A stretch of DNA of 64,000 nt, taken from contig OZ020587.1 in NCBI GenBank assembly GCA_963971535.1, positions 159,601,856 to 159,665,855 on the forward strand, in the 5' to 3' direction. Shown in pieces: positions 1-64,000 of this stretch. The notes below the pieces were generated by a model. That model did not search any database, had not been told where the DNA came from, and saw only the letters and a list, made by a program, of their open reading frames with translations. The position numbers were made by a program, and so were the translations under genes. Positions within the stretch are counted from its first letter, which is position 1. Each line of letters begins with the position of its first letter. Source of the stretch: Notolepis coatsorum (Eukaryota; Chordata; Actinopteri; Aulopiformes; Paralepididae).

Positions 1-119
1 TAAATGTCTGGATGTAACAGTACTGTATATTTGTATGGCATGTATGTCATATATGTTATGATGAATTGAAAATGGGGGACCCTGCTGTAAACAAGACGAA
101 AGTCTTTCTCTGGTCTGCA
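1..119 (+). mobile_element. LINE A 3' UTR fragment (continued at 974-993)
   Basis: GAATTGAAAATGGGGGACCC, then AAACAAGACGAAAGTCTTTC and GGTCTGCAT match the 3' UTR of LINE A (reverse strand 9640-9700, also 21421, 23395, 25250). The tail continues as CAATTGTGTGTATTGAGCC at 974-993 after a TTAA-flanked insertion. Confidence 0.85.
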
Positions 120-123
120 TTAA

Positions 124-969
124 CTCTTTAATTGCCAACGACGAGTAAATTCGTTATTATGATCGTTATTTCTTTTATTCGATATTTCCATTCATAAACA
201 TGCAGGCAGCTGTGTGTTATCACTGGGGATGGGTCTGAGATTGCAAAAGTCCAATACCGCCACCTGCCGCCTTGTGGCTGCTATTGCACTCCATTTGAAA
301 TGATGTGGCTTGGTGTCTGGGCCGATCTGCGGCCAGCGGGCGGGGTCTAACTACTCAGGCAGGGCAATCGCTTAGAACACATGCATCAACGAGGGTCGGG
401 CCCCCGGGTTCATGTTCATTGCTGGATTACGTTGGAAACACGATCGCGATCAGTACTCGGAATGGCGATCAGATAATTGGAATATTCTTTTCGGGACAGA
501 TCCTGGTGAAGGTAAGGGCTAAATGGTATCAATATTGCATTGATCCAAAAATTCCTTCATGCGATCGGGAGCGTGTGTGTGTGGCGTGTTCCGTTGGTAG
601 CGATCAAAGCACGGAGGGGCGCCCCCCCCCCCCCCTTCATGCATCCATGATGAAACATAATACCGATAATCTAAATTTGATTTGAGAACAGTAGGGTAGC
701 TAGTCCAGGGAAGAAACGATAACACTTTTACTAGAATACACGTTGCCAGCCATTACGAAGCATTTTGGAAATTACACCAGACCGCCCTGAAACTACACTC
801 ATATTCACGACGGTATAAAACGGAAATGTATGGATGGAAAAATTATCTGTTTTTTGCATCTTGACCGGAAGAAACTCAATGGCAATTTAGGCCTGCAAAC
901 ACAGCCACGTATTAAAAGGCGATGGCATTTCAACAGTAAGGTAAACAGCGACCCCTGGCGCTGAATGAG
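124..969. mobile_element. piggyBac-like MITE with TTAA target site
   Basis: Inserted into the LINE A tail. TTAA occurs on both sides (120-123 and 970-973). Ends CTCTTTAATTGCCA and, inverted, CTCATTCAGCGCCA give an imperfect 14-bp terminal repeat of the TTAACYCTTT..TGCCA type also seen at 52424-52566 and 35155. No transposase. The ORF at 305-685 has no recognisable domain. Confidence 0.75.
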
Positions 970-993
970 TTAACAATTGTGTGTATTGAGCCT

Positions 994-2308
<1,315 letters not shown>

Positions 2309-2729
2309 TGTCAAGAATGGAGGTAGGTGAGTTCCAATGGGTGTAGGCAATCACAGAGACGGAGAGTGTTTACTCTTGAACAGGTTCGACTTTAATAGTA
2401 AGAACACAAGAGTAATTTCTAAGAGAGATAAATGCTAAATAGCACAGGCAGGAAATAAGGTAAATAGGAGCTTATTGGAGGTCCAGAGTTGAACCGTCCG
2501 CGTTTTCCCCGAACGCAATTAGTGAAGACCTGACAATGAACAAGCAGAAGACAGGTAGGTTACATAGACACCAAATACCAACATTCCACACACACCCCCG
2601 TGACAGCCAATCAGGAACCACTCCTAAGTGACAGCACTAATTGACAGGGAAAGGACAGGTGACAAGCCCAGTGACATATGCCAGGAATGTGGGTGGTCAC
2701 CGACCTCAGTCGGTGTCCAGAACGTAACA
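2309..2729 (-). repeat. 3' LTR of the chromovirus
   Basis: 421 bp, TGTCAAG..GTAACA on the plus strand. On the sense (minus) strand it starts TGTTACGTTC. Contains GTCAGGTCTTC (reverse of 2524-2534), the proposed 5' end of R, and ATTAAA (reverse of 2391-2396), a possible polyadenylation signal. Confidence 0.95.
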
Positions 2730-2741
2730 GTACCCTCCCCC
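2730..2741 (-). other. Polypurine tract of the chromovirus
   Basis: On the minus strand GGGGGAGGGTAC lies immediately before the 3' LTR start TGTTACG, in the position for plus-strand priming. Confidence 0.85.
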
Positions 2742-5693
2742 GACGAACGGCACCAGACGTTCACCTAGGGGCCTCGGGATTCAGCCGCCGGAAATCAACG
2801 ATCAGGCCGGGATCTAAAATATCCCTTTGAGGCACCCAAGAACGCTCTTCTATCCCGTACCCCTCCCAATCCACCAAGAACTGAAACCCCCTACCCCTCT
2901 GCCTACAACCCAGTATCCTCCGCACGTGTAAATGGGTTGACCGCCAATAAACCGGGGCGGAGGAACCACAGGCAGTGGCGGGACCAAGGGCGATGAGAGG
3001 AATGGCTTCAACAGGGACACATGAAACGTCGGATGAACCCTTGTAAGCCACTGGATTAACCCGATGAATCACTTTAAATGGTCCTATAAAGCGAGGAGCC
3101 AGCTTCTTGGATTCCACCCGGAGAGGGAGATCCCGGGTGGAAAGCCAAACCCGCTGCCCTGGACGGTAAACTGGAGCCGGACGACGCTTACGGTTAGCTT
3201 GCCGTTGGGTACTAACCGAAACCTTCTGTAGCGCCTTCCGAACCTGTTTCCACGTCCTGCGACAGCGAGCCACATGTGCCTGGGCCTCCGCCTCCTGCTC
3301 CTGCTCGGGAAACAGAGGAGGTTGAAAACCATACTGGCACTGAAAGGGAGACATACCGGTAGAAGAGGAGAGAAGGGTATTATGCGCATACTCAGCCCAA
3401 GCCAACCTCCTACTCCACGTTGCCGGACTACCGGCAACGTAACATCTCAAGACCCCCTCCAAATCCTGGTTGACCCGCTCCGTCTGCCCGTTCGACTGCG
3501 GATGGAACCCAGACTACAGACTGACAGAGGCGCCGAGGCCGGCGGCAAACGCCTTCCAGAACCTGGAGGCGAACTGAGGACCCCGGTCCGACACGATATC
3601 CACTGGCAGCCCGTGGACCTGAAAGACATGCTGTATAACTAAATCAGCAGTCTCCCGGGCCGATGGAAGCTTGGGGAGAGGGACAAAGTGAGCCACCTTA
3701 GAGAACCGATCCACCACCACCAAAATGGTGGTGAACCCGTCCGAAAGGGGAAGACCAGAAATAAAGTCCAGAGATATGTGTGACCAGGGTCGTTTAGGAA
3801 TAGGAAGTGGTCGGAGGAGACCCGCCGGTGCCCGTCGAGAGGTCTTACTACGTGCGCACACCGGACAGGCCGCCACAAAGGAACGCGTATCCCCCTCCAC
3901 TGTCGGCCACCAGAACCTCCTACGGATAAATTCCAGGGTCCTGGTTGCCCTTGGGTGGCTGGTGAGGGATGACGCATGTGCCCACTGTAGCAAGCGTGAG
4001 CGCGCCGCCTTGGGAACATACGACCGTCCCGGAGGACCCCCACCCGGATCGGGCTCCCGCGTTAGCGCCGACCTTACCACCCTCTCTATGCCCCAAGACA
4101 CGGGTGCCAAAATCAAGGCCGGTGGAATAATGGGATGGGGCTGCTCCTCCCGACCAGGAAGATCAAACTGGCGCGACAAAGCGTCAGGTTTGATATTCTT
4201 GGAGCCGGGTCTATAGGAGATGGTAAATCGAAATCGTGTGAAGAACAACGTCCACCTGGCCTGGCGAGCGTTAAGGCGTTTAGCCCCTTGGATGTAAGCC
4301 AAGTTCTTATGATCAGTCCAAACAATGAAAGGATGTGTCGCCCCCTCTAACCAATGTCTCCACTCCTCCAGTGCCAATTTGATCGCCAATAACTCCTGAT
4401 TACCCACGTCGTAATTACGCTCGGCTGGTGACAGACGGCGAGAGAAAAAAGCACACGGGTGCACTTTCCCATCCTTTAAGCATCTCTGAGAGAGCACCCC
4501 CCCCACCGCGATGTCAGAGGCATCCACCTCCACAATGAACGGAACCTCTGCGTCATGGCGGATCAATACAGGAGCGGATGTAAATCGACGTTTAAGATCA
4601 CAGAAGGCCGACTCTGCCCTAGGCGACCATTCAAAGCCAGGGAGAGAGGACTTAGTGAGAGCTGTTAATGGATTGGCTAAGGCGCTAAAGTTGCGAATAA
4701 AGCGCCTGTAAAAATTTGCAAAGCCCAAAAAACGTTGTAACCCCTTGAGCGACGAAGGCCGTGGCCAGTCCAAAACTGCACTCACCTTGGCTGGATCCAT
4801 GCGCAGATCGCCCTTTGTCAACACAAAGCCCAGGAAGGACACGGTGTCAGTGTGAAACACACACTTCTCAGCCTTAATGAATAGTTGATGCTTGAGGAGA
4901 CGGTCTAGCACCTCCCGAACGTGCAGTTGGTGTTGCACCATATCGCGAGAAAAAATCAGAATATCATCTAAGTAAACAAACTTAGTCTCGCACCACGTCG
5001 TTAACTAGGGCTTGGAAGACTGCCAGAGCATTAGCCAAACCAAAGGGCATGACCAAATACTCATAGTGCCCATTGGGTGTGTTAAATGCAGTCTTCCACT
5101 CGTCTCCTTCTCTAATCCTGACCAGATTGTATGCATTACGTAAGTCAAGTTTAGAAAAGACCTGTGCCCCCTGTAAGCACTCAAAGGCCGTGTCCATGAG
5201 AGGTAAAGGATATCGGTTCTTGATGGAAACGTCATTCAATCCCCTATAATCAATGCACGGGCGCTGCACGGATACTAACTAGAACTAGAAAATTTGATCA
5301 CATCACACCAGTTTTGTCCGCCCTACATTGGCTTCCTATCCAAGCCCGCTCTGACTTTAAAGTGCTACTCCTCACCTACAAAATTTTAAATGGGCTTGCA
5401 CCGCTCTATCTATCTGATCTCATCTCCCGATACTCGCCCGCTCGTGCTCTGCGCTCACAAAATGCGGGGCTTCTATCGACCCCTAGGGTTAAAAAGAAAT
5501 CCGCCGGCCACAGAGCCTTTGTCTACCGCGCTCCCTACCTGTGGAACAAATTACCTGCCGTCATCAGGGGCGCCTGCTCTGTCGAAGCTTTTAAATCCCT
5601 GCTTAAGACTCATCTTTTCTCTCTCTCCTTCAACCTACCTTGATCTCACCTGGTCGGGGACTGACCTTTAGATTAATCTGTGTAGTTTAGTTA

Positions 5694-5990
5694 TGGTACA
5701 GGGTACTATATGGTACCACTGGGTAGTTTACTATAGGGTAGTTTAGTTAGGGTACAGGGTACTACATGGTACCACAGAGTACTACTTGGTACTGCATGGC
5801 ATTACAGGGTACTACATGGCTTACACAGCTCTACATGGCACTACAGGGTACTACATGGCACCACAGGGTACTACATGGCACTACAGGGTACTACAGGATA
5901 CTACGGGGTACTACATGGCACTATGGGGTACTATAGGGTACTACATGGCACTACGGGGTACTACATGGCACTACAGGGTACTACATGTCT
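5694..5990 (+). repeat. Minisatellite of about 20-bp units in LINE 3' UTR
   Basis: About 15 imperfect units of GGTACTACATGGCACTACAG type. Followed by C- and CT-rich runs at 6030-6080. Confidence 0.9.
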
Positions 5991-6414
5991 GCTCCTTTGC
6001 AGCACCACAAACATGGGAACTCTCTAACTCTTCCCCCCCCCCCCCCCTCTCCCCCCCCCCCCTCTCCCTCCCCCTTCTCTCTGAGTACCCGTCTCCTGGC
6101 GCTGACCAAGGTGATGGATGCCTCGGGGTCTTGGCCAAGCTTGTAGTGACTGCTCTACATGCACCTCCGAGGCATTGGATCAGTTATTCACCGCCGTCTG
6201 TCCGTGGTCCTGTCAACTGATTAACAGACTGTTAACAGATTAACAGTCAACGCGGTTTCATTGCTGGGTTAAGTACTTCTATTCTATTCACATAATACGC
6301 TTACTTCATATATCTACTCCATTCACATATATGCCTACCACTTGTATCTATTGCTATGTCCGCCTACTACAATCTCATGAGCTGTCTAACGCCTGTCCCG
6401 TCTCCCTGTCTTCC

Positions 6415-6690
6415 TATGACTTGCTGTCCTGGAGTGTTGACCGGAGTGTTGGACGTCCCGTGACGAAGGCCGGGAGATTGCGACCCCCTCTGCGTGCCCC
6501 CCTGTCTTCGGAGGTTTCGTAGTGGTGACCGGAGTGCCGGATGTCCCGCGATGATGTCGGGGAGTTCGCGACCCTCTCTGTGCCACCCCCCCTTCCCCCT
6601 GTCTCCGGCTGTCCCTGAGCAACGACCGGAGTGCTGAATGTCCCGTGACTAAGACGGGGAGGACGTGACCCTCTTGCGCCGCCCCTGTGC
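6415..6690 (+). repeat. Three imperfect units of about 95 bp in LINE 3' UTR
   Basis: The motif GACCGGAGTG followed by GATGTCCCGTGA and GGGGAG recurs near 6440, 6530 and 6630. The ORFs on the minus strand here are by-products. Confidence 0.7.
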
Positions 6691-7435
6691 TTCAAATAGA
6701 TCCGCTATCAACTCTATCTTTAATTTTTCAAAATGTACAGTTGCTATTGCATGCACTCATCTGTGTTTCACTACACACATGAGTGCATGCTTACCAACTG
6801 TCCGTCTGCAACACTACTATCACCGACATCTAAGAAGGGAGATCCCCCCTTGAACGGCCCTTCTAAGGTTTCTCTCCTCCACATTGCCTGTGGAGCTTTT
6901 TTCCCTATTGTTAGGTTTTAGTGAGTTTTTCCTTACCTTCGCGTGGGGTATGTCTGGGAGTGCTTGCATTCTTTCATTTATTTGCATTCATCTAAAAAAT
7001 GTTTGGACCCTATGGTGTTCTTGTTCTGTTCTTGACTTATTGTTATGTTGTCTTCTTAACTTGTTTAAAGAAGACCTGTACGGCCCATGGGGACATTAAC
7101 GTGTGTTGTCGGGCCCTATAAATAAATTTGATTTGAATTTGATTTGATCCCCATCTTTCTTATCAACAAAGAAGAAGCCAGCGCCGGCAGGGGAAGTGGA
7201 CGGGCGTATGTGCCCCGCAAGCAATGCCTCCTCTATGTAGGTGTTCATGGCCAAGGTTTCGGGGCGTGAGAGAGAGAACATTCGCCCGCGAGGCGGGGAG
7301 GTACGGGGTAGAAGATTAATGGGACAGTCGTATGATCTATGAGGCGGAAGTGCTTTAGCACGCGTTTTGCTAAAAACGTCCGCCAGGTCCCAATAGATCT
7401 CAGGCACCCCTATCAAATCGGGATTAGAGGGTAGA

Positions 7436-8980
7436 TCAGAATCTACCACGCTCCCCACTATCCTGGAGAAAGAGGGAGGAGACAAAAGGGAAGAGGGGGG
7501 GGGAAGACAAGGGTTTTGGCAAACTCCCGCTGACGATCGACTTGACGTCGGCCGCCGTTGAGAGTTCGCCCGTGCTCCAATTAATAATATGAATATGTGA
7601 CGACAACCAGGGATGACCCAACACCATGACAGAATAGGGGGAAAAGATGACAAAAATTTTAACCCACTCCCCACCCGCCACCCGGATGTGTAATGGAACC
7701 GTGCGCTGGGTGACGCTCCCACTGCCCAGGGGCCGACCGTCCAGGGCGTAAACCGGTAAGGGAACCCCTAAATCCTCCACTGGGGTTCCCCACTTCTTCA
7801 CCAATCCCACGTGAATAAAATTGCCCGCCGCCCCTGAGTCAATGAGAGCCTTAGTTCCCCTAATGTCACCCCCACAGTTGATCGCCACCTCAAAAAATGT
7901 ACGTGAATCAGTGGGCTTGGCAGGAATGAGCCCACCTGCTGGCGCTTTCTCGAAGCCTGACGGCGCACCTTCTATTCCCGACTGGCCCCGAGCTGATACA
8001 GCCTGGACCCGACAGCTGCCGAAGCGGTGACCGGTGCGACCGCACCGGAAACAGCGTCGCTCTTTGATGAAGCGCTGCCTCTCGTCGTCCGAGAGCGACA
8101 GCGCTCCAAGCTGCATGGATTCATCACCCAGTGGCCCACTCGTATAATGCATGGATGTATCAACACCAGGAGAAGAAGGAAAACATACCTGGGTGTTGTT
8201 GACACGCTCCTTCTCCCTCTCCTGGTGCCGATTGTCCATCTTGATGGCGGTGTTGATCAGCACTTCCAGCTGCTCGGGGATCTCACGCGCGGAGAGCGCA
8301 TCTCGCATCCGCGCTGAGAGTCCCCTGACGAACAGAACCACGCAGACGTTCTCCGACCAAGCTGTCTCCCGAGCCAAGATCCGAAAATTGATAGCGTAAG
8401 CTGCGACCGTGCGGAGGCCCTGCCGGCAGTCGAGAAGACGGCCGCCAGCCTCGAAGATCGAGAGTACCCGGGAAGTATCGAATACTCTTCTCAACTCCCG
8501 GGTAAAGGCGTCCAGACTGTCGCAGATTATCGCTCCCGCCTCTAATTCCGCCGTAGCCCAGGAGAGAGCTTGACCGGTGAGTAGCGTGATAATATACGCT
8601 ACCTGTGCTATCTCCGATGAAAATTATCGTGGTTGCAGCCGGAAAACGAGTAGACACTGGGTGATGAATTCCCGACATCCATCCGGTGATCCATCATAGC
8701 GAGCGGGCGCCTGCAGTCGTGGCTCGCGGGACCGTTCCTGGACCCCGAACACCCCCCGACTCTCCTCTGCGTGGACCACTGCTTCTCCCGTCGCCGACTG
8801 AACTCCAGCCACTCCTTCTTGGGCTTGTCGGGCTGTGGCCAACGCCGACTGCGCCACCGCTTGGGATGAGCCGACGATCCCGTTGAGTCGGACTAACTCG
8901 GCGCTGACCAGCTGTTGATGTTCTTCCATCCGCTCCTGGGCCGCCCTCTGCGCCTGGAGCATCTCCATGATTGCCTCCAT
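7436..8980 (-). pseudogene. Chromovirus gag and protease (frameshifted)
   Basis: The probable start ATG at 8980 ([11 protein letters not shown]) lies 23 nt from the LTR. The first part (8624-8980) is a Gln/Ala-rich, probably coiled-coil N terminus followed by the start of the capsid-like region ([15 protein letters not shown]). A frameshift near 8630-8640 breaks it. 7436-8494 continues with capsid (AINFRILARETAWSE, LFVRGLSARMRD), the zinc knuckle CFRCGRTGHRFGSC (CX2CX4HX4C) and a retropepsin-like protease with ALIDSGAAGNFI and VLGHPWL. The protease frame drifts out near 7600. Non-functional as it stands. Confidence 0.85.
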
Positions 8981-8992
8981 GGAACTCTGATG

Positions 8993-9003
8993 GTCAGGTC
9001 TTC
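8993..9003 (-). other. Self-priming primer-binding site of the chromovirus
   Basis: Directly abutting the 5' LTR, the minus strand reads GAAGACCTGAC. This is perfectly complementary over 11 nt to GTCAGGTCTTC inside the LTR (9219-9229) and matching stops at the twelfth base. Tf1 and the sushi group prime reverse transcription with the first 11 nt of their own RNA rather than a tRNA, so this is the expected signature. Confidence 0.85.
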
Positions 9004-9424
9004 TGTCAAGAATGGAGGTAGGTGAGTTCCAATGGGTGAAGGCAATCACAGAGACGGAGAGTGTTTACTCTTGAACAGGTTCGACTTTAATAGTAAGAAC
9101 ACAAGAGTAATTTCTAAGAGAGATAAATGCTAAATAGCACAGGCAGGAAATAAGGTAAATAGGAGCTTATTGGAGGTCCAGAGTTGAACCGTCCGCGTTT
9201 TCCCCGAACGCAATTAGTGAAGACCTGACAATGAACAAGCAGAAGACAGGTATGTTACATAGACACCAAATACCAACATTCCACACACACCCCCGTGACA
9301 GCCAATCAGAAACCACCCCTAAGTGACAGCACTAATTGACAGGGAAAGGACAGTTGACAAGCCCAGTGACATATGCCAGGAATGTGGGTGGTCACCGACC
9401 TCAGTCGGTGTCCAGAACGTAACA
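9004..9424 (-). repeat. 5' LTR of the chromovirus
   Basis: 421 bp, nearly identical to 2309-2729. The sense-strand transcript is expected to begin at about 9229 with GTCAGGTCTTC (reverse of 9219-9229). Confidence 0.95.
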
Positions 9425-9555
9425 ACTTTCAATAGAAGCATCTAAGAATGAAGTTCTATAGAAAGTAGGTCTGCATCCCCTTAACAATTGTGTGTATTGA
9501 GCCGTACTGTATTGTACCCATTCTGCATCTGGTAATACAATTTTCACAATAACAT
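9425..9555 (+). repeat. Composite repeat X, split copy, part 2, with LINE A tail
   Basis: ACTTTCAATAGAAGCATCTA continues the composite repeat across the chromovirus (compare 31055-31180). It carries a plus-strand LINE A tail (TTAACAATTGTGTGTATTGA, GTACCCATTCTGCATC) without a reading frame. Confidence 0.85.
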
Positions 9556-10787
9556 GAATGAATGAATGAAAACTTTATTAACAGATTGCAGAATGGGTAC
9601 AATACAGTACGGCTCAATACAATTGTTAAGGGGATGCAGACCTGAGAAAGACGTTTGTCTTGTTTCCATCAGGGTCCCCCATTTTCAATTCATATAGACA
9701 TTTATGACATACACAACATACATGACATTTATGGCATAGGGACATATAGGTATTTAGTACTGATACATTTGTGACATAAACGGTATTCAAATATACAGTA
9801 CTGTTACCCATAGATCCTGACAGAGTATATATGATGGGGAGGGGACTGTACATTAGGAGGGGGTGGGTGGGTGGGAGAGAAATATACATACGGCGGTGAG
9901 GGAATATATACATGCGGTGGGGAGGAGACTGTCTATTAGGAGGTGGTGGGGGTTTTGGGCATTTACGGTGGCCAGTTTCGAATTGCAGCCTCCCGTAGGT
10001 GCTCTTTAAGAGCGGTTTTGAATGTGGGTAGTGATTCACATTCCTTTACAGCTTTGGGTAGGGCGTTCCACATTGTTGTGGCATAATTGCCAAACGTGTT
10101 TAGACCCTTGTTTGAGCCGAATCTGGGTTTTACATGATTTGTTGAGCTTCCTCTGGTGTAGTGGTTGTGGTATTCACTGACCTTTGGGAAGTATTTTGAC
10201 ATGTACATGGGTACCCCGGTCGTATAGTGTATCTTGTAGACCAGGCCCATTGCAAGTTGCTGTACTCTGTCGTCTACTCTAAGCCATCCTAGGTTGTCAA
10301 AGTGGGTAGGGGTGAGGTGGGTTCTGGGGTTCAGGTCAAGTAGTAGTCTGACGAGTTTGTTTTGTGATGTTTGTAATTTTGTTTTAAGCGCCTTTGAGGT
10401 GCTTTGGTACCATGAGGTGCACGCATAGTCGTAGTACCCTTGAATGAGTGCTCCTGCCAGAGTCTTCAGGGTATTCTTGTTTACCAGAGAGGAGATCCGG
10501 TACAAGAATCTAGTTCGTTGGTTGACTTTTTTTATTACATTGGATGCCATTTTGTCACAGGAAAGATTTGCCTCTAGGATGGAACCCAGGTAGGTAATTT
10601 CATCTTTCCTTGTGACAATATTGTCACCCACTGTAACTGAGAAGCCGTCGGTCTTGCTGAGTTTGTTATTTGAACCGAAGAGAATGGACTCTGTTTTGCC
10701 CATGTGTAATGATAGTTTGTTATCAGCGAGCCATATGCAGATTTTGCCACTAACAACCACTAACTTCATAATTAAAAACTAAAGAAA
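9556..10787 (-). mobile_element. LINE A: 5'-truncated CR1-group LINE with ATTC tail
   Basis: Minus-strand element with the C-terminal part of ORF2 (9963-10769), a 0.4 kb 3' UTR and a tail of ATTC repeats (seen as GAATGAATGAATG at 9554). The UTR contains GAATTGAAAATGGGGGACCC and TACCCATTCTGCAATCTG. Other tails of the family: 1-119, 9480-9545, 15772-15832, 21396-21570, 21636-21790, 23290-23445, 25130-25285, 31105-31180. Confidence 0.88.
9963..10769 (-). CDS. LINE A ORF2, C-terminal part (268 aa)
   Basis: Corresponds to the end of the RT domain and the C-terminal region. WLADNKLSLHMGKTESILFG follows the catalytic motif in this class, then VTRKDEITYLGSILE, IQGYYDYACTSWYQ, NLGWLRVDDRVQQLAMGLVY and NYATTMWNALPKAVKE. 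The catalytic YADD and the endonuclease are absent. The frame is open to its stop next to the 3' UTR, so this copy is a young 5'-truncated insertion. The residues before WLADN (to 10769) may lie outside the element. Clade (CR1, Rex1 or similar) is not certain. Confidence 0.8.
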   Translation of the reverse strand: MKLVVVSGKICIWLADNKLSLHMGKTESILFGSNNKLSKTDGFSVTVGDNIVTRKDEITYLGSILEANLSCDKMASNVIKKVNQRTRFLYRISSLVNKNTLKTLAGALIQGYYDYACTSWYQSTSKALKTKLQTSQNKLVRLLLDLNPRTHLTPTHFDNLGWLRVDDRVQQLAMGLVYKIHYTTGVPMYMSKYFPKVSEYHNHYTRGSSTNHVKPRFGSNKGLNTFGNYATTMWNALPKAVKECESLPTFKTALKEHLREAAIRNWPP

Positions 10788-10934
10788 AGTTGGATGTGTT
10801 AGTTGGTTGGATGTCTTAGTTGAAAGGCAGTTGGATGTGTTAGTTGGTTGGATGTCTTAGTTGAAAGGCAGTTGGATGTGTTAGTTGGTTGGATGTCTTA
10901 GTTGAAAGACAGTTGGATGTGTTAGTTGGTTGGA
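10788..10934 (+). repeat. Minisatellite of 41-bp units
   Basis: About 3.5 units of GTTGGATGTGTTAGTTGGTT followed by GGATGTCTTAGTTGAAAGGCA. The single ancestor is visible in composite X at 31200-31220. It is interrupted by the tRNA-His LTR element; a degenerate half unit continues at 15449. Confidence 0.9.
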
Positions 10935-11082
10935 TGTGGATTCTGATCAATCTGGCCAGTATCACGTCTTCGTCTGTTTGGCTCTCCATCCACTCGTCTG
11001 CGTTGTGTAATTTTAATGGTCCTGACGTCTCATACACTGGCTGATATAATCCTTATCTCTCCCCGTTAGTGCAATCCGCAAA
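10935..11082 (-). repeat. Remnant of a third LTR
   Basis: GATTCTGATCAATCTGGCC to CCGTTAGTGCAATCCGCAAACC repeats the first 150 bp of the LTRs. It is joined to the 3' LTR by CCAAC, which could be the remnant of a primer site (GTTGG in sense). Confidence 0.8.
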
Positions 11083-11087
11083 CCAAC

Positions 11088-11957
11088 TGTTAGATCCTGA
11101 TCAATCTGGCCAGTATCACGTCTTCTTGTGTTATCCTCTCTCCATCCAATTCCTCTGCGTTGTGTAATTTTAATGGTCCTGACGTCTCAGATACTGGCTG
11201 ATATAATCCTTATCTCTCCCTGCTAGTACGATCCACAAATAATAATTCTCCACCTTCGTAAGAATTCGACACTTTGACAACGTGAAATACCTTACAAGGA
11301 GAAGCGTTGTTTATTTGATAAACAGAAGCCTCAGCTCAGATGTTAACAGATTGTATTGTCCTTGAAAAGTCTCTTCTAATGATCTTTCGGTGTGTTCAGT
11401 CTATCGTCCCTCTGCTATTCAGTCCAATGGTGGTCAGGCCTGGTTTTTAGCCTAAACCCTCCTCGCGTTAGCCGAAGCTAATGATGATGTGTCATTCTTC
11501 CTCCCCCCCCCCCCCCCCCCCCCCCCCCCCTCTCGATGAGAGGAGAGAGCCGCTCTTGGTCTGGCTTACACCCGGAAACACTGTTCGACTAATAGATCTT
11601 CGTCATAGCAACGACAGCCCCCGCCCCTCTCCTGGTTGTCATGCGACGCGCTGTCATGACAACCGCGTTTAACCTTTACACACATCAAAACGCAGTTTTT
11701 ACTGTTTTCTTTAAGGATGTCACCCCTCTCCCTCCTGCTCTCTCTGGGCCCACACTCGCTCTTATCAATGTTGTGTCTTAGATCGGAATGTCAACATCCC
11801 CTGCTCAGTGTGCTGCTATTCAGTCACCCTGCTCTACTGAACCACCGTCTCCTGCCTCCACCGTCAGCATGCACTTCGACCTCTCTGGCACCGTTACATG
11901 CTACCATCTCCCCCCAATCTATACATCACATACATTGAATAAACCCTGTTTCTCTCA
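11088..11957 (-). repeat. 3' LTR of the tRNA-His element
   Basis: Starts TGTTAGATCCTGATC and ends GTTTCTCTCA on the plus strand. Differs from the other LTR by a longer poly-C run (11503-11530) and a missing segment of about 45 bp. AATAAA is present on the sense strand near 11310. Confidence 0.92.
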
Positions 11958-11969
11958 TTCCCCCCTTTG
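11958..11969 (-). other. Polypurine tract of the tRNA-His element
   Basis: Minus strand CAAAGGGGGGAA directly before the 3' LTR start TGAGAGAAAC. Confidence 0.85.
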
Positions 11970-14544
11970 ATTCTTAATCAACCTTCAGAATCAACAGACT
12001 ACTTGGTTTTTCAATTAATTATACCCAAAAATAGACTGTGGTTGAAGCAAACCAACCTCATCTCTTGTGCACAAGAAATGAAGACGGCCCGCGGTCAACC
12101 CAGTGATCTTGCTGGCTGATGTCCGTTTGCGCCCCCCTTCGTGCACAAAGGGAACCGAAACAGACCACCAAAACCAACAACATCCAACGACTCATAACAA
12201 TTAGGGCCCCTCTGTCTGCTCCCAATAATTCTATCCTGTTGTTTTACTGTTTTCCCTCTTATCTACCTTCTATATATATATATATATCCTTCTATACATA
12301 TATCTTATATATGAATCCTCCATCAGGTGTATTTCATATCTCATACTCCTATCAATTATTATCAATGAACACAGGACTTCTCGCTGCCGTCTCATCTCTC
12401 GATCTCCTGATTGACTCTGAAAGGAAGTCCCTGTTTGTCCATGATTCATTCAATACACCTGCCCATGCTCTGTTGTTTCAAAACGCCTAAAAACAGCGTC
12501 TCCGCAGGAAAGCCCCCTCCGATGTCCGCCTCGTTCTCCCCTGGGCAACACCGCCTGCGACCGCTGGACTCCGCCCCGTTGGCCGTCTCCGCCCCGTTGG
12601 CCGTCTCCGCCCCGTCGGTCATCTTGGTTGAGGCTCGTCTCCACCGCCGTCGGCCCTCTCCAGACTCTGAAAGCAGAAACACCACGCCAGCAGTTTTTCT
12701 GTACACTCGACCCTGTGTTTTCTATTAGTCTACCGTGGCTTTGGGCCTGCAGCTCGTTCCATGGAGTTATCTCCAGTTCTCTATATTTTTCCTCTGCAAG
12801 CCCCTGCCATGGCCACGCCCTTTCAGACTGTTGGACGGTGTGAGTGTCCTACAGCCCATGGCGCTATTTGTTCTCTATTAGTCTCACATCTTCTCAACAC
12901 CCATATCTGTCCTACAGGGCTGTTCCCTGTTTGTTGTCTTCCGGCGTGACACCCGCAACTAAACCGATTCCCACTTTTCGACGCACTATCTTCATCCCAG
13001 GTTGGCCCCTGGCGCGCACCAGATCTTCTGGTGACGTGTCTTCAAGACTCTGCCTATTTATTAGGTGTGAGAAGGCCCCACTGGAGATCGAACTCCCTCT
13101 TCTTTCATAATTAAACTTATTTAATTAACTGCATCTCATCTCTCTGTGCAATTCTTATTTAACCCATTCAATAATTAAACTATTTAATTAACCCGTATAT
13201 CGATATTATTATTATGATAATAACATACAACAGAGCATCGCTCTAACATACAACAGAGCAGGTTGGTTCCCTGCCCCTAACTCACATACACGTACTCGTA
13301 CTATTATCTAACATACAACAGAGCTGTCCGTTGCTCTACCCTACACGGGGCTGTCTCCGTCGCCCTGGAGCTGTACGTTGCTCTACCCTACACAGGGCTG
13401 TCTCCGTCGCCCTGGAGCTGTACGTTGCTCTACCCTACACGGGGCTGTCTCCGTCGCCCTGGAGCTGTACGTTGCTCTACCCTACACAGGGCTGTCTACG
13501 TCGCCCTGGAGCTGTACCGTCGCTCTATCCTGAACACGGAGCAGTCCGTTGCTCTGGAGCGGTCCGTTGCTCTATTCTACACTTTGAGTTCCTTTACAAA
13601 GTTCTCACATACACCACCGTGTATACACACAAGCAGTTGGTAATTTGAAAAAATGTAACTCCTTAATTAAATTAAACTCTCCTAACTGGAAACACTAGCA
13701 TTACTATAAAAATAGCACCCTTTTTGTACTCAATCTGGAGTCACTCCCCCACCCCGCCACTAGATGGTCATAGAGACCTATATCTGAATATTCCCCTATG
13801 GGTAATGGAAAACTCCCCAGCACTACCCCCCCTCCGCCACTAGGTGGCGACCTACTCCTCCTCTATGGTGTTTTAGTTGACGTGTCACTTCCTGGTTCTT
13901 ATCTGTTGTTATCTCCTCGTGGCTCACGGCCATCTTGTCTCATCCTCCTCATGGCCCTTTGCGGCCATCTTGTCTCTGTGCCTATTTCTTTCCCACTGTC
14001 CCTTTTAATGCCTCAAACATTCTCTCGCTACCGACCACACCCGTAACATTTGTTCACTGCTCCCTTCACGTCACAGTCCCGCTTCCCGCTTTCTGTGTTT
14101 TGAACAGTAATCAACTAAATACGATGTTGCCCCTTTAATTCACTGAACATTTCCCCTTTGCCTCCCTTTTCATCTCCTACACAGTGGCTTCTGTGCTCTG
14201 TAGATAAGACTCTCGATTTTCAAAACAAAAACCGTGCCGCTCTGCTCTGTCCCAAAACACACTATTACAGCTGGCATTCTCTGTCGCTACTTATTTACGG
14301 ATGCACTATCTGTTTGTTTTTATTTGGCTTAAAAGATCAAAACAACCGTGTGTGCACAGGGAACTCACATCTTTCTCCTGAGCGCTGTTTCTCCTACAGC
14401 GCTGGTTCGCCTCCTGACCGCTCGAATCGACTCTCTCCCATGGTTGGCTGGCCTCGCTTGCCGGCTTGGCTCGAGTCCATGATGGCTGTTGTTCACTTGT
14501 CACCGCATTGAAAAGTCTTTTTCCGTTGTTCTTATCTCTTGCAA
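11970..14544. other. Interior of the LTR element, no genes seen
   Basis: No retroviral motifs were found in any frame. There are AT-rich blocks (12270-12310, 13110-13230), a GCCGTCTCCGCCCCGTTG duplication (12575-12620) and the minisatellite annotated separately. All ORFs are under 125 codons and lack recognisable domains. Confidence 0.6.
13326..13560 (+). repeat. Minisatellite of about 55-bp units inside the LTR element
   Basis: Four units with CGTTGCTCTACCCTACACGG and GGCTGTCTCCGTCGCCCTGG. The short ORFs across it are by-products. Confidence 0.9.
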
Positions 14545-14562
14545 ATCCGGGTCACGGCACCA
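14545..14562 (-). other. Primer-binding site, tRNA-His type
   Basis: Two bases after the 5' LTR the minus strand reads TGGTGCCGTGACCCGGAT. This matches the tRNA-His site used by HERV-H-type elements (TGGTGCCGTGACTCGGAT) at 17 of 18 positions. Confidence 0.85.
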
Positions 14563-14564
14563 AC

Positions 14565-15448
14565 TGTTAGATCCTGATCAATCTGGCCAGTATCACGTCT
14601 TCTTGTGTTATCCTCTCTCCATCCAATTCCTCTGCGTTGTGTAATTTTAATGGTCCTGACGTCTCAGATACTGGCTGATATAATCCTTATCTCTCCCCGC
14701 TAGTACGATCCGCAAACCATAATAATTCTCCACCTTCGTAAGAATTCGACACTTTGACAACGTGAAATACCTTACAAGGAGAAGCGTTGTTTATTTGATA
14801 AACAGAAGCCTCAGCTCAGATGTTAACAGATTGTATTGTCCTTGAAAAGTCTCTTCTAATGATCTTTCGGTGTGTTCAGTCTATCGTCCCTCTGCTATTC
14901 AGTCCAATGGTGGTCAGGCCTGGTCTTTAGCCTAAACCCTCCTCGCGTTAGCCGAAGCTAATGATGATGTGTCATTCTTCCTCCCCCCCCCCCTCTCGAT
15001 GAGAGGAGAGAGTCTCTCAGTCCTAGTCAGATTGTAGTCTGCCCTTAGCCGCTCTTGGTCTGGCTTACACCCGGAAACACTTATAGATCTTCGTCATAGC
15101 AACGACAGCCCCCGCCCCTCTCCTGGTTGTCATGCGACGCGCTGTCATGACAACCGCGTTTAAACTTTACACACATCAAAACGCAGTTGCTACTGTTTTC
15201 TTTAAGGATGTCACCCCTCTCCCTCCTGCTCTCTCTGGGCCCACACTCGCTCTTATCAATGTTGTGTCTTAGATCGGAATGTCAACATCCCCTGCTCAGT
15301 GTGCTGCTATTCAGTCACCCTGCTCTACTGAACCACCGTCTCCTGCCTCCACCGTCAGCATGCACTTCGACCTCTCTGGCACCGTTACATGCTACCATCT
15401 CCCCCCAATCTATACATCACATACATTGAATAAACCCCGTTTCTCTCA
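14565..15448 (-). repeat. 5' LTR of the tRNA-His element
   Basis: 884 bp, same ends as 11088-11957. It includes 15010-15053, missing from the other LTR. Confidence 0.92.
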
Positions 15449-15772
15449 ATGTCCTACTGAGAACAGTTGAATGCACTTCCGAGCTGCTTCCACATGGAGG
15501 CAACTTCTCTTTTTTCTTTTTTGGGAACTACTTTTTCTGGCGGATGGTTTTTTCAATAAATCTTCAATTAATGTGTGTTTATTGTATAGCAATAAGGTTG
15601 GATGAATGTGGCAGTTGTATAAAAGCATTACACCACTTGCGGTCGTGGTTTGTGAAAAATAAACCATGCCTAGGGGGGTCTAACAACCCTCGGCTGCGCC
15701 TCGGGCCTAACGACCACCCCTAGGCATGGTTTATTTTTCACAAACCACTCCTGCGCGTGATGTAATGCTTAA
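15449..15772 (+). repeat. Composite repeat X, split copy, part 3, ending in a hairpin
   Basis: TTGAATGCACTTCCGAGCTG through GTGATGTAATGCTTAA matches 31300-31576. The terminal part 15623-15770 folds back: AAGCATTAC..GGTTTGTGAAAAATAAACC, then CATGCCTAGGGG, is repeated inverted, exact in the inner 27 bp. An inner insert (CCCTCGGCTGCGCCTCGGG) is absent from the other copy. Confidence 0.85.
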
Positions 15773-15832
15773 ATACTGTATTGTACCCATTCTGCAATAT
15801 GTTAATAAAGTTTCTAATCAATCAATCAGGTG
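15773..15832 (+). mobile_element. LINE A tail fragment with ATCA tail
   Basis: ACTGTATTGTACCCATTCTG, then AATAAAGTTTCTAATCAATCAATC. Confidence 0.8.
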
Positions 15833-15995
15833 ATTAAACTGGGTATAAAATAAATTAGTACTACAGAATACTAGTGCTAATCAGATGTATGTACAGAGTT
15901 GTAGTATTAATATGTACAGCGATACAGGTATAAAGACACTATGGTAGTAAGTCATACTGGCCAGCAGCGTTACTAGTAAGCAGGTAAGATATGTA
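15833..15995 (+). repeat. Dispersed repeat, inverted partner of 55395-55556
   Basis: GGTGATTAAACTGGGTATAA, GCTAATCAGATGTATGTACA and AGTAAGTCATACTGGCCAGC are found as reverse complements at 55395-55556. Confidence 0.9.
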
Positions 15996-16018
15996 CAGAA
16001 CTACAGATATAGATATAG

Positions 16019-16021
<3 letters not shown>

Positions 16022-16083
<62 letters not shown>
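16022..16083. repeat. TA microsatellite
   Basis: About 31 TA steps. Confidence 0.98.
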
Positions 16084-16085
<2 letters not shown>

Positions 16086-16107
16086 TAAGAATAAATATAT
16101 ATATACG

Positions 16108-16435
16108 TATATACAGCATTATTGTTCATGCTATCATACAGAGTTATATGGGTTATATGCAGGTGTATGAGTAGGTATATACAATAATTATATGCAGGTA
16201 TATTCAGACAGATATGGATATATATGCGCTAAATATAAATGTATAAATGTATACAGCACTATTGTACATGCTATCATACAGAGTTACTGTATATGGGTTA
16301 TATGCAGGTGTAAAAGTAGGTATATAGAATAATGTATATGCAGGTATATTCAGACAGATATATATATATATATATATGCGCTAAATATAATTAATATAAA
16401 TGGATATATATACATTATATACAGCACTATTTTCC
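16108..16435 (+). repeat. Tandem AT-rich unit of about 140-168 bp (2 copies plus part)
   Basis: TATACAGCACTATTGTACAT..CATACAGAGTTA..GGTATATTCAGACAGATAT recurs at 16110 and 16249 and begins again at 16417. Confidence 0.8.
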
Positions 16436-17373
16436 ACAGTGCTTTTCTTTCTTTTTACAGCCTTAAGGCCTCTGCATGCTACAGAAACTTCAAAGCAACT
16501 GCAACACAACATCGACAAAGCAACGGTGTTGCAGACACTCTGCCTTTATGCTTCTGCAACATCGACGCGCAAAGTTAGTTTAACTAAAGTTAGTTTAGGT
16601 TCGTGTTAACGTTAGATAATGTACAAAATAAACGTATTTCCGGTGCTTTTAGACGTCGCTCTTTTATTTTGAAATCCCCCGACCGGAAGTGTTATAGTGT
16701 CTGTTGCTAGCAGCTTAACTTCTGTCGCCCGTTTCTGTGCTTTTCGAGCTAACGTAACGTCATTAGTTTCCAATGGAGAGGAGAGAAAGACCTCGGCTCA
16801 CATGCAGCTCAAACTACCTGTTGGAATAAATTAATTGATTGATGTTTAACTTGTCCCTGTGTGTGTCCAGTCATTTCGACTAGCAAACGTTGTATTTAAC
16901 GTTACCTCAGGATACCATTGTATTTAGTTGGTTAGCTATGTAGCTAATGTGGATAGCATTTTGAATAGCACCAATGCTAGCTGGCTGGCTACAGCTTTAT
17001 TTACTAAATTATGGAGGCTTTTTAATCGTCAAGGTAAGAGAGGATTTGTCATGATCAACTGAAGGCGTATGCTATGGAACAATATGTGCTTGGGTTTTCA
17101 GAAAAAGGCCAGCTATGTGACGCTAATTATTTAGCATCAACGCTGGCTGGCTACAACAATGGAGGATGGTATTCTCTGCGGGACCAATATTATTCTATGA
17201 CAGCCCCGCCCCCATTCGCTAACCAACCAATCACTGCTACGCAATATCAACGCAACGGTTGTTTAGATTAGATTTTGGAGACAGGTACGCAACATCCTCG
17301 CAACACAGTCTACAAGACCCTCTGCAACAACCGCGTTGAAATAAAGGTTAAATAGAATAAACAATAGAATTAC
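16436..17373. other. Intron or flank of the carrier gene, nothing recognised
   Basis: No exon with convincing splice sites and no known repeat end was found. The next carrier exon would be expected on the minus strand here or further left but was not seen. Confidence 0.5.
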
Positions 17374-17467
17374 CCAGAGTGTGAGTGCAGGCCGGCCAGT
17401 TGGTACAGGATGTCGATCTCCATCGGAGTGATCTGGCCGAACTTATTGGCGGCGTGAATGAACTCCT
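17374..17467 (-). CDS. slc25a13: Exon C of aspartate/glutamate mitochondrial carrier (citrin/aralar-like)
   Basis: A 94-nt internal exon encoding about 31 residues, with the motif FGQITPMEIDILYQLAG. This matches the stretch of the SLC25A12/A13 regulatory domain that follows the EF-hand region. These proteins exchange mitochondrial aspartate for cytosolic glutamate across the inner membrane, and the N-terminal domain senses calcium in the intermembrane space. Seen directly: acceptor TTCCCACAG before AGGAGTTC, and donor GTAATT after TCTGG. The exon enters in phase 1, so its first two bases complete the codon left open by exon B, and leaves in phase 2. The end GLHSHSG differs from the mammalian sequence I know, so a fish paralogue is possible. 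The next expected exon was not found downstream in the window. Confidence 0.8.
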
Positions 17468-17540
17468 CTGTGGGAAGAGGGCGGCGTAGAGAACACAGCG
17501 TCACGCAGGAGAGAGTAGGATTCCATTCACACATTCAGTG

Positions 17541-17610
17541 AGGCTTCGTTCACACTGCAGGCAAAAAGTGGCCCGAATCTGATTTTTATTTAAAAAAAAA
17601 TGCTCATAAT
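17541..17610. repeat. End of a TTCACACTGC transposon-like repeat
   Basis: GGCTTCGTTCACACTGCAGG followed by GTGGCCCGAATCTGATTTTT matches ends at 48143 and (inverted) 50902. Confidence 0.6.
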
Positions 17611-17615
17611 GTGAC

Positions 17616-17616
<1 letters not shown>

Positions 17617-17677
<61 letters not shown>

Positions 17678-17702
17678 ATAATATAATAATAATAATAATA
17701 AT
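17617..17702 (+). repeat. TAG/TAA microsatellite
   Basis: About 20 TAG steps then AATAAT repeats. Confidence 0.97.
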
Positions 17703-17829
17703 GCAGGACCTGCTCAGAGGTCTTTAATTGGCATTGGCAATTATCCTCAACACACACACACACACCGGAACACACACGCATGCATTGTCTGTAGGATCGC
17801 TGATGCGATTTGTCTCTGCGATTAACCCA

Positions 17830-18408
<579 letters not shown>

Positions 18409-19072
18409 ACCCATGTTACTGACCAGACACTCTATATCAGTGATGGCTGTTTACTGCAGAGTGGAGCGACTGGGAGACCCATGTTACTGACCAGACACTC
18501 TATATCAGTGATGGCTGCTTACTGCAGAGCAGGAGGGACTGGGAGACCCATGTTACTGACCAGACACTCTATATCAGTGATGGCTGTTTACTGCAGAGCA
18601 GGAGGGACTGGGAGACCCATGTTACTGACCAGACACTCTATATCAGTTATGGCTGTTTACTGCAGAGCAGGAGGGACTGGGAGACCCATGTTACTGACCA
18701 GACACTCTATATCAGTGATGGCTGTTTACTGCAGAGCAGGAGGGACTGGGAGACCCATCTTACTGACCAGACACTCTATATCAGTGATGGCTGTTTACTG
18801 CAGAGCAGGAGGGACTGGGAGACCCATGTTACTGACCAGACACTCTATATCAGTGATGGCTGTTTACTGCAGAGAGGAGGGACTGGGAGACCCATGTTAC
18901 TGACCAGATACTCTATATCAGTGATGGCTGTTTACTGCAGAGTGGAGGGACTGGGAGACCCATGTTACTGACCAGACACTCTATATCAGTGATGGCTGTT
19001 TACTGCAGAGCAGGAGGGACTGGGAGACCCATGTTACTGACCAGACACTCTATATCAGTGATGGCTGTTGGA
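18409..19072 (+). repeat. Minisatellite of 61-69 bp units (10 copies)
   Basis: GGGAGACCCATGTTACTGAC, CAGACACTCTATATCAGTGA and TGGCTGTTTACTGCAGAG. Units differ mainly in the GCAGGAGGG linker. The unit length of 69 is a multiple of three, which explains the repetitive ORF at 18481-18903. Confidence 0.95.
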
Positions 19073-19109
19073 ATGTAGAGCTAATGTAGAGCTATTGTTT
19101 TTTTAATTG

Positions 19110-19702
<593 letters not shown>

Positions 19703-19828
19703 TAACACTTATTTTAACAAAGAAAAAACACCTTTAACTGATCCCAAATCTGCATATCTGCATCATGTATTACATAATAAAAGCCCAGTTCCAGGGATGC
19801 GAGGGAGGCCCGGGGGGCTCTGCAGTAC

Positions 19829-19967
19829 CTTTGGTGACCAGGGTCTCCTGCTGCGTGCCGGTCAGCGTGCTGTACACCTTGCGCACCAGTTCCATGTTGT
19901 TGAGGAGGGCGTTGAAGGCGTTGAAGTAGGAGAAGCTCACCGTGTGAGAAGTGCTGCCCCCTGCAGC
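19829..19967 (-). CDS. slc25a13: Exon B of aspartate/glutamate mitochondrial carrier (citrin-like)
   Basis: A 139-nt exon (46 codons plus one base) beginning AAGGSTSH and containing [20 protein letters not shown], which is highly characteristic of SLC25A12/A13. NAFN and ELVRK are closer to A13 (citrin) than A12 (aralar1). Acceptor: ATTCCTCCAG before GCTGCAGG. Donor: AAAG then GTACTG. It starts in phase 0, fitting exon A, and ends in phase 1, fitting exon C; the joined product reads VTK-EEF as in the family. It is separated from exon C by 2.36 kb and from exon A by a 26.3 kb intron full of repeats. The frame is open with no damage, so the gene is probably functional. Confidence 0.88.
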
Positions 19968-20069
19968 CTGGAGGAATAGATTCACAGACTGGTCGTCAGA
20001 ATGTGCAATGTCATTGTGCTACGTTCGTTTTTACGGTCGTGGGTGGGAAGTTGGAAGTGGGAAAAAACG

Positions 20070-20747
20070 CAGGGGGCGGAGCTTGCTATAAGCGACATAG
20101 GCGGTTGCCTATAGAGCGCCACCCAGAGGGGGTGCTAAAAACTGTTTTTTTTCGCGCCCCCTTCTATATCGGTGTCGTGGAATATATTATCATGTCATTA
20201 TAGATCTGTGTTGAGATATCATTTTATCATTTTACAGCTTGACTGGTTCACTGTGACCAGCTATGTAATGTGTCTGTGTCTCTTTAAGAGACTCCAAGGT
20301 AATCTCCCCAGCCAGCCAAAGCAAGGTTATTATTACTTCCCGTAGCTGGGAACCATTTCTATTTACTTTCATCATCATATCTGATGTATAATGTTACGTC
20401 TTGCAAGTGTGTATTAAACTATGTTCTGCCCAAACCTCTTGGTCACTTTATGGCCAGATGCTACTGTGTGAACAAGATGTATCTGTCTGTAAACTGTCCT
20501 TTCATTGTGGCCACAGTGAAATAAACTTTTCTATTATTAATAATGACTCAGAATGATTTGTAAAACGGCTCATCGTTTTGTCCTTTAATATTTCCCATTA
20601 CAATCGGCAACCAATATTTTTACCAAAAACATTTACATTATCTATATATATATATTATATAACATATTAAAAATACGCCATTATTTGGGGGGGGGGTGCC
20701 AGGGATGAAGCTTGCCTAGGGCACCAAATGTGCTAGGTCCGGTCCTG
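20070..20747. mobile_element. Short hAT-like non-autonomous element
   Basis: Ends CAGGGGGCGG and CCGGTCCTG. Flanked by GGAAAAAACG on the left and GGAAAACG on the right, an 8-bp duplication apart from a change in A-run length. No ORF. Confidence 0.6.
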
Positions 20748-20767
20748 GGAAAACGTGTCATCTCAGA

Positions 20768-20868
20768 GTAAAAGAACATAAAATAACAAGGGCTAAAACT
20801 AGTAAAAGAACATAAAATAACAAGTGCTAAAACTAGTAAAAGAACATCGTGTGGGGCTAAAAGTAGAA
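20768..20868 (+). repeat. Three units of a 34-35 bp repeat
   Basis: AGTAAAAGAACATAAAATAA and CAAGTGCTAAAACT, repeated at 20768, 20803 and 20835. Confidence 0.85.
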
Positions 20869-20978
20869 TAAAAAAAGGTTGAGGCCCCCTTTAAAAGCCT
20901 CCACGGTCTGTGGGGCGGAGCTCCCATCTGATGACATCACAGCAGAACATTTGAACTCCCTTGTGTGGTGTTCTGTTT

Positions 20979-21071
20979 CCTCTCTCTCTCTAGGAACCCA
21001 CTGAGACCAGGTTCTCTCTCTAGGAACTCACTGAGACCAGGTTCTCTCTCTAGGAACTCACTGAGACCAGG
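20979..21071 (-). repeat. Left end of the splice-site minisatellite (3 units)
   Basis: Three units of the same CTAGGAACTCACTGAGACC minisatellite as at 36931-46262, in the same orientation. The outermost has AACCCACTG, as do units near the right end of the array (46161-46200). They lie about 1.0 kb from exon B and mark the original limit of the array before transposon-like repeats entered it. Confidence 0.9.
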
Positions 21072-22858
21072 GCCCTCATGCATCAACGTGTTCTACGCAC
21101 AGATCTGTGCGTAACCCGTGCGTACGATCATTTCTAAGCAAAGAGTGGGATTCATCAACTTCAACTTCAACTTGACTTCGTGCTTACATCTACGCACATT
21201 TCGGACCTGGCGTACCTCGCGCCCAGTGGTAGAATATATTATTACAACAAGGAAATGAGCTTCTGTGCATAATAACACTGGATGTTCTATGAACCGTAGT
21301 TCATTATAGTTCATTGTAAAATAGCAACAGTAGTGTAATTATGGTCAAAACCCTATAAATAGCATTTGGAATAATAGATCTTTCTCTCAGAATGAATGCA
21401 GCATGTCATATATGTTACGATGAATTGAAAATGGGGGACCCTGATGTAAACAAGACGAAAGTCTTTCTCTGGTCTGCATCCCCTTAACAATTGTATGTAT
21501 TGAGCTGTACTGTACTGTACCCATTCTGCAATCTGTTAATAAAGTTATCATTCATTCATTCATTCATTCATGGTTTATATAGCGTTATCGGAATATACGG
21601 GGTGTAGGCTACTGACTGACTGCGCTCCGCGTAGCTTGATTGATTGATTGATTGAAAAGTTTATTAACAGATTGCAGAATGGGTACAGTACAGTACAGCT
21701 CAGTACATACAATTGTTAATTGGGGATGCAGACCAACTTTCGTCCTGTTTACATCAGGGTCCCCCATTTTCAATTCATCATAAATCATAAAGCTCAACTC
21801 GTTATTATTTTGCGCACAGACCGCCGAAACACGGGAACGTTTTGATTATATTTAAAAGGCTTTACGTTAAACGAAACAAGTGGAATTTCGAAGCTGTAAG
21901 CAGAATAAGTCATATGAATATAGTGTTCTTCCCCCTTTTTACTGTACAAGAAAGAATAGAAAACGCATTGCAATGACACCATGCAGATAGTGGACAGACT
22001 ATATGATGGAATTCAAGTTCATGTATTGAAAGGCAGGATACATCATACATGCAGTGAGATTCATTGTTCTTGTATATGCTCTCGTATTATATTGTTTATA
22101 TAGGCTACCCAATACTGACATCAAAATAGATTGTAGTAGTATGCCTCTAGAAATCATGCAGCAGGTAGAAAATTGACGGGAGATCCATCGCGATTTGGAA
22201 TAGAATTGAGGAGAACTTTAATCCGTGGGTATTAATCAAACAACGCGGGAAAAGGCAGTCATATTCCAGCGCGGTCTTTATTAGCCGACAACAAAATAGA
22301 TGCCTCTAAAAATCATATAGCCAATCGAACACAACTAATAAAGGCATTCATATTGTACAGCACGGTTATAATGACACACAACACAACCAACGCCAAACAG
22401 TGGTCAACGAACGGTCTTTATTAGTATTTTGAGCTGTCCAGGCAGAATTGCAGCAATGGTCTTAGGGAGCCGTTGATATCTGACATCACTGTTTACAAAT
22501 CCGCCTTTTATTTATCCACCTCCGTTACGAGGACCTCCACCTCGGTGTCTGTGTAGTTTCTCTTTTTCGTTCGCTTTGCCATCCTCCAACATTCCACACA
22601 CAGGGATTCCCTCATGGTATTTGAAGGGGAGGGCCTGACCATATTTGGTTGGTCGGGGCGGTTTTGGTATGCAAATACGTGAAAGCGTGCACGAGCTGCG
22701 GCGCAGGGCCAAGGTGGGATTCATCATGACAGGTGTGCGTAGAGCCTGCTTACGCACGTGTGATGAATGCCGACTTCCCTGTGCGTGCGCTAGTTCTAAA
22801 TTCCGTGCTTACGTGTGGAAGTAGGTCAAGGTCAAAGTCCACGTTGATGAATGAGGGC
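21072..22858 (+). mobile_element. GGGCCC-ended repeat, copy 1 (non-autonomous, TIR type)
   Basis: Begins GCCCTCATGCATCAACGTGT and ends GTTGATGAATGAGGGC, an inverted repeat of about 16 bp. Inner sequence near the ends is rich in GTACGCAC/TACGCACAG motifs. No transposase is visible. Copy 1 carries two insertions of the 3' tail of LINE A: one in plus orientation (about 21396-21570, flanked by CATG) and one in minus orientation (about 21636-21790, flanked by AGCT). Superfamily not determined; a 5-bp CCAGG duplication is suggested by other copies. Confidence 0.75.
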
Positions 22859-22890
22859 CCTTCTCTCTCTAGGAACTCACTGAGACCAGG
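22859..22890 (-). repeat. Single splice-site minisatellite unit between element copies 1 and 2
   Basis: One unit (TTCTCTCTCTAGGAACTCACTGAGACC...) separating two copies of the GGGCCC-ended element. It has the same phase and orientation as the main array. Confidence 0.9.
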
Positions 22891-24695
22891 GCCCTCATTC
22901 ATCAACGTGTTCTACGCACAGATCTGTGCTTACCCTGTGCGTACGATCATTTCTAAGCAAAGAGTGGGATTCATCAATTTCGATTTGAACTTGACTCCGT
23001 GCTTACATCTACGCACAGGTCAGACCAGGCGTACCTGGCGCCCAGTGGTAGAATATATTATTACAACAAGGAAATGAGCTTCTGTGCATAATAACACTGG
23101 CATGTTCTGTACGAACCGTAGTTCATTATAGTTCATTGTAAAATAGCAACAGTAGTGTAATTATGGTCAAAACCCTATAAATAGCATTTGGAATAATAGA
23201 TCTTTCTCTCAGAATGAATGCAGCATGGTTTATATAGCGTTATCGGAATATACGGGGTGTAGGCTACTGACTGACTGCGCTCCGCGTAGCTTGATTGATT
23301 GATTGATTGAAAAATGTATTAACAGATTGCAGAATGGGTACAGTACAGTACAGCTCAGTACATACAATTGTTAATTGGGGATGCAGACCAACTTTCGTCT
23401 TGTTTACATCAGGGTCCCCCATTTTCAATTCATCATAAATCATAAAGCTCAACTCGTTATTATTTTGCGCACAGACCGCCGAAACACGGGAACGTTTTGA
23501 TTATATTTAAAAGGCTTTACGTTAAACGAAACAAGTGGAATTTCGAAGCTGTAAGCAGAATAAGTCATATGAATATAGTGTTCTTCCCCCTTTTTACTGT
23601 ATAAGAAATAATAGAAAACGCATTGCAATGACACCATGCAGATAGTGGACAGACTATATGATGGGATTCAAGTTCGCGTTTTTGTTGCTCATAGGCATGC
23701 TGTCAGAGTATGATATCTTAATCAAACATTCTAGAACATTTGTCGTCACAGATCATGTCCTAATAGAACATAGGCTATGGCATGGATCGTGATATTGTGT
23801 GGACTGTTATTATTACTGTACACCGGTACCACCCATTGTGACAACAGCCTTGTGAGTCCCGCACACAAACATGATGGAATTCAAGTTCATGTATTGAAAG
23901 GCAGGCTACATCATACATGCAGTGAGATTCATTGTTCTTGTATATGCTCTCGTATTATATTGTTTATATAGGCTACCCAATACTGACATCAAAATAGATT
24001 GTAGTATGCCTCTAGAAATCATATGCAGCAGGTAGAAAATTGACGGAAGATCCATCGCGATTTGGAATAGAATTGAGGAGAACTTTAATCCCTGCCCCTG
24101 GGTATTAATCAAACAACACGGGAAAAGGCAGTCATATTCCAGCGCGGTCTTTATTAGCCGACAACAAAATAGATGCCTCTAAAAATCATATAGCCAATCG
24201 AACACAACTAATAAAGGCATTCATATTACAGCACGGTTATAATGACACACAACCAACGCCAAACAGTGGTCAACGAACGGTCTTTATTAGTATTTTGAGC
24301 TGTCCAGGCAGAATTGCAGCAATGGTCTTAGGGAGCCGTTGATATCTGACATCACCGTTTACAAATCCGCCTTTTATTTATCCCATAATACGCGATAGTG
24401 TCTTCTTGGTTCGACAGCAGTGAATTCTCCGTGGAGTTTCTCAGAGTCCCGCTCGGGTCAGTCCATTATTTCACATCCCATGGGGGGTGTTTCCTCATTT
24501 TCATGACCATATATGGATAATCATGCACGAGCATTGACGGTAGAACAAAGTGGTATTCATCAACACTCAGGAGCATAGAGCCTGCTTACGCACCGTGTGA
24601 TGAATCCCGACTTCCCTGTGCGTACACTAGTTCTACATTCCGTGCTTACGTGTGGAAATAGAAATGTTCTACGCACACTATTGATGAATGAGGGC
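22891..24695 (+). mobile_element. GGGCCC-ended repeat, copy 2 (tandem)
   Basis: Nearly the same sequence and orientation as copies 1 and 3, including the minus-strand LINE A tail (23290-23445) at the identical site. That sharing shows copies 1-3 arose by tandem duplication rather than three insertions. It lacks the plus-strand LINE tail of copy 1 and keeps the intact site (GCAGCATGGTTTATATAG at about 23220). Contains 23640-23870, not present in copy 1. The small ORF at 23777-23971 has no recognisable domain. Confidence 0.75.
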
Positions 24696-24730
24696 CCTGG
24701 TTCTCTCTCTAGGAACTCACTGAGACCAGG
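24696..24730 (-). repeat. Single splice-site minisatellite unit between element copies 2 and 3
   Basis: One unit of the donor-derived minisatellite, flanked by ends of the GGGCCC element at the same unit position as in the other copies. Confidence 0.9.
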
Positions 24731-26322
24731 GCCCTCATTCATCAACGTGTTCTACGCACAGATTTGTGCTTACCCTGTGCGTACGATCATTTCTAAGCAA
24801 AGAGTGGGATTCATCAATTTCAACTTGAACTTGACTCCGTGCTTACGTCTACGCACAGGTCAGACCATGCGTACCTGGCGCCCAGTGGTAGAATATATTA
24901 TTACAACAAGGAAATGAGCTTCTGTGCATAATAACACTGGCATGTTCTGTACGAACCGTAGTTCATTATAGTTCATTGTAAAATAGCAACAGTAGTGTAA
25001 TTATGGTCAAAACCCTATAAATAGCATTTGGAATAATAGATCTTTCTCTCAGAATGAATGCAGCATGGTTTATATAGCGTTATCGGAATATACGGGGTGT
25101 AGGCTACTGACTGACTGCGCTCCGCGTAGCTTGATTGATTGATTGATTGAAAAGTTTATTAACAGATTGCAGAATGGGTACAGTACAGTACAGCTCAGTA
25201 CATACAATTGTTAATTGGGGATGCAGACCAGAGAAAGACTTTCGTCTTGTTTACATCAGGGTCCCCCATTTTCAATTCATCATAAATCATAAAGCTCAAC
25301 TCGTTATTATTTTGCGCAGACCGCAGAAACACGGGAACGTTTTGATTATATTTAAAAGGCTTTACGTTAAACGAAACAAGTGGAATTTCGAAGCTGTAAG
25401 CAGAATACAAGTCATATGAATATAGTGTTCTTCCCCCTTTTTACTGTATAAGAAAGAATAGAAAACGCATTGCAATGACACCAGATAGTGGACAGACTAT
25501 GTATATGATGGGATTCAAGTTCATGTATTGAAAGGCAGGCTACATCATACATGCAGTGAGATTCATTGTTCTTGTATATGCTCTCGTATTATTGTTTATA
25601 TAGGCTACCCAATACTGACATCAAAATAGATTGTAGTATGCCTCTAGAAATCATATGCAGCAGGTAGAAAATTGACGGGAGATCCATCGCGATTTGGAAT
25701 AAAATTGAGGAGAACTTTAATCCCTGGGTATTAATCAAACAACACGGGAAAAGGCAGTCATATTCCAGCGCGGTCTTTATTAGCCGACAACAAAATAGAT
25801 GCCTCTAAAAATCATATAGCCAATCGAACACAACTAATAAAGGCATTCATATTACAGCACGGTTATAATGACACACAACCAACGCCAAACAGTGGTCAAC
25901 GAACGGTCTTTATTAGTATTTTGAGCTGTCCAGGCAGAATTGCAGCAATGGTCTTAGGGAGCCGTTGATATCTGACATCACCGTTTACAAGTCCGCCTTT
26001 TATTTATCCCATAATACGCGATAGTGTCTTCTTGGTTCGACAGCAGTGAACAATCTTCGTGGAGTTTCTCAGAGTTCCGCTCGGGTCAGTCCATTATTTC
26101 ACATCCCATGGGGGGTGTTTCCTCATTTTCATGACCATATATGGATAATCATGCACGAGCATTGACGGTAGAACAAAGTGGTATTCATCAACACGGAGGA
26201 GCATAGAGCCTGCGTACGCACGTGTGATGAATCCCGACTTCCCTGTGCGTACACTGGTTCTACATTCCGTGCTTACGTGTGGAAATAGAACATGTTCTAC
26301 GCACACATTGATGAATGAGGGC
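24731..26322 (+). mobile_element. GGGCCC-ended repeat, copy 3 (tandem)
   Basis: Third tandem copy with the shared minus-strand LINE A tail (25130-25285). Its right end carries CATGTTCTACGCACACATTG before GATGAATGAGGGC. Followed by CCAGG, matching CCAGG before its left end. Confidence 0.75.
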
Positions 26323-26389
26323 CCAGGTTCTCTCTCTAGGAACTCACTGAGACCAGGTTCTCTCTCTCTAGGAACTCACTGAGACCAGG
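26323..26389 (-). repeat. Two splice-site minisatellite units between element copies 3 and 4
   Basis: Two units in the same orientation as the main array. CCAGG occurs on both sides of each element copy nearby, consistent with a 5-bp target duplication within the unit. Confidence 0.9.
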
Positions 26390-26971
26390 GCCCTCATTCA
26401 TCAACGTGTGCGTAGAACATGTTCTATTTCCACACGTAAGCACAGAATTTAGAATGAGTGTACGCACAGGAATATTGGGATTCATCAACCGTGCGTACAC
26501 AGCAGTGGAGGTTTCTCTATGACAACACGTGAAACACAAATTCACTCATAATTCATAATTATTATTAATTTACATATACCTATATATATAAAAAAATAAA
26601 TAAAAAAAATTTATATATATATATTTTTTTAATTATTATTTTTTTTTATTATATAAATGTTTTCCTCTGTAAAAAAAAATGCCAGTGAATTTTTCTTAAA
26701 AAATGGCCAAAATTGACAGCTCTGAGCAGGCCTGCACTGCAGTATTGCCTGCAGTAATTATTCGTGAAGAAAACTTCACAGGTGTGACCCATTGTTAAAT
26801 AAATAATAAATAACAGCTATAGGCTATTAACTTCAAGAACGGTCTGTGCAGTTAAACTATTGCCATTGAATGGAGGATTGATTGATTGACAGCCCTTGAC
26901 ATCCAATACACGGAGGTTGAATATGATTGGCAGCCTTGCAAATCCAATCAGAGATTTCTGCATTGCAAAAT

Positions 26972-27211
26972 CAAAATGGGTCCAGCTGCATGTGAGGATA
27001 GGTTTAGCTCGGGCCAATCTCAAGTTTCTCAAGTTTCTTTATTAGTTGTCATACAGAAGTACAGAATACTTTTATACAAAATGTAACATAAAGAAGCATT
27101 TTGTATAAAAGTATTCTGTACTTCTGTATGACAACTAATAAAGAAACTTGAGAAACTTGAGATTGGCCCGAGCTAAACCTATCCTCCTCACATGCAGCTG
27201 GACCCATTTTG
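26972..27211. repeat. Long near-perfect palindrome (arms 112 and 115 bp, 13-nt loop)
   Basis: Left arm 26972-27083 and right arm 27097-27211 are reverse complements apart from one 3-nt indel (CCTCCTCA against TGAGG side). The loop is TAACATAAAGAAG. The arms contain a LINE-tail-like stretch (CAAGTTTCTTTATTAG, ACAGAATACTTTTATAC) and flanking unique sequence (GGGTCCAGCTGCATGTGAGG), so this is not simply two LINE tails meeting. Confidence 0.95.
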
Positions 27212-27624
27212 ACTATGTGAAAGTTGAGACTATGAGAAAGTTGTTGTTTAGTAGTTAGTAAGCTGTACAGCTATAACAAGTCAGGCTAAATTAAACTTTG
27301 CGCCAACATTAGGACCGAAGTATAAACCAGCAACTGAGCAACATGAAGAAGTGGATTTATGCATCTGGATCAGAAAAAACGTTGTGGATGAAAAAGTAAG
27401 TAGGCTACAGTGCTTGTATGCTAACAGTAGCTAGGCAGCTTAGCCTACATCACAATGATAATCACCAAGCTAACTTACTGTACACACTGTAGGGCTGGGC
27501 AATTAATCGAAACAGAATTGCGATATCGATTCATAGACCTATGCAATCTAATTTCTAAGTTATGACTATTTTCTTTTATTAAAAAAAAACGTTTTTTTTT
27601 TTTTTTTTTTTTTTTATTATTTTA

Positions 27625-27733
27625 TCTGGGTTGAACATGATTTGTGGAACTCCCTCTGGTGTTGTGGTCGTGGTATTCACTGACCTTTGGGAAGTATTTC
27701 GACATGCACATGGGGTGGTGTAGTGTATCTTAA
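27625..27733 (-). mobile_element. LINE A fragment
   Basis: TGGTATTCACTGACCTTTGG and the following bases match the LINE at 9963-10769 (compare about 10120-10230), on the minus strand. It is cut off at about 27733, where the L2 LINE begins. Confidence 0.8.
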
Positions 27734-29420
27734 ACGGGTATTTAATAGTGTTTCAAGCCCTGTGCTAGATATCATAAACACTTCCCTTAGGACTGGTATT
27801 TTCCCGGATGCCTTTAAAACAGCAGTTGTAAAGCCATTACTAAAAAAACCTAACTTGGATAGTAATGAAATGGCAAATTATCGTCCAATATCCAACCTAC
27901 CATTCATTAGTAAAGTACTTGAAAAGATAGTTTCAGTTCAAATAAATTCCTTTCTTGAAGAAAACAACATCTTAGAAGAATTTCAGTCAGGATTCAGAAA
28001 ATATCATAGCACTGAAACTGCCCTCACCAAAATAATCAGTGACCTCAGACTAAACTCTGACGAGAATAAGATCTCCATCCTTATCCTGTTAGATCTCAGT
28101 GCAGCATTTGATACAATCAATCACGATATTCTAATCGATCGTCTTGAAAACCATGTCGGTTTCTCAGACCATGTGCTAGGCTGGTTTAAAACATACATCA
28201 GAGGGAGGAAATTCTATGTTAAACTAGGAGATCACATGTCTGATATATACGACAACAACTATGGAGTTGCACAAGGGAGTTGCTTAGGTCCTTTACTCTT
28301 CTCCCTTTACATGTTACCGCTGGGTGATATCATCAGAGAACATAATGTAGATTTCCATAGCTATGCGGATGATACACAACTGTACATATCTGCTGAACCA
28401 AATGATACAGCGATTAGCTCCATTACAGACTGCTTACTGGCAATAAATAAATGGATGAGTAAGAACTTCCTGAAACTAAACGAGAACAAAACTGAAATTC
28501 TAATTATCGGCTCCAAAACTAAAAAAGAAACATTAATAAAGAACCTGGGGGGACTAACCCCTTGGATCAAATCTGAGGTCACTAGTCTTGGGGTTGTCAT
28601 AGATTCAGAACTGAACTTCAATTCTCATATTAGCAAAGTGACGAAAACATCGTTCTTCCATCTCAGAAATATAGCAAAAGTACGACCATTTATTAATCAG
28701 AACGATGCTGAGAAGCTAATTCATGCATTCATATCTAGCCGGTTAGACTACTGTAATGCACTTTTCACAGGTCTCCCTAAGAAAACCACAGAGAGGCTTC
28801 AGCTAATCCAAAACTCTGCAGCCCGACTGCTAACTAGAACCAAAAGGAGAGAGCACATTAGTCCAGTCTTAGCCGCTTTACACTGGCTTCCTGTAACATT
28901 TAGAATTGACTTTAAGGTCCTTCTCCTTACATACAAAGCTCTAAATGGACAGGGACCTAGCTACATCGCCAACACTCTAATAAATTACACACCAGCAAGA
29001 ACACTGCGATCATCAGCTGCTGGACTACTAGAGGCTCCCAGAAGCAGTCAAAAGAGGATCGGTAATGCAGCCTTTATCAACTATGCCCCAAAACTATGGA
29101 ACAAACTACCCCAAAACATCAGGGAAGCCAACTCGCTAGACATCTTTAAAAGACAGCTTAAAACCTCTCTTTGCTCAGGCATTTCACTGATAGATATCTG
29201 CTACCACCTAGTGGCAAGAGGAAACATCAGGGATATCCTGACACAACTTGTATTTATTCTTACCCTGCCTACTCTTTTACACTGCCTATCAAATTCATGT
29301 GTCGGTTATTGCACTTTTTACTTCTTACTGATGACTATTTTTAAACTGAATCATTTTAAACTATTCTTATTATTTGCTATGCTCGCTCATGCCTGTATTT
29401 TTTTTATGTCCGTCGGTTAG
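27687..29420 (+). CDS. L2-type LINE reverse transcriptase ORF (partial, 577 aa)
   Basis: The L2 protein starts around residue 15; the first residues lie in unrelated sequence. RT motifs in order: LLKKPNLD and NYRPISNL (residues about 50-75), QSGFR-HSTETAL, AFDTINHDIL (about 139), GVAQGSCLGPLLFSLY (about 195) and the catalytic YADDTQLY (about 225). Then come the thumb and the C-terminal region LHWLPV..RIDFKVLLLTYKAL and APKLWNKLP, characteristic of CR1/L2-group LINEs. No stop or frameshift in the RT. The endonuclease domain is missing, so the copy could not move by itself; 5' truncation is usual for LINEs. Confidence 0.88.
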   Translation: MGSISTCTWGGVVYLKRVFNSVSSPVLDIINTSLRTGIFPDAFKTAVVKPLLKKPNLDSNEMANYRPISNLPFISKVLEKIVSVQINSFLEENNILEEFQSGFRKYHSTETALTKIISDLRLNSDENKISILILLDLSAAFDTINHDILIDRLENHVGFSDHVLGWFKTYIRGRKFYVKLGDHMSDIYDNNYGVAQGSCLGPLLFSLYMLPLGDIIREHNVDFHSYADDTQLYISAEPNDTAISSITDCLLAINKWMSKNFLKLNENKTEILIIGSKTKKETLIKNLGGLTPWIKSEVTSLGVVIDSELNFNSHISKVTKTSFFHLRNIAKVRPFINQNDAEKLIHAFISSRLDYCNALFTGLPKKTTERLQLIQNSAARLLTRTKRREHISPVLAALHWLPVTFRIDFKVLLLTYKALNGQGPSYIANTLINYTPARTLRSSAAGLLEAPRSSQKRIGNAAFINYAPKLWNKLPQNIREANSLDIFKRQLKTSLCSGISLIDICYHLVARGNIRDILTQLVFILTLPTLLHCLSNSCVGYCTFYFLLMTIFKLNHFKLFLLFAMLAHACIFFMSVG

Positions 29421-30369
29421 TGCACTTTTTAATTACTGAATAGAGAGCCTATTAGGATGCTAGATCCTAATGTGAAACACTATGCTTATGGCAGATCAAT
29501 CAGCATGGATTGTCTGTAAACTTTAATACATGGCAGTTTGGTTTGTTAGAACAGACTGTAATCTTATGCTTATGGCAGATCAATCAGCATGGATTGTCTG
29601 TAAACATTAATACATGGCAGTTTGGTTTGTTAGAACAGACTGTAATCTTCACTTGAACCAGGTTAACTGTGTCCTGGCTGTAGTAGAACCAGGTTAACTG
29701 TGTCCTGGCTGTTAGTAGAACCAGGTTAACTGTGTCCTGGCTGTAGCATTGTAGAACCAGGTTAACTGTGTCCTGGCTGTAGTAGAACCAGGTTAACTGT
29801 GTCCTGGCTGTTGTAGAACCAGGTTAACTGTGTCCTGGCTGTAGTAGAACCAGGTTAACTGTGTCCTGGCTGTTAGTAGAACCAGGTTAACTGTGTCCTG
29901 GCTGTAGCATTGTGGCATTGTGGCCCACTCCCCACTTCCCTTCTTATATCTATATTGCTTATGGCAGATCAATCAGCATGGATTGTCTGTAAACTTTCAC
30001 TTGCTTATGGCAGATCAATCAGCATGGATTGTCTGTAAACTTTATGCATTGTTGTCACTTGCCATATCTTGCTATGCTCGCTCATGCCTGTATTTTTTAT
30101 GTCCGTTCTATTTTATAATTTTTATTTTATTTTATTTTTATTTTACTATTTTTAAACTGAATCATTTTAAACTATTTTTACTATTTGTGTTACTGAAAAC
30201 TGTAAGCGGAGAGCCTATTGGGATGCTAGATCCTAATGTGAAACACTGTGATTCTACCTGTCTATCTTTTTATGCTCGCTTATGCCTGTATTTTTTACTG
30301 TTGTGAAGCACTTTGAACTGCAACCTCTGTATGAAAAGTGCTATACAAATAAAAAAGTTATTATTATCT
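27734..30369 (+). mobile_element. L2/Maui-type LINE, 5'-truncated, with 3' UTR
   Basis: Non-LTR retrotransposon lacking the endonuclease and the start of ORF2. The reverse transcriptase ORF is followed by a 0.9 kb 3' region with internal duplications (GCTTATGGCAGATCAATCAG motif four times; a minisatellite at 29645-29910). It ends with AAGCACTTTGAACTG... CTATACAAATAAAAAAGTTA, the kind of 3' end typical of fish L2-group elements. Confidence 0.85.
29645..29910 (+). repeat. Minisatellite in LINE 3' UTR (about 8 units)
   Basis: Units of 30-37 bp: AGAACCAGGTTAACTGTGTC followed by CTGGCTGTAGT, with TTAGT or GCATTG variants. They lie within the 3' UTR of the L2 LINE. Confidence 0.9.
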
Positions 30370-30753
30370 TTTATACAACGCCATGCAAATTTCTCGATTC
30401 TGATTGGCCATTTACACGTCTTTATTGGCAACAATCCACGGTCCTGGGCTCAGGACCCGCCCACAACCGAATCACATAATCACTCCGCCGGCTCACTCCG
30501 GGAGAATGTTGATAGCGCCAGAATGTTGATAGCGCCATAAGCCCATAACGACTAAATATGAAGCGATTCTGTCAAGGGGAATGTGTTAGTCCTTTAAACA
30601 ATGTTGGATGATGTAATTGATGGGTCTTGAGTCAATCTAGAACAAAAGAAAAATCGCGGATTGATTGATAGATTAATTGATTGATTTAAATTTCTACTTC
30701 CTTCCCACTGACTGCAGCGTTCACTCTCACACTGTCCGACGCTGGCGTACCCA

Positions 30754-30813
<60 letters not shown>

Positions 30814-31576
30814 CACGCACACACACACACACACTCCTGTCTGCAACAGCGGGGGAGTCAGAGACAGAAGCAGCGCTGTTTTAAGTGAGCATGGTCTATT
30901 GAATTGATTGATTGGTTGATTGCTAATTTTATTACTGTACAACTGGTTTCCAACTGGTTAAGTTTAGGCTAAAAGAAATAAATAAAAAAATAGGGCGAAG
31001 AAAACGTTTTTTTTCCTATAGGGCAAATAAAACCTTTTAATTTGTTTTACCTACTTTATATAGAAGCATCTAAGAATGAAGTTCTATGGAAAGTAGGTCT
31101 GCATTCCCTTAACAATTGTGTGTATTGAGCCGTACTGTATTGTACCCATTCTGCATCTGGTAATAACATTTTCAATCAATCATTCCAATAATACACAGTT
31201 GGATGTGTTAGTTGGTTGGATGCACTTCAAGCTGCTTCCACATGAGGCAACTTCTCTCAATCATTCCAATAATACACAGTTGGATGTGTTAGTTTGGTTG
31301 GATGCACTTCAAGCTGCTTCCACATGGAGGCAACTTGTCTTTTTTGTAGTTGTGGGAACTACTTTTTCTGGCGGATGGTTTTTTCAATAAATCTTTGATT
31401 AATGTGTGTTTATTGTATAGAAATAAGGTTGGATGAATCTGGCAGTTGTATAAAAGCTTTACACCACTTGCAGTCGTGATTTGTGACCAATAAACCATGC
31501 CTAGGGGGGTCTAACGACCACCCCTAGGCATGGTTTATTGGTCACAAACCACTCCTGCGCGTGATGTAATGCTTAA
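30370..31576 (+). repeat. Composite repeat X, compact copy
   Basis: Starts TTTTATACAACGCCATGCAA and ends GTGATGTAATGCTTAA. It contains, in order: a unique start, a CA microsatellite block (30756-30833), a TTTACCTACTTTATATAGAAG segment, a plus-strand LINE A tail (31105-31180), a 74-bp duplication (31183-31335) and a hairpin (31454-31575). The same order is found, split by large insertions, at 994-2308, 9425-9552, 10788-10934 and 15449-15772. Near its two ends TTTTATACAAC and GTTGTATAAAAG are inverted. Confidence 0.85.
30756..30833 (+). repeat. CA microsatellite
   Basis: (AC)n with two GC interruptions. The His- and Cys/Val-repeat reading frames across it are artefacts. Confidence 0.95.
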
Positions 31577-31957
31577 GTAGACCAGGCCCATTGCAAGTTG
31601 CTGTACTCTGTCGTCTACTCTAAGCCATCCTAGGTTGTCAAAGTGGACAGGGGTGAGGTGGGTTTTAGGAGTAAGGTCAAGCAGTAGTCTGACCAGTTTG
31701 TTTTGTGATGTTTGTAATCTTGTTTTTAGTGCCTTTGAGGTGCTTTGGTACCATGAGGTGCAAGCATAGTCGTAGTACCCTTGAATGAGTGCTCCTGTTA
31801 GAGTCTTCAAGGTATTCTTGTTTACCAGAGAGGAGATCCGGTACAGGAATCTAGTTCGTTGGTTGACTTAGTTTTATTACATTGGATCCCATTTTGTCAC
31901 AGGAAAGATTTGCCTCTATAGGATGGAACCCAGGTAGGTAATTTCATCTTTCCTTTT
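31577..31957 (-). mobile_element. LINE A internal fragment
   Basis: Encodes on the minus strand TLTGALIQGYYDYACTSWYQ, as in the LINE at 9963-10769 (SWYQSTSKALKT, NLGWLRVDDRVQQLAMGLVY). Both ends are cut; it lacks the 3' tail. Confidence 0.85.
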
Positions 31958-32310
31958 AAGATAAGATAAGATATTCCTTTATTGATCCCCTTGGGGAAAT
32001 TCAGGCATCATAGCAGCATGGGGGAAGGGGGGTACAGGTAGTGAAAACAACACAAGCAGTGTAAACAAATAGGTCAATATAATTTACTATCTAACTAACT
32101 GAAATATACATTATTCATTATTCACAGTATCACAGTATCACAGTATCCACATAAGGTGCAGTATGCATAAGGTAGTGTTATTGTCCTACTTGGGTTCCTA
32201 TTAGTTCTAGGTTGATGTCTGGCAGCAGTCGCTGCCCACTGTTGTGGAGCCTGATGGCCACTGGTATGAAGGACTGTCCGAGGCGGTTAGTTGAGTGTCG
32301 GGGGGGTATG
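31958..32310 (-). mobile_element. LINE 3'-end fragment with AAGAT tail
   Basis: On the minus strand it ends GGGGATCAATAAAGGAATAT followed by CTTAT repeats, a common 3' end of fish CR1-group LINEs. The upstream part (CCTTCATACCAGTGGCCATC) is the end of an RT reading frame. Confidence 0.65.
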
Positions 32311-32613
32311 AGTCTGTGGCTTCCTTGTCACCTTCACCTAATATGTTTTGATCTGGTCAGGTGCGCTGTCACCTAAAATGTTTTGATCTGATCAGGTGCG
32401 CTGTCACCTAATATGATTTCATCTGGTCAGGTGCGCTGTCACCTAATATGTTTTCATCTGGTCAGGTCCGCTGTCACCTAATGTTAATATGTTTTCATCT
32501 GTGTCCACTGACCACTGACACACAGTGGGGGATGTTTTAAAAATATTATTTAATATATAATATAATATAATAATTTGTGCTTCACCTAAAAATTTGGTCA
32601 GCAGCCTCCACTG
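32311..32613. repeat. Short tandem repeat and hAT end
   Basis: Four to five copies of a roughly 38-bp unit with CACCTAATATGTTTTCATCTGG and GTCAGGTGCGCTGT (32332-32495), then AT-rich sequence leading to the CCTCCACTG end. Confidence 0.7.
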
Positions 32614-32968
32614 GTACACAGGTCCTATGCTCCTCCGTGTTGATGAATACCACTTTGTTCTACCGTCAATGCTCGTGCATGATTATCCATATATGGTCAT
32701 GAAAGTGAGGAAACACCCCCCATGGGATGTGAAATAATGGACTGACCCGAGCGGAACTCTGAGAAGCTTCACGGAGATTTTTCACTGCTGTCGAACCAAG
32801 AAGACACAACGCGCGTGTTTATGGGATAAATAAAAGGCAGACTTGTAAACGGTGATGTCAGATATCAACGGCTCCCTAAGACCATTGCTGCAATTCTGCC
32901 TGGACAGCTCAAAATACTAATAAAGACCGTTCGTTGACCTCTGTTTGGCGTTGGTTGTGTGTCATTAT

Positions 32969-35427
32969 CAGTGATGCCACAGATTACTTGTAAAAGTAAT
33001 CCGATTACTGATTACTGATTACTCCTTTAAAAAGTAATCCAAGTTACTTTACTGATTACTTGATTATCAGAGTAACTTAGTTACTTTGAAAGTAACTAGG
33101 TTACGAAGTTGTCGTCGTTCCCCCAACAGTTTTTTTTAAAACGCTTTATTGAAAGTGCATAAATTGTTTTTAACTTGTTTCTCTGCACATAACATAAATT
33201 GTTAAACTAGTGCTTCAGCTTCTGTACCATCAAGTATGGTAAAGCAACAGTCTATGATGCTCACAGCATTAGAGCAGCCAGCCAGTGGTTTTACAAAACC
33301 AGTGTATCCATTCACATCTAACAAATGCAGGCTGAACTATTCAATTATATCAACTGTAACTATTAAATTGTTTTTATAAATGTCTCTCTATAAACATACA
33401 ATCAGTCTCTCTTTAACATGTAAATTAACTGTAAATCTGGCAAATAAGAGCTTTTGCTCTGCCACCATCAAATATACATTAATCAATAGGGAAAGAAACA
33501 ATCTCTCTCTTTTGCTGTTTGGCTGGCCTCCGAGTCCTCCTGTACCTAGTCGAAGCGTCGTAGTGTTGTCATTCCAGATGCTTTCAATGCAATTGGATGT
33601 GCTGTTTTTAGCGGTAGACAGTATTTACGTTTAGGTCGCTTTCACATATAGTTTTGGTGGACTCGGTGCGGTTCTGGGGGTGAAGTTGCAACATTGTTGC
33701 ATTCTTCATTTGGTTCGCCTGCTTTCACACAGAGGCGGACCGAGACCTTCTGAACAATGTCACGCGGTCGAAAAGGGCGCTTGTCTATTGGACAGTGGAA
33801 ATGTGTGTGTGGCTGCTGCGATCCCGTGTGTGCGTGTGTAACGGAGGTACCGCAGTATATCCACAGTCACGGGCACAAGTAGTGACGTGGCTGTGGATGG
33901 TAAGCGGTACTGCAAGTAAACTCACTCCCCAGAGGCATCCAGACCCGGAAGCAAGAAGTGAATTCACTTCTTGCTTAGTGGTCTGTGATGCCGCCCGCGA
34001 CGCCGGCGTCCGGGGTTCAACTCCCACTCAGGGCGATCCCTTAACAGGGGTCGAATCGACTAAAACACAACGCAGACAAGATCACACCGGCTACATGTGG
34101 TGCCGTTAGACCCGGATGCCCTGGGTGGTGTGAGTTTAGTGGGGTGAGTGTAACGGAGGTACCGCAGTATATCCACAGTCACGGGCACAAGTAGTGACGT
34201 GGCTGTGGATGGTAAGCGGTACTGCAAGTAAACTCACTCCCCAGAGGCATCCAGACCCGGAAGCAAGAAGTGAATTCACTTCTTGCTTAGTGGTCTGTGA
34301 TGCCGCCCGCGACGCCGGCGTCCGGGGTTCAACTCCCACTCAGGGCGATCCCTTAACAGGGGTCGAATCGACTAAAACACAACGCAGACAAGATCACACC
34401 GGCTACATGTGGTGCCGTTAGACCCGGATGCCCTGGGTGGTGTGAGTTTAGTGGGGTGAGTGTAACGGAGGTACCGCAGTATATCCACAGTCACGGGCAC
34501 AAGTAGTGACGTGGCTGTGGATGGTAAGCGGTACTGCAAGTAAACTCACTCCCCAGAGGCATCCAGACCCGGAAGCAAGAAGTGAATTCACTTCTTGCTT
34601 AGTGGTCTGTGATGCCGCCCGCGACGCCGGCGTCCGGGGTTCAACTCCCACTCAGGGCGATCCCTTAACAGGGGTCGAATCGACTAAAACACAACGCAGA
34701 CAAGATCACACCGGCTACACGTGCGCGCGTGTGTGTGTGTCTGCGTGTGTACTGCGGAGCCCTTCAGATCAGCGGAGCCGAGTTTTGACATGGCATTGAT
34801 CCATTGTTCTATTGAAGCACATTACCACCATCCTCTCGCTAAACAACTTGTAGACCACGGTGTTTTTATGAGTGCCCACAAGTAGCTGTTTTAATAATAT
34901 AATAAGCCGCGCGCCTCGGTAATAATAATAAGCCGCGTTTTTTCTTCCTGTAAGCGTTTTGGGGTGGAATTCTCAGACGAATGCAACGGAGCCCTGCTGT
35001 CACACGATTGGCGCATATGTCACATGACGTGCTGTGAAGACCCGCCATACTCTGCCTCTGATTCGCAGACTGTGGATGGGGAATGTGATTGGGCCAAAGC
35101 AGAGTCACTCACAGACAGAGAGTCCAGTCACGCCGCGGGACACATTCTTGTGTAACCCTTTCACTGCCACACCACGTCACTCCCAAATAAGAAAAACAGC
35201 TAAAAAATGTATTTTTGACTGTCGAAAACGAAATAAAATACTGCATTCCGCCTGCATTATGAATTTATGATGAGATAGTAACGAAATAGTAACGCACAGC
35301 CACTTGGACAAGTAACTGCAATCAGATTACTGGCTTTTAAAGATTAACGCGTTAGATTACTATTTTCGGGGAAAAGTAATCAGATTACAATAACGCGTTA
35401 CTTAGTAACGCGTTACCGGCATCACTG
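32969..35427. mobile_element. hAT-type non-autonomous element with GTCATTAT target duplication
   Basis: Ends CAGTGATGCC and GGCATCACTG, flanked by GTCATTAT on both sides (32961-32968, 35428-35435). Copies 2 and 3 of the host repeat have the single uninterrupted site, confirming the 8-bp duplication. The subterminal regions are rich in AGTAATC/GATTACT and AACGCGTTAC motifs. No transposase ORF. Three tandem SINE-like units lie inside (33838-34722). Confidence 0.85.
33838..34722 (+). repeat. Three tandem copies of a 312-bp tRNA-derived SINE-like unit
   Basis: Units start GTAACGGAGGTACCGCAG at 33838, 34150 and 34462; the third stops early. The copies are almost identical. Each contains an A-box-like TTGCTTAGTGGTC and a B-box-like GGGGTTCAACTCCC about 45 bp apart, the layout of a tRNA-derived Pol III promoter. 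Just upstream is a perfect 28-bp palindrome centred on GAATTC (first copy 33949-33976). The ORFs on both strands in this stretch are by-products of the repetition. Confidence 0.75.
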
Positions 35428-35481
35428 GTCATTATAACCGTGCTGTAATATGAATGCCTTTATTAGTTGTGTTCGATTGGC

Positions 35482-35556
35482 TATATGATTTTTAGAGGCA
35501 TCTATTTTGTTGTCGGTATTACCGACAACAAAATAGATGCCTCTAAAAATCATATA
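35482..35556. repeat. Perfect 36-bp inverted repeat with 3-nt spacer
   Basis: Left arm 35482-35517 and right arm 35521-35556 are exact reverse complements, separated by ATT. The arm (ending GTTGTCGGT) occurs once in copies 1-3 of the host repeat, so the second arm arose locally in copy 4. Confidence 0.95.
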
Positions 35557-36930
35557 CTATTAGGTAGCCTATATGAATTACATATAATAGCAGCCATAGC
35601 CTACATTATGCAACAGTAACTTGCGCATACCAGTGTATGCGACGGACCAGTGTATACCTTGTATCATATCATATTCATATAATAGTTTACTCTATCAGCA
35701 TACCAGCATGTAATATGTTCTTTGTTAGAACTCAACTCGTTCGACAGGCTGACAGACGTGTACACTTACGGTGATGTCGGATATGATATCTATTAACCAT
35801 TGCTGCCTGGGCAGCGCAAACACAAAGACCGCGCTGGAATATGACTGCCTTTTCCCGTGTTGTTTGATTAATACCCAGGGATTAAAGTTCTCCTCAATTT
35901 TATTCCAAATCGCGATGGATCTTCCGTCAATTTTCTACCTGCTGCATATGATTTCTAGAGGCATACTACAATCTATTTTGATGTCAGTATTGGGTAGCCT
36001 ATATAAACAATAATACGAGAGCATATACAAGAACAATGAATCTCACTGCATGTATGATGTAGCCTGCCTTTCAATACATGAACTTGAATTCCATCACGTT
36101 TGTGTGCGGGACTCACAAGGCTGTTGTCACAATGGGTGGTACCGGTACAGTAATAATAACAGTCCACACAATATCACGATGGACCATGCCATCCCATAGC
36201 CTATGTTCTATTAGGACATGATCTGTGACGACAAATGTTCTAGAATGTTTGATTAAGATATCATACTCTGACAGCATGCCTATGATCAACAAAAACGCGA
36301 ACTTGAATCCCATCATATACATAGTCTGTCCACTATCTGGTGTCATTGCAATGCGTTTTCTATTCTTTCTTATGCAGTAAAAAGGGGGAAGAACACTATA
36401 TCGTGGGTGTTCATATGACTCTGCTTACAGCTTCGAAACTCCACTTGTTTCGTTTAACGTAAAGCCTTTTAAATATAATCAAAACGTTCCTGTGTTTCTG
36501 CGGTCTGTGCGCAAAATAATAACGAGTTGAGATACGCGGAGCGCAGTCAGTCAGTAGCCTACACCCCGTATATTCCGATAACGCTATATAAACCATGCTG
36601 CATTCATTCTGAGAGAAAGATCTATTATTCCAAATGCTATTTATAGGGTTTTGACCATAATTACACTACTGTTGCTATTTTACAATGAACTATAATGAAT
36701 TACGGTTCATACAGAACATGTCAGTGTTATTATGCACAGAAGCTCATTTCCTTGTTGTAATAATATATTCTACCACTGGGCGTCAGCTAAGTGTGGTCCG
36801 AGCTGTGCGTACACATAAGCACAAAGTCAAGTTCAAGTTGAAATTGATGAATCCCACTCTTTGCTTAGAAATGATCGTACGCACAGGGTAAGCACAAATC
36901 TGTGCGTAAGACACGTTGATGAATGAGGGC

Positions 36931-39900
36931 CCAGGTTCTTTCTCTAGGAACTCACTGAGGTCAGGTTCTCTCTCTAGGAACTCACTGAGACCATGTTCTC
37001 TCTCTAGGAACTCACTGAGACCAGGTTCTCTCTCTCTAGGAACTCACTGAGACCAGGTTCTCTCTCTAGGAACTCAATGAGACCAGGTTCTCTCTCTCTA
37101 GGAACTCACTGAGACCAGGTTCTCTCTCTCTAGGAACTCACTGAGACCAGGTTCTCTCTCTAGGAACTCACGAGACCAGGTTCTCTCTCTAGGAACTCAC
37201 GAGACCAGGTTCTCTCTCTCTAGGAACTCACTGAGACCAGGTTCTCTATCTAGGAACTCACTGAGACCAGGTTCTCTCTCTCTAGGAACTCACTGAGACC
37301 AGGTTCTCTCTCTAGGAACTCACTGAGACCAGATTCTCTCTCTCTAGGAACTCACTGAGACCAGGTTCTCTCTCTAGGAACTCACTGAGACCAGGTTCTC
37401 TCTCTCTAGGAACTCACTGAGACCAGGTTCTCTCTCTCTAGGAACTCACTGAGACCAGGTTCTCTCTCTAGGAACTCACTGAGACCAGGTTCTCTCTCTC
37501 TAGGAACTCACTGAGACCAGGTTATCTCTCTCTAGGAACTCACTGAGACCAGGTTCTCTCTCTAGGAACTCACTGAGACCAGGTTCTCTCTCTAGGAACT
37601 CACTGAGGTCAGGTTCTCTCTCTCTAGGAACTCACTGAGACCAGGTTCTCTCTCTAGGAACTCACGAGACCAGGTTCTCTCTCTCTAGGAACTCACTGAG
37701 GTCAGGTTCTCTCTCTAGGAACTCACTGAGACCAGGTTCTCTCTCTCTAGGAACTCACTGAGACCAGGTTCTCTCTCTAGGAACTCACGAGACCAGGTTC
37801 TCTCTCTAGGAACTCACTGAGACCAGGTTCTCTCTCTCTAGGAACTCACTGAGACCAGGTTCTCTCTCTCTAGGAACTGACTGAGGTCAGGTTCTCTCTC
37901 TAGGAACTCACTGAGACCAGGTTCTCTCTCTCTAGGAACTCACTGAGACCAGGTTCTCTCTCTAGGAACTCACGAGACCAGGTTCTCTCTCTAGGAACTC
38001 ACTGAGACCAGGTTCTCTCTCTCTAGGAACTCACTGAGACCAGGTTCTCTCTCTAGGAACTCACTGAGACCAGGTTCTCTCTCTCTAGGAACTCACTGAG
38101 ACCAGGTTTTCTCTCTAGGAACTCACTGAGACCAGGTTCTCTCTCTAGGAACTCACTGAGACCAGGTTGTCTCTCTAGGAACTCACTGAGACCAGGTTCT
38201 CTCTCTCTAGGAACTCGCTGAGACCAGGTTCTCTCTCTCTAGGAACTCACTGAGACCAGGTTCTCTCTCTAGGAACTCACTGAGACCAGGTTCTCTCTCT
38301 AGGAACTCACTGAGACCAGGTTCTCTCTCTCTAGGAACTCACTGAGACCAGGTTCTCTCTCTCTAGGAACTCACTGAGACCAGGTTCTCTCTCTAGGAAC
38401 TCACTGAGACCAGGTTCTCTCTCTAGGAACTCACTGAGACCAGGTTCTCTCTCTCTAGGAACTCATTGAGACCAGGTTCTCTCTCTAGGAACTCACTGAG
38501 ACCAGGTTCTCTCTCTCTAGGAACTCACTGAGACCAGGTTCTCTCTCTAGGAACTCACTGAGACCAGGTTCTCTCTCTCTAGGAACTCACTGAGACCAGG
38601 TTCTCTCTCTCTAGGAACTAACTGAGACCAGGTTCTCTCTCTCTCTAGGAACTCACTGAGACCAGGTTCTCTCTCTAGGAACTCACTGAGACCAGGTTCT
38701 CTCTCTCTAGGAACTCACTGAGACCAGGTTCTCTCTCTAGGAACTCACTGAGACCAGGTTCTCTTTCTAGGAACTCACTGAGACCAGGTTCTCTCTCTCT
38801 AGGAACTCACTGAGACCAGGTTCTCTCTCTAGGAACTCACTGAGACCAGGTTCTCTCTCTAGGAACTCACTGAGACCAGGTTCTCTCTCTCTAGGAACTC
38901 ACTGAAACCAGGTTCTCTCTCTAGGAACTCACTGAAACCAGGTTCTCTCTCTAGGAACTCACTGAGGTCAGGTTCTCTCTCTAGGAACTCACTGAGACCA
39001 GGTTCTCTCTCTAGGAACTCACTGAGACCAGGTTCTATATCTAGGAACTCACTGAGACCAGGTTCTCTCTCTCTAGGAACTCACTGAGACCAGGTTCTCT
39101 CTCTAGGAACTCACTGAGACCAGGTTCTCTCTCTCTAGGAACTCACTGAGACCAGGTTCTCTCTCTAGGAACTCACTGAGACCAGGTTCTCTCTCTAGGA
39201 ACTCACTGAGACCAGGTTCTCTCTCTAGGAACTCACTGAGACCAGGTTCTCTCTCTCTAGGAACTCACTGAGACCAGGTTCTCTCTCTCTAGGAAATCAC
39301 TGAGACCAGGTTCTCTCTCTCTAGGAACTCACTGAGACCAGGTTATCTCTCTAGGAACTCACTGAGACCAGGTTCTCTCTCTAGGAACTCACTGAGACCA
39401 GGTTCTCTCTCTAGGAACTCACCGAGACCAGATTCTCTCTCTCTAGGAACTCACTGAGACCAGGTTCTCTCTCTCTAGGAACTCACTGAGACCAGGTTCT
39501 CTCTCTCTAGGAACTCACTGAGACCAGGTTCTCTCTCTCTAGGAACTCACTGAGACCAGGTTCTCTCTCTAGGAACTCACTGAGACCAGGTTCTCTCTCT
39601 CTAGAAACTCACTGAGGTCAGGTTCTCTCTCTAGGAACTCACTGAGGTCAGGTTCTCTCTCTAGGAACTCACTGAGACCAGGTTCTCTCTCTAGAAACTC
39701 ACTGAGACCAGGTTCTCTCTCTAGGAACTCACTGAGACCAGGTTCTCTCTCTAGGAACTCACTGAGACCAGGTTCTCTCTCTAGGAACTCACTGAGACCA
39801 GGTTCTCTCTCTAGGAACTCACTGAGACCAGGTTCTCTCTCTAGGAACTCACTGAGACCAGGTTCTCTCTCTCTCTCTAGGAACTCACTGAGACCAGGTT

Positions 39901-42900
39901 CTCTCTCTAGGAACTCACTGAGGTCAGGTTCTCTCTCTCTAGGAACTCACTGAGGTCAGGTTCTCTCTCTCTAGGAACTCACTGAGACCAGGTTCTCTCT
40001 CTAGGAACTCACTGAGACCAGGTTCTCTCTCTAGGAACTCACTGAGACCAGGTTCTCTCTCTCTAGGAACTCACTGAGACCAGGTTCTCTCTCTAGGAAC
40101 TCACTGAGACCAGGTTCTCTCTCTCTAGGAACTCACTGAGACCAGGTTCTCTCTCTAGGAACTCACTGAGACCAGGTTCTCTCTCTCTAGGAACTCACTG
40201 AGACCAGGTTCTCTCTCTAGGAACTCACTGAGACCAGGTTCTCTCTCTAGGAACTCACTGAGACCAGGTTCTCTCTCTAGGAACTCACTGAGACCAGGTT
40301 CTCTCTCTAGGAACTCACTGAGACCAGGTTCTCTCTCTCTAGGAACTCACTGAGACCAGGTTCTCTCTCTAGGAACTCACTGAGACCAGGTTCTCTCTCT
40401 AGGAACTCACTGAGACCAGGTTCTCTCTCTCTAGGAACTCACTGAGACCAGGTTCTCTCTCTCTAGGAACTCACTGAGATCAGGTGCTCTCTCTAGGAAC
40501 TCACTGAAACCAGGTTCTCTCTCTCTAGGAACTCACTGAGACCAGGTTCTCTCTCTCTCTAGGAACTCACTGAGACCAGGTTCTCTCTCTAGGAACTCAC
40601 TGGGGTCAGGTTCTCTCTCTAAGAACTCACTGAAACCAGGTTCTCTCTCTCTAGGAACTCACTGAGACCAGGTTCTCTCTCTCTAGGAACTCACTGAGAC
40701 CAGGTTCTCTCTCTAGGAACTCACTGAGGTCAGGTTCTCTCTCTAGGAACTCACTGAGACCAGGTTCTCTCTCTCTAGGAACTCACTGAGACCAGGTTCT
40801 CTCTCTCTAGGAACTCACTGAGACCAGGTTCTCTCTCTAGGAACTCACTGAGACCAGGTTCTCTCTCTCTCTAGGAACTCACTGAGACCAGGTTCTTTCT
40901 CTAGGAACTCACTGAGACCAGGTTCTCTCTCTCTAGGAACTCACTGAGACCAGGTTCTCTCTCTCTAGGAACTCACTGAGACCAGGTTCTCTCTCTCTAG
41001 GAACTCACTGAGACCAGGTTCTCTCTCTAGGAACTCACTGAGACCAGGTTCTCTCTCTCTAGGAACTCACTGAGACCAGGTTCTCTCTCTCTAGGAACTC
41101 ACTGAGACCAGGTTCTCTCTCTAGGAACTCAATGAGACCAGGTTCTCTCTCTAGGAACTCACCGAGACCAGGTGCTCTCTCTAGGAACTCACTGAGACCA
41201 GGTTCTCTCTCTCTAGGAACTCACTGAGGTCAGGTTCTCTCTCTAGGAACTCACTGAGACCAGGTTCTCTCTCTCTAGGAACTCACTGAGACCAGGTTCT
41301 CTCTCTCTAGGAACTCACTGAGACCAGGTTCTCTCTCTAGGAACTCACTGAGACCAGGTTCTCTCTCTCTAGGAACTCACTGAGACCAGGTTCTTTCTCT
41401 AGGAACTCACTGAGACCAGGTTCTCTCTCTCTAGGAACTCACTGAGACCAGGTTCTCTCTCTCTAGGAACTCACTGAGACCAGGTTCTCTCTCTCTAGGA
41501 ACTCACTGAGACCAGGTTCTCTCTCTAGGAACTCACTGAGACCAGGTTCTCTCTCTCTAGGAACTCACTGAGACCAGGTTCTCTCTCTCTAGGAACTCAC
41601 TGAGACCAGGTTCTCTCTCTAGGAACTCAATGAGACCAGGTTCTCTCTCTAGGAACTCACCGAGACCAGGTGCTCTCTCTAGGAACTCACTGAGACCAGG
41701 TTCTCTCTCTCTAGGAACTCACTGAGACCAGGTTCTCTCTCTCTAGGAACTCACTGAGACCAGGTTCTCTCTCTCTAGGAACTCACTGAGACCAGGTTCT
41801 CTCTCTCTCTAGGAACTCACTGAGACCAGGTTCTCTATCTAGGAACTCACTGAGACCAGGTTCTCTCTCTCTAGGAACTCACTGAGACCAGGTTCTCTCT
41901 CTAGGAACTCACTGAGACCAGGTTCTCTCTCTCTAGGAACTCACTGAGACCAGGTTATCTCTCTCTAGGAACTCACTGAGACCAGGTTCTCTCTCTAGGA
42001 ACTCACTGAGACCAGGTTCTCTCTCTAGGAACTCACTGAGACCAGGTTCTCTCTCTAAGAACTCACTGAGACCAGGTTCTCTCTCTAGGAACTCACTGAG
42101 ACCAGGTTCTCTCTCTAGGAACTCACTGAGACCAGGTTCTCTCTAGGAACTCACTGAGACCAGGTTCTCTCTCTAGGAACTCACTGAGACCAGGTTCTCT
42201 CTCTAGGAACTCACTGAGACCAGGTTCTCTCTCTCTAGGAACTCACTGAGACCAGGTTCTCTCTCTAGGAACTCACTGAGACCAGGTTCTCTCTCTCTAG
42301 GAACTCACTGAGACCAGGTTCTCTCTCTCTCTAGGAACTCACTGAGACCAGGTTCTCTCTCTAGGAACTCACTGAGACCAGGTTCTCTCTCTAGGAACTC
42401 ACTGAGACCAGGTTCTCTCTCTAGGAACTCACTGAGGTCAGGTTCTCTCTCTAGGAACTCACTGAGACCAGGTTCTCTCTCTCTAGGAACTCACTGAGAC
42501 CAGGTTCTCTCTCTAGGAACTCACTGAGACCAGGTTCTCTCTCTCTAGGAACTCACTGAGACCAGGTTCTCTCTCTAGGAACTCACTGATACCAGGTTCT
42601 CTCTCTAGGAACTCACTGAGACCAGGTTCTCTCTCTGGGAACTCACTGAGACCAGGTTCTCTCTCTAGGAACTCACTGAGACCAGGTTCTCTCTCTCTAG
42701 GAACTCACTGAGACCAGGTTCTCTCTCTAGGAACTCACTGAGACCAGGTTCTCTCTCTAGGAACTCACTGAGGTCAGGTTCTCTCTCTAGGAACTCACTG
42801 AGACCAGGTTCTCTCTCTCTAGGAACTCACTGAGACCAGGTTCTCTCTCTCTAGGAACTCACTGAGACCAGGTTCTCTCTCTAGGAACTCACTGAGACCA

Positions 42901-45900
42901 GGTTCTCTCTCTCTAGGAACTCACTGAGACCAGGTTCTCTCTCTAGGAACTCACTGAGACCAGGTTCTCTCTCTCTAGGAACTCACTGAGACCAGGTTCT
43001 CTCTCTCTCTAGGAACTCACTGAGACCAGGTTCTCTCTCTAGGAACTCACTGAGACCAGGTTCTCTCTCTCTAGGAACTCACTGAGACCAGGTTCTCTCT
43101 CTAGGAACTCACTGAGACCAGGTTCTCTCTCTCTAGGAACTCACTGAGACCAGGTTCTCTCTCTCTAGGAACTCACTGAGACCAGGTTCTCTCTCTAGGA
43201 ACTCACTGAGACCAGGTTCTCTCTCTAGGAACTAACTGAGACCAGGTTCTCTCTCTCTAGGAACTCACTGAGACCAGGTTCTCTCTCTCTAGGAACTCAC
43301 TGAGACCAGGTTCTCTCTCTAGGAACTCACTGAGACCAGGTTCTCTCTCTCTAGGAACTCACTGAGACCAGGTTCTCTCTCTCTAGGAACTCACTGAGAC
43401 CAGGTTCTCTCTCTAGGAACTCACTGAGACCAGGTTCTCTCTCTAGGAACTCACTGAGACCAGGTTCTCTCTCTCTAGGAACTCACTGAGACCAGGTTAT
43501 CTCTCTCTAGGAACTCACTGAGACCAGGTTCTCTCTCTAGGAACTCACTGAGACCAGGTTCTCTCTCTAGGAACTCACTGAGACCAGGTTCTCTCTCTAA
43601 GAACTCACTGAGACCAGGTTCTCTCTCTAGGAACTCACTGAGACCAGGTTCTCTCTCTAGGAACTCACTGAGACCAGGTTCTCTCTAGGAACTCACTGAG
43701 ACCAGGTTCTCTCTCTAGGAACTCACTGAGACCAGGTTCTCTCTCTAGGAACTCACTGAGACCAGGTTCTCTCTCTCTAGGAACTCACTGAGACCAGGTT
43801 CTCTCTCTAGGAACTCACTGAGACCAGGTTCTCTCTCTCTAGGAACTCACTGAGACCAGGTTCTCTCTCTCTCTAGGAACTCACTGAGACCAGGTTCTCT
43901 CTCTAGGAACTCACTGAGACCAGGTTCTCTCTCTAGGAACTCACTGAGACCAGGTTCTCTCTCTAGGAACTCACTGAGGTCAGGTTCTCTCTCTAGGAAC
44001 TCACTGAGACCAGGTTCTCTCTCTCTAGGAACTCACTGAGACCAGGTTCTCTCTCTAGGAACTCACTGAGACCAGGTTCTCTCTCTCTAGGAACTCACTG
44101 AGACCAGGTTCTCTCTCTAGGAACTCACTGATACCAGGTTCTCTCTCTAGGAACTCACTGAGACCAGGTTCTCTCTCTGGGAACTCACTGAGACCAGGTT
44201 CTCTCTCTAGGAACTCACTGAGACCAGGTTCTCTCTCTCTAGGAACTCACTGAGACCAGGTTCTCTCTCTAGGAACTCACTGAGACCAGGTTCTCTCTCT
44301 AGGAACTCACTGAGGTCAGGTTCTCTCTCTAGGAACTCACTGAGACCAGGTTCTCTCTCTAGGAACTCACTGAGACCAGGTTCTCTCTCTCTAGGAACTC
44401 ACTGAGACCAGGTTCTCTCTCTCTAGGAACTCACTGAGACCAGGTTCTCTCTCTAGGAACTCACTGAGACCAGGTTCTCTCTCTCTAGGAACTCACTGAG
44501 ACCAGGTTCTCTCTCTAGGAACTCACTGAGACCAGGTTCTCTCTCTCTAGGAACTCACTGAGATCAGGTTCTCTCTCTCTCTAGGAACTCACTGAGACCA
44601 GGTTCTCTCTCTAGGAACTCACTGAGACCAGGTTCTCTCTCTCTAGGAACTCACTGAGACCAGGTTCTCTCTCTAGGAACTCACTGAGACCAGGTTCTCT
44701 CTCTCTAGGAACTCACTGAGACCAGGTTCTCTCTCTCTAGGAACTCACTGAGACCAGGTTCTCTCTCTAGGAACTCACTGAGACCAGGTTCTCTCTCTAG
44801 GAACTCACTGAGACCAGGTTCTCTCTCTAGGAACTCACTGAGACCAGGTTCTCTCTCTAGGAACTCACTGAGACCAGGTTATCTCTCTCTAGGAACTCAC
44901 TGAGACCAGGTTCTCTCTCTAGGAACTCACTGAGACCAGGTTCTCTCTCTAGGAACTCACTGAGACCAGGTTCTCTCTCTAGGAACTAACTGAGACCAGG
45001 TTCTCTCTCTCTAGGAACTCACTGAGACCAGGTTCTCTCTCTCTAGGAACTCACTGAGACCAGGTTCTCTCTCTAGGAACTCACTGAGACCAGGTTCTCT
45101 CTCTCTAGGAACTCACTGAGACCAGGTTCTCTCTCTCTAGGAACTCACTGAGACCAGGTTCTCTCTCTAGGAACTCACTGAGACCAGGTTCTCTCTCTAG
45201 GAACTCACTGAGACCAGGTTCTCTCTCTCTAGGAACTCACTGAGCTCAGGTTCTCTCTCTAGGAACTCACTGAGGTCAGGTTCTCTCTCTCTAGGAACTC
45301 ACTGAGACCAGGTTCTCTCTCTAGGAACTCACTGAGACCAGGTTATCTCTCTAGGAACTCACTGAGACCAGGTTCTCTCTCTCTAGGAACTCACTGAGAC
45401 CAGGTTCTCTCTCTAGGAACTCACTGAGACCAGGTTCTCTCTCTAGGAACTCACCGAGACCAGGTTCTCTCTCTAGGAACTCACTGAGACCAGGTTCTCT
45501 CTCTAGGAACTCACTGAGACCAGGTTCTCTCTCTCTAGGAACTCACTGAGACCAGGTTCTCTCTCTAGGAACTCACTGAGACCAGGTTCTCTCTCTCTAG
45601 GAACTCACTGAGACCAGGTTCTCTCTCTAGGAACTCACTGAGACCAGGTTCTCTCTCTAGGAACTCACTGAGACCAGGTTCTCTCTCTCTAGGAACTCAC
45701 TGAGACCAGGTTCTCTCTCTAGGAACTCACTGAGGTCAGGTTCTCTCTCTAGGAACTCACTGAGACCAGGTTCTCTCTCTCTAGGAACTCACTGAGACCA
45801 GGTTCTCTCTCTCTAGGAACTCACTGAGACCAGGTTCTCTCTCTCTAGGAACTCACTGAGACCAGGTTCTCTCTCTAGGAACTCACTGAGACCAGGTTCT

Positions 45901-46262
45901 CTCTCTAGGAACTCACTGAGACCAGGTTCTCTCTCTCTAGGAACTCACTGAGACCAGGTTCTCTCTCACTAGGAACTCACTGAGACCAGGTTCTCTCTCT
46001 CTAGGAACTCACTGAGACCAGGTTCTCTCTCTCTAGGAACTCACTGAGACCAGGTTCTCTCTCTAGGAACTCACTGAGACCAGGTTCTCTCTCTCTAGGA
46101 ACTCACTGAGACCAGGTTCTCTCTCTCTAGGAACTCACTGAGACCAGGTTCTCTCTCTAGGAACCCACTGAGACCAGGTTCTCTCTCTAGGAACCCACTG
46201 AGACCAGGTTATCTCTCTCTAGGAACTCACTGAGACCAGGTTCTCTCTCTCTAGGAACTCAC
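36931..46262 (-). repeat. Giant minisatellite built from the exon A 5' splice site (about 300 units)
   Basis: 9.3 kb of uninterrupted 30- or 32-bp units. On the plus strand each reads CTAGGAACTCACTGAGACC followed by AGGTTCTCTCT; the length varies by one or two CT steps. On the minus strand, the sense of the carrier gene, each unit is the end of exon A (GAACCTGGTCTCA) followed by GTGAGTTCCTAG, that is, the authentic exon/intron junction. The first unit is the real junction at 46263. Common variants are GAGGTC for GAGACC, TCACGAGACC (CT lost), CCGAG and GGTGCT; almost all keep GTGAGT. Any downstream unit used as donor would add V-S-S and an in-frame TAG. No coding potential of its own. Confidence 0.97.
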
Positions 46263-46409
46263 TGAGACCAGGTTCTCCTCCACGAAGGTGGTCAGCATGT
46301 GGTGCCTGATGGTGGACATGATGTCGCTGAAGTCCAGCGAGGTGATGGCTCCGCTCTTGTTCTTGTCCTTCACGGCGAAGGCCTGGCGGATGTGCTCCGA
46401 CTGCAGCTC
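46263..46409 (-). CDS. slc25a13: Exon A of aspartate/glutamate mitochondrial carrier, EF-hand exon (citrin-like)
   Basis: A 147-nt, 49-codon phase-0 exon. It encodes an EF-hand (loop [12 protein letters not shown], with D, N, S, T and D at usual liganding positions) followed by [13 protein letters not shown] and ends VEENLVS. This is the SLC25A13 pattern; aralar1 has a different residue set here. Acceptor: CTCTCCACAG before GAGCTGCAG. Donor: GGTCTCA then GTGAGT. Joining to exon B gives ENLVS-AAGGS, as expected for the family. The last 15 exon bases and the first intron bases are identical to the unit of the huge downstream minisatellite, and the polypyrimidine tract before the exon is part of the unit of the upstream minisatellite. 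The preceding exons were not found. Confidence 0.88.
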
Positions 46410-46419
46410 CTGTGGAGAG

Positions 46420-47255
46420 ACAGAGGGGGGAGGAGTCAAGGCCTGGGCCACACTGACAGAGGGGGGAGGAGTCAAGGCCTGGGCCACACTGACAGAGGGG
46501 GGAGGAGTCAAGGCCTGGGCCACACTGACAGAGGGGGAAGGAGTCAAGGCCTAGGCCACACTGACAGAGGGGGGAGGAGGGGGAGGAGTCAAGGCCTGGG
46601 CCACACTGACAGGGGGGAGGAGTCAAGGCCTGGGCCACACTGACAGAGGGGGGAGGAGTCAAGGCCTGGGCCACACTGACAGAGGGGGGGAGGAGTCAAG
46701 GCCTGGGCCACACTGACAGAGGGGGGAGGAGTCAAGGCCTGGGCCACACTGACAGAGGGGGGAGGAGTCAAGGCCTGGGCCACACTGACAGAGGGGGAGG
46801 AGTCAAGGCCTGGGCCACACTGACAGAGGGGGGAGGAGTCAAGGCCTGGGCCACACTGACAGAGGGGGGAGGAGTCAAGGCCTGGGCCACACTGACAGAG
46901 GGGGGAGGAGTCAAGGCCTGGGCCACACTGACAGGGGGGGGAGGAGTCAAGGCCTGAGCCACACTGACAGAGGGGGGAGGAGTCAAGGCCTGAGCAACAC
47001 TGACAGGGGGGAGGAGTCAAGGCCTGAGCCACACTGACAGAGGGGGGAGGAGTCAAGGCCTGAGCAACACTGACAGGGGGGAGGAGTCGAGGCCTGAGCC
47101 ACACAGACAGAGGGGGAGGAGTCAAGGCCTGAGCCACACTGACAGAGGGGAGGAGTCAAGGCCTGGGCCCACGACAAGGCTCCGTTCACACTGACAGAGG
47201 GGGGAGGAGTCAAGGCCTGATACCACGACAAGGCTCAGTTCACACTGACAGAGTT
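46420..47255 (-). repeat. Minisatellite built from the exon A polypyrimidine tract (about 22 units)
   Basis: About 22 units of 34-38 bp. On the minus strand each unit contains CCTTGACTCCTCC, a C/T-rich run and TCTGTCAGTGTGGCCCAGG. The unit nearest exon A (46410-46440) runs directly into TCTCCACAG, the real acceptor, so the array is a tandem expansion of the acceptor's polypyrimidine tract. Each copy keeps TTGAC (fits a YTNAY branch-point consensus), a pyrimidine run of about 17 nt and a CAG, so each resembles a 3' splice site. Proline-rich reading frames across it are artefacts of the repeat. Confidence 0.93.
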
Positions 47256-47925
47256 CAAGTTTGTTTTTTATTTGTCAGAACAAAATACAGAATACTTTAT
47301 AATGAAATGCTTGTTTCTTATGAGCCTTGTGCTACATACAGTAAAGAGAAAGTAAGTAAAAAAATTAAGAAGTAAAAAAAGTAGGTAAAGTCAATATACA
47401 TACAATATACAATATACAATACAGAGTAAAATGAGTAACAGTGAGGTAGAATGCAGAGGTACAAAACTTGGGGTAGGGTGCAAATGAGGTATTGAATGTG
47501 GTGCAAATCTCTTTAATAATAGATAAATATAAAGTGTGTTAAAGTGTGTGGTAAGGTGAGTGTTTGTTTAAAGTGAGTGTGTACATGTGGATGTGTGTGT
47601 GTGCAGTGTGTGTAGATGATGGGTTGTTAGTTACATAGTGTCATTGTCATCGAGCATCCTGATGGCCTGGGGATAGAAGCTCCTTCTGAGTCTCTCTGTA
47701 CCGGCCATGAGGCTCCGGTATTCTCTTAGCCTTGGCCCTGCAACACTTGTTATAAACGTCCTGGAGAGTGGGAAGCCCACCTCAATTGTGCGTTCGGCTG
47801 AACGTGCCACTCTCTGTAGTCTGCTGCGGTCTTGTGCGGTGCTATTCCAAAACCAGGAGGTGATGGTACCAGTCAGGATGCTCTCTATTGTGCACAAGTA
47901 GAAGTTATTGAGGATACATTAAGTG
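47256..47925 (-). mobile_element. LINE 3' fragment (RT C-terminus and tail)
   Basis: Minus-strand frame 47631-47897 contains ESILTGTITSWFWNSTAQDR and RLQRVARSAERTIE, the end of a CR1/Rex1-group ORF2. The 3' UTR includes CATTTCATTATAAAGTATTC and ends in CTTGAAC next to the acceptor-derived minisatellite. A related fragment lies at 49950-50850. Confidence 0.75.
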
Positions 47926-48142
47926 TGGGGTCCCCAAGAAAAATCCTAAATAAAATGGGGGGGGGGGGGGGGGGGGGGGGGGTGAAAAAGTTTGAGAACC
48001 CCTGGTCTAGATGGATGGATTAGTGTTGCACAGAGTCATGGAGCATCCTGATGGCCTCGGATAGAAGCTCCTTCTGAGTCCAGGAGAAAGGAGAACGCTT
48101 CCATGTTCATCGTAATGAGTTTTTTTTCTCCCTATGACTTTT
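47926..48142. other. Poly-G run and LINE scraps
   Basis: G run at 47959-47982. GAGCATCCTGATGGCCT at 48042 repeats a short piece of the neighbouring LINE. Confidence 0.6.
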
Positions 48143-48632
48143 GGGCTGCGTTCACACTGCAAGCCTTAATGCTCAATTCTGATTTATTGCTCAGATCTGA
48201 TTTATTTTGTTTGGCTGTTGACATTATTTTGTCCCAATATCAGATTCCAGTGTGAACGGGTCACACTGCTCCTGAACTGACCTGCATGCAGCAAATGAAC
48301 AATAAAGAAGATGGACACAAATAATTGTGACGAATATCAATTTAGACGAGAGTGAGATAAAAGTCACATGAAAGTCGCACGAGTGTTCAGATTGAGGTCA
48401 CGTAATCGGACCTGTATCTGATTCAGGACCGACATATTATGAAAGTGGCCCGAATCAGAATTGAAAAGATCAGATTCCATGTGATTTGGAATCAAAGAAG
48501 CTCTGTATCAAAGAAGACAATCACACATGTTGATTTTTATCCTGAAGTCATTGCTAGGTAAGCTGCCCTTATATATCTCCAGACTTCTGTCCTTTTATAC
48601 TTGGGATGCCTTTAAATGTTCCTTTGATAGGG

Positions 48633-49112
48633 CGGCTGATTGGCGCAGTGGGCAAGGCGCTCGCCTCTAACGCAGGAGACGCTGGGTTCGAGCCCAGCTC
48701 TCGGCATTGCTACCGCCTTGGCCGGTCGTTCATACTAACACAATTGGCAAGTGTTAGAGGGTGGGGAAAGCCAGTGGGTGGGGATTTGACATTGTGGACA
48801 GCGACTCCTACAGGTTGGTTGGGTGACGCCGGTGCGGCGGAAGCAGGAAGTGACGGGGGCAGCGTGAGCCTCCCACGCGTTACTCCTCGCCACTGAGAGT
48901 TCGAGCTGCTGCGGTGAAAAGATGCGACAGGCTGCCTCCTCGTGTACCGGAGGGGACACGTGATGCAAGGCTTCTGTCCTCACTACAGCCGACCAGTGGG
49001 AGGCATAGTCTAGCAACGTTCAAGACAGGGGAGGGTAGAATTGGATACTACGAGATTGGGATGGGAGAAAAATTGAAAAAATGGGGAGAAAAAGTGGATA
49101 AAACTTTTTTTT
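48633..49112 (+). mobile_element. tRNA-derived SINE-like repeat, full length
   Basis: The head 48633-48715 has an A box (TGGCGCAGTGGG), an anticodon-arm-like stretch and a perfect T arm (CTGGGTTCGAGCCCAG). The body is shared with 19110-19516, ending in GGGAGAAAAAGTGGATAAA and a T-rich tail. It is read as SINE, not a tRNA gene, because of the shared body and a poor acceptor stem. Confidence 0.85.
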
Positions 49113-49513
49113 TTCTTTCTTTGATGCAGTCAGAGCTTGGTAAAGCTGCATTCTCCCACTATGCTCCCTTTTTATGGAATACGCTGCAAGTGAAACTTTG
49201 TCTAGAGGCACTTCCTACTGTGAATGCTTTTAAAGGTATGCTACGACTAGCCCTTCATGAAACATGTAACTGTTTTACCTGATGCTATTGCTGATCTGAT
49301 TATGCTTCTTGCCACTGCACAAATGGCCTTCTGTGTTTGTATTTGATTTGTATGTTTTTTGTTTAATGTACTGTATATTCTATATGCCCTTGTTTTTATG
49401 TTGAAACTTGTTGTGTGCCGTGTTGGTCAGGACTCCCTGGAAGAAGAGATCTTGCATCTCAATGGGACAATCCTGGATAAATAAAGGATAAATAAAATAA
49501 TAATAATAATAAT
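49113..49513 (+). mobile_element. LINE 3' fragment
   Basis: Encodes SELGKAAFSHYAPFLWNTLQ and LCLEALPTVNAFKGML, the end of a LINE ORF2. Ends GGATAAATAAAGGATAAATA and AATAAT repeats. Confidence 0.75.
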
Positions 49514-49561
49514 TCACACTATCCTGAAAACCCCCCAGATCTGAGTCATGTATTAAAAAAA

Positions 49562-49943
49562 ACAGACTGTGCGAATGGAATCCTACTTTCTCCTGTGTGA
49601 CGCTGCGTTCTCTACGCCGCCCAGGCTGCGTCTATTCGAAAGGCAACCGGTTCATGCGTTTTGCGAATCTGATTGGCCACTGACGTTTCTGGTCATGTGA
49701 CATGTGCGCCCAATCGCGTGACGCGCCCATTTCCGCCTCGACCAGCAGCAAACTACCTAACGCCTAGTTTATCACTGGTTAAGCTTAGGCGACTCTTTCG
49801 AAGTTGGTTAAAGTTAGAGTTTGGAATCAGGGCAGGTGTTCTATCGCCCTGCTCTAAGACAAACTCTAACCTTTACCAACTTCGAAAGAGTGCCCCAGGC
49901 CACAGGAGTTCGTTCACGTTTGGCCAGATCACTCCGACAGATC
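49562..49943 (+). pseudogene. Inverted, broken copy of carrier exon C and its acceptor intron
   Basis: 49562-49622 matches the intron upstream of exon C (minus 17536-17474: GAATGGAATCCTACT.., GACGCTGCGTTCTCTACGCC). 49903-49943 matches the start of exon C (CACAGGAGTTCGTTCACG, then TTTGGCCAGATCACTCCGA) with an 11-nt deletion. Between them is an insertion of about 280 bp containing a hairpin. It lies on the opposite strand from the gene, 3.5 kb upstream of exon A, and cannot encode the exon. Confidence 0.8.
49791..49890. repeat. Inverted repeat, about 32-bp arms
   Basis: GACTCTTTCGAAGTTGGTTA.. (from 49791) and ..TTACCAACTTCGAAAGAGTG (to 49891) pair, with an intervening loop of about 36 nt. It lies within the insertion that splits the exon C copy. 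Confidence 0.85.
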
Positions 49944-49949
49944 TGAAGT

Positions 49950-50850
49950 TTCAAGTTCAAGTTTCAAGTTTGTTTATTGTCATAGTATAATACAGAATAC
50001 TTTATCATGAAATGCTTTTTTCTGTATGAGCCCCTGGGAGTGTGCTAGATAAAAAGTATAAAATAGAAAAAGTACGTAAAATAAAGTGTTCAGTCAATAT
50101 ACATATATACAATATACAATACAGAGTAAAAAGAGTAACAGTGAGGTACAATGCAGAAATGGGATGAGGTACAAACTTAGGGTAAGGTGCAAATGAGGTA
50201 TGAATTGTAGTGCAAATAACTTTACTAATAAATATAAAGTGTGTTAAAGTGTCTAGGGCTGTCCCCGACTAAGGATTTGGATAGTCGACTTTGATTGGCC
50301 AAAATTAGCCGATAGTCGAATATGAAATATTTTTTTTAAACAAAAAAAGTATAATATATATATATATTTTTTTTATGTTTTTATCATTCCATTTGGGCTG
50401 TGGGGGGTGCTTAATGTCTGAAGGAGTCGACGGAAGGCTTCTTGTCCTCTGCAAAAGCATGCAATTGGTCCACTGATGGATACATCTTGATATTTGTGAA
50501 ATCCTCTTTCAGTGCCTCTGTGCCTGTTTTCTTAGGCAGTTAGCCTCGCTGGTATGCGCGCCATTAGCGTTAGCCACGCATCTAGACCTCTTTTCTTTTG
50601 GAAAGAATGATACAAATTTTATTTTTTATTTTTTGCAGTCGACTACGGCTCCTTTCGATCGATTAGTTGACTATTCGACTCATAGGGGTCAGCCCTAGTC
50701 TAAAGTGAGTAAAGTGGGTGCTACAGTGAGTTGTTTATTTAAAGTGAGTGTGGATGTGTGTGCTGTGAGTGTAGATGATGGGTTGTTACATAGTGTCATT
50801 GTCATTGAGCAATCCTGATGGCCCTGGGGATAGAAGCTCTGATCTGAGTA
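49950..50850 (-). mobile_element. LINE 3' tail fragment split by a MITE
   Basis: 49950-50252 and 50699-50850 together match 47256-47690 (CAGAATACTTTATCATGAAA, CATAGTGTCATTGTCATTGA). Interrupted by the element at 50253-50698. Confidence 0.75.
50253..50698. mobile_element. 446-bp MITE with CTAGGGCTG ends
   Basis: Perfect 9-bp terminal inverted repeat CTAGGGCTG..CAGCCCTAG with inner GACTATTCGACT/GGATAGTCGACT motifs, of the type found in hAT-related MITEs. The left end also occurs alone at 54081-54123. Confidence 0.75.
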
Positions 50851-50902
50851 AAAATAAATCAGATTTGGAACCACACTTTCGCCCGCAGTGTGAACGGAGC
50901 CC

Positions 50903-51305
50903 AAAAAAACAGCGAGTTCCCGTGACGACGAGACGGGGGGGGGTGGAGAAATGGAACGTTGGGGGAAAGGAAGTGATGATGATCATGACATCAGGAGGGG
51001 AGCGCAGCTCTGGGGCCGCGGCGGCTGCTGGAGGATCATGGGACGCGACGGCGTTATTCAGACACCAGCCGCACGGTAATAATAATCACCAGCATCTCCC
51101 TGGAGACTAATGCAAACCAGTCCGGTGGAGTCAGATCCGCACGGTGCGCGGGACGGGGGAGGCAGGTGTGGGGTGTGGGGTGTGGAGGAGGAGGGAGGGG
51201 GGGGTGATTCAACAGAACAGTCATGCAATCGGAAGGCCGTGCGGTGGAAGACTGTGACCCCGAGTCAAGTCTGCTGTCGGAGCTCATCACATACAATCAG
51301 AGGAG
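50903..51305. other. GC-rich stretch, nothing recognised
   Basis: G runs at 50935 and 51190. No exon or repeat identified; 50990-51090 is GC-rich and open but lacks convincing splice sites or a family match. Confidence 0.4.
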
Positions 51306-51917
51306 CCCCCCCTCCCCTTCTCTCAGTCTCCCCCTCCCTCCTCCCTCCCTCTCCTCTTCACCTCCTCTTCTCCTCCTCCCCTCCTCTTCCCTCCTCCTCC
51401 TCCCTCTTCTCCTCCTCCCCCTCCTCTTCTCCTCCTCCTCCCTATTCTCCTCCTCCTCCCCCTCCTCTTCTCCTCATCCTCTTCTTCTCCTCCTCCCTCT
51501 TCTCCTCCTCCTCTTCTCCTCCTCCCCCTCCTCTTCTCCTCCTCCTCCCTCTTCTCCTCCTCCTCTTCTTCTCCTCCCCCTCTTCTCCTCCTCCCCCTCC
51601 TCTTCTCCTCCTCCTCCCTCTCCTCCTCCTCCCTCTTCTCCTCCTCCTCCTCTTCTCTCCTCCCCTCTTCTCTTCATCCTCTCCCCCTCTTCCTCCTTCT
51701 CTCCTCCTCTTCTCATCCTCTTTTTACTTATTCTCCTCCCCCTCCTCCCTCTTCTCCTCCTTCGTTTCTCCTCATCTTTCTTCTTCTTCTCTTCTCCTCC
51801 CCTCTTCTCCCCCACCTCCTCCTTCTTCTTCTCCTCTTCCTCCTCCTCCCCCTCTTCCTCCTTCTTCTCCTCCTCCCCCCCCCCCCCCCTCCTCCTCCTA
51901 CCCCCCCCCCCCTCTCA
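51306..51917. repeat. 0.6 kb polypyrimidine tract (CTCCTC/TTCTCC type)
   Basis: Almost pure C/T on the plus strand. The Ser/Pro-rich and Arg/Glu/Gly-rich ORFs across it are artefacts of composition. Confidence 0.95.
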
Positions 51918-52060
51918 TCTACATAACTCATCTGACCAGGTGGAACTGTACATTACGTTACAGTCAATAATCAATCTGGAAACGTTAGTATCCCATGGAT
52001 TTGTTTACATTTGAAAGCTTCATGTATTATGATGCTAACTTGACATCTCCTGTCAGTGAA

Positions 52061-52262
52061 CAGAGGGCCACGCCCCCTCGAACAGAGGGCCACGCCCCCC
52101 TCAAACAGAGGGCCACGCCCCCTCAAACAGAGGGCCACGCCCCCTCAACAGAGGGCCACGCCCCCTCAAACAGAGGGCTACGAACCCCTCGAACAGAGGG
52201 CCACGCCCCCCTCGAACAGAGGGCCACGCGCCCTCGAACAGAGGGCCATGCCCCCTCGACAT
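52061..52262 (+). repeat. Minisatellite of about 22-bp units (9 copies)
   Basis: AACAGAGGGCCACGCCCCCT, with CG or CA junctions. Confidence 0.95.
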
Positions 52263-52423
52263 ACTGAGGGTTGCTGATGTGTTCAGAGAGGGTGACCGAA
52301 AACACTTAGAACAAATTATAACAAATCAAATCAAATCTGAAGCTGGAAAAATTTATGAAAATGAAAAATGACATTAACATTCCATTCCACAAGTTACATT
52401 TAAGACTTTTTAATTACCTTTTT
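52263..52423. other. No feature recognised
   Basis: AT-rich sequence without reading frames or repeat ends that I can identify. Confidence 0.4.
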
Positions 52424-52566
52424 AACCCTTTCAATGCCACACCGACAGAAGGTTAACCCTTTACTATCACACAACCGACGGTCGCAGTGAAAGGGTTATT
52501 AACCCTCTGTGTATTGTCGCAGTGAAAGGGTTAACCGTTTGGTAGCGCGGCAGTGAAAGGGTTAAT
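52424..52566. mobile_element. piggyBac-like MITE cluster with TTAA ends
   Basis: TTAACCCTTTCAATGCCA and TTAACCCTTTACTATCAC on the left; GCAGTGAAAGGGTTAT, GCAGTGAAAGGGTTAACC and GGCAGTGAAAGGGTTAAT on the right. Inverted ends at TTAA are repeated, suggesting nested or tandem short copies. Confidence 0.7.
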
Positions 52567-53130
52567 ACCAATTTCATGACCATACTAGCAAAAAAAACAC
52601 AAAGATACACAGCGACACTGAACTGGCGGCTGCACTTGCGCGTCAATTTAAACGATCACGCGTTCCATACAAGCTCTCGCCAGACGCACCAAGCTCCCGG
52701 ACCTGAATACAAAAACATTTCATATATTTAATATAATTTCATCTCCCCCAAAATAATTTATACTGTACCTGTGCAAATGAAATGTAAGACTTTTTAATAC
52801 CTAACTGTTAAGCTGTAGGAATATTTTGCCTAAAGGTACATGCCTAAGTATATGGACGATTGCTTTACTTCTGCAAGGTCAATTTGCATGTTCTTGGTAT
52901 CTAGGAACATCTAGGGACCTGCAGACCAGGCTGCAGAAACAAATTAGTGGGGGGGCATAAAATGTTCTCGGGGGGGCACAATGGTTTTTCAACACAGGTT
53001 CCCTTTTATACGTTTCAGCTGGGACAGCGGCGCTGTGGCTTGCTTGGCGCTGCCCACGGTGCTGAACTAAACAGCAGAGAGGCAATTGAAAAATCGAATT
53101 TCTCTTTCACTTATACAAAAACAGACTGAA
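52567..53130. other. No feature recognised
   Basis: Mixed sequence; small ORFs only. GGGGGGGCATAAAATG and GGGGGGGCACAATGG near 52950 form a short local duplication. Confidence 0.4.
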
Positions 53131-53722
53131 CGGATATATATAACAGACCTGCTGGGGCAGCGGACTGAGAGCAGGGGACACAAACAGGCTGGATAAGATG
53201 GTCAAGAAGGCCAGTAGCGTGGTTGGGGTGGAGCTGGACTCTAGCGAGGGTGGCAGAGAGGAGGAACCTTGCTAAGCTCCAGGCCATCAGGGAAAACCCC
53301 TCCCACCCACTATACACAGACTTGGCTGACAGGAGGAGCATGTTATAGGCTCACACTACCTAAATGCAGCACTGAACGGCACAGGAAGTCCTTCATTCCG
53401 ACAGCCATCAGACTATACAATGCATCACTGTGCCTCACTGCATCACTGAGCACAGAGTGACAATTACCATCTTCCTGGACTCTTACTTTTTAAACAGCAC
53501 TGTGCATTATTACACCTACTGTAGACTTCAGTATATTTTTACTGTATTTATTTACTGTATCTTTTATTCAATTTTTATTCTATTTCATTTAATTATATTC
53601 TTAGGCCATTTGTTTTGTTATTCTTATTTGTGACTTGTTCTGTCTAAATGTTTAATGTTGAGTGATTTGCAGTGTCAAATTTCCCTCAGGATAATACATT
53701 TATATTCTATTCTATTCTATAT
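53131..53722 (+). mobile_element. LINE 3' fragment with TTCTA tail
   Basis: Degenerate plus-strand frame resembling the end of a CR1/Rex1-group ORF2 (HRKSFIPTAIRLYNASLC at about 53384-53437). The 3' UTR ends ATTTCCCTCAGGATAATACA and TTCTATTCTATTCTAT. Confidence 0.75.
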
Positions 53723-53835
53723 CTTTGAAAAGTCTCCATTTATTCAACACTTCTGAATTCACTGACAAACTGAACTGACAAAATTAAGGTGCATAAAAAA
53801 GCAAACAAAATTCCTCCACAGGCTACTCACCATCA

Positions 53836-54069
53836 TTAGTAGAGAGGCAAGCGGTGTTTGGGGACAGAGTGAAATCTTCTTAAAACACTGCCCCTCCACT
53901 CATTCCTGAACTTTTTTGTTAAGTCCTTCTCAAATGCCAACTGAATTAAATTGGCCTTAGTTGCGTCGATGAAGCATACTAAGGCGATGTTCTGTAAAGA
54001 CGTTCTTGAGGGTAGAAAACGAATTCTCACAGAGTGCCGTGCTAGCTTCAGTAGTGTTGTTGTTGACAT
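53836..54069 (-). pseudogene. Fragment possibly from a hAT-related transposase C-terminus
   Basis: A 77-residue frame with KANLIQLAFEKDLTKKFRNE resembles the end of proteins with a hAT-type transposase C-terminus found in many fish copies. Short, no catalytic residues; recognition is from memory of the pattern only. Confidence 0.4.
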
Positions 54070-55394
54070 CAGTGCCCAATAGGGCTGTCCCTGACTAAGG
54101 ATTTGGATAGTTGACTTTGATTGACAAAAAAAAAAGGGAAAAAAAAACCCTTTTTTACCAGGGTGGGCACAGCTGACTCAGTGGGCGGGCCCGGCCCCCT
54201 AATGCCCGCCCATGGTGCCGGGACTGGGGACCTGGGGGTATGTATTTCCAGTGTCAAAAATATTGTGTCTGTTACTAGGCTGAGTAAATTGTAATGAAGA
54301 AAAGGAGAATATAAATAATGATTTATGATTTTTGCATCTTTGACGAGAAAATCAAATCGGGTATGAGAAGATGCTCACTGAGCTCATTCACCACCTTATT
54401 GAGATCATGTGTACAAAAAATCTAAGCAAATGAAAAAAGGGAAGATGATTAAACAGAAGAATTTGTAGATACAGTAATTAATGATAATCGATTTTAATTA
54501 TAAATTCATATTTGACCTTGAACTTGACCTTGACCTTATTATGGCCAAATCATACATCTATGGATAGGGAAAATGCTCCTCTTTCCAATGGCAGGGTTGA
54601 ATCTGGATTTAGTCATTTCCTTGCGTTTTTTACGATAATTAGCATTTTCCGATAAATTTGTATTTCCGATAAATCGTATAAAACATCGGTAAAATGAAAA
54701 TATACACTTTGACTACTGTTTTTGATAGGGTTATGGTCTTTACTCTTGGCTACAAAAAGAAATAATTTAAAAACATTAAAGGGCCCACATGTGGACGATT
54801 TCTTGCCGACCTCTAGTGGCTCGGGTGTGCATTTATTTTAATACAATTTATAGGTAGAATTAAAGCCCTATTTGTTGCCTGTCGACAAAGGTTCTCGAGT
54901 TACATGCCGATATGTGAGGCGTGCACCAAAGTACGCAAAAGTACACATTACCACCCCCGACTCCCGGGGCTCTACTGTAGCTCCGTCAATTATTTGGCGA
55001 TCTCGAAAATCTTTGCACAGGGTTGTAGCCAATGAGTGTGGCTTTCCAATGATACCCCATGATATGATAATTGGGGATCTAATACGGTCTCTATTGATCG
55101 ATTTATGATAAAGAAAAGCAGGGTCCCCCTATAGGGGGACCTTAAGGCTTAACAGGGGCCTTAAATTGAGAATTATGAATTTAACACTTTTTAATACCCC
55201 GCAGTGAAATCACATACACGTATGCAAATGAAAAGAAAAACCAACCAAAAAATGCTTTTATATCAAGATGTGTTCTACATCTGTGAATTCCACTGTTAAT
55301 AATCATCTGCTAATCATCTGGACACCGGATGGAGGTCCTGTAGGAACATTGTGTTTTCACATTCTTCGGTCTAGACACTTCTCTCCTTAGTAAC
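54070..55394. other. Repeat-like region without genes
   Basis: 54081-54123 repeats the left end of the MITE at 50253. The rest is AT-rich with an ORF of 78 codons (54872-55108) with no recognisable domain. GACCTTGAACTTGACCTTGA (54516) is a short local repeat. Confidence 0.45.
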
Positions 55395-55556
55395 TACTCT
55401 TACTAGTTACGCTGCTGGCCAGTATGACTTACTACCATAGTGTCTTTATACCTGTATCACTGTACATATTAATACTACAACTCTGTACATACATCTGATT
55501 AGCACTATTACTCAGTAGTACTAATTTATATATGTTATACCCAGTTTAATCACCTG
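55395..55556 (-). repeat. Dispersed repeat, inverted partner of 15833-15995
   Basis: GCTGGCCAGTATGACTTACT, ACTCTGTACATACATCTGAT and TATACCCAGTTTAATCACC. Confidence 0.9.
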
Positions 55557-55912
55557 TACATTGTATATTACTATCACACTTTACTGTCACATTTGCACTC
55601 TGGTTGGATGCTAAACCAATTTTTGTTGTACTGTACTTGTGCTGTATAATGACAATACATTTGAATCTAATAGTAATTGTGCTGTATGATGACAATACAT
55701 TTAAATCTAATAGTAATTGTGCTGTATGATGACAATACATTTTAATCTAAAGTAATTTATCAGATCAGTAGTCTGTAAGAGATTCATGCACTTTACTGTT
55801 ACATTTGCACTCAGGTTGGACACCAAATTTATTTTCGTTGCACTGTACTTGTGTAATACATTTTAATCTAATCTAATCTAATCTAATCTAATCTAATCTA
55901 ATCTAATCTAAA
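55557..55912 (+). repeat. LINE-tail-like repeats with TCTAA microsatellite
   Basis: The unit AATTGTGCTGTATGATGACA with ATACATTT.AATCTAA occurs three times (55620-55755), then a related copy ends in a TAATC run (55865-55912). Confidence 0.75.
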
Positions 55913-56875
55913 CATTAATTCTCACACAGTTCTCTGATATCAGTAACAATGTAACAATGCTGCCTCCAAAACAACCAGATACCCCCCCTGCCCCCCCTGC
56001 TCTCCGGGTGTGTGATCGTCCAATCAGCTGCAGGGGAATAATGCAGCAACCACAACGACGGCAGGCCAAAGTTTGTTTGAAAGACTAACATGATCAAATC
56101 TGGCACTGCACCCCTGGCTTATTCTTTCAAGACACATTTTCTAGAAATATTGACTCAAATCAAAGGTATGAACAGAAAAAACTCAAATCAGCTGGGACAC
56201 CAGAGGGGAAAACAAAATAACATTGAGAGATCTAAGTGGAGAAACAGCGTACCCACACACACGCACACGCACACACTCACACACACATGGGTCTTTGCTG
56301 TAGCGGGTGTGGAGCCCTAGTCAAATGTGATAAACCACAAGCCGTTCTGAGGGATTCCACACTGTGGTAGAGCTGCAGCCTTCGGCCGGTCCCACTCTGG
56401 GACCACCCAGTGCCTCTCGGAGCCCACAGACGTGCACTTCAACCCACAGCCCTGCGCGCCCACAAACTACTGCCCTCAGAGGTTTTTCGAAAAATGGGGC
56501 TTTTGAGGTGATGAAATCACTGCGCCCAGGCAGCAGTGGTTCGGCACAAAAAGATTTTTGAGTATATATCTGCTTAGAAAATGAAAATGTCTAATTGTTT
56601 TTTATTTATTTCTCCACATGGTAAATACACAGGTCACAACATGTTTACAGGAATGTTTTGGAGTTGTATTTGGAGTGTATTTCGTGACTGTTGGGAACTA
56701 GGCTACACTGGCACACCTACTTCCAGTGAATGACGCTAAGCTAGGCTAACGGTGCAACTGTTCCCTAAGCCTAATGCATGCACAGAGAAGAAAAGGGTAT
56801 GTATCTGCTCGTCTAACTCCAGGGTAGATGGCAAATAAGCTAATTTCCCAAAAGCTTGGCGTGTTCCTTTAAACT
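55913..56875. other. No gene recognised
   Basis: Contains a short CA/CG microsatellite (56252-56287) and small ORFs without domains. 56640-56870 resembles common fish intergenic repeat but was not assigned. Confidence 0.4.
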
Positions 56876-56912
56876 AACCATAACCATAACCCTAACCCTA
56901 ACCTTAACCACA
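56876..56912 (+). repeat. Short telomere-like CCCTAA stretch
   Basis: CCATAACCCTAACCCTAACC, only about three imperfect units at the 5' edge of the LINE. Confidence 0.5.
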
Positions 56913-56939
56913 CTGTTACTGTAACTGAGGGGTACAATT

Positions 56940-59430
56940 TTCCCGTAACTCCAGCATCATTAACACCACGGTAACTCCCCTACATGTATCTGACCATTCC
57001 TTCATATCCTTCTCACTAACTCTCATGCTTAACCGAAAGGTCTTCACCCCAACTCAAACAGTCTCACTCAGACGCAACCTGCCCTCCCTATCCCCCTCCA
57101 CCCTCTCCTCTGACATACTATCCGCTCTACCTTTGAGTGACACCTTCTCTGCTCTCTCCACAGAGATGGCAACCTCCACCCTCCTTTCAGCCCTGGCAAC
57201 CTCCTTCGACAAGCTCTGTCCCCTCGTTGAGAAACCTGCCCGCCGTTCCCCACCCAGTCCATGGCTGACAGATCCAGTGAGAGAACAAAGACAGGTCCTG
57301 AGAGCAGCTGAAAGGAAGTATAGAAAGTCACGCCTCACTGCTGACATCGACACATATCACAACCTCTTGTTAACATTCTCCAAAACCATCACTAATGCCA
57401 AAGCTTCTTTCTTCCACCATAGGATTGAGGCCTCTGCCAAGAATCTTCGCAAACTGCATGCTACCATGTCCTCCCTCCTCACTCCCCCCCCACCCCCCCC
57501 TCCCTCATCTTTCTCTGCCGAAGACTTTGCGATCTTCTTTGAGGAAAAAGTGGAGAACATCCGCAGCTCCTTCTCCCAACCCCCACCCATTCCAAATGCT
57601 GAATCGAGAACCTCATCCTTCACTCTGTCATCTTTCTCTCCCATTACAGAAGCAGAGACCCTGACACTGGTAACGTCAAACCGTCCGACTACTTGCCAGC
57701 TGGACCAGCTACCCTCCCCACTCCTCCAGACCATAGCACCAGACATCCTCCCATTCCTAACTGCAACCATCAACTCCTCACTCAACTCGGGGGTGGTCCC
57801 CACCTCCCTAAAACAAGCCAGAGTCACGCCGCTCATAAAAAAACCAACCCTGAACCCTACTGTCATAGGCAACTACCGTCCTGTCTCTCTTCTCTCCTTC
57901 CTTTCTAAAACACTTGAACGTGCTGTATCCAACCAACTTACTACTTATCTCTTACAGAATGACCTCCTAGACCCTAATCAGTCAGGCTTCAGGACTGGTC
58001 ACTCCACAGAGACAGCCCTCATTGCGGTCACAGAGGCACTTCACTTAGCAAAAGCGAAAGGCCTCTCCTCTGTCCTGATTCTCCTAGATCTATCTGCAGC
58101 CTTCGACACAGTCAACCACCAGATCCTCCTTGCGGCCCTCGCAGGAATGGGAGTGGCTGGCTCTGCGCTGACATGGCTGTCATCATACCTCAATGACCGC
58201 TCCTACCAAGTGTCATGGAGAGGGACCCTGTCGGCCACCCGCCCCCTGCGGACGGGTGTCCCCCAGGGCTCGGTTTTAGGACCCCTTCTCTTCTCCCTCT
58301 ACACTAAATCACTGGGTAACATTATCACGTCTCATGGCTTCTCCTACCATTGTTATGCCGACGATACTCAACTCTTCCTCTCCTTCCCTCCCTCAGATAT
58401 CCACGTCTCTGTGCGGATCTCGGCCTGTCTGTCCGACATCTCAGCCTGGATGACGTCCAACCACCTCAAACTGAACCTAAGCAAAACAGAATTGCTCCAC
58501 CTGCCGGCCAAATCCTCCCCCCTAACCGACCTTTCAATCACAGTCGAGAATGCAGCTGTGACTGCGTCCCCGACCGCCAAGAACCTTGGTGTTGTCCTCG
58601 ACGACCAGTTGAACTTCTCTGCTCACATCGCAGCGACGACCAGAACCTGCCGATTCCTCCTGAGCAACGTCAGAAGGATACGCCCCTTCCTGACAAAAGA
58701 AGCCACCCAACTCCTCGTCCAATCAACAGTCATCTCCCGCCTCGACTACTGCAATGCACTGCTCGCTGGCCTCCCGGCCACTGCCACTAAGCCTCTTCAA
58801 CTCATTCAGAACGCAGCGGCCCGCCTGATCTCAAACCTACCGAAGTCGGCCCATGTCACCCCACTTCTTAGGGACCTGCACTGGCTCCCCATTGCTGCAC
58901 GAATCCGCTTCAAGGCCCTCGACCTAGCATACCGTGCGGCAAAGGGAACCGCTCCCGCCTACCTCCGGTCAATGGTCTCTAACTACACACCCTCAAGACC
59001 CCTACGCTCTGCATCTTCTGGCCGCCTCAGACCTACTCCTATCCAAGCTCCGGGAGGGTCATCAAAGAGAAGTCGCCTATTCTCAGTCCTTGCCCCACAA
59101 TGGTGGAATGAACTACCCACCCCAGTTAGGACAGCCGAATCACGTCCAATCTTTCGCCGTCGACTAAAGACGCACTTCTTCAACCATTATCTGAATTAAA
59201 AAAAAAAAAAAGGAAAAAAAAAAAAAAAAAAAAAAATCTAACCCTAACTAACCGTACTGTCATGCACTTGTCCTAATAAACTAACCTACACTGTAGCACT
59301 CAACACTTTGATGAACATTGTTGCTCAGCTGATAGAGTTGTGCCCTTCCTGATGGCTTGTCGTACAGAACTTGTAAGTCGCTTTGGATAAAAGCGTCAGC
59401 TAAATGACTAAATGTAAATGTAAATGTACA
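56940..59430 (+). mobile_element. L2-type LINE, 5'-truncated, with intact RT ORF and ATGTAA tail
   Basis: Runs from the end of the endonuclease domain to a short 3' UTR: an A-rich run (59197-59238), the conserved GTCGCTTTGGATAAAAGCGT near 59376, then AAATGTAAATGTAAATGTAC. The 5' edge is marked by TAACCCTAACC. Codons and ORF are intact, so it is probably young. Confidence 0.88.
57025..59199 (+). CDS. L2-type LINE ORF2 (partial, endonuclease end plus full RT)
   Basis: 724 codons from the first ATG, and the frame is open further upstream to about 56940, where LHVSDHSFISFSL is the closing SDH motif of an APE-type endonuclease. After a linker with a poly-Pro stretch come the RT motifs: LIKKPTLNP and NYRPVSLLSFLSKTLE (residues about 270-295), QSGFRTGHSTETAL, AFDTVNHQILL (about 359), GVPQGSVLGPLLFSLY (about 412) and catalytic YADDTQLF (about 443), then thumb and C-terminal LHWLPIAARIRFKALDL and APQWWNELP. 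Target-primed reverse transcription is the expected role. The missing N-terminal endonuclease makes this copy immobile alone; the RT itself shows no lesion. Confidence 0.92.
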   Translation: MLNRKVFTPTQTVSLRRNLPSLSPSTLSSDILSALPLSDTFSALSTEMATSTLLSALATSFDKLCPLVEKPARRSPPSPWLTDPVREQRQVLRAAERKYRKSRLTADIDTYHNLLLTFSKTITNAKASFFHHRIEASAKNLRKLHATMSSLLTPPPPPPPSSFSAEDFAIFFEEKVENIRSSFSQPPPIPNAESRTSSFTLSSFSPITEAETLTLVTSNRPTTCQLDQLPSPLLQTIAPDILPFLTATINSSLNSGVVPTSLKQARVTPLIKKPTLNPTVIGNYRPVSLLSFLSKTLERAVSNQLTTYLLQNDLLDPNQSGFRTGHSTETALIAVTEALHLAKAKGLSSVLILLDLSAAFDTVNHQILLAALAGMGVAGSALTWLSSYLNDRSYQVSWRGTLSATRPLRTGVPQGSVLGPLLFSLYTKSLGNIITSHGFSYHCYADDTQLFLSFPPSDIHVSVRISACLSDISAWMTSNHLKLNLSKTELLHLPAKSSPLTDLSITVENAAVTASPTAKNLGVVLDDQLNFSAHIAATTRTCRFLLSNVRRIRPFLTKEATQLLVQSTVISRLDYCNALLAGLPATATKPLQLIQNAAARLISNLPKSAHVTPLLRDLHWLPIAARIRFKALDLAYRAAKGTAPAYLRSMVSNYTPSRPLRSASSGRLRPTPIQAPGGSSKRSRLFSVLAPQWWNELPTPVRTAESRPIFRRRLKTHFFNHYLN

Positions 59431-59531
59431 ATTCCCTGACTGTATTACTAGATATGATACTTACTACCACTACCTTTGTACTTAATATTCGGCCACCCAG
59501 TACTCGGGCATAAATATATTATGATGAACAC
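59431..59531. other. Short spacer, nothing recognised
   Basis: Separates the L2 tail from the BEL LTR. Confidence 0.5.
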
Positions 59532-60847
59532 TGTCACGTAGATGAAACGGATCCAACACAAATGTACGAATTAGAAATAGGTCTTTATTTCTACACAGCG
59601 ATGGTGTGTAGAGCAAGCACTTAATCAAATCAATCACATTTATGAATGGGAATTAGTATGCACTTTTATGGCAAGAGTATTCGTCGGTATATCAATAGAG
59701 AATGTCCAATCTCTGAAGGCGCAGGTGGTACATATACGACCTGGAATAGTTAAGGAATAACAGCAATGATACTTCAATGATTATAGACTGGATACACTAG
59801 GGGGGGTTAATCCGGTCGCTTGTAAGCCGACAGGAGTAGGAAGGGGGGGGGGTAGAGTCCGGCTGCCTCATCCGGCCAAGGGTATCCCAGGTGAACCCAC
59901 TGTAGTGCCGTTCAATGCGCCGGCGATCCTTGGACCGCAGATGAAAGCAGATGGACTCTTTGTGGGCCGGCGTCCTCCGGTCCACGGAGGAGAGACGTGA
60001 AGCGACCTCGTCTTGCAGAGCGTCTCCTCACCTTGCGTCCTCTCCAGGGGGGGGGGGGTTCCAACACACGGCAGTGTCGGGGGTCTTTATCCATGGAATA
60101 ATCAACGTATACAAAGCATAATCCATGCCTGGGAAGGCGGGCTGTCGTCGGTAGAATAATCCGGTATACAGGTCCACTCGCTCGTCGGCTCTGGGGCTCC
60201 TCGGGTGCAATCTCACATGGGGTCGATCAGCCTGGATAAGCAGCCAGTTTTCTGCCCGAAACGATGGGGTGCTGACTACGGTAGTATTCTCACCGCACGA
60301 AGCACTATATATTAACAGACTATTATTAGCTTAATAGACTACGTCCAACTCGACGATATAGTGCCAAATATGACTATTCAAATATTAATATACACGATGT
60401 CTCAATACCGATGGTAGGCCGAACTTGGCCTTACTCCCACACGTGGCGTCGCGGGGAGGCTTTACGTCTGTCACTCTATTGGAGGGTAAGAAACTGGACT
60501 GAAAAGGAAGTCCTACTTTAGTAGCGCAGTATATATACGCACTATGAACAAATAGTCCCATTAGTGGTGCGGTAGCCAGATTCCTACGCGGAACTAGGAC
60601 TTGTTCGTACATGTTGAGCGGTACGTTTGAACTGGGTCTGGGGGGTATGGCAGCCTGGCACCAAGGTCTCGACCAATAGTAGAATGGAGACTATTATGGG
60701 ATGTTCAGTAGGCTAGAATGGATATTCAATGCATATTGTACAAGGAATATACAAGGGATATCAGGGAATATTAGAGAATATACAAATACAATTAAATATA
60801 TATAAATAAATATATATATTCGGTTTAATCTGGCCCTTCACAACAGC
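59532..60847 (-). repeat. 3' LTR of a BEL/Pao element
   Basis: 1316 bp; sense strand starts TGTTGTGAAGGGCC (from 60847) and ends CTACGTGACA (59532). AATAAA on the sense strand at about 59585 is a plausible polyadenylation signal. The matching 5' LTR lies outside the window, so the boundaries rest on TG..CA, the polypurine tract and the end of pol. ORFs inside are not believed. Confidence 0.7.
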
Positions 60848-60859
60848 CACCCCCTGATT
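60848..60859 (-). other. Polypurine tract of the BEL/Pao element
   Basis: Minus strand CAGGGGGTGGC immediately before TGTTGTGAAG. Confidence 0.7.
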
Positions 60860-60953
60860 GGTCCCAGACCTAATCAGTTAAGCAGAGACAGATTAATCGC
60901 GTTGTCTATTTACACATAAGGGTTTGCTGTAGGGGTCAGTCAACTTCACAAAG

Positions 60954-63900
60954 TCATAGGGTTATAGGGTCATGGTCATCATCGATTGTGTCTGGGAGTC
61001 GGGGCAGTTCTATGAGCCTCGCCACGGGACGGGTGTAAGTGCGACCCTGGACAAGCACTTCAGCTGCTCGGACCTTGCCGTCGGCACCGGTGATCACTTT
61101 GCTTACGCGGCCGGCCGGCCACATAGCTCTGGGCAGTGATTGATCAATAATCATGACGACTGTTCCTTCTGTCAAATTGTCTCTCTCCTTTACCCACTTC
61201 TGGCGGGTCTGTAGAGACGGTAGGTAGTGCAGTAGGAATGTCCTTTGTTGTGCACTCTCTATGGTGGGGTCTGCGGAGATAACAGTGCTCAATCCACAGA
61301 ACACAGACTTCTTATTTTCCACCTCCTCTGGACTTGCTTCCCTCGGGATAGGCATGGGCCACTGTCCTTCCGGGAGTCTTAGGAATGCGGGGCCGTCACT
61401 GTAAGCATTGTGACGGGTGAGGTCATCTAGGGGCATTCCCCGGGTGATGACGTCAGCTGGGTTCTGTTTTGTATCAACGTAGCGCCACTCTGTTTCTCCG
61501 GTTAACTCTTCGGTTAAGTCTTGAATCTCGGTGACTCTGACTCCCACGAAGACTTTGTACTTGCATGAGTCCGATTTGATCCAGGCGAGTACTGTCGTGG
61601 AATCTGACCACAGGATTGTTCTAGACACCGGTATGGTGAGCTCACGTTGGATGAGCGTGGCTAGGTGCGCTCCGGCTAGGGCTGCGCAGAGCTCTAGGCG
61701 TGGGATAGATTGTTGCTTGCGTGGGGCTATTCTCGAGCGGGCGAGGACAAATGCTGTGTAGATCTCTCCCCCCTTTTCTTGGGCCCGCAAGTAGGCTACT
61801 GATCCGTATGCGACCTCTGAGGCGTCACTGAAGACGTGTAAGTCCATTTTACATGTCTCTGGCCTCACCGTGGGTGGGAAGTAGCTTCGGCGCATATTAA
61901 CGCCTGGGAGTGAGTGGAGCTCCATCTCCCACTCTCTCCAGGTGGATGCAAGGTGTGCGGGAATGGGGTCGTCCCAGCCCTGGTCCTTGTCCCACAATGC
62001 TCGTACAATCATTTTTGCCCTGGTGGTGTACGGTAGAATACATCCTAGCGGGTCATATTGTCGGGCGAGTGTTGTGTACACACTCCGTCTGGTGGTCGGC
62101 GCCGCCGCCGGCCTTCCCTGCGCCGTAGTCAGGGGCTTGTGTCTGTAGTGAAGCGAATCTGTTTTGAATCGCCACACCAATCCCAGGGTCATCTCCTGGG
62201 CTTCTCCCGGGATTGTAGCCATCCAGGTCTCGCTGCTGGCTGCCTTGTCCTCGGAGGAGAGGCTGCGCAGTACTTGCGGATCGCTGCTGGCCCACTGCCT
62301 GAGATCAAAGCCGCCTTTGATCAATGAGGCGCGGAGTTTAATCAGGAGAGCCTCGGCTTCTTCCTGGGTTGAAAGGCTTTGTAGACAGTTGTCTACGTAG
62401 AAGCTGTTCTTTACGCTGTGTCGGACCTCTTCGTCCGCTGCTGGGTCCTCTGCTACATGTTTCTGTAGTGCAAATGTAGCACAGCAGGGGCTGCACGTCG
62501 TTCCGAAGGGGAGGACTTCCCATTGGTAGATGGCTGGGTGCTCATCTCCTGGCTTCTCTCTCCATAGGAACCGTAACAGGGGCTTGTCCTCCTCTACTAA
62601 TCTCACCTGCAGGAACATTCCTTTAATGTCCCCGCTGATGGCCACCTTTTCCTGGCGGAAGCGGAGTAGAACGCCGAGTAGGGAGGGGCCGAGTGTGGGA
62701 CCGGGCAGTAACTCTTTATTCAGATTTTGGGATCCGATCTGGTAGCTGCAGTTAAATACTATGCGGTCTTTACCGTTGTGATGGACCTTGTGGTGAGGCA
62801 CGTACCACGATTCAGTGGTCTGGTCAGCCTCTTTAATGTCCATCTTTGTGACGTGTCCCGCTGTGATGAGCTTCTCAATCTCGGCGCGGTATACACTCTC
62901 TTGGGCGGGGTTCTTGGCTAAGCGCCGCTCCGTGTTCAGCAGGTACCGTTCTGTGGCGTCTGTCTTGGCGTGGAAAGTAGGCATTCCTTCTCGCCGCAGG
63001 AGTGGCGTGGCGTATCTCAACACGCCGTTGACCGGGACTCTCTTGGTCCCTGTCTCGAGGAGGTGAATGGCGTAAATGTCATCTTTAGAGCGAATGTCTT
63101 TCTTTCCGTTCTTAAAGGGCATTTGTTCCAAGGTCCATAACCGCTCTACGTGTTGCAGGAGTGCGGTTTCTCCCTCTGTGACTCGGGAGTGGAGACATCT
63201 AGTGGCTGTACTTCGGTTGAGAGATTTGGCGAGCGGGCCTTGGAGAGTCCATCCCAAACGGGTCTCGACTGCTGCAGGACAGCCTCGGGGTCCGGTATGA
63301 ACCCGGTCTATCGGGACAATGAGGTCTGCATGGTCGGAGCCTATCAACAGGGTCGGCATAGCATTGTCTATGAGCGGGATCGGTAACTTGCGCAGATGTA
63401 CATATTTCTCCATCAGCTTGGCGACGGGGTATGTGTACCGCGACAGTCCTATTTCTTGGCTGGTGAAAGCGTCTGTAATCTGGTACCGTCGCTCAGGCTG
63501 GCCGCTTGCTGCGATAGAGAATGAGACATTCTCGCCCTTTATCGTCTTCAAATCTCGTCTTATTGTCCGAATTGTCATTTGGGTTTCGCTTCCCCGCAGC
63601 CCTAGCTGGGCCGCAGCGGAGGCGAGCAGAAGGGTCTTCTCTGACCCGTCATCGAGGACGGCGTAAGTGTCCAGGACTTTATTCTGGTAGCTTAGTGTCA
63701 CACGCACTACTTTTAGGAGTACTCGGGCTCCACTGCTGCTGGCGGGATCGATGTACATGACGCTCGCTTTGCTGCTGGATGGTGCGGGTGAAGGGCGCCG
63801 TCTGTTACTGTCGTGAAGTATGTCCAGATGGGCTCCATCGCACTTGGTGCACCTTTTCTTTAAGCGGCATTCGGCTGCCATGTGTGAGCGCGCACAGCGA

Positions 63901-64000
63901 AAACAGCGCTTGTTGGACTTTATCCATTGACTTGCTTCCTCCGCGTTCAGCTTGGGGAAGGAGTCACATTGCGCTAGCCAGTGTTCTTTCTCACAGTAGG
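60954..64000 (-). CDS. BEL/Pao gag-pol, partial, lacking the integrase core
   Basis: The frame is open from the window edge to 60954. Start: gag zinc knuckles CFRCARSHMAAEC and CTKCDGAHLDILH. Then an A17-type aspartic protease (YAVLDDGSEKTLL, about residue 75 counted from the Met at 63881), RT (DRIVFNCSYQIG, AISGDIKGMFLQVRL, WEVLPFGTTCSP, catalytic YVDN at about 494), RNase H (VFSDASEVAYGSVAYL at about 684, LELCAALAG, ILWSDSTTVLAWI) and WRYVDTKQNPADVITRGM (about 800). After only about 50 more residues comes the C-terminal BEL domain (LLHYLPSLQTRQKW, GTVVMIIDQSLPRAMWPAGR). The zinc-binding and DDE integrase core normally between these parts is absent, with the frame kept. No stop or frameshift. 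Confidence 0.88.
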   Translation of the reverse strand, partial: YCEKEHWLAQCDSFPKLNAEEASQWIKSNKRCFRCARSHMAAECRLKKRCTKCDGAHLDILHDSNRRRPSPAPSSSKASVMYIDPASSSGARVLLKVVRVTLSYQNKVLDTYAVLDDGSEKTLLLASAAAQLGLRGSETQMTIRTIRRDLKTIKGENVSFSIAASGQPERRYQITDAFTSQEIGLSRYTYPVAKLMEKYVHLRKLPIPLIDNAMPTLLIGSDHADLIVPIDRVHTGPRGCPAAVETRLGWTLQGPLAKSLNRSTATRCLHSRVTEGETALLQHVERLWTLEQMPFKNGKKDIRSKDDIYAIHLLETGTKRVPVNGVLRYATPLLRREGMPTFHAKTDATERYLLNTERRLAKNPAQESVYRAEIEKLITAGHVTKMDIKEADQTTESWYVPHHKVHHNGKDRIVFNCSYQIGSQNLNKELLPGPTLGPSLLGVLLRFRQEKVAISGDIKGMFLQVRLVEEDKPLLRFLWREKPGDEHPAIYQWEVLPFGTTCSPCCATFALQKHVAEDPAADEEVRHSVKNSFYVDNCLQSLSTQEEAEALLIKLRASLIKGGFDLRQWASSDPQVLRSLSSEDKAASSETWMATIPGEAQEMTLGLVWRFKTDSLHYRHKPLTTAQGRPAAAPTTRRSVYTTLARQYDPLGCILPYTTRAKMIVRALWDKDQGWDDPIPAHLASTWREWEMELHSLPGVNMRRSYFPPTVRPETCKMDLHVFSDASEVAYGSVAYLRAQEKGGEIYTAFVLARSRIAPRKQQSIPRLELCAALAGAHLATLIQRELTIPVSRTILWSDSTTVLAWIKSDSCKYKVFVGVRVTEIQDLTEELTGETEWRYVDTKQNPADVITRGMPLDDLTRHNAYSDGPAFLRLPEGQWPMPIPREASPEEVENKKSVFCGLSTVISADPTIESAQQRTFLLHYLPSLQTRQKWVKERDNLTEGTVVMIIDQSLPRAMWPAGRVSKVITGADGKVRAAEVLVQGRTYTRPVARLIELPRLPDTIDDDHDPITL

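Follow-up and report, generated by a model that had tools for sequence, protein, structure and literature searches.

Copies of splice donors and candidate acceptor modules on either side of an EF-hand exon in a fish SLC25A12/aralar1-type gene

The closest described relative of a natural splice donor array is found in human ABCA7, where intron 18 holds a VNTR of 25 bp units that ranges from 12 to about 427 units and reaches up to 10.7 kb (PMC5954066). As this source describes it, the exon 18 donor supplies the GT with which the VNTR opens, every unit provides a further donor, and use of the second donor breaks the frame (PMC5954066). Three novel isoforms are reported: one uses a cryptic exon 18 acceptor (14 +/- 6%), one retains a single unit (2 +/- 1%) and one lacks exon 19 (12-45%, depending on the tissue), and only the share of the last increased with VNTR length (PMC5954066). 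In human IFI6 (6-16), two downstream units of an array give rise to three mRNA species (Turri et al., 1995, as related in PMC4526556). Tandem donors have also been engineered: five minigenes carrying a pair of identical donors used the upstream donor exclusively, and weakening of both donors led to skipping of the larger exons (Carranza et al., 2022; PMC9225289).

Here, we describe a native gene in which one exon, exon A, is flanked by hundreds of donors on one side and about 20 acceptor modules on the other, the copies of each kind being nearly identical. It lies in a window of 64,000 nt, the whole stretch of Notolepis coatsorum DNA that was analysed. The donor array belongs to the kind described for ABCA7 and IFI6, as a tandem array starts across the working donor and has a donor in each unit. 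Like the ABCA7 VNTR it is a minisatellite directly at the donor of an exon, with hundreds of units and a broken frame upon use of a later donor (PMC5954066), like the IFI6 array, whose units serve as alternative splice donors, it holds donors in its units (PMC4526556), and like the minigenes it presents identical tandem donors after one acceptor (PMC9225289). Unlike the ABCA7 unit, which starts at the GT, the unit here also contains 15 coding bases, a variation within the described kind. The acceptor side is an array as well, whereas PMC5954066 describes the donor side only and the account of IFI6 in PMC4526556 mentions no acceptor array. The minigenes have two engineered donors, flanking introns of 365 nt and no competing acceptors (PMC9225289), in contrast to some 300 natural donors here, and length variation and isoforms have been measured for ABCA7 (PMC5954066), whereas the present array is known from one sequence.

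An earlier note on this DNA knew of no described case with both sides amplified. The donor side has precedents in ABCA7 and IFI6. No double-sided case and no array of complete acceptors was found in the open-access literature (among the titles and starts of abstracts listed, mostly without subscription papers, which makes this weak evidence of absence). "Array of complete acceptors" is a descriptive class coined here, and no named family for it was found. The same note regarded the locus as a natural experiment in splice-site competition, which is supported. Splicing models disagree at this point, proximity across the exon predicting clean use of the innermost pair and concurrent occupancy of sites predicting inhibition and leakage. 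A leak would be easily read, because the length of the product reveals the unit used, and it would also destroy the frame. If confirmed, the locus extends the ABCA7 kind of donor minisatellite beyond humans and shows that its unit can absorb coding bases.

Host gene and exons

The 147-nt EF-hand exon that had been recognized before is confirmed. Its 49 codons are open, and it joins exons B and C, which were located by tblastn with an aralar1 probe, in frame and with no stops (Table 1). The intron between exons A and B measures 26,295 nt. As tblastn with the aralar1 probe gave no convincing exon from exon A rightward to the end of the window, an upstream intron of more than 17 kb is probable. 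The gene had been called citrin-like, which needs correction: among solved structures the query of exons A, B and C found aralar1 (4p5x) first (197 bits, 4.9e-58), ahead of 4p5w (175 bits, 3.3e-51), with a chain labelled Aralar2, which we take to be citrin. A protein search returned 742 proteins, and in the best 120 of these 742, which were listed, most of the names displayed refer to fish SLC25A12/Aralar1. By its sequence, the host gene of exon A is of the fish SLC25A12/aralar1 type. An open frame and consensus splice sites are present in exons A, B and C, the exons on which the integrity of the gene was judged, the remaining ones being beyond the window or not found.

Of the 120 listed homologues, 117 contain a ten-residue peptide, and the three that did not match this pattern were dropped from further comparison (n = 117). 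Residues absent from all 117 number three in exon A, three in exon B and none in exon C, in a comparison where near-duplicates among the 117 lower the private counts of those homologues themselves. The private residues in exons A and B perhaps stem from faster evolution of this copy or from a remote lineage. The protein with the top score, P0002 (Coryphaenoides), was ruled out as the source gene (104/127 identical, model partly duplicated).

Table 1. Exons, arrays and insertions at the locus (positions in the window; a slash in a sequence marks the cut).
Feature	Position	Strand	Description
Exon A	46263-46409	minus	147 nt, open, EF-hand region; ELQSEH...FVEENLVS; ends VS/
Exon B	19829-19967	minus	139 nt; AAGGSTSH...VTK; acceptor TTCCTCCAG/GCT; donor AAG/GTACTG
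Exon C	17374-17467	minus	94 nt; EEFIHAANKFGQ...; acceptor TTCCCACAG/AGG; donor TGG/GTAATT
Acceptor minisatellite	46410-47244	minus	22 units, most of 36 nt; outermost pair 54 and 52 nt
Donor minisatellite	36931-46277	minus	302 units from donor G, most of them 30 or 32 nt long
Two donor units	26328-26388	minus	separated from main array by inserted element
One donor unit	24700-24729	minus	one inserted element on either side
One donor unit	22860-22889	minus	one inserted element on either side
Three donor units	20983-21071	minus	far end of array
Insertion 1 in donor array	21072-22859		
Insertion 2 in donor array	22890-24699		
Insertion 3 in donor array	24730-26327		
Insertion 4 in donor array	26389-36930		largest

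Anatomy and origin of the two arrays

The donor unit consists of the last 15 bases of exon A and the first 15-17 bases of the intron, and the array reaches 15 nt into the exon. The 302 units, counted from the donor G and including the working donor, are of 43 types, among them a plain 30-mer (GTGAGTTCCTAGAGAGAGAACCTGGTCTCA, n = 117) and a 32-mer with one extra GA (n = 102). Exact matches to TCAGTGAGT number 280 and those to GAGAACCTGGTCTCAGTGAGTTCCTAGAGA 232, while the GT is intact in 297/302 units and GTGAGT in 290/302. This copy number is not due to chance, since GTGAGT occurs only 18 times on the plus and 19 times on the minus strand of the window outside the main array. Among 11 arrays picked by eye from 69 TRF rows, a control set that includes the donor and acceptor arrays themselves, the donor array alone has GTRAGT in nearly every unit (290); a 312-bp control array has three on the sense and four on the opposite strand. 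Seven outlying units lie beyond 36931, down to 20983, and the original array therefore had at least 309 units. The earlier count of about 300 tandem copies of the exon end and 5' splice site is thus borne out. Past 20983 the unit sequence gives way to ordinary intron-like sequence, probably native intron, 1015 nt from exon B. On its plus strand the main donor array is also rich in acceptor-like tracts (TTCTCTCTCTCTAG/GAAC), with 553 matches to a pattern from a pyrimidine run to YAG. The exact donor 30-mer had no match in viral contigs, a collection that may omit records close to that of the window.

The array derives from the exon rather than the exon from the array, as the unit is made of the exon's last 15 bases plus the donor and the peptide occurs in nearly all the listed homologues. 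For the order of events we infer that the exon end (GGAGGAGAACC) and the intron start (TAGAGAGAG), which share a short GA-rich match, permitted a duplication of the junction, which would then have expanded to its full number of units within a formerly much shorter intron. Units close to the exon are more uniform, with 0.23 changes per unit, than distant ones, with 0.41 (Spearman p 0.005, 301 units), a gradient that persists when recent block copies are removed (260 units, p 0.006) and when columns 25-26 are ignored (p 0.003).

All copy numbers are taken from the assembly, in which a real but shorter array might have been lengthened. A block of 30 units and 916 nt at 43424-44340 equals 41882-42798 unit for unit, 50 units apart, whereas in 200 shuffles of the unit order the longest repeated block was 7.7 units on average and 13 at most. 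Either the block was duplicated recently or the assembly is in error here; block duplication is normal in minisatellites. The 43 unit types, the divergence gradient and the four element insertions inside the array argue against an inflated or misassembled copy number, which we consider quite improbable.

On the other side of exon A, CCTTGAC is present in 21/22 units, an end in CTGTCAG in 20/22 and both in 19/22, the exceptions being one unit without CCTTGAC, one with CTGTCTG and one that is the true acceptor. The branch-point consensus is YNYTRAY, which CCTTGAC fits, and the distance from the A of this motif to the next AG is 17-28 nt. A branch-point-like motif, a C/T tract and a CAG are combined in 19/22 units. 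The units appear to be whole candidate acceptor modules, more than the polypyrimidine tracts as which they had been noted, although their number of about 22 stands. The loose pattern from a branch-like motif to YAG, found 20 and 18 times on the two strands of this array, is not specific, since it also occurs 9 and 10 times in a minisatellite at 18399-19069.

The exon-proximal acceptor unit leads into the true acceptor site TCTCCACAG/GAG, which is not itself repeated; the last unit ends about 10 nt before it, so that the decoys do not repeat the AG of the true site. The suggestion that the exon-proximal units are the functional sites themselves is supported for the donor, as exon B starts where a cut at TCA/GTGAGT must join in frame. 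By eye, the inner acceptor units look more alike than the outer ones. The sequence at the outer boundary of the array recurs at 49954-50252 (77% alike) and is perhaps a mobile element. The acceptor array would have a separate origin, from a unit in which an AG and a C/T tract were already joined to a motif resembling a branch point.

Choice of splice sites and the cost of a wrong one

We favour, with a probability of about 0.7, the reading that two minisatellites lie beside exon A, that the donor one has grown in place, that the innermost sites are selected and that the decoys drift. Only the innermost pair makes protein, since any later donor leads into ...LVS VSS stop (GTG AGT TCC TAG) ahead of the second donor, and since the 21 upstream CTGTCAG decoys (20 unit ends and one at the outer edge of the acceptor array) either shift the frame (15) or are in frame and meet a stop (all 6), with phase 0 at the start of exon A assumed from homologues and CTGTCAG AGs alone considered. 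A slip to another copy would break the frame and, as we infer, expose the mRNA to nonsense-mediated decay. With long introns on both sides, the exon would be defined by the acceptor and donor that are mutually closest, i.e., the innermost copies, which would explain how the gene survives, with the other copies mostly ignored. The choice had been described as one out of hundreds, which overstates it: exons of up to 250, 300, 400 and 500 nt would result from 1, 2, 6 and 9 exact TCAGTGAGT donors, weaker variants being left out of the count, and from 2, 4, 6 and 9 acceptors.

Published work on competing sites bears on this choice in both directions. Where human exons are flanked by long introns and their competing donors are of near-equal strength, the upstream donor, which is the nearest to the acceptor across the exon, is favoured (PMC9225289), and because the donors here are identical this equal-strength rule applies and picks the innermost donor. 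Without the equal-strength filter the downstream donor is favoured in all four architecture classes, and for the acceptors of long-intron exons the preference for the upstream (outer) site is weakened, with no reversal in the LL class, which makes the acceptor side the less certain half as far as this source describes it (PMC9225289). Two alternative donors may both be bound though one is used (PMC5861446), and two acceptors can be occupied simultaneously, which inhibits splicing and would make the arrays harmful (PMC5389562). Counting against the favoured reading are the unfiltered preference for downstream donors, the acceptor preference that is weakened but not reversed, and the concurrent acceptors, together with the middling strength of the donor TCAGTGAGT (5.3 of 12.6 by a scoring matrix) and one count of mutations inside GTGAGT that is given below.

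If the nearest decoys were often used, the arrays would be a standing poison, and many transcripts would carry extra units or an upstream acceptor and be degraded. The decoy sites are identical or nearly so, the exons of 179 nt and 190 nt that the first donor-side and the first upstream acceptor decoy would make are normal in size, IFI6 transcripts employ two downstream repeat units as donors (PMC4526556), and simultaneous binding of two acceptors is possible (PMC5389562). However, identical minigene donors were resolved to the upstream one (PMC9225289), one-unit retention in ABCA7 concerns 2 +/- 1% of transcripts (PMC5954066), and there is no sign of decoy purging, all of which speak against frequent decoy use, a decidedly unlikely state of this gene.

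Among 301 units, no selection that keeps or purges decoy donors is seen. Distinct changes inside GTGAGT are 7/30 versus 6.0 expected (301 units). Run-collapsed events are 11/85 versus 17 expected over all columns (p 0.13), a hint at most of constraint, and 11/52 versus 11.1 without the variable hotspot columns 25-26. GTGAGT is intact in 146/150 inner and 143/151 outer units (p 0.38). The weaker GTGGGT is found in the third and fourth units from the exon and nowhere else in the main array; from the 11 core events about 0.15 would be expected in the first four units, and no claim is made on these two. The same counts bear on the proposal that selection maintains the donor array as a binding platform, for U1 (e.g., against premature polyadenylation of a long intron) or for SR proteins on the GA tracts. 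GTGAGT is retained in nearly all units, as such a function would have it, but no better than the rest of the unit, and the intron is long mainly through the array and the elements inserted in it. Binding arrays for U1 or for U2AF/PTB, as the earlier note proposed, have no support from the sequence, and a donor array kept for binding is extremely unlikely.

The innermost sites might also be used while the length of the array alters skipping of exon A or B or the mRNA level, and hence dosage. Such an effect is modelled on ABCA7, where skipping of the next exon increases with the VNTR and one-unit retention does not (PMC5954066), and skipping of exon B would shift the frame, as it is 139 nt long. 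By analogy with a single human gene this length effect is conceivable but unlikely. That both arrays jointly tune the inclusion of exon A, with array length setting the level of the mitochondrial aspartate/glutamate carrier in a double-sided natural rheostat, seems very doubtful.

RNA structure as the selector was rejected, the accessibility of the first donor being 1.6e-4 and the mean of 50 array donors 1.6e-4. The donor array folds less than its own shuffles (z +3.9). Pairing between the two arrays was likewise rejected (-162.1 versus -166.2 +/- 8.0 in 100 shuffles).

Insertions and other repeats in the window

The four insertions in the donor array have like ends, GGCCCTCAT(T/G)CATCAACG paired with its exact or nearly exact reverse complement, and all hit the same point of the donor unit, after GAGACCAG (after CAG). 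Their right flank begins with CAG (two) or CTG (one), which resembles a 3-base target duplication. Presumably they belong to a PIF/Harbinger-like family. The largest insertion also contains a second LINE-like ORF, recognized by eye (27687-29420, plus strand). A LINE reverse transcriptase is encoded by the ORF at 57025-59199 (plus strand), as supported by homologues with PF00078, and 82% over 73% of the query is the highest identity among the matches listed. The long retroelement ORFs at 3514-4941 and 60954-63998 (both minus strand) appear by eye to be Ty3-like and BEL/Pao-like. The minisatellite at 18399-19069, in the intron between exons B and C, has 9.8 copies of a 69-bp unit, makes no contact with an exon and contains acceptor-like motifs (CCTCCTGCTCTGCAG) in most of its units.
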